Below, one piece after another: positions 1 to 64,000 of a stretch of 64,000 nucleotides of DNA (the first letter of the stretch is position 1; every line of letters begins with the position of its first letter). Source of the DNA: Mucilaginibacter rubeus (GTDB taxonomy: Bacteria; Bacteroidota; Bacteroidia; Sphingobacteriales; Sphingobacteriaceae); the NCBI RefSeq assembly GCF_014643835.1, contig NZ_BMKD01000003.1:682001-746000 (forward strand). The letters are read 5' to 3'. Below the pieces are notes generated by a model. The model saw only the letters and a program-made list of their open reading frames with translations. It had not been told where the DNA came from and ran no database searches. The position numbers and the translations under genes were made by a program.

Positions 1-71
1 AAAAAAACAAGGTTATATATTTATGCATTCAGTAATTTAGCGGCTGATTAATTAAGCAAATTTACGGATAA

Positions 72-761
72 ATGAGCATTGCAGATAACATCAGAAGCTT
101 AAAAAAGGAAACGGAAGCAGATAAGGTAATATTATTGGCCGTATCAAAAACAAAACCTGTTGCAGATGTACAGGAAGCCTATGATGCCGGACAGCGCCTT
201 TTTGGCGAAAATATAGTGCAGGAAATGGTTGAGAAGTATGAGCAACTGCCTAAAGATATCGAATGGCATTTGATTGGTCACCTGCAAACCAATAAGGTAA
301 AGTATATAGCGCCTTTTGTAAGTATGATCCAGTCTGTTGATAGCCTGAAGCTTTTGCACGAAATCAACAAACATGCTGAAAAAGCCGGAAGGGTAATTGA
401 TTGCCTTTTGCAAATTTATATAGCCGACGAAGAAACCAAATACGGACTGGGCTTTGATGAAGCAATAGAATTGCTGCGCTCTGAAGAGTTTGCTGCAATG
501 AAAAACGTTCGTATCCGTGGCTTGATGGGCATTGCTACAAACACCGATAACGAAAAGCAGATCAAGGAAGAATATTACGAGCTGAATACCTTTTTTGAAG
601 GCATAAAATTGAGCTATTTCAGGAAGGAAGAAAGTTTTGATATTTTGTCGATGGGCATGTCGTCGGATTATAAACTGGCCATTGAGCAGGGCAGTAATAT
701 GGTGCGTTTAGGCAGTACTATATTTGGCGGCAGGGTAATTAAGCATTGGAAAAATAATTGA
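72..761 (+). CDS. YggS/PLPBP family pyridoxal-phosphate-binding protein
   Basis: The 229-residue product matches the YggS/PROSC family of cytosolic single-domain PLP-binding proteins, which act in vitamin B6 and amino-acid homeostasis and have no established catalytic reaction. The PLP lysine is K26 in LLAVSKTKP. Other family blocks are visible: LFGENIVQE, WHLIGHLQTNK and, near the C terminus, SMGMSSDYKLAIEQGSNMVR followed by LGSTIFGGR. Length is normal for the family. The ATG at 72 is the first start after stop codons; no strong Shine-Dalgarno is present, as is common in Bacteroidota. It is followed by a 475-base palindrome-rich gap, so it is probably monocistronic. Confidence 0.93.
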   Translation: MSIADNIRSLKKETEADKVILLAVSKTKPVADVQEAYDAGQRLFGENIVQEMVEKYEQLPKDIEWHLIGHLQTNKVKYIAPFVSMIQSVDSLKLLHEINKHAEKAGRVIDCLLQIYIADEETKYGLGFDEAIELLRSEEFAAMKNVRIRGLMGIATNTDNEKQIKEEYYELNTFFEGIKLSYFRKEESFDILSMGMSSDYKLAIEQGSNMVRLGSTIFGGRVIKHWKNN

Positions 762-1236
762 CTGGAATTTGTCTGAACCGGAATTTATGGAATTAAAGAA
801 TTGACAGAATGAAATTACCATTCAAATAACTCGCTTAATTCGATAAATTCCGGTTCAGACGAAAATCCCGCGCGTTCCGCCCGTTGTTGGTGTTGTCACC
901 AACAACATGTTTTTTGAAATGAAATTAAGTGTTCAATTTTTTAAAAACGGGTGTTCAGTTTGTAAGATTGTGAAAAAGCTAAGTATTTGATTGTCAGTTA
1001 TTATGTGTTCATTTTGTTTGAATGGGCAATAATCCGTAAAATTAAATGGTTGATTATCAATTGATTTTTTTTGTGGAATATCTGTAAGTGTTCACACCTA
1101 AAAAAGTTGAACACCTGTTAAAATAAATAGAAAGTTGTTGGTGACAACACCAACAACGGCGCAGAATTGACTGAATGTTTGCCAAATTCGATAAATTCTC
1201 TTAATTCGTTTAATTCGAGTTCAGACAATTAATAAC
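762..1236. repeat. Palindrome-rich intergenic region
   Basis: No coding sequence is visible here. Two nested structures are exact. An 18-base arm at 771-788 (GTCTGAACCGGAATTTAT) has its perfect reverse complement at 843-860. A 24-base hairpin at 883-906 (10-bp stem GTTGTTGGTG, 4-base loop) recurs as its exact reverse complement at 1134-1157, enclosing about 227 AT-rich bases. The flanks on both sides carry AATTCGATAAATTC-like runs and end in TTCAGAC. The arrangement resembles a non-autonomous palindromic element (MITE/REP-like); mobility is inferred, since no transposase is present. Confidence 0.75.
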
Positions 1237-1749
1237 ATGAATAACACAGAAAATAAAATTGAAAGTCAGCACCCCCTTCAGGGGGAGGTTAATATTCGCT
1301 ACGCGGTTCAATCCGATTGTCCCCGTTTAATGGAGCTGGTACACGAATTGGCGTTATATGAAAAAGCGCCGGAAGAGGTTACCGTAACCCTGCAGCATTT
1401 TGAAGAAACCGGGTTTGGCCCTAACCCTGTCTGGAAAGCTTTTGTGGCCGAAGTTGACGGCGTTGTGGTTGGTTTTGCCTTGTACTATGTTCGCTACTCC
1501 ACCTGGAAAGGCTCCCGCATGTACCTGGAAGATCTGATTGTAACCGAAGAGATGCGCGGCAAGAAGATCGGCAAGCTACTTTTCGACAGGCTGCTCCGGG
1601 AAGCTAAAGAAAGAGGTTTCAGCGGTATGGTTTGGCAGGTGCTCGACTGGAATGAACCGGCCATTAACTTTTACAATAAGTACGGCGCGAATATTGAGGC
1701 GGGCTGGTTAAATGCTTCGCTTTCAAAAGAGCAGTTGTTAAACTACTAA
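1237..1749 (+). CDS. GNAT family N-acetyltransferase, SSAT-like
   Basis: A 170-residue GNAT fold. The acetyl-CoA-binding motif A is clear in LEDLIVTEEMRGKKIGKLLF, followed by the C-terminal motif B region WNEPAINFYNKYGA. The overall pattern (MELVHELALYEKAPEEV near the N terminus) resembles spermidine/diamine acetyltransferase-like proteins, but the substrate cannot be read from sequence. The conserved domain begins near residue 20. The preceding residues are encoded partly by a perfect hairpin (CCCCC-TTCA-GGGGG at 1272-1285), suggesting the N-terminal extension derives from a repeat. It starts a run of three same-strand genes with short gaps (10 and 0 bases). Confidence 0.88.
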   Translation: MNNTENKIESQHPLQGEVNIRYAVQSDCPRLMELVHELALYEKAPEEVTVTLQHFEETGFGPNPVWKAFVAEVDGVVVGFALYYVRYSTWKGSRMYLEDLIVTEEMRGKKIGKLLFDRLLREAKERGFSGMVWQVLDWNEPAINFYNKYGANIEAGWLNASLSKEQLLNY

Positions 1750-1759
1750 TACTATACCT

Positions 1760-2557
1760 ATGAAAAATCTGGGCCTGTTGTTTTTTATGGCGATGGGATT
1801 ATCATCGTGCCAGTGGGGCGTTCCTAATAAAATTCCCGAGAAGTCATTTGATACCCTGCGTTATGCTTATAAAGTCATCAAAGCACGGGCAGCAGATTGT
1901 GGCGTTAAATCTGATAGCGCCTGTACGGTGGTAAAAATTAATTACCCTGTTTTCGACAGCGCCAAAACTTTAAATGATACCATAACCCGTAAGCTTACAT
2001 CGATGTTTGCTATGGATGGAAAGCCCGACACCAGCCTGGAGCTGATGAGCAAAAGGTTCCTGAAATCATATGATGAATTCAGGAAGACTAACCTGCGGTC
2101 GGGAATGTTTTTTACGCTGGATGATTCCGTTAAGGTAATCCACCAGGATTCGAGCTTAACAACGCTCGAAGTACGGGGCTATTCATACACTGGTGGTGCT
2201 CATGGCAGCACATCAGTCGGCTTTATAAACTGGGATGCCAAAGCCGGTAAAAATCTCAAACTTGATGATGTTCTTGTTGACGGGTATCATGATAAATTAA
2301 ATGCCGTTGCCGAGAAACTCTTCAGGAAGAATGAAAAATTAAGTGATACCGCATCACTCGCCGCTAACTATTTTTTTAAGGATAACAAATTCGCGCTCAA
2401 TACTAATTTTTCCATTACGCCACTTGGGATTAAATTTTTGTATAATCAGTATGACATTAAACCATACGTGGCCGGTATTACCGAATTGTTTATTCCTTAC
2501 GCACAGATCAAATCATTAGTACAGCCGGGTTCGGTTGTAAGTCAATTCATTAAATAA
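1760..2557 (+). CDS. DUF3298/RsiV-like domain lipoprotein
   Basis: The 265-residue product begins with a lipoprotein signal peptide (MKNLGLLFFMAMGLSSCQ, lipid-attachment Cys about residue 17), so it is probably anchored in the periplasm or outer membrane. The C-terminal half has the DUF4163/DUF3298 signature seen in RsiV and PdaC-like proteins: SYTGGAHGSTSVGFINWD, then a hydrophobic strand-rich region to the end. RsiV binds lysozyme and PdaC is a deacetylase accessory region, but no catalytic motif is visible here, so the function is unknown. The stop codon abuts the start of the aspartokinase gene, implying co-transcription. Confidence 0.78.
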   Translation: MKNLGLLFFMAMGLSSCQWGVPNKIPEKSFDTLRYAYKVIKARAADCGVKSDSACTVVKINYPVFDSAKTLNDTITRKLTSMFAMDGKPDTSLELMSKRFLKSYDEFRKTNLRSGMFFTLDDSVKVIHQDSSLTTLEVRGYSYTGGAHGSTSVGFINWDAKAGKNLKLDDVLVDGYHDKLNAVAEKLFRKNEKLSDTASLAANYFFKDNKFALNTNFSITPLGIKFLYNQYDIKPYVAGITELFIPYAQIKSLVQPGSVVSQFIK

Positions 2558-3814
2558 ATGCTTGTTTTTAAATTCGGAGGGGCATCAGTTAAGGATGCCG
2601 CGGGTGTTACCAACCTTGCTAATGTTGTAAAACAATATACGGGTCAACAATTGCTCATCGTGATATCGGCTATGGGCAAAACTACCAACGCGCTGGAGAA
2701 GCTTACCAAAGCCTACATGGAGCAAACCGATGATATGCACGGGATCTTTAACGAAATCAAAGAATATCACTACAACATTCTGAGCGGATTATTTGAACCG
2801 GGCCACCCTGTATTTGATGAAGTTGCCAATACCTTTGTGGAGATTGACTGGGCCATAGAGGATGAGCCACACGATAGCTATGATTTTGTATATGATCAGA
2901 TCATATCCATCGGCGAACTGGTATCAACCCGGATAGTTAATGCCTACCTGAACAAGGTTGGGTTCAAAAGTAAATGGCTTGATGTACGCGGATATGTGCA
3001 TACCGATAATACTTACAGAGAGGGTATAGTAGATTGGGATAAAACTAAAGAAAGTATCAGCAAGGATATTCCAACCTTACTTGAAAAAAGTATTGTTGTA
3101 ACCCAGGGCTTTTTGGGCGGCACCTCCGAAAATTTTACCACCACACTTGGTCGCGAAGGGTCTGATTACACAGCATCTATATTTGCAGCTTGCTTGGGCG
3201 CCGAATCGGTTACTGCCTGGAAAGATGTTCCGGGCATCCTGAACGCCGATCCGAGATTTTTTGCTGATACGGTTAAATTTGATGAGCTCTCCTATACGGA
3301 AGCCATCGAAATGACCTATTACGGGGCCAGTGTCATCCATCCAAAAACCATCAAACCCTTACAAAATGCTAAAATACCACTGCTGGTAAAGCCGTTTACA
3401 GACCCATCTGCGCCCGGTACAGTAATTAAAGAAGATGGACATAATCAGTTTACCAAGCCGGTGATCATCCTGAAACAAAACCAGGTATTACTGTCAGTAT
3501 CAGGTAAGGATTACTCTTTTATAACGGAAGATCACCTTAGCGATGTGTTTCGCCTGTTTGCTCAAAACAATGTTAAGGTAAATGTGATGCAAACATCAGC
3601 ATTAAGTTTTTCCGTTTGCTTTGATTTGAACGAAGAGCGTTTTGAAAAGCTATTAACTGGTCTTAAACAGGATTTTAAGGTGAAGTATAATGAGGGTTTA
3701 ACGCTTATTACAGTACGCCATGACGGGGCGAATACCGTTAAGAAACTAACCGAAGGCAAAACCATTTTGCTGGAGCAAATTAGCAGGAATACGATACAAG
3801 TGGTGGTGAAGTGA
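2558..3814 (+). CDS. Aspartate kinase
   Basis: A 418-residue monofunctional aspartokinase, the first step from aspartate to lysine, threonine and methionine. The N-terminal amino-acid-kinase motif KFGGASVKD (residues 5-13) and the later TLGREGSDYTASIFAA block, with VTAWKDVPGILNADPR downstream, are diagnostic. The C-terminal ~120 residues (SVSGKDYSFITEDHLSDVF onward) are ACT-like regulatory sequence, so amino-acid feedback is plausible. No homoserine dehydrogenase domain is fused. The ATG directly follows the upstream lipoprotein stop. The gene ends one base before the stop of the convergent toxin gene. Confidence 0.92.
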   Translation: MLVFKFGGASVKDAAGVTNLANVVKQYTGQQLLIVISAMGKTTNALEKLTKAYMEQTDDMHGIFNEIKEYHYNILSGLFEPGHPVFDEVANTFVEIDWAIEDEPHDSYDFVYDQIISIGELVSTRIVNAYLNKVGFKSKWLDVRGYVHTDNTYREGIVDWDKTKESISKDIPTLLEKSIVVTQGFLGGTSENFTTTLGREGSDYTASIFAACLGAESVTAWKDVPGILNADPRFFADTVKFDELSYTEAIEMTYYGASVIHPKTIKPLQNAKIPLLVKPFTDPSAPGTVIKEDGHNQFTKPVIILKQNQVLLSVSGKDYSFITEDHLSDVFRLFAQNNVKVNVMQTSALSFSVCFDLNEERFEKLLTGLKQDFKVKYNEGLTLITVRHDGANTVKKLTEGKTILLEQISRNTIQVVVK

Positions 3815-4153
3815 TTAGCTTTTAATTGAATTTAAAAGATCCTTTAACTCCGCGTCAGTTATTGTTTCAGCTTCGCTTTTATCGTATATCTTAAGAAGAT
3901 AAAGCGTTTCGCTATCTAAATTAATAATAAGATGGGTAATTATCCTGGCACCGCCACTTTTACCTTTGCCTTTGCTGGCAACAGATAAACGTATTTTGAA
4001 ACAATTTTTCCCTATCGGAGTACCATGGTGTGGAGTAACTTCAAGAATATCAAGTAAATTAGCAAAGTCTGCCTTTAGCGAAGGGTATTTTTTTGCAAGT
4101 CGTTTTAATTCTTTGCTAAACCTTGCAATTGGGATAATATTAAAGCTCATCAA
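3815..4153 (-). CDS. RelE/ParE-like toxin of a type II toxin-antitoxin pair
   Basis: A small basic 112-residue protein with the RelE/ParE-fold layout: an N-terminal helical segment rich in Lys (RFSKELKRLAKKYPSLKADF), a central strand block with basic residues (KNCFKIRLSVASKGKGKSGGARIITH), then LYLLKIYDKSEAETITDAEL. The KSGGARIITH to YDKSE pattern is typical of YafQ/HigB-like toxins that cut ribosome-associated mRNA; the exact target is not shown by sequence. Its start overlaps the antitoxin gene by 14 bases, the usual toxin-after-antitoxin order. Its stop codon abuts the aspartokinase stop. Confidence 0.78.
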   Translation of the reverse strand: MMSFNIIPIARFSKELKRLAKKYPSLKADFANLLDILEVTPHHGTPIGKNCFKIRLSVASKGKGKSGGARIITHLIINLDSETLYLLKIYDKSEAETITDAELKDLLNSIKS

Positions 4154-4373
4154 GTAATTCTCTTGCTGTCTTTAATTTTATTTTTCCTTCCTGATGGAGC
4201 TTTACTTCATGGAAAGCGTCCTCGAGGTCGGCTTTAAATTTCTTTTTGGCAGAAGTCTCTTTGGAGAGATCGGGGTTTATAACCTTAACTTTTCCACCGA
4301 GCTTTGAAATGACTTTCAGAATCATTTCAGCATCTTTTTCTTTCAATTTCACTTCAGCGGTTATCATAAGCAA
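4140..4373 (-). CDS. Antitoxin of the RelE-like pair
   Basis: A 77-residue charged protein encoded just upstream of, and overlapping, the RelE-like toxin gene. The C terminus (KLHQEGKIKLKTARELLDEL) looks like the toxin-binding tail of short antitoxins, where an ELLDEL-type ending is frequent. The N-terminal half (AEVKLKEKDAEMILKVISKL) is not a recognisable ribbon-helix-helix, so DNA binding and autoregulation are not assured. Assignment rests mainly on size and genetic arrangement. Confidence 0.7.
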   Translation of the reverse strand: MLMITAEVKLKEKDAEMILKVISKLGGKVKVINPDLSKETSAKKKFKADLEDAFHEVKLHQEGKIKLKTARELLDEL

Positions 4374-4555
4374 TTAATTAAATAAAGATAAGGAATTTAT
4401 ATAAACAAAATGGTTTGTTGAGCAACAACAATACTTATCTGAGTTCTTTTCCTAAAAAGGGTTTAGCCGAGTATTGTTTACGATTTCGGCTGCTCTGTTT
4501 TTGCCTATTCATCCTTATTATACCTGCCTTTAGCCCCAAAAAGCTATATTTGGGC

Positions 4556-5416
4556 ATGAAGGCAATCAACACGATCAGGGATTCAGCAAATATCGGACTC
4601 GGGATTTTATCGGCAGCTTTTGGTCTAAAAGGTTTTTTACTATCAAGCCATTTTATCGATGGTGGTGCTACCGGGGTATCCATGCTGATATCTGATATAA
4701 CCTCCATTCCCATATCTGTTTTGATCTTTGTTATCAACGTGCCTTTTTTATGGATAGGCTACCGGAAGCTTGGACTTTGGTTTGCTATTAAAAGTACCGC
4801 CGCCATTGCTTTGCTTTCATTATGCCTTGCAGTAGTGCAATTTCCGGATGTTACTCATGATAAATTGCTTACCGCGGTATTTGGTGGTGTATTTATTGGT
4901 ACCGGCAGCGGGTTGGCCATGCGGGGTGGAGCCGTGCTTGATGGTACCGAAATCGCAGCGGTGCTGGTAAGTAAAAAGACACAACTGCTAAAGGTGAGCG
5001 ACTTTATTTTACTGCTTAATGTTTTAATATTTGGAGTAGCAGCCTCGGTACTCGGCGTTGAACCGGCCATGTATTCAATATTAACCTATATGGCTGCCGC
5101 CAAAATGATCGACTTTTTGCTGAACGGTATCGAGCAATATTCGGGTATTACCGTAATCTCGACCAAAAGCGATGCGATACGGAGGGCAATAACAGTTACT
5201 CTTGGCCGTGGTGTTACTATTTACCAGGGGAAAAGCGGTTATGGAAAAGATGGCCATGTAAATGATCCCCGGGATATTGTGTTCACTGTGGCTACCCGTT
5301 TGGAAATTCCATCGCTAAAACAAACTATCCTTCGTATCGATCCCAAAGCTTTCATCGTGCAGCAAAGCATTGACGATACAACAGGCGGGTTGTTGAAGCG
5401 CAAGAAACTACATTGA
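4556..5416 (+). CDS. YitT family membrane protein (DUF161 + DUF2179)
   Basis: An integral membrane protein of 286 residues from the preferred ATG at 4556 (MKAINTIRDSANIG). An upstream in-frame ATG at 4415 would add 47 unconserved residues. Five hydrophobic helices cover roughly the first 190 residues, including the DUF161 block SSHFIDGGATGVSML. The cytosolic C-terminal DUF2179 domain is visible as VTLGRGVTIYQGKSGYG and ends in the PKAFIVQQSIDDTTGG region. YitT proteins are widespread and suspected transporters, but the substrate is unknown. TATATTTG lies just before the preferred start. Confidence 0.85.
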   Translation: MKAINTIRDSANIGLGILSAAFGLKGFLLSSHFIDGGATGVSMLISDITSIPISVLIFVINVPFLWIGYRKLGLWFAIKSTAAIALLSLCLAVVQFPDVTHDKLLTAVFGGVFIGTGSGLAMRGGAVLDGTEIAAVLVSKKTQLLKVSDFILLLNVLIFGVAASVLGVEPAMYSILTYMAAAKMIDFLLNGIEQYSGITVISTKSDAIRRAITVTLGRGVTIYQGKSGYGKDGHVNDPRDIVFTVATRLEIPSLKQTILRIDPKAFIVQQSIDDTTGGLLKRKKLH

Positions 5417-5511
5417 AAAGCTTAAAGCCGAAGGCTCAAAGCAAGCATCTTTAAATAATGGTAATAGGATAGCGTTTTCTGGCTTTTAGCTTTCCGCTTT
5501 AAGCCTTCAGC
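5417..5511. repeat. Imperfect inverted repeat between convergent genes
   Basis: The short gap between the YitT gene and the convergent thioesterase gene holds an imperfect inverted repeat. AAGCTTAAAGCCGAAGGCT near 5416 is approximately complementary to AGCCTTCAGCTT near 5503. It may serve as a bidirectional transcription stop. No coding sequence is visible. Confidence 0.4.
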
Positions 5512-5895
5512 TTACAAAACGCTTACCGGGTGCTTATGATCATCAATGGCAACAAAGGTAAAAGTGCCGGTGATGGCTTTTTCGCGCACAAAAGAGTACA
5601 TTTCTTCAATATAGATTTCAACCAAAACTTTTAGGCTGGTATTGCCGATATGTGATACACGGCCAACAAGTTCGATAATGGTACCTGCCGGGATAGGACG
5701 GTTAAAGTCGATCCTGTCGGATGATACGGTAACCATTTTTTTACGGGTAAAACGGGTGGCCGTAATGAAGGCTACCTCGTCCATCATGGCCATTGCCGAA
5801 CCTCCGAAAAGCGTGTCGTAATGATTGGTGTCGCTCGGGAATACGGTTTTGAATATCCGTGATTCGGCTTCTTTAATTCGTTCTTCAGTAGTCAT
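5512..5895 (-). CDS. Hotdog-fold acyl-CoA thioesterase
   Basis: A 127-residue single hotdog domain of the YciA/ACOT type, expected to hydrolyse acyl-CoA in the cytosol. The signature DTLFGGSAMAMMDEVAFITA includes the catalytic-type Asp of the hotdog helix. VTVSSDRIDFNRPIPAGTII forms the central strands. Substrate chain length cannot be inferred. It lies 52 bases downstream of fabH on the same strand, across a small hairpin, so it may be co-transcribed with this fatty-acid gene. Confidence 0.86.
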   Translation of the reverse strand: MTTEERIKEAESRIFKTVFPSDTNHYDTLFGGSAMAMMDEVAFITATRFTRKKMVTVSSDRIDFNRPIPAGTIIELVGRVSHIGNTSLKVLVEIYIEEMYSFVREKAITGTFTFVAIDDHKHPVSVL

Positions 5896-5912
5896 TGAGT
5901 TGAATTTTAACT

Positions 5913-5931
5913 CCCTCTCGTTTGGAGAGGG
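5913..5931. repeat. Short palindromic repeat (GAGAGGG family)
   Basis: A perfect 7-bp stem, CCCTCTC (5913-5919) and GAGAGGG (5925-5931), with loop GTTTG, lies between fabH and the thioesterase gene. The surrounding GGGTTGGGGGTGAGG text resembles a dispersed Bacteroidota intergenic repeat. It is not followed by a T-tract on the minus strand, so termination is doubtful. Confidence 0.5.
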
Positions 5932-5947
5932 TTGGGGGTGAGGTCGC

Positions 5948-6946
5948 TTATCTCAATTTACCCCACTTTAAATAAGTGGCGCCCCATGAAAACCCGGCGC
6001 CAAATGCTGTCAGGATCATGTTATCGTTCTCTTTAAAATCTTCTTTATAATCCCACAACGCCAGTGGGATAGTGGCGGCTGTGGTGTTACCATAACGGTC
6101 GATGTTGATCTTAACACGGCTTTCAGGCAGGCCCAAAGCATCACCTACGGCGTGGATAATGCGGTAATTGGCTTGGTGGGGGATTAGCCAGTTAATATCA
6201 TCTATGGTAAGGTTGTTACGCTGCAGCACAGATGTGCAGCTTTCGGTCATGCCTTTAATGGCCGCTTTAAAAACTACGCGACCGTCCTGACGTATATAGT
6301 GCAGTTTACCATCGAGGGTTTCTTCTGATGCAGGGTTCATAGAGCCGCCGCCAGGTACATATAAATGTTCCCGCCCGTGACCATCAGTTTTAAATACACT
6401 GTCAATAACGCCCAGATCTTCAGAAGATGGTTCAAGCAATACCGCGCCGGCGCCATCGCCAAAGAGGATACAAGTGTTGCGGTCGGCATAGTTTACAATG
6501 GCGCTGTTTTGATCGGCACCGATAACTATTACTTTTTTATAACGGTTGCTTTCAACCAGGCTCGAGCCAAGGGTAAAGGCATAAAGGAAACCACTGCAGG
6601 CCGCATTAACGTCAGACGCCCAGGCATTGCTTAAACCGCATTTATCACAAACGATGCTGGCGGTAGAAATAAGCAGATAATCGGGGGTTGAAGTGGCTAC
6701 AATAACACAGTCAATTTCAGAAGGATCAACTTGGGCATTTTCAAGTAAATTTTTTACCGCAAAGGCAGCCATGTCTGAAGTAGCGAGTGTTCTGTCGGCG
6801 AGGATTCTTCTTTCTTTGATCCCTGTACGTGAAACTATCCAGTCGCTGTTAGTTTCAACCATTTTTTCTAAATCACTGTTAGTTAAAATGTTGTCGGGAA
6901 CATATCCACCTACACCGGTAATCACCGCACTGCTTTTTAATGCCAT
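5948..6946 (-). CDS. fabH: Beta-ketoacyl-ACP synthase III
   Basis: A 332-residue FabH, which condenses acetyl-CoA (or another short acyl-CoA) with malonyl-ACP to start fatty-acid synthesis. The Cys-His-Asn triad is readable as C117 in NAACSGF, H257 in IPHQAN and N287 in YGNTTAATIP. The C-terminal GAGFSWGA loop is conserved. Length is standard. In-frame upstream sequence gives no better start than the ATG at 6946. This is a stand-alone fabH, outside a plsX/rpmF cluster. The family also contains paralogues used in secondary metabolism, so initiation of bulk fatty acids is likely but not proven. Confidence 0.93.
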   Translation of the reverse strand: MALKSSAVITGVGGYVPDNILTNSDLEKMVETNSDWIVSRTGIKERRILADRTLATSDMAAFAVKNLLENAQVDPSEIDCVIVATSTPDYLLISTASIVCDKCGLSNAWASDVNAACSGFLYAFTLGSSLVESNRYKKVIVIGADQNSAIVNYADRNTCILFGDGAGAVLLEPSSEDLGVIDSVFKTDGHGREHLYVPGGGSMNPASEETLDGKLHYIRQDGRVVFKAAIKGMTESCTSVLQRNNLTIDDINWLIPHQANYRIIHAVGDALGLPESRVKINIDRYGNTTAATIPLALWDYKEDFKENDNMILTAFGAGFSWGATYLKWGKLR

Positions 6947-7120
6947 AAATATTATATACTCTCAAAAAAACATGCAAAGATAGAGAAATTTGACGGTTTA
7001 AAGCTGTCATGCAACTGTATGTTTATACAATCTCATCTTTTCGCACACCGATAATTTGCTGTTTATCGACACAAAAACGCATCTAACCGACACATGTTTT
7101 AACACTTATTGTACTGCTTT

Positions 7121-7128
7121 TACTTTTG
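7121..7128 (+). promoter_or_regulatory. Putative -7 element upstream of the intradiol dioxygenase-like gene
   Basis: TACTTTTG matches the Bacteroidota -7 consensus TAnnTTTG and lies 40 bases before the preferred ATG at 7168. No clear TTG is seen at the expected -33 position, so this is a weak call. It overlaps the TTG of a longer alternative reading frame, which supports the internal start. Confidence 0.4.
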
Positions 7129-7167
7129 AATCAACGATTTAGATTAAACTTAAAAGGAGAACAAACA

Positions 7168-7896
7168 ATGGAAAGAAAGAACTTTTTAAAAAGCCTGGTA
7201 ATTGGCGCAGTGTCATCGTCGGTATTGGTTGAGGCCTGCAAAAAAGATGCTGATACCGTCACAACTACTACCACTTCATCTTCCGGCAGTACCTCGGGTT
7301 CAACCGACACAGGCAGTTGCAGTGTTGCGCCTACCGAAACGGAAGGTCCATATCCAACACATTCGCCTGCTTCATATGTAAGGAGCGATATTACCGATGG
7401 CCGTACCGGGTATAAACTTACCGTGAAAATTACAATCAACAATAGCAATAATAGCTGTAGCGCGCTATCGTCAGCGTTGGTTGATATCTGGCATTGCGAT
7501 GCGGAAGGCAATTATTCTGAATATGGCGGCAGCGGTACACAATCAACAAATTATACATCAGTTCATTTTTTACGTGGCAGGCAAACTACCGATTCAAATG
7601 GCCTGGTAACTTTTACATCTATATTTCCAGGGTGGTATACGGGCAGGGCTACACATATTCACGTTCATGTGTATAACTCATCGGGTACATCATTGAAAGT
7701 AACACAGATCGCTTTTCCGGAAGGTTCCGGCACGGCCCTGGCGGCTGTTAATGGTTATGCTAAAGGCATGAGCGGATATACGTATAACGCGAGTGATAAT
7801 GTGTTTAGCGATGGATATACGCTTGAAACTGCTACTGTTACCGGTAGCACCACCGCCGGTTTTGTATTGGCTATCAGCTTAAGTGTACCTGCTTAA
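7168..7896 (+). CDS. Intradiol ring-cleavage dioxygenase-like exported protein
   Basis: From the ATG at 7168, preceded by AAAAGGAGAA, the product is 242 residues. An N-terminal export signal (MERKNFLKSLVIGAVSSSVL) ends at EACKKD and is followed by a Thr/Ser-rich linker. The catalytic domain resembles the protocatechuate 3,4-dioxygenase beta chain: VDIWHCDAEGNYSEY supplies a first Tyr ligand, and FPGWYTGRATHIHVHV supplies the second Tyr and the two His ligands of the Fe(III) site. Real members cleave catechols; secreted Bacteroidota homologues are poorly characterised. An upstream TTG at 7126 is unlikely because it overlaps a promoter-like element. Confidence 0.82.
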   Translation: MERKNFLKSLVIGAVSSSVLVEACKKDADTVTTTTTSSSGSTSGSTDTGSCSVAPTETEGPYPTHSPASYVRSDITDGRTGYKLTVKITINNSNNSCSALSSALVDIWHCDAEGNYSEYGGSGTQSTNYTSVHFLRGRQTTDSNGLVTFTSIFPGWYTGRATHIHVHVYNSSGTSLKVTQIAFPEGSGTALAAVNGYAKGMSGYTYNASDNVFSDGYTLETATVTGSTTAGFVLAISLSVPA

Positions 7897-7924
7897 AAAA
7901 CCATTTTGTTTTTTGAACCATCAT

Positions 7925-8446
7925 ATGCAAAAGCGCGTCATCATTCTATGTTATCGTAAAATCATCGATATCCGGTCGTTCAAGCAATGGGATAAGCTGG
8001 TTTTTGAAAGCACCTACCTGGAATTTAAAATGCAGGCCCAGAACTTTAGCCAGGGAACAGCCTATACTTCCTATTCCGAGTTGTTAAGAAATGTGCCCAA
8101 TGCTCAGCGTTTAGCCGGTATGGTTACACCATCGGTTACAGGTTATATTCAGCAGCTTGGCAGTATTATGCCTGATATTTTAAATAATGTTGGCAGACGG
8201 TTTCTGACGTTCAGCAAGTTTCAGTTGGAGATCATCAATTCGGATATTAATGATAAGGATAAACACCAGGTCGCGGTTAATTTTTATTCCGAACCGTTGT
8301 TTTGGCATGATACCATAGATAATTATCTGCTGATATCCGCTCAACAGGCCGAAAATCAGTTAAATGTCGAAAATAATTGCATATCCACCAACCTTATGCA
8401 ATTGCAGCCGTATATAAACATAACTTCATTGCAATATCACAATTAA
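7925..8446 (+). CDS. Uncharacterised protein encoded before the pirin-like gene
   Basis: I do not recognise this family. From the ATG at 7925 (MQKRVIILCYRKI) it is 173 residues, mostly polar, without a signal peptide or transmembrane segment. A longer form from 7883 would overlap the dioxygenase gene. A central stretch around VPNAQRLAGMVTPSVTGYIQ is predicted helical. The stop is one base before the ATG of the pirin-like gene, so the two are almost certainly co-transcribed and translationally coupled. Confidence 0.6.
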   Translation: MQKRVIILCYRKIIDIRSFKQWDKLVFESTYLEFKMQAQNFSQGTAYTSYSELLRNVPNAQRLAGMVTPSVTGYIQQLGSIMPDILNNVGRRFLTFSKFQLEIINSDINDKDKHQVAVNFYSEPLFWHDTIDNYLLISAQQAENQLNVENNCISTNLMQLQPYINITSLQYHN

Positions 8447-8447
8447 C

Positions 8448-9149
8448 ATGGAAAAGATCTCACCGGGGCAAATACATTTGGCCGACCAAAGAGGTTTCAC
8501 GAAAACCCACACCTTGAGGCGTTACAGCAGTTTTAACTATGGTAACTACTTTAATGAGCATCGTAAACCCTTTGGCCGGTTGGAGGTATGGAATGATGAA
8601 ATGCTGGCGGGCGGCAGTTCGATTGATGTCGCCGTCGAAAACTCCGGCTGGTTTGTTTTGATGCCGGTTACAGGTGAAGTGCTACTAAAAAGGGTAAACG
8701 GAGATATCCGCCTGATTGATGTTGGAGAGCTGTTTGTAGGTTATGCTGTTGCCGGTGAGCGTCTTGAATTAACTAATCTTTATAAAAGCGATTGGATCAA
8801 TTACATTTATTTTCAGTTAAAAGATGATGAGGTTATAGATCTACCGCGCGACGCCGTTTTTAAATTTGATATTACCAACAGACAAAATGAACTGATCGAC
8901 CTGGTCCCCACCAGCGGAATGCATCCGTTTCGATTGCATGCAGGGGTATTTGGCGGGAGGGCTGATGCGCTTTATCAACTTCAAAACAATAAATCGTTAT
9001 TTTACGCATTTGTGCTTGCCGGGGCTTTTGAGCTGCAGGGCCGCCTGATGCACGAGCGTGACGGATTGGCGTTATGGCAGTTGGAAGAGGCTGACATGGA
9101 AGCGTTAAGCAATAACGCGGTGATTGCGATATTGGAAATATTAAAATAA
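8448..9149 (+). CDS. Pirin-like (YhaK-type) bicupin protein
   Basis: The 233-residue sequence follows the order of YhaK/pirin-like proteins. An opening segment (RRYSSFNYGNYFNEHRKPFG, then RLEVWNDEMLAGGSSIDV) leads into a first cupin barrel, and a second barrel runs from HAGVFGGRADALYQL to the C terminus (LAGAFELQGRLMHERDGLAL). The metal-ligand histidines of true pirins (HPH/HxH in the first barrel) are not evident, so quercetinase activity is unlikely and a sensing or structural role is possible. It forms a two-gene unit with the preceding uncharacterised gene. Confidence 0.6.
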   Translation: MEKISPGQIHLADQRGFTKTHTLRRYSSFNYGNYFNEHRKPFGRLEVWNDEMLAGGSSIDVAVENSGWFVLMPVTGEVLLKRVNGDIRLIDVGELFVGYAVAGERLELTNLYKSDWINYIYFQLKDDEVIDLPRDAVFKFDITNRQNELIDLVPTSGMHPFRLHAGVFGGRADALYQLQNNKSLFYAFVLAGAFELQGRLMHERDGLALWQLEEADMEALSNNAVIAILEILK

Positions 9150-9208
9150 ATCACCTGTTGTAGAGACGCATTATTGACACTTTCTGTAATATGCAGCCAA
9201 CCCCTTAC

Positions 9209-9242
9209 AAAAAGGGTACCTCATTAATTTACCGAGGTACCC
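9209..9242 (-). terminator. Intrinsic terminator of the SDR gene
   Basis: A perfect 9-bp stem, GGGTACCTC (9214-9222) with GAGGTACCC (9234-9242), is followed on the minus strand by TTTTT (9213-9209). It lies just after the stop of the minus-strand SDR gene and in the gap between convergent genes, so it may also stop plus-strand transcription less efficiently. Confidence 0.8.
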
Positions 9243-9264
9243 GACTAATCAAGATGTTTTCCAT

Positions 9265-10029
9265 TTAAATTGCCATACCACCCGATGCTTCAATACGCTG
9301 GCCATTAACCCAACGCGCATCGTCGGTGCAAAGAAAAGCTACTACGCCGCCGATATCTTCCGCAACGCCCGGCCTGCCCAATGCAGTTATGCTGCTTACC
9401 ATTTTTTGGGTTTCTTCGCTGTTGCGTAAATGGCCGCCGCCAAAATCGGTCATGATGGCGCCGGGGGCAACCACATTGGCTCTGATACCTCTTCCGCCAA
9501 GTTCTTTAGCCAGATAACGGGTGAAAATTTCTACCGCACCTTTCATAGACGCATAGGCCGAAGAACGCGGAACCGATACCCGCGTCAACCCGGATGATAC
9601 GTTGACAATCCCACCGCCATCGGCCATCAACGGGATCAGTTTTTGAGTTAAAAAGTATACACCTTTAAAGTGCACGTTCAACAAATCATCAAAGAATTCC
9701 TCGGTAACATCGCTGATGGCGCTGTAACCGCCTTGTCCCGCATTATTAATTAAAAAGTCGATATGATCGGTTCCAAATTTATCCGTCAAAACTTCACGCA
9801 GTTTTTCGGTAAATGCATCAAAGCTTTTAATTACTCCGGTATTGAGTTGCAATGCTGCTGCCTTTGCGCCGCTTTGTTCTGCAAGGTTAACTACCTTGGC
9901 TGCCTCCTCTGCATTGGTATTGTAGCTTATAATAACATCTATTCCTTTTTCGGCAAGTCTTAAGGCCATGTCCCGGCCTAAGCCACGGCTGCCGCCGGTT
10001 ACCACGGCAATTTTATTTCTGTTTTCCAT
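9265..10029 (-). CDS. Short-chain dehydrogenase/reductase (SDR)
   Basis: A 254-residue classical SDR. The NAD(P)-binding motif is TGGSRGLG (residues 11-18), the NNAG motif is at 95-98, and the catalytic Ser-Tyr-Lys set is S145/S146, Y159 and K163 (YASMK). The C-terminal ARWVNGQRIEASGG is typical of FabG-like members. The substrate cannot be assigned. It is a single gene with its own terminator downstream, and its start faces 107 bases of spacer before the stop of the upstream nitrilase-family gene. Confidence 0.92.
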   Translation of the reverse strand: MENRNKIAVVTGGSRGLGRDMALRLAEKGIDVIISYNTNAEEAAKVVNLAEQSGAKAAALQLNTGVIKSFDAFTEKLREVLTDKFGTDHIDFLINNAGQGGYSAISDVTEEFFDDLLNVHFKGVYFLTQKLIPLMADGGGIVNVSSGLTRVSVPRSSAYASMKGAVEIFTRYLAKELGGRGIRANVVAPGAIMTDFGGGHLRNSEETQKMVSSITALGRPGVAEDIGGVVAFLCTDDARWVNGQRIEASGGMAI

Positions 10030-10136
10030 TTTCTTTTTTGTTTTGATACAAAAGTAAAACAGATGGGAGGGGAGTCGTTTTAATAAATCAATCCATTATT
10101 TACAAAATTCAAATAATGGTTAAAATATCGGCGCCT

Positions 10137-10928
10137 TTAATAATCGTACAACTGTGGTTTAAATCTTTTAGCCAGGTAGCCAGTAGCTTTTTCTAAATCG
10201 ATATCAGCTATAATTACGCCAGTTGTGCCGTAAGCCTGGTAAACTAAACAGGTGCCATCCGGTGCTATAACTGAGCTTGCCGATTCGGGGTAAAGCGAAC
10301 CATAATTGGAACTGGCAAAATAGATGGTGTTTTCCAGCGCCCGCATCATCATCGCCTTTTCGTAATAAGGGTTGGTCATGCTACCCCACTCGGTAAGCAG
10401 CACGCCTTCGGTATTACTGCCCGAAAAATGCGGGTGGAAAACGATGTGCGCGCCATTACGCGCCGCCCATCTTACCGATTCGGGATAACGGAACCCTTCG
10501 TGGCAAATGGTAACGCCAAATTTTAAGCCATTTACCTCGAAAATATTTCGTTGTGTGCCCGGCACCCAAATGGCGTCTTCCGATGGGTCTAATTGGTTTT
10601 TAGTTTGATATCCAAGTACCTTGCCGGTTTGGGATATCACATGTGCAATGTTTAAAAGCCCGTCTTCGCTGTACCAATCCATAGGCATAATTACCGCTAT
10701 ATTATTTTCGGCGGCAATCTTGCATACTTCATCCAGCGCCGATTGCAGTATCTCCGGCGATGTTGGCTCCGGATCGGCTATCATACCCGGATATCCAGGT
10801 ATATATGATTCAGGGAAACAGATAACCTCTGCCTGTTGTGACGCTGCATCTTTAATCAGCTTTTCGGCTTGTTGCAGACCGTCATTAATTGATTTCGGAA
10901 AAGGCGGAGTAGCAATGGCTATTTTCAT
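10137..10928 (-). CDS. Carbon-nitrogen hydrolase (nitrilase superfamily)
   Basis: A 263-residue cytosolic member of the nitrilase/amidase superfamily. The catalytic triad is E40 (CFPES), K110 (QTKNQL) and C142 (TICHEGFRYPE). These enzymes hydrolyse amides, nitriles or carbamoyl compounds, and the pattern fits omega-amidase/carbamoylase-type branches more than true nitrilases. Its start is divergent from the alcohol dehydrogenase gene across about 190 bases, so the two may share a regulatory region. Confidence 0.88.
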   Translation of the reverse strand: MKIAIATPPFPKSINDGLQQAEKLIKDAASQQAEVICFPESYIPGYPGMIADPEPTSPEILQSALDEVCKIAAENNIAVIMPMDWYSEDGLLNIAHVISQTGKVLGYQTKNQLDPSEDAIWVPGTQRNIFEVNGLKFGVTICHEGFRYPESVRWAARNGAHIVFHPHFSGSNTEGVLLTEWGSMTNPYYEKAMMMRALENTIYFASSNYGSLYPESASSVIAPDGTCLVYQAYGTTGVIIADIDLEKATGYLAKRFKPQLYDY

Positions 10929-11117
10929 GCGGTGTTAATCTGTATGCTAAATTAAATGATTGCTTTTATCTGTGGTTAATATTTATCCCCTCATGTGTCA
11001 CTTTTTTATTTCAACCCATACTTGGCCGATATTTATAAAATTATCATTGTACATTTGTTATGGAGATCCTTTCCAGACTCAATAAATCATCATTCACACT
11101 ACTTAACGTTTACTACT

Positions 11118-12161
11118 ATGATTGAAACTAAAGCGTATGCCGCGCAAGATGAAAACACACCGCTTGCCCCCTGGACTTTTGAGAGGCGCGAAGTGGGTGC
11201 TCATGACGTGCAGTTTGATATTTTGTACTGTGGCGTTTGCCACTCCGATTTGCACCAGATCAAAAACGACTGGTTCCCCGGCATTTTTCCTATGGTGCCC
11301 GGACATGAAATTGTTGGCCGCGTAGTTAAAGTTGGCGAGCATGTAAAAGGTTTTAAAGTTGGCGACCTTGCCGCTACCGGCTGTTTGGTTGACTCATGTC
11401 GTACATGCGAAAACTGTAAACGCGACCTTGAGCAATATTGCCTCAATGGCAACTCCCAAACTTATAATGGCCTTGAACAGGATCATAAAACACCTACTTA
11501 TGGTGGTTACTCAAACACCATTGTTGTTAATGAGGATTTTGTGCTGCACCTTAAGGAAGGCGTTGATCTGGCCGCCGTTGCCCCGTTGTTATGCGCCGGC
11601 ATTACAACCTACTCGCCGCTAAGGCACTGGAAAGTTGGCAAAGGCCATAAGCTTGCCGTGCTTGGCTTAGGCGGCTTAGGCCACATGGCTGTTAAATTTG
11701 GTGTTGCCTTTGGTGCCGATGTTACCGTATTAAGTACATCGCCTAAGAAAGAAGAAGACGCTAAAAAATTAGGCGCTCACCATTTTGTGGTAACTACCGA
11801 TCCAAAACAGGTTGAAGCAGCTAAAAACTCCTTCGATTTTATTTTGGATACCGTATCGGCCGAGCATGACTTTAACATGTACCTGTCGTTATTACGTACC
11901 GATGGCGTTCATATCTGTGTAGGCGTACCGCCTAAACCAGCTCAGATTGCTGCTTTCAGCTTATTGGGCGGCCGTAAAAGCTTAGCCGGTTCAGGAATTG
12001 GCGGTATTAAAGAAACCCAGGAGATGCTTGATTTCTGTGCCGAAAATAACATTGTTTCGGATATTGAAATGATTGATATCAAGGATATTCACACCGCTTA
12101 TGACCGTATGGAAAAAGGCGATGTGCGTTACCGGTTTGTAATTGATATGGCTACGTTGTAA
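11118..12161 (+). CDS. Zinc-dependent NAD(P)-dependent alcohol dehydrogenase, YahK-like
   Basis: From the ATG at 11118 (MIETKAYAAQD) the product is 347 residues, the normal length of cinnamyl-alcohol-dehydrogenase-like MDR enzymes; the 41 extra codons upstream are unconserved. Catalytic zinc ligands lie in LYCGVCHSDLHQ and VPGHEIVG. The structural zinc is bound by the four cysteines of DSCRTCENCKRDLEQYC. The Rossmann motif is LGLGGLGHMAVK. It likely reduces aldehydes with NADPH. TACATTTG at 11050-11057 resembles a -7 element, but the nearest TTG upstream is 25 bases away, longer than usual. Confidence 0.92.
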   Translation: MIETKAYAAQDENTPLAPWTFERREVGAHDVQFDILYCGVCHSDLHQIKNDWFPGIFPMVPGHEIVGRVVKVGEHVKGFKVGDLAATGCLVDSCRTCENCKRDLEQYCLNGNSQTYNGLEQDHKTPTYGGYSNTIVVNEDFVLHLKEGVDLAAVAPLLCAGITTYSPLRHWKVGKGHKLAVLGLGGLGHMAVKFGVAFGADVTVLSTSPKKEEDAKKLGAHHFVVTTDPKQVEAAKNSFDFILDTVSAEHDFNMYLSLLRTDGVHICVGVPPKPAQIAAFSLLGGRKSLAGSGIGGIKETQEMLDFCAENNIVSDIEMIDIKDIHTAYDRMEKGDVRYRFVIDMATL

Positions 12162-12181
12162 AGTAATTTATAATTGATAAC

Positions 12182-12209
12182 AAAGGCCGTGCGGGAGCAT
12201 GGCCTTTTT
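12182..12209 (+). terminator. Intrinsic terminator of the alcohol dehydrogenase gene
   Basis: AAAGGCCGTGC pairs with GCATGGCCTTT (one G-T pair) around a GGGA tetraloop and runs into TTTTT. It lies 20 bases after the stop codon. Confidence 0.85.
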
Positions 12210-12308
12210 ACTATAGTCATATTTACACCCTTTAAAAGTCGCTTTAGCCCCCTGCATACGGTGAAGTACCGGTTTAATTTTGATATATAAAATATAACCA
12301 CTGATATT

Positions 12309-12869
12309 ATGAGAAACTTAGTATTGTTTATGCACATTTCACTTGATGGTATGGTTGCGCGCACTGATGGCGCTATGGACTGGATCAAAGTGAGCAGCGA
12401 GATGTTTGAGTATGCCAACGCCCGCACACAGGTAGCTGACACCGCCCTATATGGCCGTAAAACCTTTGAAATGATGGATGCCTACTGGCCAACAGCAGCC
12501 AATGGGCCAAACCCCTCAAAGCATACTATTGAACACGCTACATGGTATAATAATACACTTAAGTATGTAGTGTCTGAAACTGCTGCCCGGAAAAATACCG
12601 ATAAGATTAAATTTATCAGTGATGATGTAAAGGCGCGGATTTCAGACCTCAAAAAACAGGAGGGCGGCGAGATCATCATGTTTGGCAGCCCCGGCCTTGC
12701 CCGTTATTTGATGCAGGAAGGATTGATTGATGAATTTTGGCTGTTTGTAAACCCGATAGTGCTTGGTGCCGGTATTCCGCTGTTTCCTAATACCGAGATA
12801 AAGCTCAAACTGGCAAAAAGCACCACTTTTGCCGATGGTGTTCTCGGGGTGCATTATATAAAAGAGTAG
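12309..12869 (+). CDS. Dihydrofolate reductase family protein (RibD C-terminal type)
   Basis: A 186-residue protein of the RibD-C/YyaP-YwjB group, a DHFR-like fold. Visible blocks are LVLFMHISLDGMVARTDGAM, ALYGRKTFEMMDAYWP, EGGEIIMFGSPGLARYLMQ, and DEFWLFVNPIVLGAGIPLF near the C terminus. These proteins are annotated as deaminase/reductase-like, but most have no proven substrate. Only the reductase half is present; there is no deaminase domain. TAATTTTG at 12275-12282 fits a -7 element without a convincing -33 partner. Confidence 0.88.
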   Translation: MRNLVLFMHISLDGMVARTDGAMDWIKVSSEMFEYANARTQVADTALYGRKTFEMMDAYWPTAANGPNPSKHTIEHATWYNNTLKYVVSETAARKNTDKIKFISDDVKARISDLKKQEGGEIIMFGSPGLARYLMQEGLIDEFWLFVNPIVLGAGIPLFPNTEIKLKLAKSTTFADGVLGVHYIKE

Positions 12870-12938
12870 TATTTTGCAGGGAGATATCTTACCGTTATAA
12901 AAAAATCTGCAACCTGAGGCAACGCCTTTGCTAAAATG

Positions 12939-12972
12939 GTAGTAATCATTATGTACACAAACATATTACTAC
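12939..12972 (+). promoter_or_regulatory. Inverted repeat abutting a start codon
   Basis: GTAGTAAT (12939-12946) and ATTACTAC (12965-12972) form an 8-bp perfect inverted repeat with an 18-base spacer. The last base immediately precedes the ATG at 12973. It could be an operator or an RNA hairpin limiting translation initiation of the outer-membrane protein; neither is shown. Confidence 0.45.
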
Positions 12973-13509
12973 ATGAAATTACTATCAAAGTTAACAGCAG
13001 CGGCCCTTGTGACAGGAGCACTGTTTTTTTCAAATACGGTAAAAGCGCAAACTACTCCTGCAAATGCGTTCCGTTTAGGTTTAGGAATTGAAACCGGCTT
13101 ACCTACAGGTGTAGCAAAAATTGGCACTACTTTTACCTTAGGTGGTACAGCCCGTTTGCAATATGGTATAAGCAATAGTTTTGCGCTTACTTATACTATG
13201 GGCGGGTATCATTTTTTTCAGAAAGAAAATCCTGCTACGGGTAAACGCTATCCGAGCTATGGCGAAATCCCTATTAAATTCGGTTTCAAAGAGTTTTTTG
13301 TACCAAGTGTATATGTTGCCGGCGAAGCTGGTATCGCTTACGAAAAACTGGAAGAAGGCTGGGGCCCGCACAGGCTTGATCTTTCGCCTGGTATAGGCTG
13401 GGCCAATAAAACCTGGGATGTAAGTGTACGCTATGAAAACTTTTCGGGCGCTAACCAGGATCATTTTGGTATGGTTGGCCTGCGCTTAGCTTACGGATTT
13501 GCTTTATAA
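12973..13509 (+). CDS. Outer-membrane beta-barrel protein
   Basis: A 178-residue precursor with a cleavable signal peptide (MKLLSKLTAAALVTGALFFS, cleavage about AQT at residue 26). The mature part alternates short amphipathic strands (NAFRLGLGIETGLPTG, FALTYTMGGYHFF, SPGIGWANKTWDVSVRYENF) and ends GLRLAYGFAL, with a near-terminal aromatic/hydrophobic strand typical of porin-like barrels. It is the size of an 8-stranded OmpX/OmpW-like barrel. Function is unknown. An intrinsic terminator follows. Confidence 0.8.
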   Translation: MKLLSKLTAAALVTGALFFSNTVKAQTTPANAFRLGLGIETGLPTGVAKIGTTFTLGGTARLQYGISNSFALTYTMGGYHFFQKENPATGKRYPSYGEIPIKFGFKEFFVPSVYVAGEAGIAYEKLEEGWGPHRLDLSPGIGWANKTWDVSVRYENFSGANQDHFGMVGLRLAYGFAL

Positions 13510-13573
13510 TTTCGCACTTAATGTAACTATTAACTAACAGGCCCCGACTCACCCGGGCACGTTAGGTTGGCTG

Positions 13574-13608
13574 ACCCTCTTTCGGTTATTACCGGAGGAG
13601 GGTTTTTG
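13574..13608 (+). terminator. Intrinsic terminator after the barrel gene
   Basis: ACCCTC (13574-13579) pairs with GAGGGT (13598-13603), with inner pairing CGGT/ACCG, followed by TTTTTGTTT. It separates the barrel gene from the five-gene AAA/VWA operon. Confidence 0.75.
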
Positions 13609-13695
13609 TTTATTTTCGGGTTGACAGCTAATTATTTTATCCTGATTTTAGGAACGAGAAACCTAACCCGTTTTTTTTACTAAATATCACAAGTT

Positions 13696-15006
13696 TTGCA
13701 GCTAACAGAAGATCAGATATACGCTCTCGCACCTGATGAAGCTTCAAAAATAGCAGGTCGTGATTTGGCTAACCCGGCCAAATGGGTAAGCAAAGGTATT
13801 AGTGAAGAAGCCCTTTGGGGCGAATGCCAGGGCAGCGGCAGCAAACCTTACCAAACTCAGGTTGATCTTGGCGCTATCGCCTTTAAATGTTCATGCCCCA
13901 GTCGTAAATTTCCATGTAAGCATGGCTTAGGCTTAATGCTTTTATGTGAGAGGGAACCAGGCTTATTTGCCAAATCAACAATGCCTGCCTGGGTAAGCGA
14001 CTGGATAAACAAACGAGCCGAAAAAGAAGAAAAAAAAGTTGAAAAGGCGGCCGAAAAATCTGTAGATGAAAACGCTCAGGCTAAACGTGTACAGGCACGT
14101 GAACAAAAAGTAAGCGCAGGGATAGCCGAGCTAATGGTTTGGATCAAGGATATTGTACGCGGCGGAATTTTAACCATCCCCGAAAAAACGCCGGCTTACT
14201 GGGATAATATGGCCCGCCGTATGGTTGATGCCCAGGCATCGGGATTGGCTGGTATGGTGAGGAACCTTGGCGCTACCAACTTTTGGAACGACGGCTGGCA
14301 AAGTGGCTTTATAGATAAATTACTCCAATTATATTTAATTGCAGAGGGGTACAATAACATTCAAAATATTGACCCGGATTTGCAGCAGGATTTACGCACT
14401 GTCATAGGTTTCACCACCAACCAGGAAGAGCTGCGGGCGCAAACAGGTGTAAGTGATACCTGGCTTGTTATTGGAAAGGAAAGCCGCGATGAGCAGCAAC
14501 TGACCATTGAGCAAAACTGGCTTTACGGTTTAAAAACCAACAGTTATGCGCTGGTGCTGCAATTTACGGTTAAAGGGCAATTCCCGCCGCTTAACTTTTC
14601 GCCGGGGATGTACCTGGATGCTACCCTGGTGTATTTCCCGTCGGCCCTGCCGTATCGTGCTATCGTTAAGGATTATAATATCATAAGGCAAATCGATAAC
14701 GTTAATATAAAAACATTTACAGGCTGGCAGCAAGTTGCCGGTTACGAAACTATACTAAACAGCCGTTTGCCATTTCGCAGTGAAATGCCCCTTGTTATAG
14801 CGTCGCTAACACCGGTTTTCTACCAAAAGCAATGGTGGCTACAGGATAGCGAAGGCTGCCTCTGCAAAATATCAGCAAGTTATACCAACATCTGGCAACT
14901 GATTGCCATAAGCGGAGGCGACCCGGTAAATATGGCCGTCATCGGTAGAGAAAATAAATATCGCCCGATTGGCGTTTGGCATCAAAATAATTACAAAAGT
15001 ATCTGA
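13696..15006 (+). CDS. SWIM zinc-finger protein, first gene of the AAA/VWA operon
   Basis: The 436-residue product starts at a TTG (13696); an in-frame stop lies five codons upstream and no ATG is nearby. A SWIM zinc finger is visible near the N terminus: C65 and C67 in FKCSCPSRKFPCKHGLGLML, with C74 and H76 completing CxCx6CxH. SWIM domains bind nucleic acid or protein. A Lys/Glu-rich helical stretch (about residues 105-135) joins it to a long C-terminal region of unknown fold. Its stop overlaps the next start (TGATG), implying translational coupling. The zinc finger suggests a targeting subunit of the complex; this is inference. Confidence 0.85.
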   Translation: MQLTEDQIYALAPDEASKIAGRDLANPAKWVSKGISEEALWGECQGSGSKPYQTQVDLGAIAFKCSCPSRKFPCKHGLGLMLLCEREPGLFAKSTMPAWVSDWINKRAEKEEKKVEKAAEKSVDENAQAKRVQAREQKVSAGIAELMVWIKDIVRGGILTIPEKTPAYWDNMARRMVDAQASGLAGMVRNLGATNFWNDGWQSGFIDKLLQLYLIAEGYNNIQNIDPDLQQDLRTVIGFTTNQEELRAQTGVSDTWLVIGKESRDEQQLTIEQNWLYGLKTNSYALVLQFTVKGQFPPLNFSPGMYLDATLVYFPSALPYRAIVKDYNIIRQIDNVNIKTFTGWQQVAGYETILNSRLPFRSEMPLVIASLTPVFYQKQWWLQDSEGCLCKISASYTNIWQLIAISGGDPVNMAVIGRENKYRPIGVWHQNNYKSI

Positions 15007-16496
15007 TGAAGGCCTGGGAAAGTATCATAAACACCGCAATGCTGGGTACTGATAAACCTACACCTGCTATTGCTGATTTGCCGGAAGAAGTAGCCCTGAT
15101 CGCTAATGCGATAGAGGCCTCAGCAGGCTTAGATAAAGAAGAACGCTACCTGCAAAAAGCTGCTGTGATCTACAATTACAGGCAATCGGGTTTTATACCA
15201 TTTCAAAAAAATGATCTGCCGGCTAATAAAGCGCTTGCAGAAACAAAACCGTACTGTTCACCCGAAGCTGCCGGGATTTTGAACGCCATATTGGGCGAGG
15301 AGAACGATCAATTACTACAATTGTGGCTAATGCAATGTTGTAAATCAGGGCAATTACTAATGCCTGATGTGTTGCCGGTCGTATTTGAAAAAGCACAAAA
15401 GGAGATGGTATTGCGCAAAGCTGTTATTGAATGCAGCGGTAACAGGGGAGTTTGGCTTAGTAAAATGAACCCTGCGTGGAACTGGTTTACTACTATAGCC
15501 GATGAGGAACTATGGCAAATGGGTACGTCGGCCCAGCGTTCAGAAATATTGAAAAGCTTAAGACTGAATGAGCCCGCCAAAGCTTTAGAATGGCTGCAGC
15601 AAACGTGGGAGCAGGAGAATGCAGCCGGTAAATTGGAATTGCTTAAAGCCATGAAAGTGAATAGTAATGCTAATGACCTGCCATGGTTGGAGGGCTTGCT
15701 CAACGAAAAAGGGCAAAAGGTTAAAGATGAAGCTTTGGCCCTGCTCAAAAGTATTTCTGGTTCGTCGGTTGTTAAACAGTATCAGCAGTTGCTACGTGAA
15801 TCTGTATCGCTAAAAAAAGAAAAGGCCTTATTAGGTTTAACTACTAAAATTTCCATCCAAATAAAACTTCCCGCCGTAGTTGACGAAAGCATCTACAAAT
15901 CGGGCATCGAAAAATTATCGGGGCCTAAAAGTACGGTAACTGACGAAAACTATGTTATTTATCAGCTCATCAGCAGCGTGCCGCCGGCGTTTTGGGAAGA
16001 TCAGTTTGAAGCAACGCCCATTCAGATAGTTGAATATTTTGAAAAATATGCACCTGCTATGGTACCGGCTTTGGCCAATGCGGTGGCAAAGTTTGGGCAA
16101 AAGAATTGGGTGCCGTTTTTTCTCGGGCAAAGTATGTTCTACCCGGATTTTGTTGAAATGCTAAGCGGCAGAGAACAGGAAAAATACCTGCTGAAAGCCT
16201 TGGGCAATGATCCGCAAAATACAATTGCTCAGGCCATCCGCATTAGTGATGAATGGGGCACCGAGTTTGCGGTTTCGGCCTTGCTAAAAATGGCTAACTG
16301 GCCTTACGAATATAATCGTGGTTTTTTTACCCGGTATATCAGCCTGATCCCTGTCGAGGCTTTGAAACATGTCGAAAACATAACATCACAGCAGGTTAAC
16401 CTCCAGCCAACCTGGGACAAAACCCGCAATCACTTAATTAATTTACTCAACTTAAAACAGCAAACGCTTAAAGCCTTTAACGCTAAAAAACTTTAA
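15006..16496 (+). CDS. DUF5691-like helical repeat protein
   Basis: A 496-residue, mostly alpha-helical protein without signal peptide or membrane segment. The opening WESIINTAMLGTDK resembles the family-defining start of DUF5691 proteins, which are encoded beside SWIM and MoxR genes. The middle (EWLQQTWEQENAAGKLELLK, and repeated LL/AL helices) looks HEAT/ARM-like, suited to a scaffold or substrate adaptor. No catalytic motif is visible. It sits between the SWIM gene (one-base overlap) and the AAA ATPase gene (one-base gap). Confidence 0.72.
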   Translation: MKAWESIINTAMLGTDKPTPAIADLPEEVALIANAIEASAGLDKEERYLQKAAVIYNYRQSGFIPFQKNDLPANKALAETKPYCSPEAAGILNAILGEENDQLLQLWLMQCCKSGQLLMPDVLPVVFEKAQKEMVLRKAVIECSGNRGVWLSKMNPAWNWFTTIADEELWQMGTSAQRSEILKSLRLNEPAKALEWLQQTWEQENAAGKLELLKAMKVNSNANDLPWLEGLLNEKGQKVKDEALALLKSISGSSVVKQYQQLLRESVSLKKEKALLGLTTKISIQIKLPAVVDESIYKSGIEKLSGPKSTVTDENYVIYQLISSVPPAFWEDQFEATPIQIVEYFEKYAPAMVPALANAVAKFGQKNWVPFFLGQSMFYPDFVEMLSGREQEKYLLKALGNDPQNTIAQAIRISDEWGTEFAVSALLKMANWPYEYNRGFFTRYISLIPVEALKHVENITSQQVNLQPTWDKTRNHLINLLNLKQQTLKAFNAKKL

Positions 16497-16497
16497 C

Positions 16498-17574
16498 ATG
16501 TCACAGATATTACGTCAGCATGCAGAACAATTATTTGCACACGAACTGGAAGAATTGAAAAAGCAGGACGGTGATAAGCGTCCGGCCAACTGGATACTTT
16601 CTCCTCAATCGGTAGTAACCTACCTGGTTGGCGGAAAGCTGAAGAATGGCTTTGAGGTGTCGCCAAAATATATTGGCAACCGCCGCTTAATGGAAATAGC
16701 GGTAGCTACGCTCACAACAGATCGTGCCCTGTTATTATACGGTTTGCCCGGTACAGCAAAAAGCTGGGTGAGTGAACATTTGGCAGCGGCTGTAAGCGGC
16801 GATTCAACCATGATTATCCAGGGAACAGCCGGTATAAGTGAAGAGGCCATTCGCTACGGCTGGAACTATGCCCGCCTGATAGCACAAGGCCCATCGCCGG
16901 ATGCGCTGGTAGAAACGCCTGTAATGCGCGGGATGAAAGATGGTAAAATAGTTCGTTTAGAAGAGCTAACCCGTATTGGCGCCGACGTGCAGGATACACT
17001 GATCACCATTCTTTCTGAAAAAACACTGCCCGTACCTGAGCTTAATATCGAAGTGCAGGCCGTTAAAGGTTTTAATATCATAGCCACAGCCAATAATCGT
17101 GATAAAGGTGTAAATGAATTATCAAGCGCGTTAAAGCGCCGTTTCAATACCGTTATCCTTCCCTTGCCTGATTCGGTGGAAGAGGAGATAGACATCGTAC
17201 GCCGCCGGGTTGAAAGCTTTGAAAAAGTAATGGAACTGCCGGCCGAACCGCCGGCATTGCAGGAGATCCGCCGGATAGTGACCATCTTCCGTGAACTTCG
17301 TGCAGGCGTTACGCTTGATGGCAAAACCAAGATCAAAGTGCCGTCAGGTACCTTAAGTACTGCCGAAGCTATCTCCGTTGTGAACAGCGGTTTATCAATG
17401 GCTGCCTATTTTGGCGATGGACAATTGAAAGCGGCTGATCTTGCCGCGGGCATCATCGGTTCGGTAATTAAAGACCCGGTGCAGGATAAACTGGTTTGGC
17501 AGGAATACCTGGAAACTGTAGTAAAACCACGTACCGATTGGGCCGACATTTACCGTGCCTGCCGCGATCTGTAA
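16498..17574 (+). CDS. MoxR-type AAA+ ATPase
   Basis: A 358-residue single-module AAA+ ATPase of the MoxR class. Walker A is GLPGTAKS (residues 82-89), with K88 contacting nucleotide. Sensor 1 lies in IATANN (195-200) and the arginine finger in KRRF (213-216). The Walker B position reads IVRLEEL (151-157), with Glu where the usual first Asp stands, a deviation to note. MoxR ATPases act as chaperones that work with VWA partners, and a VWA gene is in this operon. It likely remodels or loads a target using ATP, in a complex with the flanking gene products. Confidence 0.9.
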   Translation: MSQILRQHAEQLFAHELEELKKQDGDKRPANWILSPQSVVTYLVGGKLKNGFEVSPKYIGNRRLMEIAVATLTTDRALLLYGLPGTAKSWVSEHLAAAVSGDSTMIIQGTAGISEEAIRYGWNYARLIAQGPSPDALVETPVMRGMKDGKIVRLEELTRIGADVQDTLITILSEKTLPVPELNIEVQAVKGFNIIATANNRDKGVNELSSALKRRFNTVILPLPDSVEEEIDIVRRRVESFEKVMELPAEPPALQEIRRIVTIFRELRAGVTLDGKTKIKVPSGTLSTAEAISVVNSGLSMAAYFGDGQLKAADLAAGIIGSVIKDPVQDKLVWQEYLETVVKPRTDWADIYRACRDL

Positions 17575-17592
17575 TCAAAAAACCTTAAGCCA

Positions 17593-19857
17593 ATGGCAGT
17601 ACATATTTTAGGCATAAGGCACCACGGGCCGGGTTCGGCGCGTAATGTGAAAGCTTTTCTGGAAACGGTTAGGCCCGATATTGTTTTGGTTGAGGGGCCG
17701 CCGGAAGCTGATGCCATGCTGCAATGGGTAAGCAACGAAGGTTTGAAACCACCTGTAGCGCTGCTTTGCTATCAGCCGGATGACCCCCAACGCTCGGTGT
17801 TTTATCCCTTTGCCGATTTCTCGCCCGAATGGCAGGCAATTCTTTATGCCCGCAGGCAAAATATCCATGTGCGTTTTATGGATCTCCCTGCCGGTAACCA
17901 GATGTTTGTTGAAAAGGAGCAAAAGGTTGTTGAACAACAACAAGAGCCGGATACAGTTCACATCAATAGCGAAGCACAAAGCCTTGAGCAACTCTATAAA
18001 AGTCCGATAAGTTACCTGGCAGATGCTGCCGGCTTTGCCGACGATGAAAAATGGTGGGAGCATACGTTTGAGTACCGCGATAATAACGATGAGGTTTTTG
18101 ATGCGGTATCTGAAGCTATGCAGGCACTCCGCGAGAGTTTTCCCAAAAAGGACAAAAAGCTTGAACAGATGCGCGAAGCATACATGCGTCGCACTATCCG
18201 CCAGGCCGAAAAGGAGATGTTTCATACCATAGCCGTAATTTGTGGAGCATGGCACGCACCAGCTTTACAGGGAAAATCATCGCAAAAAGATGATAACGAA
18301 ATACTGAAGGGGCTTCCAAAAGTAAAAACAGAGTGCACCTGGATTCCATGGACTTTTAACCGTTTAAGCTTCCGTAGCGGTTACGGTGCCGGTATCAATT
18401 CGCCGGGGTGGTACAACCATATCTGGAACCATCCGCTTGATGATGGTACCCTGTGGATGGCCAAGGTGGCACAACTTTTCCGTAAGCAGCAGATGGATAC
18501 CTCCGTTGCCCATATTATTGAAGCGGTAAGGTTGGCCGGTGCACTCGCTTCACTGCGGGGTTTGCCCAAAGTAGGGTTAGAGGAACTGAATGAGGCCACG
18601 CTGAGCGTACTTTGTAACGGCGAGAGCATTTTGCTAAAACTGGTACATGACGAATTAATAGTTGGCCACCAGATAGGCGAGGTGCCGGTTGAGATTCCCA
18701 AACCGCCGTTGCAACTCGATATCGAAAAACAACAAAAGAAATTAAGGCTGCCCGCAACAGCCGATTACAAAGATTATACACTCGACCTGAGGAAAGATAC
18801 CGACCTGGAGCGGAGTATCCTCCTGCACCGCCTGCAATTACTGGGCATTAATTGGGGCAGGCAGCAATACACCAGCGGTAAGGGTACTTTTAAAGAGCAA
18901 TGGCGCCTGCAATGGGACCCCGGCTATTCGGTGGAGATTATTGAACGCGGCAATTTGGGCAATACTGTAGCTGAAGCGGCCGCGAATAGCGTCCTCAACC
19001 AGGCAAAAGAAGCAAAGGAACTGAAAGTTATAGGCGATCTGCTTGAAAAAACGATTCCGGCAGAATTGCCGGGAGCCATTGAAGCGTTGATCAGTCAGCT
19101 TAATAATCTGGCTGCGGCCTCTGCCGACGTTATCGAACTGATGGAAGTAGTGCCCGGCCTGATAACCGTGGCAAGATATGGCAATGTACGCAAAACAGAT
19201 GCCGAATTGGTGATCAGCATTATCAATAGCATTATTACCCGCGTTTGTATCAGTTTGCCCAATGCCTGTATCGCTATTGATGAAGATGCCTCTCAAAAGC
19301 TGCTGGAACTGTTTTTTAAACTGAACGATGGCATTAACCTATTGCAGGATACGGGCATAATTAACATGTGGCAGCAAACGCTGTTGACTATAGCAGCTAA
19401 TAAAAACACCTCGGCGGTTATAGGAGGATATAGTACCCGTTTGCTGCATGACGCCCGTAAATTGGAGGGCGACCAACTGATGCAGTATTTCAGTTTTGCT
19501 ATGTCATCGGCCACGGCCCCGGTCATCGCCGCAGCCTGGCTCGAAGGCTTTTTGAAAGGCAGCGGTACTTTATTGTTGCTTGATCAGGACCTTTGGCAAG
19601 TGATCGACAATTGGGTAGCCAGTCTTGCCGGTGAGGTTTTTATGCAAGTGCTGCCTTTACTGCGCCGCACCTTTGCCAATTTTACCAATCCTGAAAGGAG
19701 AAAGCTTGGCGAAAAGGCCAGATCCGGCGGTGGGACGGGGCATCAGCATACAAACATCAGCGCTAATTTTGATGTCGAAAGAGCTAAGCAAGGTTTGCCG
19801 GTTATTATGCAATTATTGGGTTTAACCATAAATATTAACGACACAAATGGAAATTGA
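17593..19857 (+). CDS. DUF5682-like protein with ChaN/TraB-type motifs
   Basis: A 754-residue cytosolic protein. The N-terminal region carries motifs like those of the ChaN/TraB/EreA-type hydrolase superfamily: HILGIRHHGPGSARNV (residues 4-19), IVLVEGPPEAD (30-40) and, later, CGAWHAPAL (217-225). The conserved His and Glu suggest a metal-dependent or Glu/His-based active site; the activity is inference and unproven. The C-terminal half is helical with many Leu-rich segments. The last ~40 residues contain a Gly/His stretch (SGGGTGHQHTN). It overlaps the VWA gene by 11 bases. It is the probable effector or enzyme of the five-gene operon. Confidence 0.75.
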   Translation: MAVHILGIRHHGPGSARNVKAFLETVRPDIVLVEGPPEADAMLQWVSNEGLKPPVALLCYQPDDPQRSVFYPFADFSPEWQAILYARRQNIHVRFMDLPAGNQMFVEKEQKVVEQQQEPDTVHINSEAQSLEQLYKSPISYLADAAGFADDEKWWEHTFEYRDNNDEVFDAVSEAMQALRESFPKKDKKLEQMREAYMRRTIRQAEKEMFHTIAVICGAWHAPALQGKSSQKDDNEILKGLPKVKTECTWIPWTFNRLSFRSGYGAGINSPGWYNHIWNHPLDDGTLWMAKVAQLFRKQQMDTSVAHIIEAVRLAGALASLRGLPKVGLEELNEATLSVLCNGESILLKLVHDELIVGHQIGEVPVEIPKPPLQLDIEKQQKKLRLPATADYKDYTLDLRKDTDLERSILLHRLQLLGINWGRQQYTSGKGTFKEQWRLQWDPGYSVEIIERGNLGNTVAEAAANSVLNQAKEAKELKVIGDLLEKTIPAELPGAIEALISQLNNLAAASADVIELMEVVPGLITVARYGNVRKTDAELVISIINSIITRVCISLPNACIAIDEDASQKLLELFFKLNDGINLLQDTGIINMWQQTLLTIAANKNTSAVIGGYSTRLLHDARKLEGDQLMQYFSFAMSSATAPVIAAAWLEGFLKGSGTLLLLDQDLWQVIDNWVASLAGEVFMQVLPLLRRTFANFTNPERRKLGEKARSGGGTGHQHTNISANFDVERAKQGLPVIMQLLGLTININDTNGN

Positions 19858-20989
19858 ACCGGAGCACCTGCGCAAATGGCGGTTAATACTGGGCGGTAAT
19901 CAAAATGAAGGCACCGGATTTAGCCTCGATGATGCCGACCTTAAAGTTGACCGCACACTTGAAGCTTTATATGACAGCGACAGAACCGGAGGCCTCGGTG
20001 TATCATCACCGAATGTAAGCCGTTGGCTGGGGGATATCCGTACCTTCTTCCCATCAAGCGTAGTACAGGTAATGCAGCAGGATGCATTAAAGCGCCTGAA
20101 CCTGACCCAAATGCTGTTTGAAAAGGAGATGTTGGAAAATGTAGAGCCAGATGTTCACCTGGTAGCAACTTTGATGACATTGAGCCGCGTTATTCCCGAT
20201 AAAACAAAAGATACCGCCAGGCAGGTAGTACGTAAAGTTGTTGACCAACTGGTAAAAAAGTTAGCCGAGCCCACGCGCCAGGCCATAACCGGTAGTTTAA
20301 ATCGTAGTACCCGCAATACAAGGCCGCGGCATAATGAAATAAACTGGGGGGCAACTATTCTTAAAAACCTTAAGCATTATCAACCCGAATATCAAACCAT
20401 TATTCCCGAAACAAGGATTGGTTACGGTCGTAAGCGCTCATCATTAAAGGATGTGATCCTCTGTCTTGACCAAAGCGGATCGATGGGATCATCAGTGGTT
20501 TATTCGGGGATTTTTGGAAGCGTTATGGCTTCTATCCCAGCCATAAAAACTAAAATGGTGGTTTTTGATACGGCTGTAGCCGATTTAACCGAAGAGTTAA
20601 CCGACCCGGTTGAGTTATTATTCAGCGTGCAATTAGGTGGTGGCACGGATATCAATGCAGCTTTAACATATTGCCAGCAGATAGCTCCCCGGCCCACGGA
20701 TACCGTGTTGGTGCTCATTACCGATCTTTACGAAGGAGGTAACGTTGCCGAAATGCGCCGTCGTGCGGTAGAACTGGTTGCGGCAGGTGTGCAATTGGTA
20801 GTATTGCTTGCTTTAAGCGATGACGGCTCTCCATCGTATGATCATGGCAATGCACAGTTCCTGGCCGATATGGGGGTGCCCATTTTTGCCTGCACACCCG
20901 ATAAATTTCCCGATCTGATGGCCGCCGCGCTCACTAAACAGGATATTGGTATGTGGGCGGCCAGGGAAGACCTTATTATAAAAAAGTAA
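19847..20989 (+). CDS. CoxE-like VWA domain protein
   Basis: A 380-residue protein with a C-terminal von Willebrand A domain. The MIDAS motif DQSGS is at residues 208-212 (VILCLDQSGSMGSSV). The remaining metal-site elements are visible as GGGTDINAAL and LVLITDLYEGG. The N-terminal ~190 residues (WRLILGGNQNEGTGFSL onward) are helical and contain a DVHLVATLMTL segment. VWA proteins pair with MoxR ATPases to deliver clients or metals. The ATG at 19847 overlaps the preceding gene. Translation past its TAA would continue in frame for 42 more codons with protein-like composition (see 20990-21118). Confidence 0.88.
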   Translation: MEIEPEHLRKWRLILGGNQNEGTGFSLDDADLKVDRTLEALYDSDRTGGLGVSSPNVSRWLGDIRTFFPSSVVQVMQQDALKRLNLTQMLFEKEMLENVEPDVHLVATLMTLSRVIPDKTKDTARQVVRKVVDQLVKKLAEPTRQAITGSLNRSTRNTRPRHNEINWGATILKNLKHYQPEYQTIIPETRIGYGRKRSSLKDVILCLDQSGSMGSSVVYSGIFGSVMASIPAIKTKMVVFDTAVADLTEELTDPVELLFSVQLGGGTDINAALTYCQQIAPRPTDTVLVLITDLYEGGNVAEMRRRAVELVAAGVQLVVLLALSDDGSPSYDHGNAQFLADMGVPIFACTPDKFPDLMAAALTKQDIGMWAAREDLIIKK

Positions 20990-21118
20990 AGGATTGGCGA
21001 TTTTACCGATAACCCACCCACCTATACGCTCGATACTTTATCAAAAGTATTACGGTTAGGCAGGCTGGAACAATTTTATAGTTTGATAGATGCTGTTTGC
21101 TTACCAGCTAAACTTTAA
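20990..21118 (+). pseudogene. Open in-frame continuation after the VWA stop codon
   Basis: Directly after the VWA TAA the same frame stays open for 42 codons to a TAA at 21116-21118. The translation is protein-like (it includes DNPPTYTLDTLSKVLRLG, then RLEQFYSLID). There is no ATG. It could be a former C-terminal extension lost by a nonsense mutation, a readthrough product, or chance. The 3' end overlaps the terminal codons of the convergent GH39 gene, which argues for caution. Confidence 0.25.
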
Positions 21119-22780
21119 AAGAGCCACCCCTTGCCTTGGTAACAATACAGTGGCACCTGCCAGCCCTGATTTAGCCTGCAGCGTAACCTGTTTGCCAAAC
21201 TGTTGTAATTGCCCTGCTTTTTCAAGTTCCTTAATTTGCGCAGCTGTAGGTTTTTGCGGTGAACCCATCTTTTTCCACACTTCGTAGGCATTGCTATGCT
21301 CTTCATCAATGCGGTATTGAGTTAGTTTTACAAAGGTGGGAGGTAGGTTTTCTATCCTGATCTTTACGGTTTTCCCTGCATCGTGCAGGTCATCATCATG
21401 ATAGTTCCACAGCAATACGGTCATTTCTTTTTTATCTGCGGCTGCCAAAGCACCGATATCTGTATTATTTCCCCTGATGCTTGAATCGGCCACGGTTTTA
21501 AGCGAATACATCTGGTCGCCGGTTACTTTCAGGCGTTTGCCTTTCATCATGCCCAGCATCCGGAAAATGTTAAGTACCGGCTTATCAACTCCGTTTGTAG
21601 CCAAATCGCGGAACCCATAAAACCAGGGCTGGTTTTCAAACTCGAACGACCATGATACGGAGCCCATGAAGTTTACACCTAATGAGTCGGCCAGTTGATA
21701 CTCGCGGGCAATAGAAGCCGCCGTATAGCTCGAATACATGGTGCCGTTACGATAGGCATTTGACGGATTGGTAGCCATACCGCAGGCCGCGCAACCTTCC
21801 GGATCCGATTCGCCTATTACTATCGGGGTGTTTTTAGTTTCGGGATATGATGCTACAATTTTAAAGCCTTCTCTGATATCGCGGATCTGCGGGGCCATGT
21901 TCATGCGCACCCGCCCATTGATCAGCGTTGGCTGCCCTTTAGCATGGAAAGAGATCACATCAATAGGTGAACCTATTTTGCCTGTTGCGTAATTGGTATC
22001 AGCAATACAATGTTTAATAAATGCGTTCAGGAATTTCATTCCGCCAGGGCTCGAGCCGCCTGCAACTTCCGGTCCGCCCACGTGCGCGGTAGGCAGGGCG
22101 CGTTTTACACCATGGGCAGCATAATCGTATAGTTTAAAGAACTCTTTCATAGTACCTTTCCAGTAGCCTATGTTTGGTTCGTTCCACACTTCCCAGTACC
22201 AGCTTTCAACCTCGGCCTGGCCGTAGCGCTGTACACAATGCTTTACCCATTGATAAATAAGCTCTTCCCATTTATTGTAATCTTTGGGAGGATAAGCCCA
22301 GCCGGTATAAACATCATCATAGTTATCGCCGGGTTTCCAGTAATGGCGATAAGGTTTGGGGTGGGTTGACAAGGCCTCGGGCATAAAACCTATCTGGGCA
22401 TAAGGTTTCATACCCAGTTTAACGTAAGTGTCAAATATGCTGTCAACCAGGTGCCAGTTATAAATAGGTTTGCCGCTGGCATCCTCAGTATAGGCATTGG
22501 TTGATCCCCACTTTAACGCGGCTGTACCATCGCCGGTGGTAAGCAGGTTGTGCACACGCATGCGTACCGGTACCGGGCTCAAAGCGGCCAACTCCGACAA
22601 TAGTTTACGGCCATCCTTCATGTAGGTATAGTTAGGCTCGTCGTGACCAAACCATGCCCAAAAGGGGTACATATCGCCAATTTTATCATTTAGGCTGATG
22701 GCGATATTGGCCTGGTTCTGGGCAAAAATACGGCCGCTGATAAATAATAAAAGGAAGGAGATAAGTTTGATGGTCTTCAT
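21101..22780 (-). CDS. GH39-like glycoside hydrolase (beta-xylosidase type)
   Basis: A 559-residue exported enzyme (signal peptide MKTIKLISFLLLFISGRIFA). It has the clan GH-A layout of GH39 xylan 1,4-beta-xylosidases: acid/base E201 in WEVWNEPNIG and a probable nucleophile E324 in VIGESDPEG. A C-terminal beta domain (from about residue 440, MTVLLWNYHDDDLHDAGKTV) is also typical. It probably releases xylose or a related sugar in the periplasm. It stands alone, outside an obvious SusCD locus, and is convergent with the VWA operon. Confidence 0.86.
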   Translation of the reverse strand: MKTIKLISFLLLFISGRIFAQNQANIAISLNDKIGDMYPFWAWFGHDEPNYTYMKDGRKLLSELAALSPVPVRMRVHNLLTTGDGTAALKWGSTNAYTEDASGKPIYNWHLVDSIFDTYVKLGMKPYAQIGFMPEALSTHPKPYRHYWKPGDNYDDVYTGWAYPPKDYNKWEELIYQWVKHCVQRYGQAEVESWYWEVWNEPNIGYWKGTMKEFFKLYDYAAHGVKRALPTAHVGGPEVAGGSSPGGMKFLNAFIKHCIADTNYATGKIGSPIDVISFHAKGQPTLINGRVRMNMAPQIRDIREGFKIVASYPETKNTPIVIGESDPEGCAACGMATNPSNAYRNGTMYSSYTAASIAREYQLADSLGVNFMGSVSWSFEFENQPWFYGFRDLATNGVDKPVLNIFRMLGMMKGKRLKVTGDQMYSLKTVADSSIRGNNTDIGALAAADKKEMTVLLWNYHDDDLHDAGKTVKIRIENLPPTFVKLTQYRIDEEHSNAYEVWKKMGSPQKPTAAQIKELEKAGQLQQFGKQVTLQAKSGLAGATVLLPRQGVALLKFSW

Positions 22781-23012
22781 TCAGGTAGTTTGGTGATTTA
22801 TAAGGAGTACAGATCAAACATAGGTAATTTTATTTATTGTAAAAAGAACAATTAAAATAAGGGGCTGGCCTTTCAATCAATTTTAAATCACATACAACAT
22901 ATTGAATATTATTTACGTTAACAGCGTGTTAATTTATTGTTTACGCGCTTCAGAAATTCTACAGAATTAAATTGTATAATTGTGCTTACCAGCGCTTAAT
23001 AAGGGGGATTCT

Positions 23013-23849
23013 TTGCAAAAGTTTAGGTTTTATTTTATTTCGATGCTATTGGCAGCATCATCTTCGCTGCCTGTTTATGCCCAGGTTAAGGATACATTAC
23101 AAAAAGTTGCCGTAAAGAAGGATTCCTTGCAGAAAGACTCTGCAAGGAATATCCTGACATTGCCCGATACGGTTAAACACCTTCAAAGTAAGTTTCCGTC
23201 ATACATACCACCGGCGGCTTTTATCACTTATGGCCTGCTATCGTTTAAAGTAGGATTTATACGTAATATTGATTATCGCGTACGGAATGATATGAACAAG
23301 GATCATCCCGGCTTCCATACCAAGGTTGATAACTACATGCAATACGCGCCTATCGTGTCTGTTTATGCGCTTAACCTGGCTGGTGTTCATGGTAAAAATA
23401 CATTTATCGACCGTACTATGCTGCTCGTGCTTTCCGAAGCCATATTTGCCGGTACCACTTTTGGCTTAAAACGTGTTACCCACCGTGAGCGGCCCGATGG
23501 CTCTGATAAGTTTTCGTTCCCTTCAGGCCATACCGGTAACGCCTTTGTTTCTGCCGAGTTTATGGCGCAGGAGTACGGCGACCGCTCGCCCATATACGGC
23601 GGCGTTGGTTATGGCTTTGCTACCACTACAGCTATTTTGCGTGTATATAACAACAAGCATTGGTTTAGCGACATCATAGCAGGAGCAGGTTTTGGGATCT
23701 TATCAACAAAAGCGGCTTATTACCTGTACCCGCTTATCCGTAATGGCATATTCCGTGGGGGGAATGAGAAAGGAAAAAACAACAACTCCTTATTGTTGCC
23801 AACTTACCAGGACGGAAGGGTTGGATTAACTTTCGCCAAGAGTTTTTAA
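23013..23849 (+). CDS. PAP2-family phosphatase, exported
   Basis: The best start is TTG at 23013, preceded by AAGGGGGA five bases away; it yields a proper signal peptide (MQKFRFYFISMLLAASSSLP, ending VYAQ). The track-long form from 22980 has no such signal. The PAP2 phosphatase motifs are present: KRVTHRERPDG, SFPSGHTGNAF and NKHWFSDIIAG. The family removes phosphate from lipid or sugar phosphates, e.g. undecaprenyl pyrophosphate or LPS groups, at the periplasmic side. The mature protein is about 255 residues with limited hydrophobic helices. An intrinsic terminator follows. Confidence 0.88.
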   Translation: MQKFRFYFISMLLAASSSLPVYAQVKDTLQKVAVKKDSLQKDSARNILTLPDTVKHLQSKFPSYIPPAAFITYGLLSFKVGFIRNIDYRVRNDMNKDHPGFHTKVDNYMQYAPIVSVYALNLAGVHGKNTFIDRTMLLVLSEAIFAGTTFGLKRVTHRERPDGSDKFSFPSGHTGNAFVSAEFMAQEYGDRSPIYGGVGYGFATTTAILRVYNNKHWFSDIIAGAGFGILSTKAAYYLYPLIRNGIFRGGNEKGKNNNSLLLPTYQDGRVGLTFAKSF

Positions 23850-23874
23850 ACGACTGATCTTATATTTATAATGT

Positions 23875-23908
23875 ACAACCACCTTAGTATTAGGGTGGTT
23901 GTTTTGTT
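23875..23908 (+). terminator. Intrinsic terminator after the PAP2 gene
   Basis: ACAACCACC (23875-23883) pairs perfectly with GGTGGTTGT (23894-23902), followed by TTTGTTTT. Confidence 0.85.
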
Positions 23909-23943
23909 TTAGAGTTTTTTTTTAATAAAAAATAACTTAGCTA

Positions 23944-23974
23944 TTGCAACGTACGTTTTTGGTACGTACCTTTG
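23944..23974 (+). promoter_or_regulatory. Promoter with overlapping palindromic operator for blaI-like gene
   Basis: TTG (23944-23946), 20 bases, then TACCTTTG (23967-23974) is a near-perfect Bacteroidota promoter. An inverted repeat, GTACGT (23951-23956) and ACGTAC (23964-23969), lies between and into the -7 element, the expected site for the BlaI/MecI-type repressor encoded downstream. The ATG at 23979 begins 5 bases after the -7 element, so the mRNA may be leaderless. Confidence 0.7.
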
Positions 23975-23978
23975 GTTT

Positions 23979-24380
23979 ATGAGTTTGTTTAAAAAGGATA
24001 TTACTGCTGATTTAACGCCAACCAAAACAGAAATGGACGTTTTGCGGGTGTTGTGGCAGCATGGCCCGTCGACGGTGAGGTTTGTGCATGATAAGCTTAA
24101 TGAACAAAAGGAAGCGGTAATTTACACCAGTACCCTTAAGCTGATGCAGGTAATGAAAGAGAAGGGGATGCTTGAACGTGACGAAACCAATATGAAGCAC
24201 ATTTACAGCGCCGCAGTTGAAGAAGACAAGGTGAAAGGGAACATGCTTGGGCGCTTTGTTGATTCGATGTATAATGGTTCGCCGAGCGATTTGATGGTAG
24301 CCCTGCTGGGCAACGACAAAACATCGGCCGAAGAACTCAGAAAAATAAAAGAACTGCTCAAAAAAATGGACGATCAATAA
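23979..24380 (+). CDS. BlaI/MecI/CopY-family transcriptional repressor
   Basis: A 133-residue winged-helix regulator. The DNA-binding N-terminal half (LTPTKTEMDVLRVLWQHGPS then VRFVHDKLNEQKEAVIYTST) matches the BlaI/MecI family, and the C-terminal helices (about 80-133) form the dimerisation part cut by the partner protease in known systems. It probably represses its own operon through the GTACGT-N7-ACGTAC palindrome at 23951-23969. The BlaR1-like sensor gene follows 15 bases downstream. No beta-lactamase gene is in the window, so the signal need not be an antibiotic. Confidence 0.92.
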   Translation: MSLFKKDITADLTPTKTEMDVLRVLWQHGPSTVRFVHDKLNEQKEAVIYTSTLKLMQVMKEKGMLERDETNMKHIYSAAVEEDKVKGNMLGRFVDSMYNGSPSDLMVALLGNDKTSAEELRKIKELLKKMDDQ

Positions 24381-24395
24381 TTAAACTTTACAGAT

Positions 24396-25988
24396 ATGTA
24401 CCTGCTCCTTAACACCAACACCATTTCCCACAGCCTGATACAGGCTTTTAGCTGGATGCTGATCCATTCGCTATGGCAGGGGATGTTGCTGGCGGTTATG
24501 AGCGCTGTGGTGATGCTGCTTACAAAAAAAACAAGCGCGGCAGTAAGGTACAACCTGGTACTTGTACAGTTTTTATTATTTGTTGGGGCCTGCCTGTTCA
24601 CTTTTGTTTGGGAATGGAACAAGCAGCCGCAGCAAAATATGGTACAGTTTGGTGATGCGATGGGCGGCAGGGCATCAGCTTTATTGAGCCTTAATGCTGA
24701 TGGGATCCGGGTTTTTGCCAGTACCTGTATCGGTTATTTTACAGCCAACGCGCCAATGGTTGTGCTGCTGTGGTTTGTGTTTTTCCTGTTTCGGTCGGTA
24801 CGGATGATGCGCGGGCTCATGTTTATCCATAATGCCAAACACAGGCAGGTATCCGAACCTGTTGAATATTGGAAAAACAGGGTTGAGCTGCTTTGCGAAA
24901 AACTGCAATTGAAACGGGCTGTTCGGCTGCTTGAATCGGGTTATGTGAAAATACCCATGGTTATCGGGCACCTGAAACCGGTAATCCTGATCCCGGCGGG
25001 TTTATTGGCAGGGCTGCCGCCCGAACAGGTGGAAGCTGTACTGCTGCACGAACTGGCCCACATCCGCAGGCATGATTATATCGTTAACTTTTTACAAACC
25101 GTTGCCGAAACCGTATTCTTCTTTAATCCCGGCTTATTGTGGATCTCGTCCCTGCTTAGGGATGAGCGGGAAAACTGCTGTGATGATATCGCCCTCGCCC
25201 AAACAAAAAACAAACGCGATTTTATACAGGCATTGATCAGCTTTAAAGAACATTCGCTTTACGGTGCAAATTATGCGGTTGCATTTCCTGGTAAAAAGAA
25301 CCAGTTGTTGCAAAGGGTAAGCCGTATCCTTGGTAATAAAAACAAAACGGTAAGCCAGGGTGATAAAGTATTTTTGATAAGCGGTGTTGTTATCCTTTCG
25401 GCAATAATAGCTACGGCCACTATCGCGCAGATCCGGGAAGTTAATAATCCCGGTAATGATAAAGCTTATGTGTATAAACAGGAACGGCATATCACACCAT
25501 CTGCAGGTATACAGCCGGTTGCACCCGTTAAATCTGTCGATAAACCAAAACACCCAAAGCACAGAAACATTGCAGTAGCTCAGAAGCCTGTTGCTGCAAA
25601 TGAAAATGTGATTATAGCTAATACTGAGCCGCGTTCTCCGCAGGAGCAGCTTGAAGCTGATGCGAAGCTCGCAAAACAACAGGCCGAAAAAGAAAGCCAG
25701 CAAGTTTCGGCCGATAAAACCGAATATAACCGCGGGCAGGAACAGGCCCGCCGGGATCAGGAACATGCCAAAGTAGACCAGGACCAGGCTCGTCGTGACC
25801 AGGAGCAGGCCAAACGTGATCAGGAACAAGCCATGCGGGATCAGGCGCAGGCTAAACTTGACCAGGAACAGGCCGAAAGGGACCAGGTACAAGCTAAGCG
25901 CGATCAGGAGCAGGCGCGCCGTGACCAGGCACAGGTAAGTAAACCCAAAACAGAACCTATAAAAAGCAAAGTAAGCGTTCAGAATTAA
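24396..25988 (+). CDS. BlaR1-like M56 family metallopeptidase with C-terminal DQxQAxx repeats
   Basis: A 530-residue membrane protein. About four hydrophobic helices surround the zinc protease motif HELAH (H218-H222; [13 protein letters not shown]). This matches the BlaR1/MecR1 M56 peptidase that cleaves the cognate repressor. Instead of a penicillin-binding sensor domain, the region after the last helix (about residue 345) is a polar stalk leading to about ten copies of a seven-residue DQxQAxx repeat (residues 447-516), highly charged and presumably a long helix. Coupling to the repressor gene supports a signal-relay role; the ligand is unknown. Confidence 0.88.
25734..25942 (+). repeat. 21-base coding repeat array in the M56 gene
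   Basis: About ten imperfect 21-base units encode DQxQAxx heptads (e.g. [14 protein letters not shown]). Codon variation between units (GATCAG/GACCAG) shows the array is old enough to diverge synonymously. The same unit occurs in the next gene. Confidence 0.85.
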
Positions 25989-26147
25989 GCAGGTACATTT
26001 CTTATTTGGTTCGTAAAGCAGGAGTGCACCCCGTTTTATCGGCCGGCCTATGCAGTAATTAGTCATGTTAACAATCAATTTTTAACCTGCCCCTGGGCGG
26101 AAGGAAAATTTATTGCCCAAATTTTAAACTTTTAAATCGACAGAAAA

Positions 26148-27038
26148 ATGAAAACCAATTATTTAAGAAGCGCGCTGTTGTTGATTGCGGCAACGGCATT
26201 AACAACTGCAGCAAATGCACAGAAGCCGGGAAAAAAAACGGCCTTCAACGCCTATAACAATTACGATACTTTTGATGGCAAGGGGCGCGAACGCATCCAA
26301 ACTAACTGGAAGGGTAAAACCTACCAAATGGAATTAGCCAATAACAAGCTGATAGCTTTGGCCGTTGACGGGGAAATCATTCCATCAACCCAATGGAACG
26401 AATATAGTACGGTTATAGCAGCTATCCGCGAGCAGATCAGGAAAGACAGGATCCAGGCAAAAAAAGATCAGGCACAAGCTAAACGGGATCAGGAGCAAGC
26501 CGGTCGTGATCAGCAGCAGGCTAAACGCGATCAGGAACAGGCAGAGCGAGATCAGCGACAAGCAAAAGTTGAACAGGAAGATGCCGCGCGCGACCAGCAA
26601 CAAGCCAAACGCGACCAGGAGCAGGCATCTAAGGATCAGGTACAGGCTAAACGCGACCAGGAGCAGGCTTCCCGCGATCAGGAGCAAGCCAAACGTGATC
26701 AGGAACAGGCCAGCCGAGATCAGGTACAAGCTAAACACGACCAGGAACAGGCGCACTTAGATCAGATTCAGGCCAAAAAAGACCAGGAACGCGCCGCCGA
26801 AGATCAACGACTGCTAAAACAGATGACAGGTGATTTGGTAGCTGATCATATTATTCCCAATGAGGAAGCTTTGCATGAGCTTTCATTTAACGGCGAAGAA
26901 CTAATCGTTAACGGAGTGAAGCAACCTGAGAGCGTATTTAAGAAATACAGTGCAAAATATCCGCGCTTTGCCCAAGGCAATACCAGTTATGAAAATGGCA
27001 AACGGCAGTTTAACGGCTTGCATATTCATAGGGATTAA
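26148..27038 (+). CDS. Secreted protein with a long DQxQAxx heptad array
   Basis: A 296-residue exported protein (signal [20 protein letters not shown], cleavage near ANAQ). A short N-terminal domain ([20 protein letters not shown]) precedes about 18 seven-residue repeats (residues about 100-225), dominated by [14 protein letters not shown] and probably a continuous charged helix or coiled coil. The C-terminal ~75 residues ([20 protein letters not shown], then [12 protein letters not shown]) form a separate small domain. The start lies 159 bases after the M56 gene, which carries the same repeats. I do not recognise a named family; it may be the sensed or regulated partner of the BlaR1-like protein. 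Confidence 0.75.
26445..26822 (+). repeat. 21-base coding repeat array in the secreted-protein gene
   Basis: About 18 units of 21 bases encode DQxQAxx heptads. Alternation of KRDQEQA and SRDQVQA or SRDQEQA suggests duplication partly in 42-base steps. Confidence 0.85.
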
Positions 27039-27067
27039 AATAGCAGTTTATATTTTAGTAATTTGGA

Positions 27068-27106
27068 AAAAGGGTAGATCGTTCATAGTGATTTACCCTT
27101 TTCTTT
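27068..27106 (+). terminator. Intrinsic terminator after the repeat-protein gene
   Basis: AAAAGGGTA (27068-27076) and TACCCTTTT (27094-27102) form a 9-bp stem running into TTTTCTTTT. The adenine tract on the left makes it potentially bidirectional. Confidence 0.75.
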
Positions 27107-27124
27107 TAAATTAGATGCATATAA

Positions 27125-27132
27125 TACATTTG
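27125..27132 (+). promoter_or_regulatory. Putative -7 element for the XAC2610-like gene
   Basis: TACATTTG fits TAnnTTTG and ends one base before the GAATGAAA start context of the gene at 27134, which would give a leaderless transcript. The -33 region lacks a clear TTG. Confidence 0.4.
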
Positions 27133-27133
27133 A

Positions 27134-27790
27134 ATGAAAGCCTTTCTTATTGTACTTGTTTTACTTATTGGAACCAATTGTTTATTTGCCCAGGAGGATA
27201 CTTATCAAACTGTAACGGCGCGGGTTGACGATGTACTTTATAAGGCTAATTATAAAAGTAGTGACCGATCGATATCAATACTAAAACCCAATGGGAAAAC
27301 GATGCTGCATTTGAATTCGGGCGATTGTTATGAGGAAGGTTTTTCTTCATTTAAGTTTGTTGATTTTAATGGAGACGGTTATAAAGACTTGTTTATTGAA
27401 CACATGTCAAATGTGGCAGGGCGTTGCGATCTTCTACTTTATGATAAACTGAAGAAGAAGTTTGTTTTAATTAAAGACTTTCCCGATTATCCCGTACCAG
27501 AAAGGTTGAAGAATACCAACCTGTATTATTCCTATCACCGGAGCGGATGTGCTGATTCAAACTGGGATAGCGATCTATTTAAGATTATAAATAATAAAAT
27601 TATCAAAATAGGCAATATATCAGGGTTGGATTGTGGTGATAAAGAAATTGGAGTGTTTATTACCAAAGTGCGGGGAGCAAAAGAGCAACTAATCAAAAAA
27701 TACCCGATCAGCGAAATTGGAAAATATAAGAACTATAAATGGGGATTTATTGAGCAATATTGGAAACGCAATTACAGGAAGTTTATATAA
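27134..27790 (+). CDS. Exported XAC2610-like protein with calcium-loop motif
   Basis: A 218-residue precursor with signal peptide MKAFLIVLVLLIGTNCLFAQ. A DFNGDGYKDLFIEH loop near residue 80 resembles FG-GAP/EF-hand-like calcium sites found in XAC2610-type periplasmic proteins, which are linked to lysozyme inhibitors in some bacteria. The mature protein contains several cysteines (GDC, GRC, SGC, LDC), suggesting disulfides. No enzyme motif is seen. It is convergent with the Crp-family regulator gene, with one base between the stops. Confidence 0.6.
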   Translation: MKAFLIVLVLLIGTNCLFAQEDTYQTVTARVDDVLYKANYKSSDRSISILKPNGKTMLHLNSGDCYEEGFSSFKFVDFNGDGYKDLFIEHMSNVAGRCDLLLYDKLKKKFVLIKDFPDYPVPERLKNTNLYYSYHRSGCADSNWDSDLFKIINNKIIKIGNISGLDCGDKEIGVFITKVRGAKEQLIKKYPISEIGKYKNYKWGFIEQYWKRNYRKFI

Positions 27791-27791
27791 T

Positions 27792-28370
27792 CTATTTTTT
27801 CAAACTCCTCGCCCTCAGTTTGCTCAAAAACTCGGGCGAGATCCCCAAATACGAGGCTATATAATGTTGTGGCACCCTTTGCGGAATGCCAGGGTAGCGA
27901 TTAATAAACTCCAGGTATTTTTCCATAGCGGTAGTGGAGATGGTTTTAAACAATCGCTTTTGAACCACGGTAAGGTGCCTTTGCAGCATGAGCCTGAACA
28001 TGCGCTCCAGTTTAGGCACCTCGGTAAGCAGGCGTTCTTTTGAGTCGCGGGTGAGGATGAGCAGCTCACAATCTTCCAGGGTTTCAATGTACATAGTACA
28101 GGGGCTTTGATCCTGGAAACTGGCCAGGTCGCTTACCCACCAGTCTTCAACGGCAAATTGCAGGGTCACTTCTGCGCCGTTCTCGTCAATGATGTATTCG
28201 CGGATGCAGCCTTTGTTTATGTAGGCTTCAAAATCACAGATGTCGCCGGCAGTAAGTAGGCGGGTTTTTTTAGGGATCTTCCGATATTCCAATATCTCAT
28301 TAAAAAGGGCTGTTTCCTCTGCAGTTAAACTAACTGACCGTGCCGCGTAATCATTGATGTTTTGAAACAT
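27792..28370 (-). CDS. Crp/Fnr-family transcriptional regulator
   Basis: A 192-residue regulator with an N-terminal cyclic-nucleotide-binding-like beta-roll (TRLLTAGDICDFEAYINKGC, then REYIIDENGAEVTLQF) and a C-terminal winged helix (QHYIASYLGISPEFLSKLR). The short Bacteroidota Crp-like proteins of this type usually lack the conserved cAMP contacts, and no iron-sulfur Cys cluster is evident, so the ligand is unknown. It is divergently transcribed from the aldo/keto reductase gene 131 bases away, a possible target. Confidence 0.88.
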   Translation of the reverse strand: MFQNINDYAARSVSLTAEETALFNEILEYRKIPKKTRLLTAGDICDFEAYINKGCIREYIIDENGAEVTLQFAVEDWWVSDLASFQDQSPCTMYIETLEDCELLILTRDSKERLLTEVPKLERMFRLMLQRHLTVVQKRLFKTISTTAMEKYLEFINRYPGIPQRVPQHYIASYLGISPEFLSKLRARSLKK

Positions 28371-28501
28371 GGCTCAAATATAAGCGCGGAGCGGGGGATA
28401 CCCACAAATATGCGCCTGTAAATATTTTTATTTCTTGTCCCAGTTCAATGGATTTTTTGTGGCAGATAAGCCAACTTTGGACTTTACTAATTATTTAAGA
28501 T

Positions 28502-29500
28502 ATGACTTATCTACCTGATGTAAACCGTTACCAAAGCATGGAATATCGCCGTTGTGGTAACAGCGGTTTAAAGCTGCCGGCGGTATCGCTTGGCTTGTGG
28601 CATAACTTCGGCGGTATCGATAGCCTGGAAAATGCCCGTAACATTTTACGTTTAGCCTTTGATAAAGGCATCACCCATTTTGACCTGGCCAACAACTACG
28701 GCCCGCCGCCGGGCTCGGCCGAGGAAAGTTTTGGCCGTATTTTTAAAGATGATTTTAAAAACTACCGCGACGAGCTTATCATTTCAAGCAAAGCCGGATG
28801 GGGTATGTGGGAAGGCCCGTATGGCGACTGGGGCTCAAAAAAATATTTGGTAGCCAGTTTAGATCAAAGCCTTAAACGTATGGGGCTTGATTATGTAGAT
28901 ATTTTCTATCATCACCGTCCTGACCCTGAAACTCCCATCGAAGAAACTATGGGCGCGTTGGATCTGATAGTACGCCAGGGCAAAGCTTTATATGTTGGGA
29001 TCTCAAGCTATAGCGCTTCTGAAACAGAAAAAGCCATCGCGGTGTTGAAAGAACTTGGTACACCTTGCCTCATCCATCAGCCTAAATATTCCATGTTCGA
29101 CAGGTGGGTTGAAGGTGGTTTGCTTGATGTGCTGGAAGATAAAGGTGTTGGCTGTATTCCATTTTCGCCACTGGCCCAGGGTTTATTAACCAATAAATAC
29201 CTGAAAGGTATCCCCGAAGGCTCGCGGGCTGCAGCTCATCGTGGTAATGGTGCTATTGATGAAGATGCTATAACCGAACAAAATATAGCCAAAGCAGCAA
29301 AGCTGAATGAAATTGCATTGCAGCGTGGTCAAAACCTGGCGCAAATGGCATTATCATGGATTTTGAAAGATAAACGCATTACCTCGGTATTGATTGGTGC
29401 AAGCAAGCCCGAACAGGTAACTGATTCTATCGGTTGTTTAGCCAATATTTCATTTAGCGATGAGGAGTTGAAGTTGATCAATAATATATTGGCGTATTAG
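28502..29500 (+). CDS. Aldo/keto reductase, YghZ-like
   Basis: A 332-residue aldo/keto reductase close to the YghZ/L-glyceraldehyde-3-phosphate reductase branch. The catalytic Asp-Tyr-Lys-His tetrad is seen in THFDLANNYGPPPGSAEESF, LIISSKAGWG and DIFYHHRPDPETP. The C terminus has the NADPH-binding SVLIGASKPEQV motif. YghZ detoxifies methylglyoxal and other aldehydes. A strong intrinsic terminator lies at 29583. The divergent Crp-family gene may regulate it. Confidence 0.91.
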   Translation: MTYLPDVNRYQSMEYRRCGNSGLKLPAVSLGLWHNFGGIDSLENARNILRLAFDKGITHFDLANNYGPPPGSAEESFGRIFKDDFKNYRDELIISSKAGWGMWEGPYGDWGSKKYLVASLDQSLKRMGLDYVDIFYHHRPDPETPIEETMGALDLIVRQGKALYVGISSYSASETEKAIAVLKELGTPCLIHQPKYSMFDRWVEGGLLDVLEDKGVGCIPFSPLAQGLLTNKYLKGIPEGSRAAAHRGNGAIDEDAITEQNIAKAAKLNEIALQRGQNLAQMALSWILKDKRITSVLIGASKPEQVTDSIGCLANISFSDEELKLINNILAY

Positions 29501-29962
29501 TGTCAAGTTCTGAGCCTTAAGTCTTCAGTTAAAAGTACAGAAAAGAAAAGCCTGACTAAAGACTTATAGCTAAAAAACGCAGGCCCCGCCGAAAGCCGGG
29601 GCTTTTTTGTTGTAAGTTTTTGCAAAATCTATTCCGGCTTTATATTAATTATTGTTTAAATGACACTTTATTTATAGGTTAATATGCCTTGAAAGAGCGA
29701 GAAGATTAACTAATTTTAAAGTTGAATTCTTAACAGATGCTTCCGTTAGTTATCTTTTGTAGAATAATTTAGGAGGGTGTTTTTTGGGTATTTGATTTTT
29801 TACTAAAAATATTTTAATTGTTTTTTGAACAATTAAAATAAATATTATACCTTAGATTTTCATTAGCGTGATAACCTCGCTTTAATGAAGCCAATTATAT
29901 TAATTTAAACCATACTTAACCCGTACCGGGTTTTGATATAAGTAATTACAACCGATAAGGAG
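29501..29962. other. Non-coding gap before the sigma-factor gene
   Basis: No gene is visible. The first 75 bases carry an imperfect inverted repeat built on CTTAAGTCTTCAGT and ACTAAAGACTTA. The aldo/keto reductase terminator is at 29583-29608. The remaining ~350 bases are very AT-rich and probably contain the sigma-factor promoter, which I cannot place. Confidence 0.5.
29583..29608 (+). terminator. Intrinsic terminator after the aldo/keto reductase gene
   Basis: GCCCCG (29583-29588) pairs with CGGGGC (29597-29602) around an 8-base loop, followed by TTTTTT. Confidence 0.85.
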
Positions 29963-30556
29963 ATGCTGGACACCGAGATTAGGTACTTGCTTAATGACAT
30001 TGCTTTAAACAGCAGCAGGGCTTCCTTTAAAAGGCTGTACTTATTTTACTATGGTAAATTGTTTAGCCTCGCAAAATCGCTGGTTAAACAGGATGAACTG
30101 GCTGAAGAGATCACCAACGACGTTTTTATGAATCTGTGGACACGCCGCGCCTCACTGCCTGAAATCAATAACTTTACTTATTACTGCTACACATCGGTTA
30201 AAAACAAATCGCTTACCTGTCTTGCCAAAAATCAGCTTAAAAGTGTGAATATTGATGATGTGCATGCAGATGTTGCCGATTCAAGCGCAACAGGGGAGGA
30301 CAAACTGGTTTGCGAGGACCTTACCAAACTGATCAATACTACATTGAGCAAACTATCCGATCAATGCCGCCTTGTTTTTAAGTTGATAAAGGAAGACGGC
30401 CTGAAATATCGTGAAGTAGCCGATTTACTCGATATCTCCAGTAAAACTGTTGAATACCACATGGGCAACGCCCTGAAAACGCTTGTGCTGGGGCTAAAGG
30501 ATGCCCAAAAATTGCCCGCTACAGTTAGCCCAGAAAAAATTTCAAAAAATATTTAA
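29963..30556 (+). CDS. ECF sigma-70 factor (FecI type)
   Basis: A 197-residue extracytoplasmic-function sigma factor. Region 2 is visible in AKSLVKQDELAEEITNDVFM, followed by NLWTRRASLPEINNF; region 4 is in KLSDQCRLVFKLIKEDGLKY and REVADLLDISSKTVEYHM. With the FecR-like gene 55 bases downstream and an STN-bearing SusC after that, it should direct transcription of this carbohydrate locus when the anti-sigma factor is relieved. Confidence 0.93.
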   Translation: MLDTEIRYLLNDIALNSSRASFKRLYLFYYGKLFSLAKSLVKQDELAEEITNDVFMNLWTRRASLPEINNFTYYCYTSVKNKSLTCLAKNQLKSVNIDDVHADVADSSATGEDKLVCEDLTKLINTTLSKLSDQCRLVFKLIKEDGLKYREVADLLDISSKTVEYHMGNALKTLVLGLKDAQKLPATVSPEKISKNI

Positions 30557-30611
30557 TTCTCCACTGGGGTATCCCGATTATTTACAGTCTTTATATATAG
30601 AGCCGTAAATA

Positions 30612-31694
30612 ATGATTAATAACATCTGGATACTTATTGGTAAAAAGTTAAATGGTGAAGCTTCGCCCGAAGAGTTACTTGAACTTGAGCAACTGTTACA
30701 GCAACAGGGGGATATCATTACGTACCCGATGGATGAGCTGGAGGAAATCTGGAAAAATGATCAGCAAACTACTGAGGATGAACAACTGCTGAGCAAATGG
30801 CAAGCTTTTGAAGCTGAACTTGATGTTGTTGCAGAAAAGGAAGCTGAAGAAGCTGCTCAAGTCATCGCTATCCAAACCAAAAGGAAAAGAGCCAGGATCA
30901 TTAAACTGGGATCGTTATTAGCTGCCGCCTGTTTAATGTTGGGCGTTTTTTGGTTTACCCGTAAAGAAACCATCGTGCCGGGAAAGTCCAATGAAATAAC
31001 TGCCCCTAAAAACGGGATCAGTAAAATTCAATTGCCCGATGGTAGCCGCGTTTGGCTCAATATGGGCAGCAAGCTTACCTATAATAATGATTTTGGTACC
31101 GAGGAAAGAAAAGTATCCCTGGCGGGTGAGGCTTTTTTTGATGTAGTTAAAGATCCGCAGCACCCTTTTGTAGTTACTACCACAACCATCAGCATTAGGG
31201 TGTTAGGTACTAAATTCAATGTGCGTTCATATAATAATGATAAAACATCCGAAGCCGCACTCATTCGCGGTAAAATTGAACTTACCGTTTTAAAAAATCC
31301 CGAAAAAAAGATCATCCTTAACCCGTCAGAAAAAATTACGGTAATCAACAACCAGGAACTGCAACTTAAAAGTAATACCCCAGCGTATAAGATAGCTGAA
31401 GAAACTCCGCTTATAGCACTGAGCCGTATCCACCAAGCCAAAAAGGACACTTTGCCATCAGAAGCCTTATGGCTTGAAAATAAACTGGCCTTTGACGCTG
31501 AAGACTTTGAAAATATCGCCCAAAAAATGGAGCGCAGATATAATGTGAACATCGTTTTTGAAAATGAGGATATAAAAAAGCTGCGCTTTACCGGTAAGTT
31601 TGAAAAAGAATCGATTAATAAGGCTTTATTGAGCCTGCAGAAAACGGCGGCGTTTCGTTATAAAATTGACACTAACCAAATTGTAATTTATTAA
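30612..31694 (+). CDS. FecR-type anti-sigma factor
   Basis: A 360-residue inner-membrane protein. The N-terminal cytosolic region (about 1-95) binds the sigma factor. One transmembrane helix (KLGSLLAAACLMLGVFWFT) separates it from a periplasmic FecR domain (GISKIQLPDGSRVWLNMGSK, then FDVVKDPQHPFVVTTT). The C-terminal DUF4974 part is seen in FENIAQKMERRYNVNIVFEN. It is encoded directly after its sigma factor and before the signalling SusC, the standard order of trans-envelope regulation. Confidence 0.93.
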   Translation: MINNIWILIGKKLNGEASPEELLELEQLLQQQGDIITYPMDELEEIWKNDQQTTEDEQLLSKWQAFEAELDVVAEKEAEEAAQVIAIQTKRKRARIIKLGSLLAAACLMLGVFWFTRKETIVPGKSNEITAPKNGISKIQLPDGSRVWLNMGSKLTYNNDFGTEERKVSLAGEAFFDVVKDPQHPFVVTTTTISIRVLGTKFNVRSYNNDKTSEAALIRGKIELTVLKNPEKKIILNPSEKITVINNQELQLKSNTPAYKIAEETPLIALSRIHQAKKDTLPSEALWLENKLAFDAEDFENIAQKMERRYNVNIVFENEDIKKLRFTGKFEKESINKALLSLQKTAAFRYKIDTNQIVIY

Positions 31695-31855
31695 TTAATA
31701 AACCTTTATGAAAGAGCCTATGCGTAAATAAGTATCAAATCTTAAACCATAAAAAATGGGAAGATGTTCCCGCATCCCCCCATTATAATGTGGTACAAAG
31801 TTAACTACCAGTCCTTCTATAAACCAAATAGTTAAAATAACCTTAATGCTAAATT

Positions 31856-34800
31856 ATGAAAAAAAATGCACACCGCATTAACCCATTGCGGCTGAACCAA
31901 TTTTTGAAAGTACTTCTTATGTTTAAATTTATCTGTATCCTGGTGCTCGTCTCCTCATTGCAGGCGTTTTCAAAGGGATATGGTCAGACCAAGATCAACG
32001 TAAATTTCCAGAATGTGTCGCTGAAGAAGGCACTTAAGGAGATCGAAAAGAAGTCTGACTATCGCTTTTTGTATAACGACGATATGTTGTTGAAAAACGA
32101 TATGCCCGCCAGTTTAAATACAAAAGATGCATCGCTTGAAGAGGTGATGAAAATTGTACTTAGCAATACCAACCTGAGTTATACACTGGGTGATAATAAC
32201 CTGGTTATCCTTACCGAAAAGGGAAAGGCAATGGCCCCGGGCACTGTGAGCGGTAAGGTAACCGATGATGAAGGCCTGCCTTTGCCTGGCGTTACTGTAA
32301 AAGTAAAAGGGACGAACGTAAGTGCACAAACCGACGTGCAGGGCCGTTATAATATAAAAATACCCGATGTTAACACGGAAGGTGTGGTGCTTGTGTTTTC
32401 ATTTGTTGGCTACACTTCACAAGAGGTGACAATAAGTGGCAATTCGCTCATCAATATACAGTTGAAAGCAGCATCCAATTCTTTAAACGAGGTAATTGTG
32501 GTTGGATACGGCACACAGAAAAAGGAAAATCTTACAGGTTCGGTTGCTGTGGTAAACGTAAAGGACGCCAATAAACGTGTAACACCCGATGTTGCGAGAG
32601 CGTTACAGGGGCAGGTTGCCGGCGTACAGGTAAATGGTTCGGGTGTACCGGGCGAAGGCGTTTCTATCCGCATTCGTGGTGTGAGCTCGCTGATCAACAA
32701 CAATCCGCTATATATCATTGATGGTGTACCAACTATGGAACCTTTCGATTTCCCTACAACTGATATCGAAAGCATGCAGGTAATTAAAGATGCATCGGCA
32801 GGTGCCATTTATGGTTTCCGTGGTGCCAATGGTGTGGTTATCATCACTACAAAAAAAGGCCGCAACGGCGCCATGAAGATCAACTACAATGGTTATGCAG
32901 GCTTCCAGAAAAATCCTAAAACGCTGTCGGTTACCGATAGGGTAGGCTATCAGAAAATTGCCAACGCTGCCGAAACTAATGCAGGTTTATCGCTGGCTCC
33001 GGGCAATGATCCGTCATCAAGCAAATTTATCAGCAACGTAAATACCGACTGGCAAAAATCGGGCTTCAGAACCGGCTATACCCAAAGCCATGACCTTGGC
33101 TTATCTGGCGGTAACGAAAACATGAGCTATAACGTTGCTTTCGATTATTTTAACCAAACCGGCACAACGGTGTCCGGCCCTTCATATACGCGCTATAACC
33201 TGAGTGGTAATATTCAGGGTAAAAAGGGCATTGTATCTTTCGGCAGTAAGTTTGCTTATACCGAGGGCGACTACAATAACCTCGCATATCCTCACCTTCA
33301 TGGTACAGGCAACCAAATAGTTGACCTGGTTACAGCTATCCCCACTATGCCTATTTACGATCCTAACCGTGTTGGCGGTTATGGTGGTGTTGATCAAAAC
33401 ACCCAAAGGGCTATCTCTTTGAATATTATTGGTGTAAATAATTTGTTAAACAGCACGGGGCAACGCAATCGTATGCTGGCTTCGGCATGGATGGAAATTG
33501 AGTTTATCAAAAACCTGAAATATCGTCTTAACGCAAGCTATGACCGTAACGATTTCAAGAACACTTATTTCGATCCTATTTATGACCTGGGCTGGTTTTA
33601 TCCCAATACAACGGCTTACTACAGCGATGCCCGCGGTAATTACTATACCGCACTTGTTGAAAATACGCTGAGCTACAAATTCAATATCAAAAAGCATAAT
33701 GTCGAGTTACTGGCAGGTACGGCTTATCAAAAAGATAAAAATGATAACCTTACCGGTATAGCCTATAATTTGCCGCAGCCATACCTCTTTGCATTTGATA
33801 ATGTGAGCAATACTACCGATAAAACAGTATTTGGCAACAGCAACGAGCGCAAATTTTATTCGCCAATATTTGGCCGCGTAAACTACAACTATGATGACCG
33901 TTACCTGCTAACCGCCAATTACAGGCGTGATGGTACATCGCAGTTGCCGGAGTATAACCGCTTTGGTAATTTTGCCGGTGTATCTGTTGGCTGGAATATC
34001 AATAAAGAAAAATTCCTGCACCTGCCCGAAGCTATTACCCAATTAAAATTAAAAGCGGGATACGGTACATTGGGTAACGTAAACGCGCTTGCATTTTACC
34101 CGTACCAGGCCGTTGTAAATGCCAATGCCAGTTATGTATTTGGTAATACATTGGCGCCTGGCGCAACCCAAACGCAGGTATTTGACCAAACTAACAAATG
34201 GGAGCAAAAACGCACCACCAATGTTGGTTTGGATTTGAGCCTGTTTCAGGATCGGTTAAGCTTTTCGTCGGAGTATTATGTTAACAAAATTATAGGCATT
34301 CTTTTACCTGTGCCAATCCCGGTTTCGGTAGGTGCCATTAACACCCCACTGGTTAATGCTGCTTCTTTTACCAATAAAGGTATTGAGTTTACGGTGACTT
34401 ATCGCAGCAGGGACAACGGTCCGTTCAATTATACCATCAGCGCAAACGCTTCAACGGTTAAAAATAAAGTATTATCCTTAGGCAATGGCGGTAACCCAAT
34501 TTACGGTGCATACAGTAAAACAGCTGTTGGCGGTGAGGTAGGCGAGCTATATGCATTTAAAACCGAAGGCATTTTCAAAGATGCAGCAGATATAGCGGCT
34601 CATGCTACTCAAACAGGTGCAGCCCCTGGCGATATTAAATTTGTTGATACTGATCATAACGGCATCATCAATGATAACGACCGTGTTTACTTAGGCTCCG
34701 CTATACCAAAACTTTACTATGGCTTTAACTTCAGCGCTAATTATAAAAGCTTTGATGCATCAGTATTTATACAAGGTAACTATGGCAGTAAAATAGCCAA

Positions 34801-35200
34801 TGGGGTGTACCAGTCTTTAATGACAGGCCAATATACCAACGCGAGCACTGATGAATTAAATTACTGGACACCAACTAATACCAACACTAACGTACCCCGC
34901 CCTATCATAGGTGATCCTAACGCCAATAACCGCAATTCGGACAGGTTTATTCAGAGCGGCTCGTATGCCCGCCTGCAAACCGCGCAATTGGGTTATACGC
35001 TCCCAACAAGTTTGCTGAACCGTACACATGTGATCAGGAGCTTGCGGGTTTACCTGTCTGGACAAAATCTGTACACCATCACCAAATACAAGGGCTTCGA
35101 CCCTGATTTTATTAACGATGGTACCATAAACCGCGGTTTTGATTATGGTTCGTTCCCTAACCCGCGCACTTTACTGGTAGGCTTACAATTAGGATTATAA
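31856..35200 (+). CDS. SusC/RagA TonB-dependent transporter with STN signalling domain
   Basis: A 1114-residue outer-membrane transporter. After the signal peptide (FICILVLVSSLQAFSKGYGQ) comes an STN domain (VSLKKALKEIEKKSDYRFLY), which contacts FecR. A carboxypeptidase-regulatory-like beta domain (GKVTDDEGLPLPGVTVKVKG), the TonB-plug (LNEVIVVGYGTQKKENLTGS through GVVIITTKKGR) and a ~780-residue barrel follow. It imports glycan oligosaccharides with its SusD partner. The GH43 gene downstream points to arabinan-derived ligands. The first 22 residues before the hydrophobic core are long, so the true start could be the ATG at 31919. Confidence 0.94.
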   Translation: MKKNAHRINPLRLNQFLKVLLMFKFICILVLVSSLQAFSKGYGQTKINVNFQNVSLKKALKEIEKKSDYRFLYNDDMLLKNDMPASLNTKDASLEEVMKIVLSNTNLSYTLGDNNLVILTEKGKAMAPGTVSGKVTDDEGLPLPGVTVKVKGTNVSAQTDVQGRYNIKIPDVNTEGVVLVFSFVGYTSQEVTISGNSLINIQLKAASNSLNEVIVVGYGTQKKENLTGSVAVVNVKDANKRVTPDVARALQGQVAGVQVNGSGVPGEGVSIRIRGVSSLINNNPLYIIDGVPTMEPFDFPTTDIESMQVIKDASAGAIYGFRGANGVVIITTKKGRNGAMKINYNGYAGFQKNPKTLSVTDRVGYQKIANAAETNAGLSLAPGNDPSSSKFISNVNTDWQKSGFRTGYTQSHDLGLSGGNENMSYNVAFDYFNQTGTTVSGPSYTRYNLSGNIQGKKGIVSFGSKFAYTEGDYNNLAYPHLHGTGNQIVDLVTAIPTMPIYDPNRVGGYGGVDQNTQRAISLNIIGVNNLLNSTGQRNRMLASAWMEIEFIKNLKYRLNASYDRNDFKNTYFDPIYDLGWFYPNTTAYYSDARGNYYTALVENTLSYKFNIKKHNVELLAGTAYQKDKNDNLTGIAYNLPQPYLFAFDNVSNTTDKTVFGNSNERKFYSPIFGRVNYNYDDRYLLTANYRRDGTSQLPEYNRFGNFAGVSVGWNINKEKFLHLPEAITQLKLKAGYGTLGNVNALAFYPYQAVVNANASYVFGNTLAPGATQTQVFDQTNKWEQKRTTNVGLDLSLFQDRLSFSSEYYVNKIIGILLPVPIPVSVGAINTPLVNAASFTNKGIEFTVTYRSRDNGPFNYTISANASTVKNKVLSLGNGGNPIYGAYSKTAVGGEVGELYAFKTEGIFKDAADIAAHATQTGAAPGDIKFVDTDHNGIINDNDRVYLGSAIPKLYYGFNFSANYKSFDASVFIQGNYGSKIANGVYQSLMTGQYTNASTDELNYWTPTNTNTNVPRPIIGDPNANNRNSDRFIQSGSYARLQTAQLGYTLPTSLLNRTHVIRSLRVYLSGQNLYTITKYKGFDPDFINDGTINRGFDYGSFPNPRTLLVGLQLGL

Positions 35201-35230
35201 AAACTGATTTACGATTTAACATTATTTATA

Positions 35231-36787
35231 ATGAAAACGATATATACAAAGGCGGTATTTACAATATTGTTGATAGCCGTATTTACTATGGGGTGTAAAA
35301 AAGGCGATTTAACCACAGTGAACCCTAACGCGCAAACCACCCAAACGTTTTGGCAAAATGCCAGTGATGCCGTAAAGGGAATTAACGCGGTATACGGCAG
35401 TTTAATTATTGATGGTTCATACATGCGTTTTTCGCCGATAGTGGAAAACACAAGGGGCGATGATGCTACAAGCTACAGTCCCTGGGACCAGATCTATAAC
35501 ATGGGCAAATTCAACATGCAAAGCACCGGTGCCGGTGTGCTGTTTTCATGGACGGCCTATTACCAGGGTATTTTACGTGCAAACGAAGTACTGAAGTATG
35601 TGCCCGCCATTAATATGGATGCCGAACTGAAGAAACGTGTATTGGGTCAGGCCTATTTTCTGCGTGGCCTGTATTATTTCCACCTGGCCGATTTTTATAA
35701 AAACGTACCTATGCCGTTGGTTCCCGCCGGCTCAAGTGCCGATTATTTCCAAAAACAACAACCTCAGGATGTAGTTTGGGCGCAGGTGATCAGCGATTTT
35801 AAAGCTGCCGAAGGCATGCTGCCAACAACTTACAGCGGCTTATCGCCCGATGGACAGATAGGTCGCGCTACCAGGGGAGCGGCAGCAGCGTTTCTGGGGA
35901 AAACCTACCTGTTTACAAAGAAATATGCCGAGGCGGCTGCCGAGTTCAAATCAGTTATTGACATGGGTACTTATAGCCTTGTGCCTAATTACTACGATAA
36001 CTTTTTTGCCAATAATGAAAACAACTCCGAATCGATTTTTGAGGTTCAGTTTTCAAGGGATGCCGGAGGTACTGATCTGGGCTGGGGAGGCGATCCGTCA
36101 TCAGGATGGGGCCGTACATCTGCCCGTGCCATCACCTTTGGCGCAGCGAGTTTTGGTTTTACAGATGTGCAGCCAACGCCTGCATTATACAATGAATATC
36201 TGCAGGAAAAAACAACCAGTGGCGGTGTCGACCCACGTTTGGATGTAACTATGTATTACAACAAACCCGGCGAAAAATTATATAACCAGGATTTTGCCGC
36301 CCGCTACGCCGGCAGCTCCTCATTAAACGCCCTGTTTTGCCATAAATATGAAAACGGCGACAGCGGACAGGCCGACGAGTATGACTGGAGATCGGGTATC
36401 AACGAAAGGTTGATGCGTTATGCTGATGTACTGCTGATGTACGCTGAATGTTTGAACGAATTGGGCCAAACAAACGATGCTTATCAATATATCCAGAAGG
36501 TACGCAGCCGTGTTGGTTTGCCAAACTTAGCTACGGTAAAACCGGGCATGAGCCAGGCTGAGATGCGCGATCAGATAGGTCACGAACGTTTCCTTGAATT
36601 TTCGTTGGAGGGTCACCGTTTTGATGATATCCGTCGCTGGGGCTGGTTACAGGATGCAGCTAAACTGGCCTGGCTAAAGTCCCGCGACCCGGAATTTAAT
36701 ACCTATACCGCAGGTAAAGAGTATTTGCCGATACCGCTGAGCGAAGTGCAAACCAATGTTGGTTTGGTACAAAATACGGGGTATTAG
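35231..36787 (+). CDS. SusD/RagB-family glycan-binding lipoprotein
   Basis: A 518-residue surface lipoprotein (MKTIYTKAVFTILLIAVFTM, lipobox before GCKKGDL). TPR-like helices and the SusD hallmark segments are visible: GQAYFLRGLYYFHLADFYKN, LMRYADVLLMYAECLNELGQ, and ERFLEFSLEGHRFDDIRRWG near the C terminus. It caps the SusC transporter and delivers oligosaccharide. It follows susC by 30 bases. Confidence 0.94.
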   Translation: MKTIYTKAVFTILLIAVFTMGCKKGDLTTVNPNAQTTQTFWQNASDAVKGINAVYGSLIIDGSYMRFSPIVENTRGDDATSYSPWDQIYNMGKFNMQSTGAGVLFSWTAYYQGILRANEVLKYVPAINMDAELKKRVLGQAYFLRGLYYFHLADFYKNVPMPLVPAGSSADYFQKQQPQDVVWAQVISDFKAAEGMLPTTYSGLSPDGQIGRATRGAAAAFLGKTYLFTKKYAEAAAEFKSVIDMGTYSLVPNYYDNFFANNENNSESIFEVQFSRDAGGTDLGWGGDPSSGWGRTSARAITFGAASFGFTDVQPTPALYNEYLQEKTTSGGVDPRLDVTMYYNKPGEKLYNQDFAARYAGSSSLNALFCHKYENGDSGQADEYDWRSGINERLMRYADVLLMYAECLNELGQTNDAYQYIQKVRSRVGLPNLATVKPGMSQAEMRDQIGHERFLEFSLEGHRFDDIRRWGWLQDAAKLAWLKSRDPEFNTYTAGKEYLPIPLSEVQTNVGLVQNTGY

Positions 36788-36794
36788 AAAAAAA

Positions 36795-36930
36795 GGGCGG
36801 GGGTAGGTGTGATTCCTTCCCTGGGGAAGCAGGAGGAAGGGGTTTATGAATCATGGCAAATATACTGCTTGTATAAACCCCTCCCTGCCACTTCACAGTC
36901 CACCACACCCCTCCCGCGGGAGGGAATAAA
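36795..36930. repeat. Dispersed GGGAGGGG-type inverted repeat between susD and the GH43 gene
   Basis: The gap contains AGGAAGGGGTTTAT and, about 30 bases later, ATAAACCCCTCCCTGCCA, followed by CACCCCTCCCGCGGGAGGG. The same order of blocks occurs twice at 54165-54367, so this is one copy of a dispersed palindromic family inserted inside the operon. It might attenuate transcription into the GH43 gene. Confidence 0.65.
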
Positions 36931-36958
36931 AAATTAAGTGAAAGAGATGACTAAGACG

Positions 36959-38446
36959 ATGAATACAGCGAAAAATCTATATTTAATAACCGCATTGACA
37001 ACAGTGCTGTTTTCCTGCTCAAAAAAGGAAACACCTGCGCCAACTAAAACGGATACTACCACAACTCCACCGGTAACAACGGCGTTTGATATCAACAGTA
37101 TCAGTGATACTTATGCGGATATTGCGGCATTTACCTATTATCCTAAGTGGACAGTGTATAACGTGCATGACCCATCCATTAAAAAGTTTGGTGATTATTA
37201 TTATTGCTATAGTACCGATGTGGCTTTTGGTACTGATGTAAGACCGGGCTTGCAAATCCGCAGGTCGAAGGATTTGGTGCAGTGGGAGTATGTGGGTTGG
37301 GTATTTTCGTCATTGCCGGCGCAGGGATCTGCCTATATTACGGGTAAAGGCGGTACGCCTTACAACGCCTTATGGGCACCTTACGTAATGAAGGTGGGTT
37401 CGGAGTACAGATTGTATTATTCGCTTTCATCGTCTGTACCACGCCTGAGTGTTATCGGTATGGCGACGGCTTCATCGCCTGACGGCCCCTGGACGGAGAA
37501 AGGCCTCGTTGTAACATCAGCCAATGATGCCAGCATCCAAACCAACGCTATCGACCCAACCGTAATAACTACAACCACCGGCGAGCAATACATGTACTAC
37601 GGCTCGGCCTGGGATGGGATCTATATCCTTAAACTTGATCCTTCAACCGGCCTGGCGGCCAGTTCGGGCGATAAGGGCAAGCGCATAGCTAACCGCGGTT
37701 TTACCGGCGGCAAATACAATGGTAACATTGAAGGCGCGGAAGTGATCTACAACCCCGATCTGAAAAAGTATTTCCTGTTTATCAGTTATGACTGGCTGCA
37801 AACCAAGTATAATGTTAGGGTAGGGAGGGGCGATAGCCCGACCGGTCCGTTTTATGATTATAACGGGCATGACATCAATACCAATGAAGATCATGGCCCC
37901 ATGATCCTTGCGCCATACCAGTTCAGCAACCAAAGCGGCTGGCAGGGCACAGGGCATTGTGCAGTGTTTGACAACGGTAGCGGGCAATATTACATGGCGC
38001 ACCAGGGCAGGCCGGGTATTAACTCCTACTTTATGGACCTGCACGTTCGTAAAATATCATGGACAACCGACGGCTGGCCAATAGTATCGCCTGAGCGATA
38101 TGCCAATGTTGCTCAAACAACTATAGCTGCAACCGATGTGGCAGGGACCTATGAAAAAATTACGCTGAATTATCATGTTGTACCGGGTTATGGTACCGAG
38201 CAAACCAATCCGGATTTCCAGGTTTCAACAACCTTTAAACTGGATGCTGCCGGTACTATTGATGGTAACGCTGCTGATAAATGGACATTTACCGCTCCAT
38301 GGCTTGAGCTTAAATACAGCAACGGCGATACTTACAAACTAAAAGTTGAACGTGAGCGCGACTGGGAAAATAAAATAACATCAACCCTGATATTTACCGG
38401 GTTAGATAACCATGGCACTGCCATTTGGGGAAAGAGAAAACAATAG
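36959..38446 (+). CDS. GH43 arabinan endo-1,5-alpha-L-arabinosidase-like lipoprotein
   Basis: The best start is the ATG at 36959, giving signal MNTAKNLYLITALTTVLFSC and a lipid-attached Cys; a GTG at 36938 adds seven residues. A Thr/Pro linker leads to a five-bladed GH43 propeller. The catalytic base Asp lies in YNVHDPSIK, the pKa-modulating Asp in NAIDPTVI, and the acid Glu in NIEGAEVIYNP. The C-terminal ~120 residues form the extra beta domain of arabinanases (subfamily 5-like). It should cut alpha-1,5-arabinan at the cell surface and feed the upstream SusCD pair. Confidence 0.88.
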   Translation: MNTAKNLYLITALTTVLFSCSKKETPAPTKTDTTTTPPVTTAFDINSISDTYADIAAFTYYPKWTVYNVHDPSIKKFGDYYYCYSTDVAFGTDVRPGLQIRRSKDLVQWEYVGWVFSSLPAQGSAYITGKGGTPYNALWAPYVMKVGSEYRLYYSLSSSVPRLSVIGMATASSPDGPWTEKGLVVTSANDASIQTNAIDPTVITTTTGEQYMYYGSAWDGIYILKLDPSTGLAASSGDKGKRIANRGFTGGKYNGNIEGAEVIYNPDLKKYFLFISYDWLQTKYNVRVGRGDSPTGPFYDYNGHDINTNEDHGPMILAPYQFSNQSGWQGTGHCAVFDNGSGQYYMAHQGRPGINSYFMDLHVRKISWTTDGWPIVSPERYANVAQTTIAATDVAGTYEKITLNYHVVPGYGTEQTNPDFQVSTTFKLDAAGTIDGNAADKWTFTAPWLELKYSNGDTYKLKVERERDWENKITSTLIFTGLDNHGTAIWGKRKQ

Positions 38447-38983
38447 GTTTGTTTTTATATAGGTTGGTAGCCCTTCGGTTTAATTATCGGGGGGCTTTTT
38501 TAATAAAATAAATTGAGATTGTTGGTGAAGCTATTTTGTCAGCGCCTTTTATTATTGGGGTAACTTATTCAAAAAATTACGATAAAAACAAAAAAACAGG
38601 TTGAATAAACATGGCGTCAAATCTTCTGTAAAATACGTATTGTTTTATTCTTATTAGTTTTATTTACTGACTATCAGTTAGTTGAATGTGTTTTACTGAA
38701 TGGGCTAATTGATTGATTATCAATTTGTTTCATTTTTATACTGTCCTGCGTTTCAGACTCAAAAAATGGAACATTTATTTTTCTGCAAAAAAGACAGCCG
38801 GCGTTTTTTAATTTTTTTTTCGGGAATCAAAAAATTGGGACACCCGTTTAGTTACAATATAAGGATTGGTTTAACTGCATAGCCGAACGGTTTTTTTAGC
38901 CTGAATAGATTTTGTTTTCCACAATCCATTGTTTTTCTGTTACTTATTCGTATCTTGAATTTACCAAATTAACCTGAGTATTT
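38447..38983. other. Long AT-rich intergenic region with repeat-like blocks
   Basis: A terminator at 38469-38501 starts the gap. No coding sequence follows. Blocks ATCAGTTA, GAATGGGC and TTGATTATCAATT (about 38670-38730) occur in the same order at about 992-1063, so this may hold a diverged copy of that element. Two related pieces, TCAAAAAATGGAACA and TCAAAAAATTGGGACA, lie further right. Confidence 0.5.
38469..38501 (+). terminator. Intrinsic terminator of the arabinan locus
   Basis: AGCCC (38469-38473) with the GGGCT at 38492-38496, reinforced by inner CGG pairing, is followed by TTTTTT. Confidence 0.75.
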
Positions 38984-39418
38984 ATGAAAAGTGTAAAGCA
39001 TATCCTGGCCCGTAAGGGGAACAACGTTACTGCAGTACCTGCCGATACCACCGTGTTTAACGTGTTGAAACTGATGGCCGAAAAAAACATCGGCTCGGTA
39101 GTGGTAACCGAAAATGGCAGGTATATGGGCCTGATGACAGAGAGAGATTACTCCCGTAAAATCATTTTAATGGGTAAACACTCCGACGAAACCACCGCCG
39201 GCGAGATCATAAGTACCAATTTCCCGAAGATCACCCCCGAATCATCAGTTGACGAATGCATGCTGATCATGAGCGAAAATAATATCAGGTATTTACCGGT
39301 GTTTGATGTGGCCGATCAGTTATGCGGTATTATTTCAATGAGTGATGTGGTGTACGAAACTATCCATTCACAAAGGGAAACTATCGAGCAATTGCACAGC
39401 TACATCCAGTCAACATAA
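38984..39418 (+). CDS. Tandem CBS-domain protein
   Basis: A 144-residue cytosolic protein made of two CBS motifs. The first covers about residues 10-70 (NVTAVPADTTVFNVLKLMAE then GRYMGLMTERDYSRKI); the second covers 75-135 (PKITPESSVDECMLIMSEN then RYLPVFDVADQLCGIISMSD). CBS pairs bind adenine nucleotides and act as energy or redox sensors. No partner domain is fused, so its target is unknown. Confidence 0.92.
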   Translation: MKSVKHILARKGNNVTAVPADTTVFNVLKLMAEKNIGSVVVTENGRYMGLMTERDYSRKIILMGKHSDETTAGEIISTNFPKITPESSVDECMLIMSENNIRYLPVFDVADQLCGIISMSDVVYETIHSQRETIEQLHSYIQST

Positions 39419-39470
39419 GCAAAAATGCTTTTGGATTGCTGATAATGGTTAACAGGAGATTTGTTTTTGC

Positions 39471-39501
39471 ATAAATTAATCAAAGCAAATATTTAGGTTT
39501 G
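39471..39501 (+). promoter_or_regulatory. Promoter of the DUF885 gene
   Basis: TTG (39471-39473), a 20-base spacer and TAGGTTTG (39494-39501) fit the Bacteroidota promoter consensus. The start codon at 39519 lies about 17 bases downstream. Confidence 0.55.
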
Positions 39502-39518
39502 TTAACCACTCCGTTGTT

Positions 39519-40811
39519 ATGAGGCGACCTCTTGTTTTTTTGTTTTTTATTTTAACTTCTTCTTTTGCTTTTGGTCAGCAAACGTTTGATGCTTTTTGCA
39601 ATGATTTTGTAGCCGGCTACACCAAATTGCATTTACCACAATTGGAGTTAAGCTACGTAAGTGGCTTAGAGCATATTGGCACCGCTGCTGATGTGCAAAA
39701 ACAGTTAGCTTTTTTTGAAAAAGTTAAGACTGATTTATCAGCCTTCAAAGCAGATCAGCTCAACGAACCGGAAAAAGTAGATTATCAGCTGATCAGCTAT
39801 GAAGCCGCCCTTAATTTAGAGCGGATTAAACTTGAGCAGGATTGGTTAAAGAATAAACCTGCTGTAATCCCCACAGGCGGCATTATCACTATCCCCAACG
39901 GCAAAGCCTGGTATGCCTACCTGCTTAAACGCTGGACCAGTGCCAGCGCCACTCCTGATGAGATCTACCAGTTTGGCCTTACCGAAGTGGCCCGCGTTCA
40001 AAAGCATATTGAAGCTATCCGCCTGCAAACCGGGTTAAGCCAGGACGATTTTTATAAACACATCAATGATCCTTCCTTTTTTATCAGTGACCCGAAGGCA
40101 GTACAGCAAGCCTTCGAAAATACCAAAGCGGTCATTTATGCCAACATGTCCAAACTGTTTAGCAATACCAACATAGCCCCGCTAAAAATTGTAAAAGGCG
40201 AAAGCAGGCAGCTGGCACAAACGCCCGGCTATTACGATAGTAATGCGTTTTACTATAATCTTTTTGATAAGCCATACAATAAACGGCAGGTCGACTGGCT
40301 TTTTATGCATGAGGGAGTTCCCGGTCACCATTACGAGGCGAGTACGGAGGCGCAAACCAAAACATCAGCCGTGCAGCAGCTTTTTTATTATATGGGCTTT
40401 GCTGAGGGTTGGGCAGCATATACCGAAGAGTTAGGCACACAACTTGGCGTATACCAAACGCCTTATGATGAGCTGGGCAAATGGGAGTGGGACATTGTAC
40501 GGGCGGTACGTGTGCCTTTGGATGTAGCGCTTAATTATTACGGCTGGACAGATGAACATGCACTGGCATTTTGGAGAAAGAATATCCGGGGGCAGGATGA
40601 TATTGCCATGCGCGAAATTGCCCGCATGCGCCGCTGGCCGGCACAGGTAGTTACCTACAAGTATGGCGCATTACAAATACTGCACTGGAAAGAGGAATTG
40701 CAGCAAAAGCAGGGTGCCCAATTTAACATCAGGGATTTTCATTCACGCGTGCTTGATCATGGCTCGCTGCCATTGTTTATGGTTAAGGAGAATGTGTTTA
40801 AAAAAAGTTAA
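39519..40811 (+). CDS. DUF885-family putative zinc metallopeptidase, exported
   Basis: A 430-residue exported protein (signal MRRPLVFLFFILTSSFAFGQ). The DUF885 hallmark HEGVPGHH (residues 264-271) resembles gluzincin-type zinc motifs, and AEGWAAYTEELG further on supplies a conserved Glu. The end (RWPAQVVTYKYGALQILHWK) is also family-typical. Many DUF885 proteins exceed 550 residues; this one is shorter, mainly in the N-terminal half. Activity is predicted peptidase or hydrolase, unproven. Confidence 0.83.
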   Translation: MRRPLVFLFFILTSSFAFGQQTFDAFCNDFVAGYTKLHLPQLELSYVSGLEHIGTAADVQKQLAFFEKVKTDLSAFKADQLNEPEKVDYQLISYEAALNLERIKLEQDWLKNKPAVIPTGGIITIPNGKAWYAYLLKRWTSASATPDEIYQFGLTEVARVQKHIEAIRLQTGLSQDDFYKHINDPSFFISDPKAVQQAFENTKAVIYANMSKLFSNTNIAPLKIVKGESRQLAQTPGYYDSNAFYYNLFDKPYNKRQVDWLFMHEGVPGHHYEASTEAQTKTSAVQQLFYYMGFAEGWAAYTEELGTQLGVYQTPYDELGKWEWDIVRAVRVPLDVALNYYGWTDEHALAFWRKNIRGQDDIAMREIARMRRWPAQVVTYKYGALQILHWKEELQQKQGAQFNIRDFHSRVLDHGSLPLFMVKENVFKKS

Positions 40812-40845
40812 ACTTTTTATCTTGTAGATCAATAGACGGAAAGAT

Positions 40846-40910
40846 AGCACCAGAGGTGCTAAAGGGTTGTAGAATAATTATTAAAGGGTTTTAGCGTGCC
40901 TGAGGTACGC
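40846..40910. repeat. Tandem REP-like hairpins
   Basis: Two short palindromes lie 33 bases apart: AGCACC-AGA-GGTGCT (40846-40860) and GCGTGCC-TGA-GGTACGC (40894-40910, one G-T pair). They sit between convergent genes and resemble a REP-type intergenic repeat. Confidence 0.6.
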
Positions 40911-40934
40911 AACTTCTGCGCGTTTTACGGCAGC

Positions 40935-41561
40935 CTAAAATCCTTTGTTCAGCAGCTCCTGGTAACAATCTATATACTGGCCCACGTGTATGCCATCAAT
41001 CAACGCGTGATTTACATGGATGGATACCGGCATGGTGCGCTTACCATGATGTTCGGTCATTTTACCAAACGAAACCTTGGGGCAGCTGTCCATAAATGAA
41101 AACATGCGCGCATGCGACAGTGAGGTAAAATTGATCCAGGGTAGCGAAGAAAAACGGATCACATTGTTTAAAGCTTTGCGTTCAAGCAGGTTGTTACTTT
41201 GCACGCGTTCAATTTCTTTATTTGCATCGCGGGCAAAATCTTCGAACAAGGGATGAAAAGGCCATTCACCAAAGCCAAATGTGCCATTAGCCCGCGGAAC
41301 GGTTGAGCTGGCATCAATCCGGTCATAAATAAAAATCTCGTCGCCCTCCATACGATATTTGAAAGGCTCAATAATTTGCGATGCCGCTAAAGACTGGTAC
41401 ATGGTATAAAGGAAAAATGAGATCCCGTTATCCTTCACAAACTTATAGGCCGCCGTTACATCAACGTTTACGTTTACGCCGTAATAGGGTTCCTCAAACT
41501 GTTTAAAAAAGTTGTAATGCTCTTTCCTGATCCAGTTTTCAATATCTACTTTTTGTTTCAT
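40935..41561 (-). CDS. Chloramphenicol acetyltransferase-like (CatA-type) protein
   Basis: From the ATG at 41561 (MKQKVDIENWIRKEHYNFFK) the product is 208 residues, near the 210-220 of the CAT family; 24 extra upstream codons are unconserved. The catalytic histidine motif is VNHALIDGIHVGQYI near the C terminus. The F-W/Y substrate-site blocks SLPWINFTSLSH and PKVSFGKM are recognisable. Trimeric CATs transfer acetyl from acetyl-CoA to chloramphenicol or other hydroxyls; chromosomal Bacteroidota members are often not true resistance enzymes, so the substrate is open. Confidence 0.87.
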   Translation of the reverse strand: MKQKVDIENWIRKEHYNFFKQFEEPYYGVNVNVDVTAAYKFVKDNGISFFLYTMYQSLAASQIIEPFKYRMEGDEIFIYDRIDASSTVPRANGTFGFGEWPFHPLFEDFARDANKEIERVQSNNLLERKALNNVIRFSSLPWINFTSLSHARMFSFMDSCPKVSFGKMTEHHGKRTMPVSIHVNHALIDGIHVGQYIDCYQELLNKGF

Positions 41562-41613
41562 AACTATTGCTGTTGCAATAATAGGGATATTAAGCCGGAA
41601 GTTAGAAGTCGTA

Positions 41614-41650
41614 AGTATTAAGTCAAAAAGCAAATTTCTGACTTAATACT
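41614..41650. repeat. 12-bp inverted repeat between divergent genes
   Basis: AGTATTAAGTCA (41614-41625) and TGACTTAATACT (41639-41650) are perfect complements with a 13-base spacer, flanked by weaker pairing (AGTTAGAAGTC with GACTGCAGGCTAACT). It lies in the 143-base gap between the CAT-like and PEP-mutase-like starts, so it could be an operator or a dispersed repeat. Confidence 0.6.
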
Positions 41651-41704
41651 CGTGACTGCAGGCTAACTTTTGCTTAATTTCGATAAACATTAATCTGCCT
41701 TCAA

Positions 41705-42547
41705 ATGTCATCAGCAATAAACAATTCCCAATATCAAAAAGCCGAAGTTTTTAAAGCACTGCATAAGCGTGATGGTTTATTCATTATCCCCAACCCCTGG
41801 GATGCTGGTTCGGCTAAAATTTTAACCGGTTTAGGCTTTGAAGCGTTTACTACTACCAGTGCCGGGTTGGCTTATGCACTGGGCCGGCCGGATGGGCATG
41901 CTCTGATCAGTCGCGATGAAACGCTTGATAATGCAAGGGCTATCATCAGTGCAACCCATTTACCGGTAGCTGCCGATTTGGAGAATGGTTTTGGCGATAC
42001 GCCGGAGATTTGTGCCGAAACTATCTTAGCCGCAGCGGGAGTGGGACTGGTTGGCGGTTCGATAGAGGATGCTACGGGAAATGATAAAGATCCCATTTAC
42101 AATTTCGACCTTTCGGTTGCACGGGTAAAGGCTGCTGTTGAAGCTGCGCGAAGCCTTCATTTTCATTTTACATTGACCGCCAGGGCCGAAAATATGATCC
42201 ACGGGAAAATAGACCTGCAGGACACCATAAAACGCCTTGTTGCTTATGCCGATGTAGGTGCCGATGTGCTTTTTGCGCCGGGCCTCAAAACGAGGGAACA
42301 AATAAGCGAAGTAGTAAAGGCCGTTGCGCCTAAGCCCGTGAATATTGTACTTGGCGCAGCAGGTTTTGATATTAGCTTCAATGAACTTGCCGACCTGGGT
42401 GTAAAAAGGGTAAGTCTTGGTTCGGCATTGGCAAGGGCTGCTTTGGGCGCTTTTCAGCGGGCCGCTGTTGAACTTTCACAGGGAAGTTATGGTTTTGTAA
42501 ATGATGCTGTTCCTTACTCGGAATTAAATAAGATTTTTGGGAAGTGA
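41705..42547 (+). CDS. Isocitrate lyase/PEP mutase family protein
   Basis: A 280-residue TIM-barrel protein of the PEP mutase/isocitrate lyase superfamily. Metal and substrate segments are visible: IPNPWDAGSAKILTGLGFEA, PVAADLENGFGDTPE, VGGSIEDATG and FTLTARAENMIHGK. The usual catalytic Cys of isocitrate and methylisocitrate lyases (KxCGH loop) is absent. This points to the PEP-mutase/phosphonopyruvate-hydrolase or oxaloacetate-decarboxylase-like branch. No phosphonate genes are nearby. Confidence 0.87.
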   Translation: MSSAINNSQYQKAEVFKALHKRDGLFIIPNPWDAGSAKILTGLGFEAFTTTSAGLAYALGRPDGHALISRDETLDNARAIISATHLPVAADLENGFGDTPEICAETILAAAGVGLVGGSIEDATGNDKDPIYNFDLSVARVKAAVEAARSLHFHFTLTARAENMIHGKIDLQDTIKRLVAYADVGADVLFAPGLKTREQISEVVKAVAPKPVNIVLGAAGFDISFNELADLGVKRVSLGSALARAALGAFQRAAVELSQGSYGFVNDAVPYSELNKIFGK

Positions 42548-43030
42548 TTAAACAATTTGCTTGTCATATTTAGCTAATACCCGTTGAACGGCAGGTTGTA
42601 TATGCCATAGACCGATAGGAAAAAAAATAAGACAAATTATTGCTTTAAGGGCATCGCTATTGCCAACTATTTCTCCTTCAATTACTGATTCAAGCATTTT
42701 GCCTGCAAAACCACAGGCACATATGAAACCTATAACATAAATAATTCCTCCTGTTGCAGAAAACCATATTGCTAAATTATCTCCGCCAACTTGCGCAATC
42801 CTGGAGATTATTAATGCAATTATGATCAGCAGTAAAGAGAACCGAAAATATTTTATATCAGGTTTTATTACTGGAATTAAAGAATGCATAGTAACGCCTA
42901 TAGCATAAATCCAGCTAAGGCCTATTAATAAGCTCAAATACATGAGTACTGTGTAGCTATTAGGGACGAAAGCCGGTATTACAATGAGAGCGAATAATTG
43001 CCATGATTTGAGTTTTAATAAAAAACGCAT
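42548..43030 (-). CDS. Uncharacterised four-helix membrane protein
   Basis: A 160-residue protein with about four hydrophobic segments (LFALIVIPAFVPNSYTVLMY, LSLLIGLSWIYAIGVTMHSL, YFRFSLLLIIIALIISRIAQ, and a fourth around IWFSATGGIIYVIGFICACG). No catalytic motif or family is recognised. The amphipathic C terminus (IQPAVQRVLAKY) is probably cytosolic. Its stop is one base from the stop of the convergent gene. Confidence 0.65.
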   Translation of the reverse strand: MRFLLKLKSWQLFALIVIPAFVPNSYTVLMYLSLLIGLSWIYAIGVTMHSLIPVIKPDIKYFRFSLLLIIIALIISRIAQVGGDNLAIWFSATGGIIYVIGFICACGFAGKMLESVIEGEIVGNSDALKAIICLIFFPIGLWHIQPAVQRVLAKYDKQIV

Positions 43031-43108
43031 TTCAGATGTTTATGCATCGAAGATATGTAAAATTACACTATTTAAATGTTGAGCAAAATACCAAGTGGTA
43101 TATATTTA

Positions 43109-43116
43109 TATCTTTG
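43109..43116 (+). promoter_or_regulatory. Putative -7 element of fabF
   Basis: TATCTTTG matches TAnnTTTG 23 bases before the fabF ATG at 43139. The only TTG upstream is 27 bases away, so the -33 element is uncertain. Confidence 0.4.
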
Positions 43117-43138
43117 CGCCGATTTTAATAAAACCATC

Positions 43139-44383
43139 ATGTTAAACAGAGTAGTTATAACAGGTCTGGGCGCTTTAACACCGCTTGGAAATAATGTAGA
43201 AACTTATTGGCAAAACTTAATTGCCGGTAAAAGCGGTGCTGCAACCATCACCCGTTTTGATGCATCATTATTCCGTACGCAATTTGCCTGCGAACTGAAA
43301 GATTTCAATATCAAAGATCACCTTGATAAGGCCGAATTAAAACGTACCGATACCTTTACCCAGTACGCGCTTGTTGCAGCCGATGAAGCTATCAAAGATT
43401 CGGGTTTTGATCTGAGCAAAATGGATCCCTTTGATGTTGGTATTATCTGGGGCAGCGGACAAGGCGGTATGGAAACTTTTGAGGAGCAGGTAACTGAATA
43501 CGCCAAAGGTAACGGACAGCCAAGGTTTAGCCCTTTCTTTGTGCCGAAGTTTATTTCAAACATGGCTTCGGGCATGATCTCTATCCGTAACGGTTTTATG
43601 GGGATCAATTATACCACGGTTTCGGCCTGTGCTACGTCCAATACCGCTATTATGGATGCCTTTAACTACATCCGTTTAGGTAAGGCTAAAATTATTGTTA
43701 CTGGCGGTTCAGAAGCGCCTATTACGCCTGCTTCCATTGGAGGTTTCAGCTCAATGAAAGCGATGTCGGGCCGCAATAACGATCCGCAGCATGCTTCACG
43801 GCCATTTGATATTGATCGTGATGGTTTTGTTATGGGTGAAGGCGCCGGTGCCTTGGTACTTGAAGACTATGATCATGCAGTTGCCCGCGGCGCACATATT
43901 TACGCAGAGGTGACCGGGGCATCTATGACTGCTGATGCATACCACATGACAGCCACTCATCCGGAAGGATTAGGTGCTGCCCGTGCCATGCAGCAGGCAT
44001 TGACCGAATCGGGTTTAAGCATTGAGGATGTAGATTACCTGAATATGCACGCCACATCAACGCCGGTTGGCGACTTATCTGAAATTAACGCTTTGCTTGC
44101 TGTTACAAAAGGTAAAGAAACAAACACCATCATCGGTTCAACCAAATCAATGACTGGTCACCTGCTTGGTGCCGCCGGTGCTATTGAAGCCATAGCTGCT
44201 ATAAAATCAATTGAAAATCAAATAATCCCGCCAACAATCAATACCACAACTTTAGACCCCGCTATTCCGGATAATTTGAAGTTTGTATTGAAAGATGCCA
44301 TCGACCATAAAGTGAAAGTAGCCATGAGCAATACTTTTGGCTTTGGCGGGCATAACGGGATAGTTGTATTTAAAGCTATTTAA
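43139..44383 (+). CDS. fabF: Beta-ketoacyl-ACP synthase II
   Basis: From the ATG at 43139 (MLNRVVITGLGALTPLGNN) the product is 414 residues, the standard FabF length; the 21 codons before it are unconserved and overlap a promoter-like element. The Cys-His-His triad is C164 (VSACATSN), H304 (NMHATSTPVGD) and H341 (SMTGHLLGAAGA). It elongates acyl-ACP with malonyl-ACP. It is not adjacent to acpP here, so it may be a second copy or a moved housekeeping gene. Confidence 0.94.
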   Translation: MLNRVVITGLGALTPLGNNVETYWQNLIAGKSGAATITRFDASLFRTQFACELKDFNIKDHLDKAELKRTDTFTQYALVAADEAIKDSGFDLSKMDPFDVGIIWGSGQGGMETFEEQVTEYAKGNGQPRFSPFFVPKFISNMASGMISIRNGFMGINYTTVSACATSNTAIMDAFNYIRLGKAKIIVTGGSEAPITPASIGGFSSMKAMSGRNNDPQHASRPFDIDRDGFVMGEGAGALVLEDYDHAVARGAHIYAEVTGASMTADAYHMTATHPEGLGAARAMQQALTESGLSIEDVDYLNMHATSTPVGDLSEINALLAVTKGKETNTIIGSTKSMTGHLLGAAGAIEAIAAIKSIENQIIPPTINTTTLDPAIPDNLKFVLKDAIDHKVKVAMSNTFGFGGHNGIVVFKAI

Positions 44384-44407
44384 AGCTCAAATGAGAAAGC
44401 TATTGAA

Positions 44408-44438
44408 GACTTACGAAGTTTTTTAAACTTCGTAAGTC
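44408..44438. terminator. Bidirectional terminator/palindrome between fabF and the patatin gene
   Basis: GACTTACGAAGTTT and AAACTTCGTAAGTC form a perfect 14-bp stem with a TTT loop between convergent genes. T-rich sequence on either side is modest, so it may equally be a dispersed repeat. Confidence 0.6.
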
Positions 44439-44470
44439 TGGATTTTAGTAAGTTTAATTTCATGTGCTGC

Positions 44471-46144
44471 TTACGGCAGTAGCTTCCAGGTTTTTAGTTC
44501 GCCTTTTATCACCACCATAATTTTATTGGTTACCATTTTATTGAGGATCACCTTAGCGCCTATCCACAACAGGCTTTTGGTAAGCCACCCTAGATCTGCT
44601 ACATTGAGCATAATGGTTTGAGCCCGATTTTTTAATCCATCACTAAAACGGTCTATATCCTGTTCTTTAATAGTGGGCCAGTTGTTGCCCGAACTAAATT
44701 TAATATCCGGGAATTTGATATCTTCTTCAAATACAGGGATGATCTGGTAACTATCACTTTGGGTTGATTTAAATTTGGCTTTGTCGGCATTAGCATAGCC
44801 ATCTTTAAAAATAGGGTTGGTGGTAAGTGCTTTGGCTGGTATGGTAAAGTAATCGCGCAAAAAGATCTTACAATTGTGCCGGCCTAAAAAGAAATCATGC
44901 ACCCTGAATTCTTTATTTAAAAAACCGCTAAATCCGCTCAGCGCACCGCAGGCTATGGCTTGCTCGCCGGTTAGGTCTGTCGATTTGCCATCGGGCGTAT
45001 CTACGCGGCGCGATGGCGTGATCAGGTACTGACCTGCGCAATCCTCGTCCATAGCGTCTTTAATATTAACAGCCTTTGAGCGCATTTGCGATAGCATAGA
45101 TGACAACGTTAAACCTACTACGTTTGATATAGACCTTGACTGTGAAATTGGCGTGGGCGCCTGGGTAGGGAAAGGTTCAATCATCAGCACAGTTGAAACA
45201 AACTTGTTAAAGTTGTTGTAGTCCACATCGGGCTGACCGGTAAGATCGTCCAAAACACTTCTGACTTTATCAAAAGGTTCGTTATTGATCATGCCGCCAT
45301 CAACGTTGAGAGTTTGGTATGCACCGGCATCAATAGGGGTATTAACCAGGTAATTGCTTAACCATGGGTTATTGTTAACATATTGGGCATCGCGTTTAAC
45401 TATCCTTGATTGCAATCCAACCGGAAAGGCGCCGGTGGCCATTGCAGCGTCGGCGGCTATATCCGTATTAATATTATTTTTCAGGTCAAGCGGCATCCAG
45501 CCGTTATTATGCCCGGCAATGGCGTTTTCTGTAAGTTCAAAGCATGCGTAATCATTATGGATGCGCATGTTATATTTGGTACGCTTCGGCGATGACGAAT
45601 TAAACGGAACATTGTAGGCGTAGCCCTGCAGGTTTGTAAGCGTGGTAAAGATCTTTAAACCGGGTTTAATATAAGCGGGCAGCGGCTGCCATTGTTTTGG
45701 ATCGGCAGCAACTACGCGTTTGGCAACATCATTAATAAAATCAGAATTAAGTGCCGATATTACACCCGAGCTTTTGATGTCGCTGGTATCCAGCATTTTT
45801 GTGAACATATCAGCCTGCACAAGGTCAACCCAGGAGTGGTAGAGCTTGTTTTCGGGATGTTCGGTTAAAAGATCTCCTGATGGCTTGTCGATATGGGTTA
45901 TCGGGTTGTTAAGGGAGGATGCGGCCATGATACTGGTCATACCGCCTGCCGACGCGCCGCCCATTACCGGGATCTGCACCCTGTGCGATGGGACACCGGG
46001 TTCATTGCGATGCTTTTCCCATTCTGCTAATGCCTGAAGCAGGTAATCAATAACGCCTGCTGTATAGGCTCCGGCAGATACGGCGCCGGCCATACAAAGT
46101 CCTACATAAAATACTTGCTGATCTGAAGTTTTATCTGCTGCCAT
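44471..46144 (-). CDS. Patatin-like phospholipase
   Basis: The preferred start at 46144 (MAADKTSDQQVFYVGL) gives 557 residues; an upstream ATG at 46333 would run through a separate small gene and adds unconserved residues. The oxyanion region is GAVSAGAYTAGV (20-31), the nucleophile is S65 in MGGASAGGM (GxSxG), and the dyad Asp is in the NVDGGMINNEP segment. The C-terminal ~200 residues contain no recognised domain. Members hydrolyse acyl lipids; no signal peptide is present, so action in the cytosol or at the inner membrane is likely. Confidence 0.88.
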   Translation of the reverse strand: MAADKTSDQQVFYVGLCMAGAVSAGAYTAGVIDYLLQALAEWEKHRNEPGVPSHRVQIPVMGGASAGGMTSIMAASSLNNPITHIDKPSGDLLTEHPENKLYHSWVDLVQADMFTKMLDTSDIKSSGVISALNSDFINDVAKRVVAADPKQWQPLPAYIKPGLKIFTTLTNLQGYAYNVPFNSSSPKRTKYNMRIHNDYACFELTENAIAGHNNGWMPLDLKNNINTDIAADAAMATGAFPVGLQSRIVKRDAQYVNNNPWLSNYLVNTPIDAGAYQTLNVDGGMINNEPFDKVRSVLDDLTGQPDVDYNNFNKFVSTVLMIEPFPTQAPTPISQSRSISNVVGLTLSSMLSQMRSKAVNIKDAMDEDCAGQYLITPSRRVDTPDGKSTDLTGEQAIACGALSGFSGFLNKEFRVHDFFLGRHNCKIFLRDYFTIPAKALTTNPIFKDGYANADKAKFKSTQSDSYQIIPVFEEDIKFPDIKFSSGNNWPTIKEQDIDRFSDGLKNRAQTIMLNVADLGWLTKSLLWIGAKVILNKMVTNKIMVVIKGELKTWKLLP

Positions 46145-46238
46145 GAGATAGATATTAGGTTGGGTTGTTAAATTTAAAAAAAAGGATCGTACAAAATGAT
46201 ACGTGAAACTACGCGAGTTGATAGCGGGTTTTACCCGA

Positions 46239-46412
46239 TCACATGGCTTTATGGGCTTTTTGAGGTTTGGGGTGTTCCCTTGGTTTAAGTTCCCGGTCAA
46301 TGATCTGCCTTTCAAAGTCTTTTTCGTCTTCACGGTTAGTTTTAACTATCCATATCATTAATGCTATTAACAGGGTTGTCACAATGGCTACTATGAAATA
46401 ATTGATCTGCAT
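46239..46412 (-). CDS. Small single-pass membrane protein (57 residues)
   Basis: This short gene is read directly from the minus strand: ATG at 46412, TGA at 46239. The product has a hydrophobic N-terminal helix (MQINYFIVAIVTTLLIALMI, continuing WIV) and a charged tail rich in Lys, Glu, Asp and Pro (KTNREDEKDFERQIIDRELK). The topology and clean transmembrane segment make it credible. It overlaps the optional N-terminal extension of the patatin frame, supporting a shorter patatin. Function is unknown. Confidence 0.72.
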   Translation of the reverse strand: MQINYFIVAIVTTLLIALMIWIVKTNREDEKDFERQIIDRELKPREHPKPQKAHKAM

Positions 46413-46538
46413 GTTTATATATTTGGTTAGCTCAATTTACTCCGGCTGTATTAACTGGCGATTAAATTTGAGTGTGAAATAAAATCAGCCAGGAACCCTG
46501 ATTTCATGATTGGATAGGATCTAATAAAAAAATATACA

Positions 46539-46931
46539 ATGCAGGCCCATCTAACCGCCATTACTCTTGCAGTTAAAGATCTTGACGAGGTCAAGGCATT
46601 TTATACCGGGAAATTCGGATGGCAGATGCTTGCCGAAAACGAAAAGGTAATAATGTTAAAGCTTGATAATTTGGTGCTTATCCTGTGCAGTGAGCTGCTT
46701 TTTTCAAAGTACACAAATATAAGCAATAATGCCGGAAGCAATCGTTTTTATCTTACTATAAATCTGGCTTCAAAAGCTGATGTTGATACCAAAATAGCCC
46801 AATTGAGGTTGGCAGAAGTACAAATCCTGAAGCATCCGGCTGAAACTTTCTGGGGCGGTTATGCCGGTTTTATTGCCGACCCTGAAGGGAATTGCTGGGA
46901 GATCTGTTATAATCCGTATGTTGAAAATTAA
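46539..46931 (+). CDS. VOC-superfamily (glyoxalase-like) protein
   Basis: A 130-residue single vicinal-oxygen-chelate unit with two beta-alpha-beta-beta-beta modules. The start (LTAITLAVKDLDEVKAFYTG) and the end (WGGYAGFIADPEGNCWEICY) match glyoxalase/dioxygenase-like sequences, with the terminal Glu of the metal site in WEICYNP. The first metal ligand is not clearly His, so catalysis is uncertain. It faces the convergent membrane-peptidase gene 14 bases away. Confidence 0.86.
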   Translation: MQAHLTAITLAVKDLDEVKAFYTGKFGWQMLAENEKVIMLKLDNLVLILCSELLFSKYTNISNNAGSNRFYLTINLASKADVDTKIAQLRLAEVQILKHPAETFWGGYAGFIADPEGNCWEICYNPYVEN

Positions 46932-46945
46932 TAAATGCTTTAAAT

Positions 46946-47812
46946 CTATAGTTGTACATGAATATGGTCGTCATGCCTTACTGCACGGCATCCGTGAAAT
47001 CGTAGCTTTGGTGTTTCGATGCCCAGACGATTTTTTAAATGAGGTTCGATAAATATTTTTTTGATGACATTTTTCGATGCAAAGAGGGTTACAAGTGCCT
47101 TTGTTCGTAAACTGTCAAAAGTAAAATTAACTTTATTGCTCTGGGGAACCATTTTAGTCAAAAAGCTGTACTGCCAATAACCCTTTATCAGGCAAGCCTG
47201 TGTTGTGTTGATTTCCCCGGCGCGCGGCTCTTCACTAATTCCGTATCCGATTGGCGAAGGGGCTTTATCGGTTTCTAAGCCTGTTTTGTTATCAATATAA
47301 AAAAATGCGAGATCGAGTTTTTTACCATCGTTATGACTCAGGTGGGGCATAAGCGGAAACCCATTAATGAACGGAAAACTCGCGTCAAGATAATTCAGGG
47401 TACTTCCCGGATACTTATCGTTCATTTCGGCGGCTACGGCAAATGCAGCCTGCTTAAGTTGCGGGCGAACATAATTACGGTTGAACAGGCAGGTTAGCCG
47501 GTTTAGCGGCTTTATATGATTGATTTGGGAGAAGGGGAGCGGCACCCTGCCCGAAAGCCTGGCAAGCGGAGGTACAATTAAAAAAGTGGTAAGGCAATAT
47601 AACACCATAAAAACTACAGCCTTGGTAATTTGGCGGTAATATTTATTATTTACTGTTTTGTTGATTAGTATGTGCAGGCTAATTGAAATGAGATAAACCA
47701 ACCCACCAATTTGTGTAAAAACAGTGAGCAGGCAAAACAATAAAACGATGATTATGGGTTTTACTATTTTCAATCGGGATTTAAATTTCAATTTAACGGT
47801 ATCGTAAACCAA
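46946..47812 (-). CDS. Membrane-anchored LAS-type metallopeptidase candidate
   Basis: I assign this 288-residue protein by motif rather than family. Two hydrophobic segments (IIIVLLFCLLTVFTQIGGL and VVFMVLYCLTTFLIV) anchor it. The extracytoplasmic part carries SHNDGKKLDL (H160, D167, the H-x6-D spacing of LAS peptidases) and, at the end, HDDHIHVQ (H283 and H285, H-x-H). This matches the zinc site of MepA-like and VanY-like murein peptidases. The overall length and N-terminal helices are unusual. It overlaps the histidine kinase gene by 25 bases, so the two are co-expressed. Confidence 0.6.
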   Translation of the reverse strand: MVYDTVKLKFKSRLKIVKPIIIVLLFCLLTVFTQIGGLVYLISISLHILINKTVNNKYYRQITKAVVFMVLYCLTTFLIVPPLARLSGRVPLPFSQINHIKPLNRLTCLFNRNYVRPQLKQAAFAVAAEMNDKYPGSTLNYLDASFPFINGFPLMPHLSHNDGKKLDLAFFYIDNKTGLETDKAPSPIGYGISEEPRAGEINTTQACLIKGYWQYSFLTKMVPQSNKVNFTFDSLRTKALVTLFASKNVIKKIFIEPHLKNRLGIETPKLRFHGCRAVRHDDHIHVQL

Positions 47813-49605
47813 AAGGTACTGCCTTTATCTACTTCGCTTTCAACCCCCATTTCGCCGCCGTGAAGCTCAATGATTTCCGCGCTGATATACAAGCCAAGTC
47901 CAAGCCCTGAGTATTGAATACCCGAGGTATCAACCCGGTAGTAGCGTTCAAATAAATGCGGGATATTCTCCGGTGGGATCCCCCGGCCAAAATCCTGTAC
48001 CGATATTTTGGCCATGTTGTCCTGTTTACTGATATTGATGACAATCCGGTTGCTGTCGGGTGCATATTTAACCGCATTGTTTACAAAATTAACAACAACC
48101 TGGTCTATCCGTTGCCTGTCGGCGTATAGCTCCAGATCGGTGTCGCCTGTAAGCTCAAGTTCATGTGTACCTGCAAGCCTCACGTGGTCGCAGCATTCAT
48201 TGATCATTTGGGCTGCCAAAAAACGTGTTTTATGAAGTGCAAGCTGCCCCGCAGTAATTTTTGAAACATTAAGCAAGCTATCAACCAGTTGCTGCATTTT
48301 ATTCAGGCTGCTATTGCCGCGGCTAATAAACTGGGGGATCTTATCAGATGAGGGATCAACCTTGATCAACCTGTCCAGCAATTGCATCGATGCTTTGATC
48401 GATGTCATTGGCGTTTTTAGCTCATGGCTGGCGACGCTGATAAAATCGTCTTTTTGCTGCTGCAAATGTTTAAACTCGGTAATATCAAGCAAGGTGCCCA
48501 GTATACGCAACGGTTTGTTTATTGAGCCATAATAAACCTTACCCTGCGTCCTGATCCAGCGTATAGAGCCGTTTGGCCAGATGATCCTCGCTTCATAAAA
48601 AAGTTTTCCGGTAGTAAGCGCGGTTTTATGAGCATTATTGCGTAGTTCAAGGTCATCGGGATGCAGTGCTTTCAAAAATAAATCGCGGGGGGCATCACGC
48701 CCAACTCCAAAAATAATGTTAAACCTTTCAGATGTAAGTATCTCGTCGGTAACGAGGTCAAGATCAAAGGTGCCGATTTCAGCAGCTTCAACGGCCAGCC
48801 TGGCCCTTTCTTCGGCTTCCTCAATTTTGCGGCGTGCAAAAACTTTTTCAGTTACATCAATGGCAATTACCATAATAGCGCTTATCTCGCCATCAAACCC
48901 TTTAACAGGTTCATAAACAAAATCAATAAATACCATTTCGGGTACGCCATTGCGTACAAGCAGCAGTTTATGCTCCTTGGCGGTAATCGGTTGCCCTGTT
49001 TCAATAACATTATCCATTACGGGGGCATACAATTCGGCCGTTTCAGGGATGGCTTCCCAAACGCCCCGGTTTTCCATTTCTGCACGTTTACGGCCTACCA
49101 GCTCAAGATACGAGTCATTCACTACTTCAATTACCAGGTTATCGCTGTTTATAATGCAAATGCCCACGGGGGCTTGCCTCACCATGTTATACAAAGTATG
49201 CCTGCTCTCTTCCATCGCCTGTCGGGCATGCTCAATTTCGGTAACGTCGGTCGAGAAACAAATAACGCCAACTATTTTACCGCGCGAGTTACGTACAGCC
49301 TGGTAAGTAAACTTGTAATAATTAATTTGCCGTTTGCCGTTAATTATAAATTCGGCAGGTGCATTGTTGCCGTGATAAGTTTCGCCGGTACGGTATACTT
49401 CGCTTATGAGGCTGCTGAACGGTTGGCCCTGAAGGTCGGGCAGCGCCTCGTCAAATGGTTTCCCAATTATCGATTTGTCTTTTCCCCATGCTTTCAAGGT
49501 AGCATCATTGGCTATGGCAATGAGCTTATCCGGCCCCATACACATATACACCGGAAAAGGCGAGGCCTCAATAATGCTTCGGAAAAAGTTTTCAGTCGGT
49601 TCCAA
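47788..49605 (-). CDS. Multi-PAS sensor histidine kinase
   Basis: A 605-residue, apparently cytosolic histidine kinase with three PAS units: about residues 5-125 (FFRSIIEASPFPVYMCMGPD), 137-255 (NMVRQAPVGICIINSDNLVI) and 265-385 (AAEIGTFDLDLVTDEILTSE). The phosphoacceptor is H394 in SVASHELKTPMTSI. A HATPase domain ends the protein (NAVKYAP, FGRGIPPENI, GLGLGLYISAEII). No transmembrane segment or receiver domain is seen. No response regulator gene is adjacent. The LAS-type peptidase gene overlaps its 3' end, suggesting a cell-wall-linked signal. Confidence 0.9.
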   Translation of the reverse strand: MEPTENFFRSIIEASPFPVYMCMGPDKLIAIANDATLKAWGKDKSIIGKPFDEALPDLQGQPFSSLISEVYRTGETYHGNNAPAEFIINGKRQINYYKFTYQAVRNSRGKIVGVICFSTDVTEIEHARQAMEESRHTLYNMVRQAPVGICIINSDNLVIEVVNDSYLELVGRKRAEMENRGVWEAIPETAELYAPVMDNVIETGQPITAKEHKLLLVRNGVPEMVFIDFVYEPVKGFDGEISAIMVIAIDVTEKVFARRKIEEAEERARLAVEAAEIGTFDLDLVTDEILTSERFNIIFGVGRDAPRDLFLKALHPDDLELRNNAHKTALTTGKLFYEARIIWPNGSIRWIRTQGKVYYGSINKPLRILGTLLDITEFKHLQQQKDDFISVASHELKTPMTSIKASMQLLDRLIKVDPSSDKIPQFISRGNSSLNKMQQLVDSLLNVSKITAGQLALHKTRFLAAQMINECCDHVRLAGTHELELTGDTDLELYADRQRIDQVVVNFVNNAVKYAPDSNRIVINISKQDNMAKISVQDFGRGIPPENIPHLFERYYRVDTSGIQYSGLGLGLYISAEIIELHGGEMGVESEVDKGSTFWFTIPLN

Positions 49606-49830
49606 GTTATGGCGTGGTTTTAATCGGTGAAAGATGCTCTCAAAAATAAAAATATTTTCGTACAGATTTAAATATGCAGGACAGGTTCTGCTATGGTTTA
49701 TTGATAATTAAAGAATTATCTGAACAGATTTTCAGATTAATTGCAGATCTGCTCAAAAAGTGCAAAAAATGACCTTTATAGGCGAAAGGCACCAGCCTGC
49801 TGTATGGCCGGGTTGCTTGGTGTGATAGGC

Positions 49831-49875
49831 ATATTTTTTTGATCAAAGCCTGCCCACATTTGATCAAAAAAATAT
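49831..49875. promoter_or_regulatory. Perfect 17-bp inverted repeat just before a start codon
   Basis: ATATTTTTTTGATCAAA (49831-49847) and its exact complement (49859-49875) are separated by 11 bases. The second arm ends 5 bases before the ATG at 49881. It could form a stable hairpin over the translation start or act as a large operator. Confidence 0.65.
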
Positions 49876-49880
49876 CACAA

Positions 49881-50348
49881 ATGAAAAATAAATTTTTATT
49901 GGCATGCATAGTAGGGTTATTATCTGCCAGCACCATGTATGGCCGTCCGGCCGCCGAAACAGGATACGCCAGCGTGATCCGCGACTTCATTGACAGCCAC
50001 ATGACCTCCAACTTTAAAAAATTAAAATCAATAATGAGTGATAATTCCGTATTAAAGTTACCCCGTGGTGAAAAGGTACTTGTACAGGAAAAAGACGACC
50101 TGGTAAGCATGATGAAAAAGGATGCCGGGACCCAGCAAAATTGCCAGTCGAATTACGAAGTGCTTGCCAAAAGCGATGCCATGGTAATTGCACGGGTTGA
50201 TTTTAACTACGAAAACTGCACGCAGCATGATTACCTCATCATCGAGAAAAATGACCGGCACGACTGGAAAATTACACAGGTTTGCAAAATGTTTGAGGAC
50301 ATAAAAACGCCTTTAAACAATGGCAATTCTGTTGTAGCCAAAAATTAA
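49881..50348 (+). CDS. Exported SnoaL/NTF2-like protein
   Basis: From the ATG at 49881 (MKNKFLLACIVGLLSASTMY) the product is 155 residues with a signal peptide. The mature domain has the length and pattern of a cone-shaped SnoaL/NTF2-like (lumazine-binding-like) fold: an N-terminal helix (YASVIRDFIDSHMTSNFKKL) then strands (MVIARVDFNYENC, DYLIIEKNDRHDWKITQVC). No catalytic residue can be assigned. A large hairpin covers its leader and an intrinsic terminator follows. Confidence 0.65.
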   Translation: MKNKFLLACIVGLLSASTMYGRPAAETGYASVIRDFIDSHMTSNFKKLKSIMSDNSVLKLPRGEKVLVQEKDDLVSMMKKDAGTQQNCQSNYEVLAKSDAMVIARVDFNYENCTQHDYLIIEKNDRHDWKITQVCKMFEDIKTPLNNGNSVVAKN

Positions 50349-50376
50349 AATTTACTCCCGTAACTGATAATAATTA

Positions 50377-50407
50377 ATCACCCTATTGGGGTGATTTTTT
50401 TTATTTT
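50377..50407 (+). terminator. Intrinsic terminator after the SnoaL-like gene
   Basis: ATCACCC (50377-50383) and GGGTGAT (50389-50395) form a stem with loop TATTG, followed by a run of T residues. Confidence 0.85.
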
Positions 50408-50435
50408 AATTAGCTTTAATTTAACTTTTTAATTG

Positions 50436-50452
50436 TACCCCCATACAGGTAA
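50436..50452 (+). promoter_or_regulatory. CCCCC-CAGGTAA motif upstream of the sensor kinase gene
   Basis: TACCCCCATACAGGTAA sits 35 bases before the kinase TTG start, just upstream of a TACGTTTT -7-like element (50460-50467). It matches 14 of 17 bases with a motif at 54499-54515. It is a candidate binding site of the NarL-type regulator encoded in this operon. Confidence 0.45.
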
Positions 50453-50470
50453 TTTAATTTACGTTTTTAA

Positions 50471-53431
50471 TTGAATAAGCTATCGCGTTTCCCCGTTTTT
50501 CTGATTTTGTGTTTCCTTGCAGGTATGCTGTTGTTTACAAGCCAGGTCCATGCACAGAAATACATTTTTGCGCACTATGATATTGAGGATGGGCTCATCC
50601 AGTCGCAAATAAACAAGCTTTCCATGGATACCGATCATCGCCTTTGGATAGGTACCTTTGGCGGGGCCTGCCGTTTTGATGGAAAGGATTTTACGGCTTA
50701 TACCCGCTTAACAGGTTTACCTGATAACTATGTTGCAACCATTTTTTCGGATAAAGGGGGCTGTACCTGGTTTGGTACCATGAATGGGCTTGCAAGGCTC
50801 TATAATGGCCGGATTGTGAAGTATAAACCGGATATACCGGTTAAACGCTCTTTTGTAGGCAACATAACCCAGGATGGAGAGGGAACTATCTGGGTTACAG
50901 CTGCCGGGATGCTGTTCAGGGTAAAAAATGATAAGATGCAGCATGTCCCTATTAATGATGATCCTGATATTTTTATCACCAGTTTGGCTGTTAATAGTGC
51001 AGGTTTGTTATATGTGTCTGTTTACAAAAAAGGTATTTATCGCCTTAAAGGACAAAAATGGGAACATGTAATTGATATTGATTCCCAATATAGTGAGCAA
51101 ATTATCAAAAGGATTTTTTTCGACCGTTTTGATAAAAGCAAAACTTATCTTCTAACCCGCTCGGGTTTGTTATGTGCCAGGAATGGTATGGCTAAACCAC
51201 TGGATATAAAAAATATTACGGGAAAAATAAAAGGTCAATTATTGTGCATTGAACAGGACGCTGATGCTAATATTTGGCTGGGTACCGATAATGGAGCATA
51301 TTGTATTATGAGCGATGGTGTGATCCACTATAACTCATCAAACGGACTTACCGATAACTCTGTCCCTGATATTTATTTTGATGCAGATAAAAACCTGTGG
51401 CTGGGTAGCCTTGGCAATGGCCTTTACCGCTGCGAAGGCGACAGATATACCGTTTTTGACCGCACACAAGGTATTCCAGAATCAAAAATCGTAATGTCGG
51501 TAACTGAAGACTGGAACAAAAATGTTTTAATGGGGATTGATGGTGGTGGCATTTTGCGATATGATGGAAAAAGGACCAGCGAAGTGCCCGTACCAACCGG
51601 TTCGCCATATTTAAAGGGGGTGCAAAGTTTATATACCGATAAAAACGGCACTGTTTGGATTGGTACCGGGCAAACTGGTTTATGGCAGTATGATAAAAAG
51701 GGTTTCAGACAGGTAAAAAACAGTTCATCTTTTGCTTGTAATTTTATTACTGCCGATGACAGTGGTACTATATGGCTGGGCACGTCAATGGGCTGTTTCT
51801 ATTACCAAAACGGCGAGCTGAAACAATTGGAAGGTATTCCCCCTTATTCGTCCGCAATGCTTAGCCTGGGGCGCGATTCTCTTTTGATAGGCACCCAAAA
51901 CGGTGTTATGCTGGCCGTAAATAAAAAAATAGTTCCGGGGTTTAAACTTAAATCATTTCCGGCTACTGCGGTTTACAGCATGATCCGATATCGCGACCTG
52001 CTGCTGGTTGGTACAGATGATAGCGGTTTATACACCTGGGATATGACAACCGGAGCGGTAAATATTTATAATGTTGATGACGGGCTCAAAGCCAATAGTA
52101 TTTACAGCCTTGCTGCTGATGAACGTGGCCGCCTTTGGATGGGTACCGGCAGGGGAATTAACCGGATGCAATACGACCCTGCAAAGAAAACTTTTTGGGT
52201 AATTGATAACATAGGCTCAAAGGAACCGGTGGTGGAGGCCAACCAGAATGCCATTATGCACCGCGGACACGAGATTTGGATCAGTACCACCAAGGCTGTT
52301 ATGGTGTATAATACCATGACAAAAATGGTTCCCTCGCCGCCGCCGCATGTGTTCATCAAATCGGTACAGTTGATGAAGGAGGATGGCGAAAAACGCTCTT
52401 CTATCGACCTTAATGACTGGGCCGAGCTTAAACATAATCAAAATCATTTGTCGATATCTTTTCTTGGTGTTTACCTCAAAAATCCTGACGCGGTATCTTA
52501 CCAGTATAAGCTGGTTGGGCTGGATAGTGCTTTTAGTTCGCCCATGCGCAATAATGTGGTCAATTATCCTTCGCTGCCGCCTGGTACATATACTTTCAAG
52601 GTAAAAGCCATAAGCCCCGACGGGCAGGTATCACGCAAAATGGCAAGTTTCAGTTTTGTAATTATTCCTCCGTTTTATCAAACATTTACCTTCAGGTTGC
52701 TGGCCATTTTACTGTTGGTGTTTCTTGGTTTCGGAGTGCAAAATTTAGTGCATCAGCGTAAAATAAAACGTCAAAAGGCAATTGAAGCCATGAAGCGGGA
52801 AGAGAAGTTAAAGATCCGCCAGCAAACAGCCGAAGATTTTCATGACGATCTGGGTAACAAATTAACCCGGATCACCGTCTTATCAGAAATACTAAATGCC
52901 AAAATAGATAAAGAGCAGGCGGATCAGCGCGGAATCGTAGATCAGATCAAGCAAAACGCGGCATCACTATACAACGGTACAAAGGATATCCTGTGGGCAC
53001 TTGATCCTAAAAGCGATAATCTGTATGAAACCCTGAACCATATCCGCGAAATAGGGATAGAGGTTTTTCATGATGTACCGGTTGATTTTGAGTTTGCTGC
53101 CGTTGATGAAGATATTCAGCTGGTAAAACTGCCTATGGAATACAGCCGTAACATCACCATGATATTTAAGGAGCTATTAAATAACATCCTTAAACATGCC
53201 GATGCCGGACAGGTAGTTTTTGAGCTTGATCAGAGCGATAAAAGCGCGATAGCACTCCGGGTTACCGATGATGGTAAAGGGTTTGATAGCAGCGCAGCTC
53301 ATCGCGGCCGGGGGATCAATAACATTAATGCCCGCGCAAAACGGATCAACGCATCACTGCTCATTAATTCGGAAGCAGACAAAGGCACATCAGTAACATT
53401 AAAGTTTAGTAAAAATCAGTTAAGCAATTAA
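50471..53431 (+). CDS. Propeller-Y_Y_Y sensor histidine kinase
   Basis: The 986-residue kinase starts at TTG 50471, which gives an intact signal peptide (MNKLSRFPVFLILCFLAGML, ending VHAQ). The periplasmic region consists of repeated two-component-regulator propeller blades (DHRLWIGTFGGACRFDGK, NGTVWIGTGQTGLWQYDK, ADERGRLWMGTGRGINRM) and a Y_Y_Y domain (YQYKLVGLDSAFSSPM). One transmembrane helix (RLLAILLLVFLGFGVQNLV) follows. The HisKA_3-type phosphoacceptor is H791 in DFHDDLGNKLTRI, and a HATPase domain (DDGKGFD, GRGINNINAR) ends the protein. Unlike many hybrid systems, no receiver or HTH is fused; the regulator is the next gene. Confidence 0.92.
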   Translation: MNKLSRFPVFLILCFLAGMLLFTSQVHAQKYIFAHYDIEDGLIQSQINKLSMDTDHRLWIGTFGGACRFDGKDFTAYTRLTGLPDNYVATIFSDKGGCTWFGTMNGLARLYNGRIVKYKPDIPVKRSFVGNITQDGEGTIWVTAAGMLFRVKNDKMQHVPINDDPDIFITSLAVNSAGLLYVSVYKKGIYRLKGQKWEHVIDIDSQYSEQIIKRIFFDRFDKSKTYLLTRSGLLCARNGMAKPLDIKNITGKIKGQLLCIEQDADANIWLGTDNGAYCIMSDGVIHYNSSNGLTDNSVPDIYFDADKNLWLGSLGNGLYRCEGDRYTVFDRTQGIPESKIVMSVTEDWNKNVLMGIDGGGILRYDGKRTSEVPVPTGSPYLKGVQSLYTDKNGTVWIGTGQTGLWQYDKKGFRQVKNSSSFACNFITADDSGTIWLGTSMGCFYYQNGELKQLEGIPPYSSAMLSLGRDSLLIGTQNGVMLAVNKKIVPGFKLKSFPATAVYSMIRYRDLLLVGTDDSGLYTWDMTTGAVNIYNVDDGLKANSIYSLAADERGRLWMGTGRGINRMQYDPAKKTFWVIDNIGSKEPVVEANQNAIMHRGHEIWISTTKAVMVYNTMTKMVPSPPPHVFIKSVQLMKEDGEKRSSIDLNDWAELKHNQNHLSISFLGVYLKNPDAVSYQYKLVGLDSAFSSPMRNNVVNYPSLPPGTYTFKVKAISPDGQVSRKMASFSFVIIPPFYQTFTFRLLAILLLVFLGFGVQNLVHQRKIKRQKAIEAMKREEKLKIRQQTAEDFHDDLGNKLTRITVLSEILNAKIDKEQADQRGIVDQIKQNAASLYNGTKDILWALDPKSDNLYETLNHIREIGIEVFHDVPVDFEFAAVDEDIQLVKLPMEYSRNITMIFKELLNNILKHADAGQVVFELDQSDKSAIALRVTDDGKGFDSSAAHRGRGINNINARAKRINASLLINSEADKGTSVTLKFSKNQLSN

Positions 53432-53433
53432 GC

Positions 53434-54060
53434 ATGGCCCGTAACATTAAGGTAAGTATTATTGAGGATGATGAAACCCTGCGCGATGGCTATGCCTTTT
53501 TAATTGGTGCTACCGAGGGCTATGATGTGATCAGTACCTATTGTTCATATGACGAGGCTGCTAAAAAAATAGCTGCGGATAAACCCGATGTAATCCTGCT
53601 GGATATAGAGCTGCCCGGAGTTAACGGCATTGACGCTATACCCAAATTAAAAAAGCTTTTACCCAACTGCTATATCTTAATTCTAACTGTTTACGAATCT
53701 GAAAAACAGATTTTTAACGCGCTGGCCAACGGGGCATCGGGCTATCTTACAAAAAACACCCCGTCAACCAAGATCATCGAATCGATAAAAGAAGTACGTG
53801 AAGGCGGCGGCCCTATGAGTATTAATATTGCACGCCTGGTAATCCGCTCATTTCAAAAAAATCAGGAATCGCCCTTATCTAAGCGAGAAACCCAGATCCT
53901 GGAGTTGATAGGCGAAGGCAAAAGCCGTGGTCAGATTGCCAATGAATTGTTCATCGATCTTGAAACTGTTCGTAGCCATATCAAAAATATCTATCTGAAA
54001 CTTGATGTAAACTCACGTGCCGATGCCATTAAACTGGCAAGGCAGAATAAGCTGATATAG
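53434..54060 (+). CDS. NarL/FixJ-family response regulator
   Basis: A 208-residue response regulator. The receiver domain has acidic pocket residues in IIEDDETLRD, phosphoacceptor D57 (VILLDIELPGVNG) and the conserved Lys in GYLTKNTP. The LuxR-type HTH is SKRETQILELIGEGKSRGQI and ETVRSHIKNIYLKL. It starts 2 bases after the propeller kinase stop and is certainly its partner. Predicted sites include the CCCCC-CAGGTAA motifs upstream of the kinase and the VOC gene. Confidence 0.94.
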   Translation: MARNIKVSIIEDDETLRDGYAFLIGATEGYDVISTYCSYDEAAKKIAADKPDVILLDIELPGVNGIDAIPKLKKLLPNCYILILTVYESEKQIFNALANGASGYLTKNTPSTKIIESIKEVREGGGPMSINIARLVIRSFQKNQESPLSKRETQILELIGEGKSRGQIANELFIDLETVRSHIKNIYLKLDVNSRADAIKLARQNKLI

Positions 54061-54164
54061 GCTTAGAGGTATTCGTGTTGTAGTTGCAACTTTCCACATT
54101 AATCAGGTTGACGGAAAATGTTGGTGACAATATCAACATTGGCGGAGCGCAGGATAGTGCGATT

Positions 54165-54367
54165 CCCTCCCTGAGAGGGTGTAGGGAGGGGTTTCATCGC
54201 CTTGCCTATTCCTCTGAAATGGCGGATAAACCCCTCCCTGCCAAAACACAACCGCGCCGCACCCCTCCCTGGGAGGGTGTAGGGAGGGGTTTCATCGCCT
54301 TGCCTATTCCTCTGAAATGGCGGATAAACCCCTCCCTGCCAAAACACAACCGCGCCGCACCCCTCCC
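54165..54367. repeat. Two tandem copies of a 98-base palindromic repeat
   Basis: The unit GTAGGGAGGGGTTTCATCGC...CCGCGCCGCACCCCTCCC occurs twice with an exact 98-base period (e.g. TAGGGAGGGG at 54182 and 54280). Each unit has facing AGGGAGGGGTTT and AAACCCCTCCCT arms. A related single copy lies at 36795-36930. Confidence 0.8.
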
Positions 54368-54479
54368 AAGGGAGGAAATAAAAGAATCTTCTGAACACCA
54401 ACAACTCCGAAATAATCATTCCCGCGATACCTGTCCTCACGGATCGCTTTGAAAATCCAAACCCTACTAATTCACAAAT

Positions 54480-54508
54480 CCCCCAAATAGGGGGATACTA
54501 TCCCCCTG
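54480..54508 (+). promoter_or_regulatory. Overlapping alternative C/G hairpins
   Basis: CCCCC-AAATA-GGGGG (54480-54494) and GGGGGAT-ACT-ATCCCCC (54490-54506) share their central G-run and are mutually exclusive. They lie directly upstream of the TACCTTTG element, so they may be regulator half-sites for the NarL-type protein or an RNA-level switch if transcribed. Confidence 0.45.
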
Positions 54509-54525
54509 CAGGTAAAGTACCTTTG
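54499..54525 (+). promoter_or_regulatory. Promoter region of the VOC/AraC genes with CAGGTAA motif
   Basis: TATCCCCCTGCAGGTAA (54499-54515) resembles the motif upstream of the kinase gene, and TACCTTTG (54518-54525) fits the -7 consensus. The VOC start at 54653 leaves a leader of about 120 bases. Confidence 0.45.
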
Positions 54526-54652
54526 ATATGTTAAGTAGTTTTAACTGACCGGCTACTGTAAACCCGCTTCAAAAATTATCCTGTTTGCTGCCCCTGGCCA
54601 ACAGGTTGGTTTCCATCATTACAATCTGGTTTCTGTTAATAGCTACTGTAAA

Positions 54653-55018
54653 ATGAAATTGAAATATATACCTGTGTATACAGCTGACTTTGAGGGTCAA
54701 ATTGATTTTTATACTCAAAAATTAGGCTTCAAAGTAACAGGCACAATGACATTTTACGAGGGTAAGGAAAGCACGGTGATCCAGTCGGATAAATTAAATG
54801 TGGCGCTGCTTGTAACTAATAATGACGGCAACAGTGATAAGAGTAATATTATCATTAACACTGCCGACTGTTTGAACGATTATCATGTGCTCCGTACGGC
54901 CGGCGTATTTTTTTGCAAGTCGCCTGCATATTTACCAGCCGGACTGGCAGCCGAATTTTTGGATCCGGCGGGCAACAAATTCATGTTACTGGAAGAAAGA
55001 AATTATAACGAACAATAA
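54653..55018 (+). CDS. VOC-superfamily (glyoxalase-like) protein
   Basis: A 121-residue VOC protein. LKYIPVYTADFEGQIDFYTQ opens the first module; PAGLAAEFLDPAGNKFMLLE closes the second with a conserved metal-site Glu. Other ligands are not clearly conserved, so it may bind rather than transform small molecules. It is followed 12 bases later by the AraC-family regulator gene, suggesting the pair responds to one compound. Confidence 0.85.
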   Translation: MKLKYIPVYTADFEGQIDFYTQKLGFKVTGTMTFYEGKESTVIQSDKLNVALLVTNNDGNSDKSNIIINTADCLNDYHVLRTAGVFFCKSPAYLPAGLAAEFLDPAGNKFMLLEERNYNEQ

Positions 55019-55030
55019 AATCATATCACA

Positions 55031-55897
55031 ATGGACTATTCAAAAGTATTACGCAACAACAACAAGATTGTAAGTCGCACCGGCGGCCAAAGGCAGGGGC
55101 CGCAGTATACTTCAGATTTAAGCCTTCGCTTTGTATTAAACGGTAATGAACGTTATGATATTGGCCGCAGACATTTGTCCATATATCCCGATTCGTTCCT
55201 GATCCTGAACAGGGGTACACAATATTCAACCGATACCGATCTTGGCCAGCAGGTACAATCATTTGCCATCAATTTTGATCAGCAGTTTTTGCAGGATTTT
55301 AAAGATTGCTGGACCTTTGACAATGACACTTTGTTAAGTAAAGGCTACGGTAACGGTAAATTACAGCCGGAGTTTAATGAAACCATATATCCGTTTGCCG
55401 GCGATATCAAGTACAATGTATGTCACCTGAAACAACACCTGGATAATGGAATGCAGGATGAAATGCTGATCAACGAATACCTGCACCATACGCTCATTAA
55501 TTATTTTCATATTTATAATGATGAGATCTGCAAAAAAGCCGAAAAGCTCGACTTTTTAAACCAGGGAACCAGGGTTGAGATCCTGCGGCGTCTTAACCTG
55601 GCTAAAGAGTACTTGTACAGTAATTATAACCAAAACATTAGCCTTGAAGATCTTGCCGAACATGCCTGCCTTTCGGTTAACCATTTGCTGCGCACTTTTA
55701 AGCAGGCTTTTGGTTTAACACCGCACCAGTTTTTGATCCAGCTGCGTTTAAAACGCTCACTAATGCTGCTGAAAGATACTCGTTATCCTGTAAATGAGGT
55801 AGTTGGTATGGTAGGTTTTGAATGCCCAAGTTCGTTCATCAGATTATTCCGCACGCATTATAAGATAACGCCATTAAAATACAGACAATCAGCATGA
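55031..55897 (+). CDS. AraC-family transcriptional regulator
   Basis: A 288-residue regulator. The N-terminal ~165 residues form a cupin-like sensing region (NGNERYDIGRRHLSIYPDSF, LNRGTQYSTDTDLGQQVQSF). The C-terminal double helix-turn-helix is clear: YNQNISLEDLAEHACLSVNH followed by LLRTFKQAFGLTPHQFLIQL and VNEVVGMVGFECPSSFIRLF. It probably activates genes near it in response to a small ligand, perhaps through the adjacent VOC protein. Confidence 0.92.
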   Translation: MDYSKVLRNNNKIVSRTGGQRQGPQYTSDLSLRFVLNGNERYDIGRRHLSIYPDSFLILNRGTQYSTDTDLGQQVQSFAINFDQQFLQDFKDCWTFDNDTLLSKGYGNGKLQPEFNETIYPFAGDIKYNVCHLKQHLDNGMQDEMLINEYLHHTLINYFHIYNDEICKKAEKLDFLNQGTRVEILRRLNLAKEYLYSNYNQNISLEDLAEHACLSVNHLLRTFKQAFGLTPHQFLIQLRLKRSLMLLKDTRYPVNEVVGMVGFECPSSFIRLFRTHYKITPLKYRQSA

Positions 55898-56018
55898 TAA
55901 GAGTTTTCTTTTTGTGTTAAGATGGTGCTTTTCACACATGTAGCACGTATTTAACACACTATGTTTGCAGTACCAGATAGTTTTTTGTTAAGGATATTTG
56001 GTCAGTTAATAGTTAATG

Positions 56019-56057
56019 AAAAAGTCAGTAACGCGAGGTCACTGACTTTTTGTTTTT
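56019..56057 (+). terminator. Intrinsic terminator after the AraC-family gene
   Basis: AAAAAGTCAGT (56019-56029) pairs perfectly with ACTGACTTTTT (56041-56051), followed by GTTTTT. It is symmetrical enough to work in both directions. Confidence 0.85.
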
Positions 56058-56195
56058 GAGGGTAGGAGGATGAGGAGAACATAAAAATGACATTGAATGA
56101 TGGTCCTGTTAAAAAAATATGCGAAAATCAACATTTGCCTTCCTTGCTGTAACATTCGCAAAAAAAGATCGTCTTTTATGTTAAAACCTACTGCT

Positions 56196-56369
56196 ATGAA
56201 ATTTTTTACCATACTGGCCGTTACCGGCGGATTGTTTTTTACTTCGCTCCAGATAGAAAAGACTAACGTTGCGGGCGTTAAACACAAAAACAAATGCTGT
56301 GTAAACGCAAAAAAATCAAAATGCCCGCTTGCTTGCAAACGGGCAAAATCGGTTAAGTTAAACAGTTAA
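56196..56369 (+). CDS. Small exported Cys/Lys-rich peptide
   Basis: From the ATG at 56196 the product is 57 residues: a hydrophobic signal-like segment (MKFFTILAVTGGLFFTSLQ), then a short basic Cys-rich part (HKNKCCVNAKKSKCPLACKR). Four cysteines could form disulfides or bind metal. ATGs at 56178 and 56097 give longer forms without better logic. The family is unknown; credibility rests on signal plus Cys pattern. Confidence 0.5.
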   Translation: MKFFTILAVTGGLFFTSLQIEKTNVAGVKHKNKCCVNAKKSKCPLACKRAKSVKLNS

Positions 56370-56448
56370 AAACGATACAGGGTTTCATCCCCTCAAAAGG
56401 CGTCCGGTGATTTAAGGGGAATCTGTTGCCGGCGCCTTTGCATGGTTT

Positions 56449-58527
56449 TTATTTAGCCCCTTCAAATTTGAAAAGCGCAGCATCGCCTGCTTTTATTACA
56501 ACGATGCCCGTGTTGTTCAGGTTATAGCCTTGTAACAAGGATTTGGTAATCTTTCCTTTGCCAGCTTCAAATCCTATCCGTTTAGCATCAACGGCATAAG
56601 TTTTATCCTCATTACCATAATTAAACAGTGCCAGGTAAAAGCTGTTGCCAATTTTAAGTGCAAATTGTTCTGTTGTTCCGGTTTCTGTATTCCCCTCAAC
56701 TGGTCTGAAAGCTTTTCCATTTTGCACAATTTTCAAGATCTCAGGATTTTGATACATGGCCTTTGCTCTGTCACTCCATTGCCCATGTGTCGAAAAATCA
56801 TCACCGGTTATGAACGTGCCGGTAACAATGGCCGAGAGCATCCTGGCGCGGTTAGCACCTTCACTTTCGGTTGAAAGTACAACATGGTCGGCATCAATAT
56901 AGTTATATAGGTAAGTTTGCCACCAACCATAGTTTACGCTGTTGAGGGTATAGCGGGTATCTTTTACAGTTTTAAAAGCATCGCATGCAATGCGCCTCAT
57001 GTGTGCGTAACGCCCGGTTGCCAGGCTGGGAGAAATGGCAGCGTAAACCAGCATCTGATCACCCAACTGATCAATCAGGTGTTCCATCCCCCTTTTATAC
57101 GCCTGCATGCCGGTGGTGATTTTAGGGTCATAAAAATGGCTTGATTCGGCCGCCGCATGACCCAGAAAGTCGATCTTGATCATTTTAAAACCACAGGCTT
57201 TTAATTTACCAATTACATAGTCAATATGTTGCAGGGTACCCGGATGGGTTGGGTCTGTTGCGCGGGCACCGTCTATGTCGTGATAGCTATCGCCAACTTT
57301 TGTCCATGTTTCACCATAGGTGTAGTTACTTCCTAAAACTTTGCGGCTGGGGCCGCCTTTCCAACCCCAGTCGGTAAATGGGGCCCAGTACACGCCGGGT
57401 TGAAGGCCTTTTGATTTACAGTAATCGGCAAATGATTTCAGTTTGCCAAAATCACCTTCCCAGCCACCGCTGATCATATTATCCCAAAACGAATCGAGAT
57501 CAATAAACGCGGTATTGCCGTTACGGAATGCAGGGATGCTATCGGCAAAAAAGTTGGCTACTTTGATAGCTTTATCGTAATTGAGTTTTTCCTGCATAAC
57601 GCCCCAGCTGTTCCAACCAACAGGAGTAGGTTTTGTCCAGTTAAAAATGTAAGGTGGTTCGGCAATACGGTTGGCTTTACCAAACTCTTCCATACCATTG
57701 CGCCAGTCGGCAAACCAGCCCACAAATACTTTAGGCGATTTAACGGTATTACCGCTGATATAACCATGGGCAATTTTATCGCGGTTTACAGCTTCTTCGG
57801 TGTAGCCTCCCCATATTTCAAAGGTGTTGGCACTATCTTTTTTGGCGATGGTACGCACACCGGTTTTCCAGGTTTCGTGTTCTACAGATCCAAACACCAG
57901 GCCTTTGCGGCTACTGTTATCGAAAACAGTACCTATCTCAGCACTGGTATTGGTAAGCGGGGCTTTAAACGCTTTTGAATCGTAGCTAATAAAGGTATCG
58001 TTATCAAAAGGCACAAATACCGAACGGGTATCGCCGGGTATTGCTGCCATATTACCGGCTATCGGCTCCATGTAATTTGTTTTCAGGTTTTTGCCCTCAA
58101 CATAAAGTTCGACAAAAAAATAGCCTTTGTGCGATGGATAAGTATAAAACACCTGCATCATGTTTGGCAAATTATTGCCGCTTAGGGTGAAAGTATGTTT
58201 TACGCCTTTGCCAAAACCATCGGTTATTAAGGCTTTAGTATAAGCAACGTTTTTGTACGCTGTTGAAGTAATAAGTTTTCCGTTGATGCCGGCTTTGCTA
58301 TAGCAATTACCAAGTACAGTTTTTCCATTTTCGATAACAGAAAAAGTGCCGGTTTTTTGATCATAATTAATAGTGCCAGAGGTACCGTATGAAAACGATA
58401 TATTCCCTTTCGGGGTTGGCTGGATAGTAATGATTCGGGTTGATGCCGAAACAATTGCCGGCTGCCAAACGCAAAGCAAGCCGGACAATTGCACAGCAAT
58501 TATAAAATGTGTAAGGAATTTTTGCAT
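56449..58527 (-). CDS. Alpha-galactosidase-like glycoside hydrolase (GH27/GH36 clan)
   Basis: A 692-residue exported enzyme (signal about MQKFLTHFIIAVQLSGLLC, leading to QPAIVSA). An N-terminal beta-sandwich (about 30-290) precedes a TIM barrel: PVGWNSWGVMQEKLNYDKA, AFIDLDSFWDNMISGGW and the nucleophile region FKMIKIDFLGHAA, where the Asp is the likely nucleophile. Order and motifs fit melibiase-like clan GH-D enzymes. With two fucosidase genes upstream on the same strand it likely trims galactose or a related sugar from a fucosylated glycan such as xyloglucan or a host-type glycan. Confidence 0.82.
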   Translation of the reverse strand: MQKFLTHFIIAVQLSGLLCVWQPAIVSASTRIITIQPTPKGNISFSYGTSGTINYDQKTGTFSVIENGKTVLGNCYSKAGINGKLITSTAYKNVAYTKALITDGFGKGVKHTFTLSGNNLPNMMQVFYTYPSHKGYFFVELYVEGKNLKTNYMEPIAGNMAAIPGDTRSVFVPFDNDTFISYDSKAFKAPLTNTSAEIGTVFDNSSRKGLVFGSVEHETWKTGVRTIAKKDSANTFEIWGGYTEEAVNRDKIAHGYISGNTVKSPKVFVGWFADWRNGMEEFGKANRIAEPPYIFNWTKPTPVGWNSWGVMQEKLNYDKAIKVANFFADSIPAFRNGNTAFIDLDSFWDNMISGGWEGDFGKLKSFADYCKSKGLQPGVYWAPFTDWGWKGGPSRKVLGSNYTYGETWTKVGDSYHDIDGARATDPTHPGTLQHIDYVIGKLKACGFKMIKIDFLGHAAAESSHFYDPKITTGMQAYKRGMEHLIDQLGDQMLVYAAISPSLATGRYAHMRRIACDAFKTVKDTRYTLNSVNYGWWQTYLYNYIDADHVVLSTESEGANRARMLSAIVTGTFITGDDFSTHGQWSDRAKAMYQNPEILKIVQNGKAFRPVEGNTETGTTEQFALKIGNSFYLALFNYGNEDKTYAVDAKRIGFEAGKGKITKSLLQGYNLNNTGIVVIKAGDAALFKFEGAK

Positions 58528-58685
58528 GAATTTTAGGTTATTAAATGTGTAAATTACATTTTATTTATGGTATGCAATTATTGTAATTAAGTCAAATAGC
58601 ATTCTTTACAATACGGCTTAATAAAGAACAACTTGTATAGATAAGACACCCTGAAAAGGATGCCTTATTTGTTTATAAGCCATTA

Positions 58686-61025
58686 TTAAGCTTTAACGGC
58701 CATTATACTTTTGATCTGTCCGTTAACTTTTATTTTAACCGTACGCGGAGTAGGTGAGGTTACTTTATAAGAGGTTACTTTACCGTCTTTCCATTTCATA
58801 TCAACTGTGAAATTACCGCGGGCCTTAAGGCCTTTAACCTCGCCCTGTGCTTTCCATGCATCAGGGATAGAAGGAATAAAATCAATAAACCCGGCATGGC
58901 TCTGGATCAGCATTTCAGCAATACCTGCTGTCGCGCCAAAGTTACCGTCGATCTGGAACGGCGGACCGGCTGATAGCAAATTAGGATATACGCCGCCGCC
59001 TGCACCGTAGTTAATATCGGTTTTGATGGTTGGCTTCATCAGTTCCTTAAACAGTTTGTAAGTGCGGTTTCCGTCATGCAAACGTGCCCACCACAATATT
59101 TTGTAGGCGATAGACCAGCTTGGGCCGTCGTCGCCACGTACCTCTAAAGTTTTTTTAGCGGCTTCGGCAAGTGCGGGTGTAGCTTCTGGTGTAATCTGAG
59201 ATGCCGGAAATAAACCATACAGGTGTGATACGTGGCGATGCTGCGGTTCGGTTTCTTTATAATCCTCCAGCCATTCCTGGATGCGCCCATCCTTAGATAT
59301 AACACCCGGCGGCGGGAGCTTTTTCACTTTAGCAGCCAGTGTTTTGCTGAATGCAGCATCCGTACCTAACATCTTGCTTGCAGTTATCACATTGTTGAAT
59401 AACTGGCGGATGATCTGGTTATCAATAGTTGGACCTACGCAGATACTGGCGTGTGTACCATCGGGCAGGTAAAAACTGTTTTCGGGCGATGATGAAGGCG
59501 AGGTAACCAGCCAACCTGTTTTGGCATCGCTGATCAGCATACTGTTGTAAAATTGCGCAGCGCCTTTCAGTATCGGGTAAATTTGTTTCAGGTAGTTTTT
59601 ATCGCCTGTAAAATCATAGTGCTGCCACAGGTTATCGCAAAGCCAGCCCGAACCAACTTTACAAATTCCCCATGATGCGCTTTCACCAGGCTCGGTAAAG
59701 CCCCAGGGGTTAGTGATTACATGGGCTACCCAACCATCGGCATTGTAATAAGCTTTGGCTGTTTTTTCGCCATGGGGCACCATGCCTTTAACCAGATCGG
59801 CAAGGGGCAGGTTCAGTTCTGACAGGTTGGAAACTTCAACCGGCCACTGGTTCATCTCAATATTAATATCCAGGTGATAATCGCCGTTCCACGGGGTGTG
59901 CACTTCGTTAGCCCATAAACCTTGCAGGTTGGGTGGCAACAGGCCTACACGCGTGCTGCAAATGCTCAGGTAGCGGCCAAATTGGTAAAATAAAACAGGG
60001 AGGCCTTTATCTGCATCGGGATTGGTATGGAAAGCGATAAGCCTTTGATCGGTAGTTAGTTTATCTGCTTCTGAAGCACCAAGATCAACTTTTACGCGGT
60101 TAAAGAGTTTCTGAAAGTTGGCGATATGCTGCTCTTTTTCCAAGGCATAAGGCTTTTTCATAGCGGCCTTCAGTGCGCCGTCCATTTTGCTGAGATATTG
60201 CGGATTCTTAAAATCTGTACCCGCCGATATATAAATGATCACCTCGGTTGCGTCTTTAATAACCAGCGAAGTAGGGGTGCTGCTTAATGAACCGCCGGTT
60301 AGTTGCGCCTTTACCCTTGCTTTGTAAGCTACGCCTTTGCCGTCGGTACCATTATCCAACTGGCCGGTAAGATCAAGCTCATTACCTTCTACTGAAGTAA
60401 CCCCGCGCTCCGGTCGACTGATATTGATGCTCAGGTTAAGCATTCCCGGTTTATCGGCGCTTAGTTTAATCACATCTACATCATTACCAAAACTGGTAAA
60501 ATATTCACGTTTGTAAGTAACGCCATTTACCTGGTAAGTGGTTTTGGCCAGCGCGTTGTTTAATGAAAGCTCACGTTCATAGTTTTCGTATTTTATGTTT
60601 TTGCCGTCAATGCCCTTGTATTGGTAGTTCAGGTTCAAGTCGCCAAGCATCTGGAAGCAACCGAAAGGTACCCCGCCTGATCCTTTTCCCGTGCATACAA
60701 ATGATTTATCGATAATGGCTTGCGCTTCCACATTTTTACCGGCGGCAAGCAGGCTTCTTATTTCGGGCAGTTTTTTATAGGCTTCGTAATTGTTGGCATC
60801 CTGCGATGAGCCCGACCACATGGTGATATCATTCAATACTACTTTTTCGGCAGTAACACCGCCATCGGGCATCATCCCCAGGCGGCCGTTACCAAGTGCA
60901 ACGGTTTCTTCCCATCGCTGGGCAGGTTGTTTGTACCAAAGTTTTAATTGTTTTGTTTGTGCGTGAGTAAACGTTGTAATACCTGTTATCATTACAGTTA
61001 TTAGCAGGGGCGTTCTTTTTAGCAT
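58686..61025 (-). CDS. GH95 alpha-L-fucosidase
   Basis: A 779-residue exported enzyme (signal MLKRTPLLITVMITGITTFT). The N-terminal GH95 beta domain begins LWYKQPAQRWEETVALGNGR with LGMMPDGGV. The (alpha/alpha)6 barrel includes WNGDYHLDINIEMNQWPVEV, WLVTSPSSSPENSF and the later EPQHRHVSHLYGLFPASQI and IDGNFGATAGIAEML segments, with the Asn/Asp/Glu inverting catalytic set. The family cleaves alpha-1,2-fucose. GH29 lies 34 bases upstream, giving complementary linkage coverage. Confidence 0.92.
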   Translation of the reverse strand: MLKRTPLLITVMITGITTFTHAQTKQLKLWYKQPAQRWEETVALGNGRLGMMPDGGVTAEKVVLNDITMWSGSSQDANNYEAYKKLPEIRSLLAAGKNVEAQAIIDKSFVCTGKGSGGVPFGCFQMLGDLNLNYQYKGIDGKNIKYENYERELSLNNALAKTTYQVNGVTYKREYFTSFGNDVDVIKLSADKPGMLNLSINISRPERGVTSVEGNELDLTGQLDNGTDGKGVAYKARVKAQLTGGSLSSTPTSLVIKDATEVIIYISAGTDFKNPQYLSKMDGALKAAMKKPYALEKEQHIANFQKLFNRVKVDLGASEADKLTTDQRLIAFHTNPDADKGLPVLFYQFGRYLSICSTRVGLLPPNLQGLWANEVHTPWNGDYHLDINIEMNQWPVEVSNLSELNLPLADLVKGMVPHGEKTAKAYYNADGWVAHVITNPWGFTEPGESASWGICKVGSGWLCDNLWQHYDFTGDKNYLKQIYPILKGAAQFYNSMLISDAKTGWLVTSPSSSPENSFYLPDGTHASICVGPTIDNQIIRQLFNNVITASKMLGTDAAFSKTLAAKVKKLPPPGVISKDGRIQEWLEDYKETEPQHRHVSHLYGLFPASQITPEATPALAEAAKKTLEVRGDDGPSWSIAYKILWWARLHDGNRTYKLFKELMKPTIKTDINYGAGGGVYPNLLSAGPPFQIDGNFGATAGIAEMLIQSHAGFIDFIPSIPDAWKAQGEVKGLKARGNFTVDMKWKDGKVTSYKVTSPTPRTVKIKVNGQIKSIMAVKA

Positions 61026-61059
61026 GTTTATGTTAATTAGGTTTTCTGTTTTTTTTATT

Positions 61060-62367
61060 TTATTTACCTGTGGTAATTACGGGGATCTCTTCGGCGTTTT
61101 TATTCAGTTCCAATACTATCACATTACTGTTGGCATCAGGTAAGGTTTGCGGCAAATCAATGATATAGCCTGTGGCATCCGGTTTATAATTTACTTTGGC
61201 TCCTCCCAACACATAAGCATTGGTTATGTTAGTGCCCGGCATGTTAGGCAGCACAATTTTATCACCTTTTTTCTGAAATACGTGCAAATAGATCTTGTTT
61301 CCCTTGCGTGTAACAGCATAGTTATCATTAGGGGCAATCGGGCCGCCTTTGGTGCCATAAATACTTTCACCATACTTTTTTAGCCAGGCACCCATTTGCC
61401 GTAATGTTTCAACTTGCCTCACTTCAATGCGGCCATCAGGCATAGGTCCAACATTTAATAGTAGGTTGCCATTACCGGCGGCTGTTTTTACCAGTGTTTG
61501 GATACACTCCTGCGCGGTTTTCATTTTATCATTAGGTTTCCATGCCCATTGCTGGCAGATGGTGATGCAGCTTTCCCATGGTTCGTTCATATTCAGCTGA
61601 CCGATGCGCTGTTCGGGCGTAAGGTAATCACCTACCGATTGGGCGTTCAGCTTTTCGCTTTCTTTGCCTAAGCGGTTGTTTACGATCACCTTTGGATCAA
61701 TACTTTTAATGTACGAATAGATCTCCTGCCCGTCGGCATTGGTCCATGGTTTTTCCCAGTAGCCATCAAACCAAAGCAGGTGGGGATGATATTTGGTGAT
61801 GAGCTCTTTTAGCTCATTCTTCATTTGCGTTTTAAAGGCCGCCATATCACCCCTAACATTCTTTGTCGAATCGTAAGGGTTATGGATAGGGTAGTTAGGG
61901 TCGTGCCAGTCGAGCACGGTATGATAGATGCAAAACAGGATACCCTGTTTTTTGCAGGCCGTAGCCAGTTCGGCAACCATATCGCGTTTATATGGTGTTT
62001 TGCTGATGTTATAGTCAGTAAAAGCGGATGGCCATAAAGCAAAGCCATCATGGTGTTTTGCCGTAATCACCAGGTATTTCATGCCTGCATCTTTGGCGGC
62101 TTTTACTATGGCATCGGCATTAAATAAAACCGGGTTAAACTCCTTGTACAGGTTATCATAGTCATCTTGCGCTACTTCTTTGTTGCGGCTCCAGCCAATT
62201 TCGGTACCGCGTAAAGTTACCGGGCCGAAGTGTACAAACATGCCGAAGCGTTTGGTCATAAAATCATCCAAAACCGCTTTGGGTGTTTTCACAGTAACAG
62301 CCTGCTGGGCAAAGCTGAGTTTGATTATAGAAAACAGGTACAGGAGAATAATTGCCGGTTTTTTCAT
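61060..62367 (-). CDS. GH29 alpha-L-fucosidase
   Basis: A 435-residue exported enzyme (signal MKKPAIILLYLFSIIKLSFA). GH29 landmarks are RFGMFVHFGPVTLRGTEIGW, YLVITAKHHDGFALWPS and the retaining nucleophile Asp in HLLWFDGYWEKPW. The C terminus has a small beta domain (VTRKGNKIYLHVFQKKGDKI). It removes alpha-1,3/1,4- or broader-linkage fucose. It is the first enzyme in this minus-strand cluster, immediately downstream of the two discoidin-type lipoprotein genes. Confidence 0.92.
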   Translation of the reverse strand: MKKPAIILLYLFSIIKLSFAQQAVTVKTPKAVLDDFMTKRFGMFVHFGPVTLRGTEIGWSRNKEVAQDDYDNLYKEFNPVLFNADAIVKAAKDAGMKYLVITAKHHDGFALWPSAFTDYNISKTPYKRDMVAELATACKKQGILFCIYHTVLDWHDPNYPIHNPYDSTKNVRGDMAAFKTQMKNELKELITKYHPHLLWFDGYWEKPWTNADGQEIYSYIKSIDPKVIVNNRLGKESEKLNAQSVGDYLTPEQRIGQLNMNEPWESCITICQQWAWKPNDKMKTAQECIQTLVKTAAGNGNLLLNVGPMPDGRIEVRQVETLRQMGAWLKKYGESIYGTKGGPIAPNDNYAVTRKGNKIYLHVFQKKGDKIVLPNMPGTNITNAYVLGGAKVNYKPDATGYIIDLPQTLPDANSNVIVLELNKNAEEIPVITTGK

Positions 62368-62462
62368 TGCTGAATTTTTGGTGTGAACATTATAGAGGTC
62401 TTCGTCTTTATGCTTTTTAAAATATGACCAGGCCGCAAGTCAGCCCGGTCATTGGGGTGTTA

Positions 62463-63692
62463 TTATAGTAGTGCGTTATTCCAGAAGGTAAGCTCGCTCA
62501 TATTGGTGTAGTTACCCTCGTTGTTTGAGTTGTGTTTGATCCTGATGCGGATGTAACGTACCGCCGGAGGATTAGGATCGAAGTTTACCTTTAATGGCGC
62601 GCTGCCGTCGTCGGTCCTTTTAATCTCTTTAAGCAGTTTCCAGCCTTTGGAAATAGATTCGGCAGTCCAGCCGGCATCATTAGCTTTCAGGGTAGTAGCA
62701 GCGTTGGTAATATCCGCAATGCCCCATACTTCAAAATCATCGGGGTTGTGACAACAGTTTCGGCCTGTTTCCTCAATGGCTACAAGGCCTTTGTAAACAG
62801 CTCCCATATCAAAGGTGATCACTACCGGTAACGGGCCATTGCCATCGCTATGGAAAATGTTAGGGAAGCCCTGCGGTCCTGTACTGCCGTCCCAAAGCCT
62901 GTCAATGTCTGTATCTCCCTCGTAAGGCTTAGCGTCATTGGCTAAATAAACTTTTTTGAACAGTTTTTTATCGCAAACAGCGACAGAATTAATGGTTGGG
63001 AAATCCTCATAGTTAGCCACATAAAAAGTATCCAGCGCATTTACCGTTGGTTTAAAGGCTGATAAGAACTGGATCCTGGTATCTGCCTTATAGTCTGCGA
63101 GTGTAACCGACATGCTATCGGCGCTAAGTTTTCCAAAACTTTCTTTACCGGCTTTATTGGTGTATTTTATGTTTGTGAACACATTATGGGTACTGGTATC
63201 AACTTTTAGGAAATTAAGGGTAAGCTTTCCATCGGCACTGATTCCATATGGATTGGTAACATTATACCCCCTGTTTGCTAAGCCCGATTGATAAATAGGC
63301 CCATAAACTCTTACATTGTTGATATCAAGCGGAATAGAGCGGTTGCCTTTGGCATCGTACGAGAAAACAGTGAACGAATAAATGTATTCGTTCAGGTTTG
63401 GTATAACAACCGTTAAACTATCCGACGTATTGTGGTTGGTGGAATTGTAAATGATTGAATCGGCCTTATTGTTCCAGTATATCACGTAACGGGTTATGCT
63501 GGGATCGGAGCTTGGGTTCCAGGTAAGGGCGGCACGTAAATTTCCGGGACGGGAGTGGGCATTGGTTACTGTGCCCGGATACTTAACTTCATGACCGTTT
63601 AAGTATGATTCAAACTGTGTGTCTTGCTTGCTGCAACCATACAACAGGTATCCAAGCAAACAGAAAGCAGCTATTCTGACAATATTTTTCAT
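62463..63692 (-). CDS. DUF4998/discoidin-type surface lipoprotein
   Basis: A 409-residue lipoprotein (MKNIVRIAAFCLLGYLLYGC, lipid on Cys20). The N-terminal half looks like a fibronectin/DUF4998 module (LRAALTWNPSSDPSITRYVI then YWNNKADSI). The C-terminal ~150 residues resemble an F5/8 type C (discoidin) carbohydrate-binding domain (CCHNPDDFEVWGIAD, VRYIRIRIKHN, MSELTFWNN). It probably binds the glycan at the surface for the fucosidases. Confidence 0.8.
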   Translation of the reverse strand: MKNIVRIAAFCLLGYLLYGCSKQDTQFESYLNGHEVKYPGTVTNAHSRPGNLRAALTWNPSSDPSITRYVIYWNNKADSIIYNSTNHNTSDSLTVVIPNLNEYIYSFTVFSYDAKGNRSIPLDINNVRVYGPIYQSGLANRGYNVTNPYGISADGKLTLNFLKVDTSTHNVFTNIKYTNKAGKESFGKLSADSMSVTLADYKADTRIQFLSAFKPTVNALDTFYVANYEDFPTINSVAVCDKKLFKKVYLANDAKPYEGDTDIDRLWDGSTGPQGFPNIFHSDGNGPLPVVITFDMGAVYKGLVAIEETGRNCCHNPDDFEVWGIADITNAATTLKANDAGWTAESISKGWKLLKEIKRTDDGSAPLKVNFDPNPPAVRYIRIRIKHNSNNEGNYTNMSELTFWNNALL

Positions 63693-63719
63693 GTTCGTTT
63701 AATCTAAATGAGTTAATGC

Positions 63720-64000
63720 CTATTGTGGGTTACCATAAATTGAAAGTTCCATCATGTGGGCAAAGTCGCCGTTTGACCATGTGTCATGCACCATGAAGCG
63801 GAAGTACTTAATAGGTGTTGAACCCGGAGGGATATTAAAGTTAACCCCGGCCGCGACAAAGTCAGCATCGGCAGCATTGGTGAAGCCAGGTGTAAGGCCC
63901 GATGGCGGGTTTGGATAATGGTAGTTACCGATATTAACCCAGTCGCCAACTACAGTTCCTACAGGAGCATAATCAGGGAGCCTTATATCCTGCGGTGCAT
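63720..64000 (-). CDS. Discoidin-like surface lipoprotein, C-terminal fragment cut by window edge
   Basis: A frame read on the minus strand from the window edge (64000) to TAG at 63720-63722 encodes 92 residues of a F5/8 type C/DUF5000-like C terminus: LPDYAPVGTVVGDWVNIGNY, YFRFMVHDTWSNGDFAHMME, then LSIYGNPQ. It resembles the end of the neighbouring lipoprotein. Its start, and presumably susC/susD, lie past the edge. A different minus-strand frame (63752-63949) is a shadow. Confidence 0.8.
   Translation of the reverse strand, partial: APQDIRLPDYAPVGTVVGDWVNIGNYHYPNPPSGLTPGFTNAADADFVAAGVNFNIPPGSTPIKYFRFMVHDTWSNGDFAHMMELSIYGNPQ

Follow-up and report, generated by a model that had tools for sequence, protein, structure and literature searches.

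The five genes at positions 13696-20989 of a 64,000-nucleotide stretch of the genome of Mucilaginibacter rubeus, a soil member of the Bacteroidota, raise the question of whether they make up a single machine and, if so, in which process that machine takes part. All five lie on the plus strand of this stretch (hereafter the window) and encode, in this order, a SWIM zinc-finger protein, a DUF5691 protein, a MoxR AAA+ ATPase, a DUF5682 protein and a VWA_CoxE protein (Table 1). The tight packing described in the initial annotation is borne out by the reading frames, whose successive junctions measure -1, +1, +18 and -11 bases, and Pfam matches confirm its SWIM, AAA+ and VWA assignments. The answer that we favour, and to which we would give roughly even chances, is that the operon is the Mucilaginibacter copy of a transferable MoxR-VWA remodelling module of the ddrTUVWX type, used in genome stress.

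Table 1. Genes of the operon, with window coordinates and Pfam matches.
Product	Coordinates	Strand	Length	Remarks
SWIM zinc-finger protein, DdrT-like	13696..15006	+	436 aa	TTG start; SWIM PF04434, 22.5 bits (Pfam cut-off 19.6 bits)
DUF5691 helical-repeat protein, DdrU-like by position	15006..16496	+	496 aa	PF18944, 7.5e-89
MoxR AAA+ ATPase, YehL type, DdrV-like by position	16498..17574	+	358 aa	AAA_5 PF07728, 6.5e-34
DUF5682 protein, YehM-like, DdrW-like by position	17593..19857	+	754 aa	PF18934, 1.1e-270
VWA_CoxE protein, YehP-like, DdrX-like by position	19847..20989	+	380 aa	PF05762, 9e-46

The five-gene order is retained in 61 of 93 loci from nine phylum-level groups and, since it recurs to this extent, the arrangement is not due to chance, in agreement with the earlier proposal that the genes form one conserved unit. 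DUF5682 is present in eight of 395 Bacteroidota genomes, all of which also carry DUF5691 (Fisher 6.6e-16, with DUF5691 scored at E <= 0.001 and one of the eight, G202, below the curated cut-off), and in two of them DUF5691 lies at a separate place (4e-5 for those alone). Twelve genomes have DUF5682 without an adjoining DUF5691, and ten of these carry DUF5691 elsewhere; in the ten detached regions it is adjoined by SWIM in five cases and by MoxR in three. The scattering of single homologues that the initial annotation had named as a contrary outcome is thus largely not seen. The SWIM and DUF5691 genes are moreover fused in three loci (L074, L095 and one Hymenobacter plasmid), and hence the DUF5691 protein is probably a direct partner of the SWIM protein. 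An optional sixth gene, for DUF4132 (YehI), is found with the operon at 13 of 92 loci, that of E. coli among them; DUF4132 was rejected as an obligatory partner because it is absent from all eight DUF5682 genomes among the 395.

The unit is widespread, transferable and moves horizontally: of 25 genomes in the genus 4 have it, a relative devoid of it shows a clean empty site, and in other hosts it resides on plasmids, although no convincing terminal repeats of the unit were found. This patchiness with its empty site, the conservation of order, the co-occurrence of DUF5691 with DUF5682 and the SWIM-DUF5691 fusions are what the present analysis adds. Patchy, plasmid-borne and transferable units, in hosts some of which are presumably filamentous or multicellular, also speak for a role in anti-phage defence or conflict similar to that of the MoxR-vWA ternary systems. 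A sample of 129 of the 415 flanking proteins (at least 150 aa, within 9 kb) of 50 Bacteroidota loci matches 23 PADLOC families at 1e-10, against 2 (mad2 and mad3) for 129 of 248 proteins from 20 control regions, proteins above 1500 aa having been dropped on both sides; the PADLOC table gives members per family, and 23 families is not a count of distinct defence proteins. These families include pAgo, restriction enzymes, PDC-M60C and a PN effector, but many of them are pAgo models, which one protein may match, and the DndA/SspA and DrmC matches resemble cysteine desulfurases and phospholipase-type synthases with housekeeping roles. The Bacteroidota flanks may lean towards defence; in the window itself, none of the nine proteins flanking the operon has a PADLOC match at 1e-5. 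The five proteins themselves have no match of weight in PADLOC-DB 2023 (the best, at 4e-4, is to IetA over residues 67-99, at the P-loop), and the VWA protein is tight in length (374-419 aa, 5-95% of 70 ORFs) and carries no C-terminal effector, its domain match extending to residue 355 of 380. In conflict systems, by contrast, the effectors are variable. A defence role finds no support in these results, and we consider it quite unlikely.

The MoxR protein displays Walker A (GLPGTAKS), ATAN and KRRF motifs and the VWA protein a complete MIDAS (DQSGS at 208, GGTD at 265, ITD at 291), of which DxSGS is kept in 68 of 69 homologues; the MoxR-VWA pair with intact motifs, as initially described, therefore stands. 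The mechanism of such pairs is already published (PMC3893208 and PMC7159879 among others). Here, a MoxR hexamer and the VWA protein would constitute an ATP-driven remodelling pair, with the VWA protein perhaps plugging the MoxR ring by analogy with the proposal for NorQ-NorD. The DUF5682 protein may pair with the VWA protein and contribute, on a predicted helical-repeat arm, a hydrolase-like domain that probably depends on metal. Across 63 sequences of this family, R9, H10, E34, E79, D97, R194, E195, G218 and H221 are invariant and G7 nearly so, defining the motifs G7IRH10, E34 and G218AWH221. The EreA/ChaN/TIKI-TraB superfamily is marked by a pair of GxxH motifs together with a conserved Glu, and both elements are found in the N-terminal domain of DUF5682. 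The structure model (pLDDT 89.9) brings fold matches of this domain to EreC and HopBA1; no Foldseek match of either structure model reaches E <= 0.001, and a search by sequence for solved relatives of DUF5682 returned none below E 0.1. An N-terminal EreA/ChaN/TIKI-like domain followed by a helical-repeat region is predicted, and the ChaN/TraB-like reading put forward earlier is backed by the invariant residues and, less firmly, by the EreC and HopBA1 matches.

The SWIM protein holds its finger residues at C65xC67...C74xH76 and is modelled with a helical middle and a C-terminus of two OB-like barrels, and the HEAT_2 match of the DUF5691 protein falls below the Pfam cut-off. Both proteins might form a second sub-complex for the recognition of a substrate, perhaps a nucleoprotein, and the assembled machine would act under genome stress by dismantling or activating a protein complex that blocks recovery. 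On the other hand, the SWIM region resembles ZSWIM8 from the AGO2-miRNA ligase complex, suggesting an RNA or ribosome quality-control machine centred on SWIM and DUF5691. The literature lends this idea midasin, another MoxR-VWA couple, which acts in ribosome assembly, and an interaction of a molR1 deletion with lepA. The latter, however, involves only a gene near the E. coli cluster, and the recurrent linked clusters contain no translation gene; we regard this possibility as highly improbable.

A role in DNA damage is favoured mainly by regulation in Deinococcus, the link being thin outside this genus. LexA-type boxes (five patterns) upstream of 69 operons are not enriched beyond chance. The gene yehF, which we take to be molR, sits near the E. 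coli yeh cluster and has a LexA-like site upstream (L001 450-465), the 8 matches against 6.1 expected being within chance. In published work, yehF appears in an SOS gene table, molR is listed as LexA-regulated, and DUF4132 and WGR genes of D. radiodurans rise upon DdrO depletion. A bolder version of the favoured reading would portray the operon as a mobile, damage-induced disassembly machine in which SWIM/OB and DUF5691 mark stalled or damaged nucleoprotein, MoxR-VWA pulls it apart and DUF5682 cuts hydrolytically, with E. coli yehLMPQ, together with yehF and yehI, as a divergent SOS-linked cousin. Such a machine is clearly improbable in our estimate; were it real, one transferable five-gene unit would join recognition, ATP-driven remodelling and hydrolysis.

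It is also conceivable, though unlikely, that the operon encodes a chaperone for cofactor insertion or maturation. In the manner of CoxD-CoxE, NorQ-NorD or RavA-ViaA, it would remodel a metalloenzyme or respiratory complex, and the radiation link would then reflect repair of oxidised proteins and not of DNA. The window VWA protein belongs to the CoxE family, most of the MoxR-VWA pairs that have been characterised serve the maturation of metalloenzymes or complexes, molR was originally named for molybdate use, and E. coli evolved on copper is reported to carry a yehM mutation; the molybdate link, nonetheless, is unsupported by moeA/moeB expression in D. radiodurans. Among 20 neighbour clusters of at least 4 loci, no metalloenzyme recurs at a fixed place, and short-chain dehydrogenase-like genes (type assigned by eye), present in 7 of 92 loci, are constant neither in distance nor in strand. 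Furthermore, we know of no place for SWIM and DUF5691 in MoxR-VWA maturation pairs, which counts against this explanation.

Set beside known systems, the remodelling module shares with RavA-ViaA, NorQ-NorD and CoxD-CoxE a MoxR AAA+ protein and a MIDAS VWA partner in one operon. To our knowledge, those couples have no SWIM, DUF5691 or DUF5682 partner. Similarity to them is low, the window MoxR matching RavA at E 0.004 only (in a 14-protein set) and the VWA protein matching ViaA at E 0.048 only. The MoxR-vWA ternary conflict systems (VMAP, iSTAND; PMC7159879) likewise join MoxR and vWA to additional conserved partners and are patchily distributed, but they vary their vWA effectors, whereas the window VWA protein bears no variable effector and none of the five proteins has a Pfam VMAP or iSTAND match (bpMoxR falls below the cut-off).

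The E. coli yeh genes are closer. YehL names a MoxR ATPase subfamily (PMC3893208), and the window MoxR aligns with it at 39.4% over 360 aa (8e-76), DUF5682 with YehM at 30.5% over 495 columns covering 61% of the protein (1.7e-44), and VWA with YehP at 34.2% over 365 aa (1.3e-76); YehM forms a very long branch and matches the whole PF18934 model. The MoxR-DUF5682-VWA order is common to the window and yehL-yehM-yehP, and a SWIM gene adjoins both, but in E. coli this gene, yehQ, comes last, and a profile search of seven yeh proteins yields no DUF5691, nor does the E. coli control genome. YehQ is at most a possible orthologue of the window SWIM protein, since the zinc finger alone aligns (profile comparison probability 1%).

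The nearest counterpart by gene names and order is in Deinococcus. The operon Deide_18730-Deide_18690 of D. deserti, named ddrTUVWX, has five genes and an RDRM, is radiation-induced and belongs to the IrrE/DdrO regulon, its outermost genes being SWIM (>10-fold) and VWA CoxE-like (>5-fold), according to PMC5552922. Among the literature matches listed, ddrTUVWX or Deide_18730 appears in that paper only and DUF5691 in none, and the search found no paper naming DUF5682. The window operon corresponds to the ddrTUVWX type through these names and this order, SWIM and VWA lying at opposite ends of five genes. RDRM/DdrO control is a Deinococcus trait, whereas the window operon sits in Mucilaginibacter. 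On a D. taeanensis plasmid the window order SWIM-DUF5691-AAA-DUF5682-VWA recurs, plus one small extra gene, with SWIM, MoxR, DUF5682 and VWA homologues at 33-68% to the window proteins; the DUF5691 of this plasmid comes from NCBI annotation, BLASTP with the window protein giving no match at 1e-3. No RDRM lies within 3 mismatches at this copy; the best site (12-of-17) overlaps the promoter, and a second site within 20 kb scores equally. Because of the ddrTUVWX correspondence and the homology to the YehL subfamily, the system is not undescribed, contrary to the initial annotation. Rather, the comparison makes a radiation-regulon operon testable through predicted partners, catalytic residues and sub-complexes, in E. 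coli K-12 as well, and it links names that stood apart in the literature found: ddrTUVWX, the YehL subfamily with yehL-yehM-yehP, and the Pfam families DUF5682 and DUF5691.

The operon is a real, conserved and transferable unit. Its five genes lie where the initial annotation placed them and are as tightly packed as it described (junctions of -1, +1, +18 and -11 bases); Pfam names all five products, and an NCBIfam search of the same proteins gave nothing above cut-offs. Among named relatives, Mucilaginibacter gossypii is the closest (97% identity for the DUF5682 protein; 94.7% for DNA over 18.7 kb). Searching genomes with a DUF5682 alignment yielded at least 580 confirmed relatives, of which the best 80 loci were retained, biasing the sample to close relatives. 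Adding 12 more Bacteroidota loci and E. coli gave 93 loci, which were typed using profiles made from the five proteins of the window operon. Of these, 61 keep the gene order SWIM, DUF5691, MoxR, DUF5682, VWA (60 of 92 when L015 and L026, which are one genome, are counted once), with extra genes inserted in some, and these 61 loci span Bacteroidota, Cyanobacteriota, Melainabacteria, Chloroflexota, Planctomycetota, Verrucomicrobiota, Acidobacteriota, Pseudomonadota and Thermodesulfobacteriota. The other 32 include two with the same order and a split gene, two with a SWIM-DUF5691 fusion, several cut by contig ends and nine with DUF5682 alone. The Allochromatium warmingii locus has two genes inserted between MoxR and DUF5682 (see table).

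DUF5682 occurs in four of 25 Mucilaginibacter genomes. At three congeneric loci (L016, L017 and L027) only the operon, to within 61 bases, matches the window at the DNA level, whereas L014 and L026 also have the flanks in common with it. The locus of Mucilaginibacter pineti (L027) retains full-length MoxR, DUF5682 and VWA genes and a 172-aa piece of DUF5691; SWIM was not found there. An empty site is seen in a one-contig genome (G014), and the operon is absent from the same site in G447; a search for terminal repeats bordering the unit gave no clear ones. The DUF5682 tree, built by a quick method, nests the Mucilaginibacter sequences in a mostly Chitinophagaceae set (24 rows, support 98), a placement that suggests transfer. 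DUF5682 is also present in 36 of 72,556 plasmid records. Among four plasmid regions opened, those of Deinococcus and Rhizobium hold all five genes and that of Hymenobacter a fused form; the VWA gene is missing from the incomplete gene table of the Methylosinus region. Escherichia accounts for eight of the plasmid records with a DUF5682 relative and Proteus for two. One of 50,697 phage records, a 14-kb unannotated "Bacteriophage sp." from human faeces that may be a mis-sorted bacterial contig, has a distant relative (27.6%).

Coordinates of the operon and of associated features
Feature	Location	Remark
Five-gene operon	window 13696..20989 (+)	
DNA match of L017	window 13695-20989	
Empty site in G014	window flanks 4725-13607 / 21101-25947	flanks 26 bases apart, operon absent
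Gln/Arg-rich repeats (EQARRDQ...)	window 25727-26800	end of BlaR1-like peptidase gene (type judged by eye) and next gene; many matches within and between relatives
Mucilaginibacter pineti locus	L027:8378-13400	
Inserted genes, Allochromatium warmingii	L101:7829-9843	C-5 cytosine DNA methylase gene and unknown 356-aa gene
Distant DUF5682 relative	MT835988.1:10644-12758	

DUF5682 was found in eight of 395 Bacteroidota genomes, the centre genome among them, and DUF5691 in nine at E <= 0.001, seven of these above cut-off. All eight DUF5682 genomes have DUF5691 at that threshold (in G202 below cut-off), and the ninth DUF5691 genome, G055, from which DUF5682 is absent, likewise has a match below cut-off (Fisher, 6.6e-16; 2.9e-14 without the centre genome). 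Since linkage accounts for most of this co-occurrence, it is the split loci that carry weight. DUF5691 is present in 13 of 15 searched genomes with an incomplete locus: it already adjoins DUF5682 in three, and in the remaining 12 it lies elsewhere in ten and is absent from two (those of L058 and L068). Some of these splits may be contig breaks (e.g. G026); in at least seven genomes (G434, G436, G437, G440, G441, G078 and G218) the DUF5691 block is bordered by unrelated genes, and it is accompanied by SWIM in four (G436, G437, G440, G441) and by MoxR in two (G434, G436). A SWIM-DUF5691 fusion occurs in L074, L095 and one Hymenobacter plasmid. Hence, split-locus neighbours and fusions point to SWIM with DUF5691 and DUF5682 with VWA as the likely sub-complexes, MoxR standing between them.

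Conservation of the MoxR Walker A (66 of 68 homologues) and ATAN (68 of 68) motifs and of the VWA MIDAS DxSGS (68 of 69) argues that this pair should act as a remodelling motor by analogy with NorQ-NorD, for which PMC9976466 describes this mode of action. SWIM-DUF5691 would provide recognition and DUF5682 hydrolysis, the putative target being a damage-related complex. The defence role that the initial annotation had entertained is improbable: a weak flank signal in relatives is all that favours it, whereas the architecture is rigid, a variable effector is absent and a PADLOC search gave no match of weight for the five operon proteins or for nine flanking proteins in the window.

A DUF4132 gene is the recurrent, tightly linked neighbour across genera. 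It occurs in 13 of 92 loci and, at 12 of these, lies inside the operon or no more than 75 bases from it; the assignment was Pfam-checked in L034, L037 and YehI. It is an optional sixth member, because none of the eight DUF5682 genomes among the 395 Bacteroidota carries it. The remaining close neighbours recur within Chitinophaga only, and a dehydrogenase family lies nearby in seven loci at variable positions. Four Chitinophaga loci (L036, L041, L045 and L050) share a large gene (~1555 aa), presumably a DUF4011-type helicase, on the opposite strand one base past the VWA end of the operon. Upstream of yehL, E. coli has yehI and a pseudogene, yehH; yehF, which we take to be molR, encodes a WGR domain. 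A published table of SOS genes includes yehF, with values reaching 1.14, molR is listed among LexA-regulated genes, and DUF4132 and WGR genes are strongly up upon DdrO depletion in D. radiodurans (PMC8533742).

The unit had been put forward as undescribed, and it has in fact been seen under other names. What is new, as far as our searches reach, is the family link between ddrTUVWX and YehL, the domain predictions, the DUF4132 link, the fusion and split-locus evidence and the empty site. The yehL-yehM-yehP-yehQ cluster of E. coli K-12 is related to the window operon through MoxR (39.4% to YehL), DUF5682 (30.5% to YehM across 61% of the protein, with the Pfam model reaching YehM residue 715) and VWA (34.2% to YehP); YehQ and the SWIM protein have the zinc finger alone in common, and DUF5691 was found neither among the yeh stretch proteins nor in the E. 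coli control genome. PMC3893208 lists YehL among seven MoxR subfamilies. LexA-type boxes upstream of 69 operons were not beyond chance, which counts against the generality of damage regulation. The radiation-induced five-gene ddrTUVWX operon of Deinococcus deserti, matched to ours by gene names and order, is given as of unknown function in PMC5552922; by our assignment of its table columns, ddrTUVWX with RDRM occurs in D. gobiensis, D. maricopensis and D. peraridilitoris and is missing in D. radiodurans, D. geothermalis and D. proteolyticus. The D. taeanensis plasmid copy keeps the order of the five window genes and adds one small gene; identities to the window are 33% (SWIM), 68% (MoxR), 38% (DUF5682) and 53% (VWA); its DUF5691, without a BLASTP hit to the window at 1e-3, is assigned by NCBI annotation. 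Regulation in Deinococcus is the strongest lead to the function of this operon.
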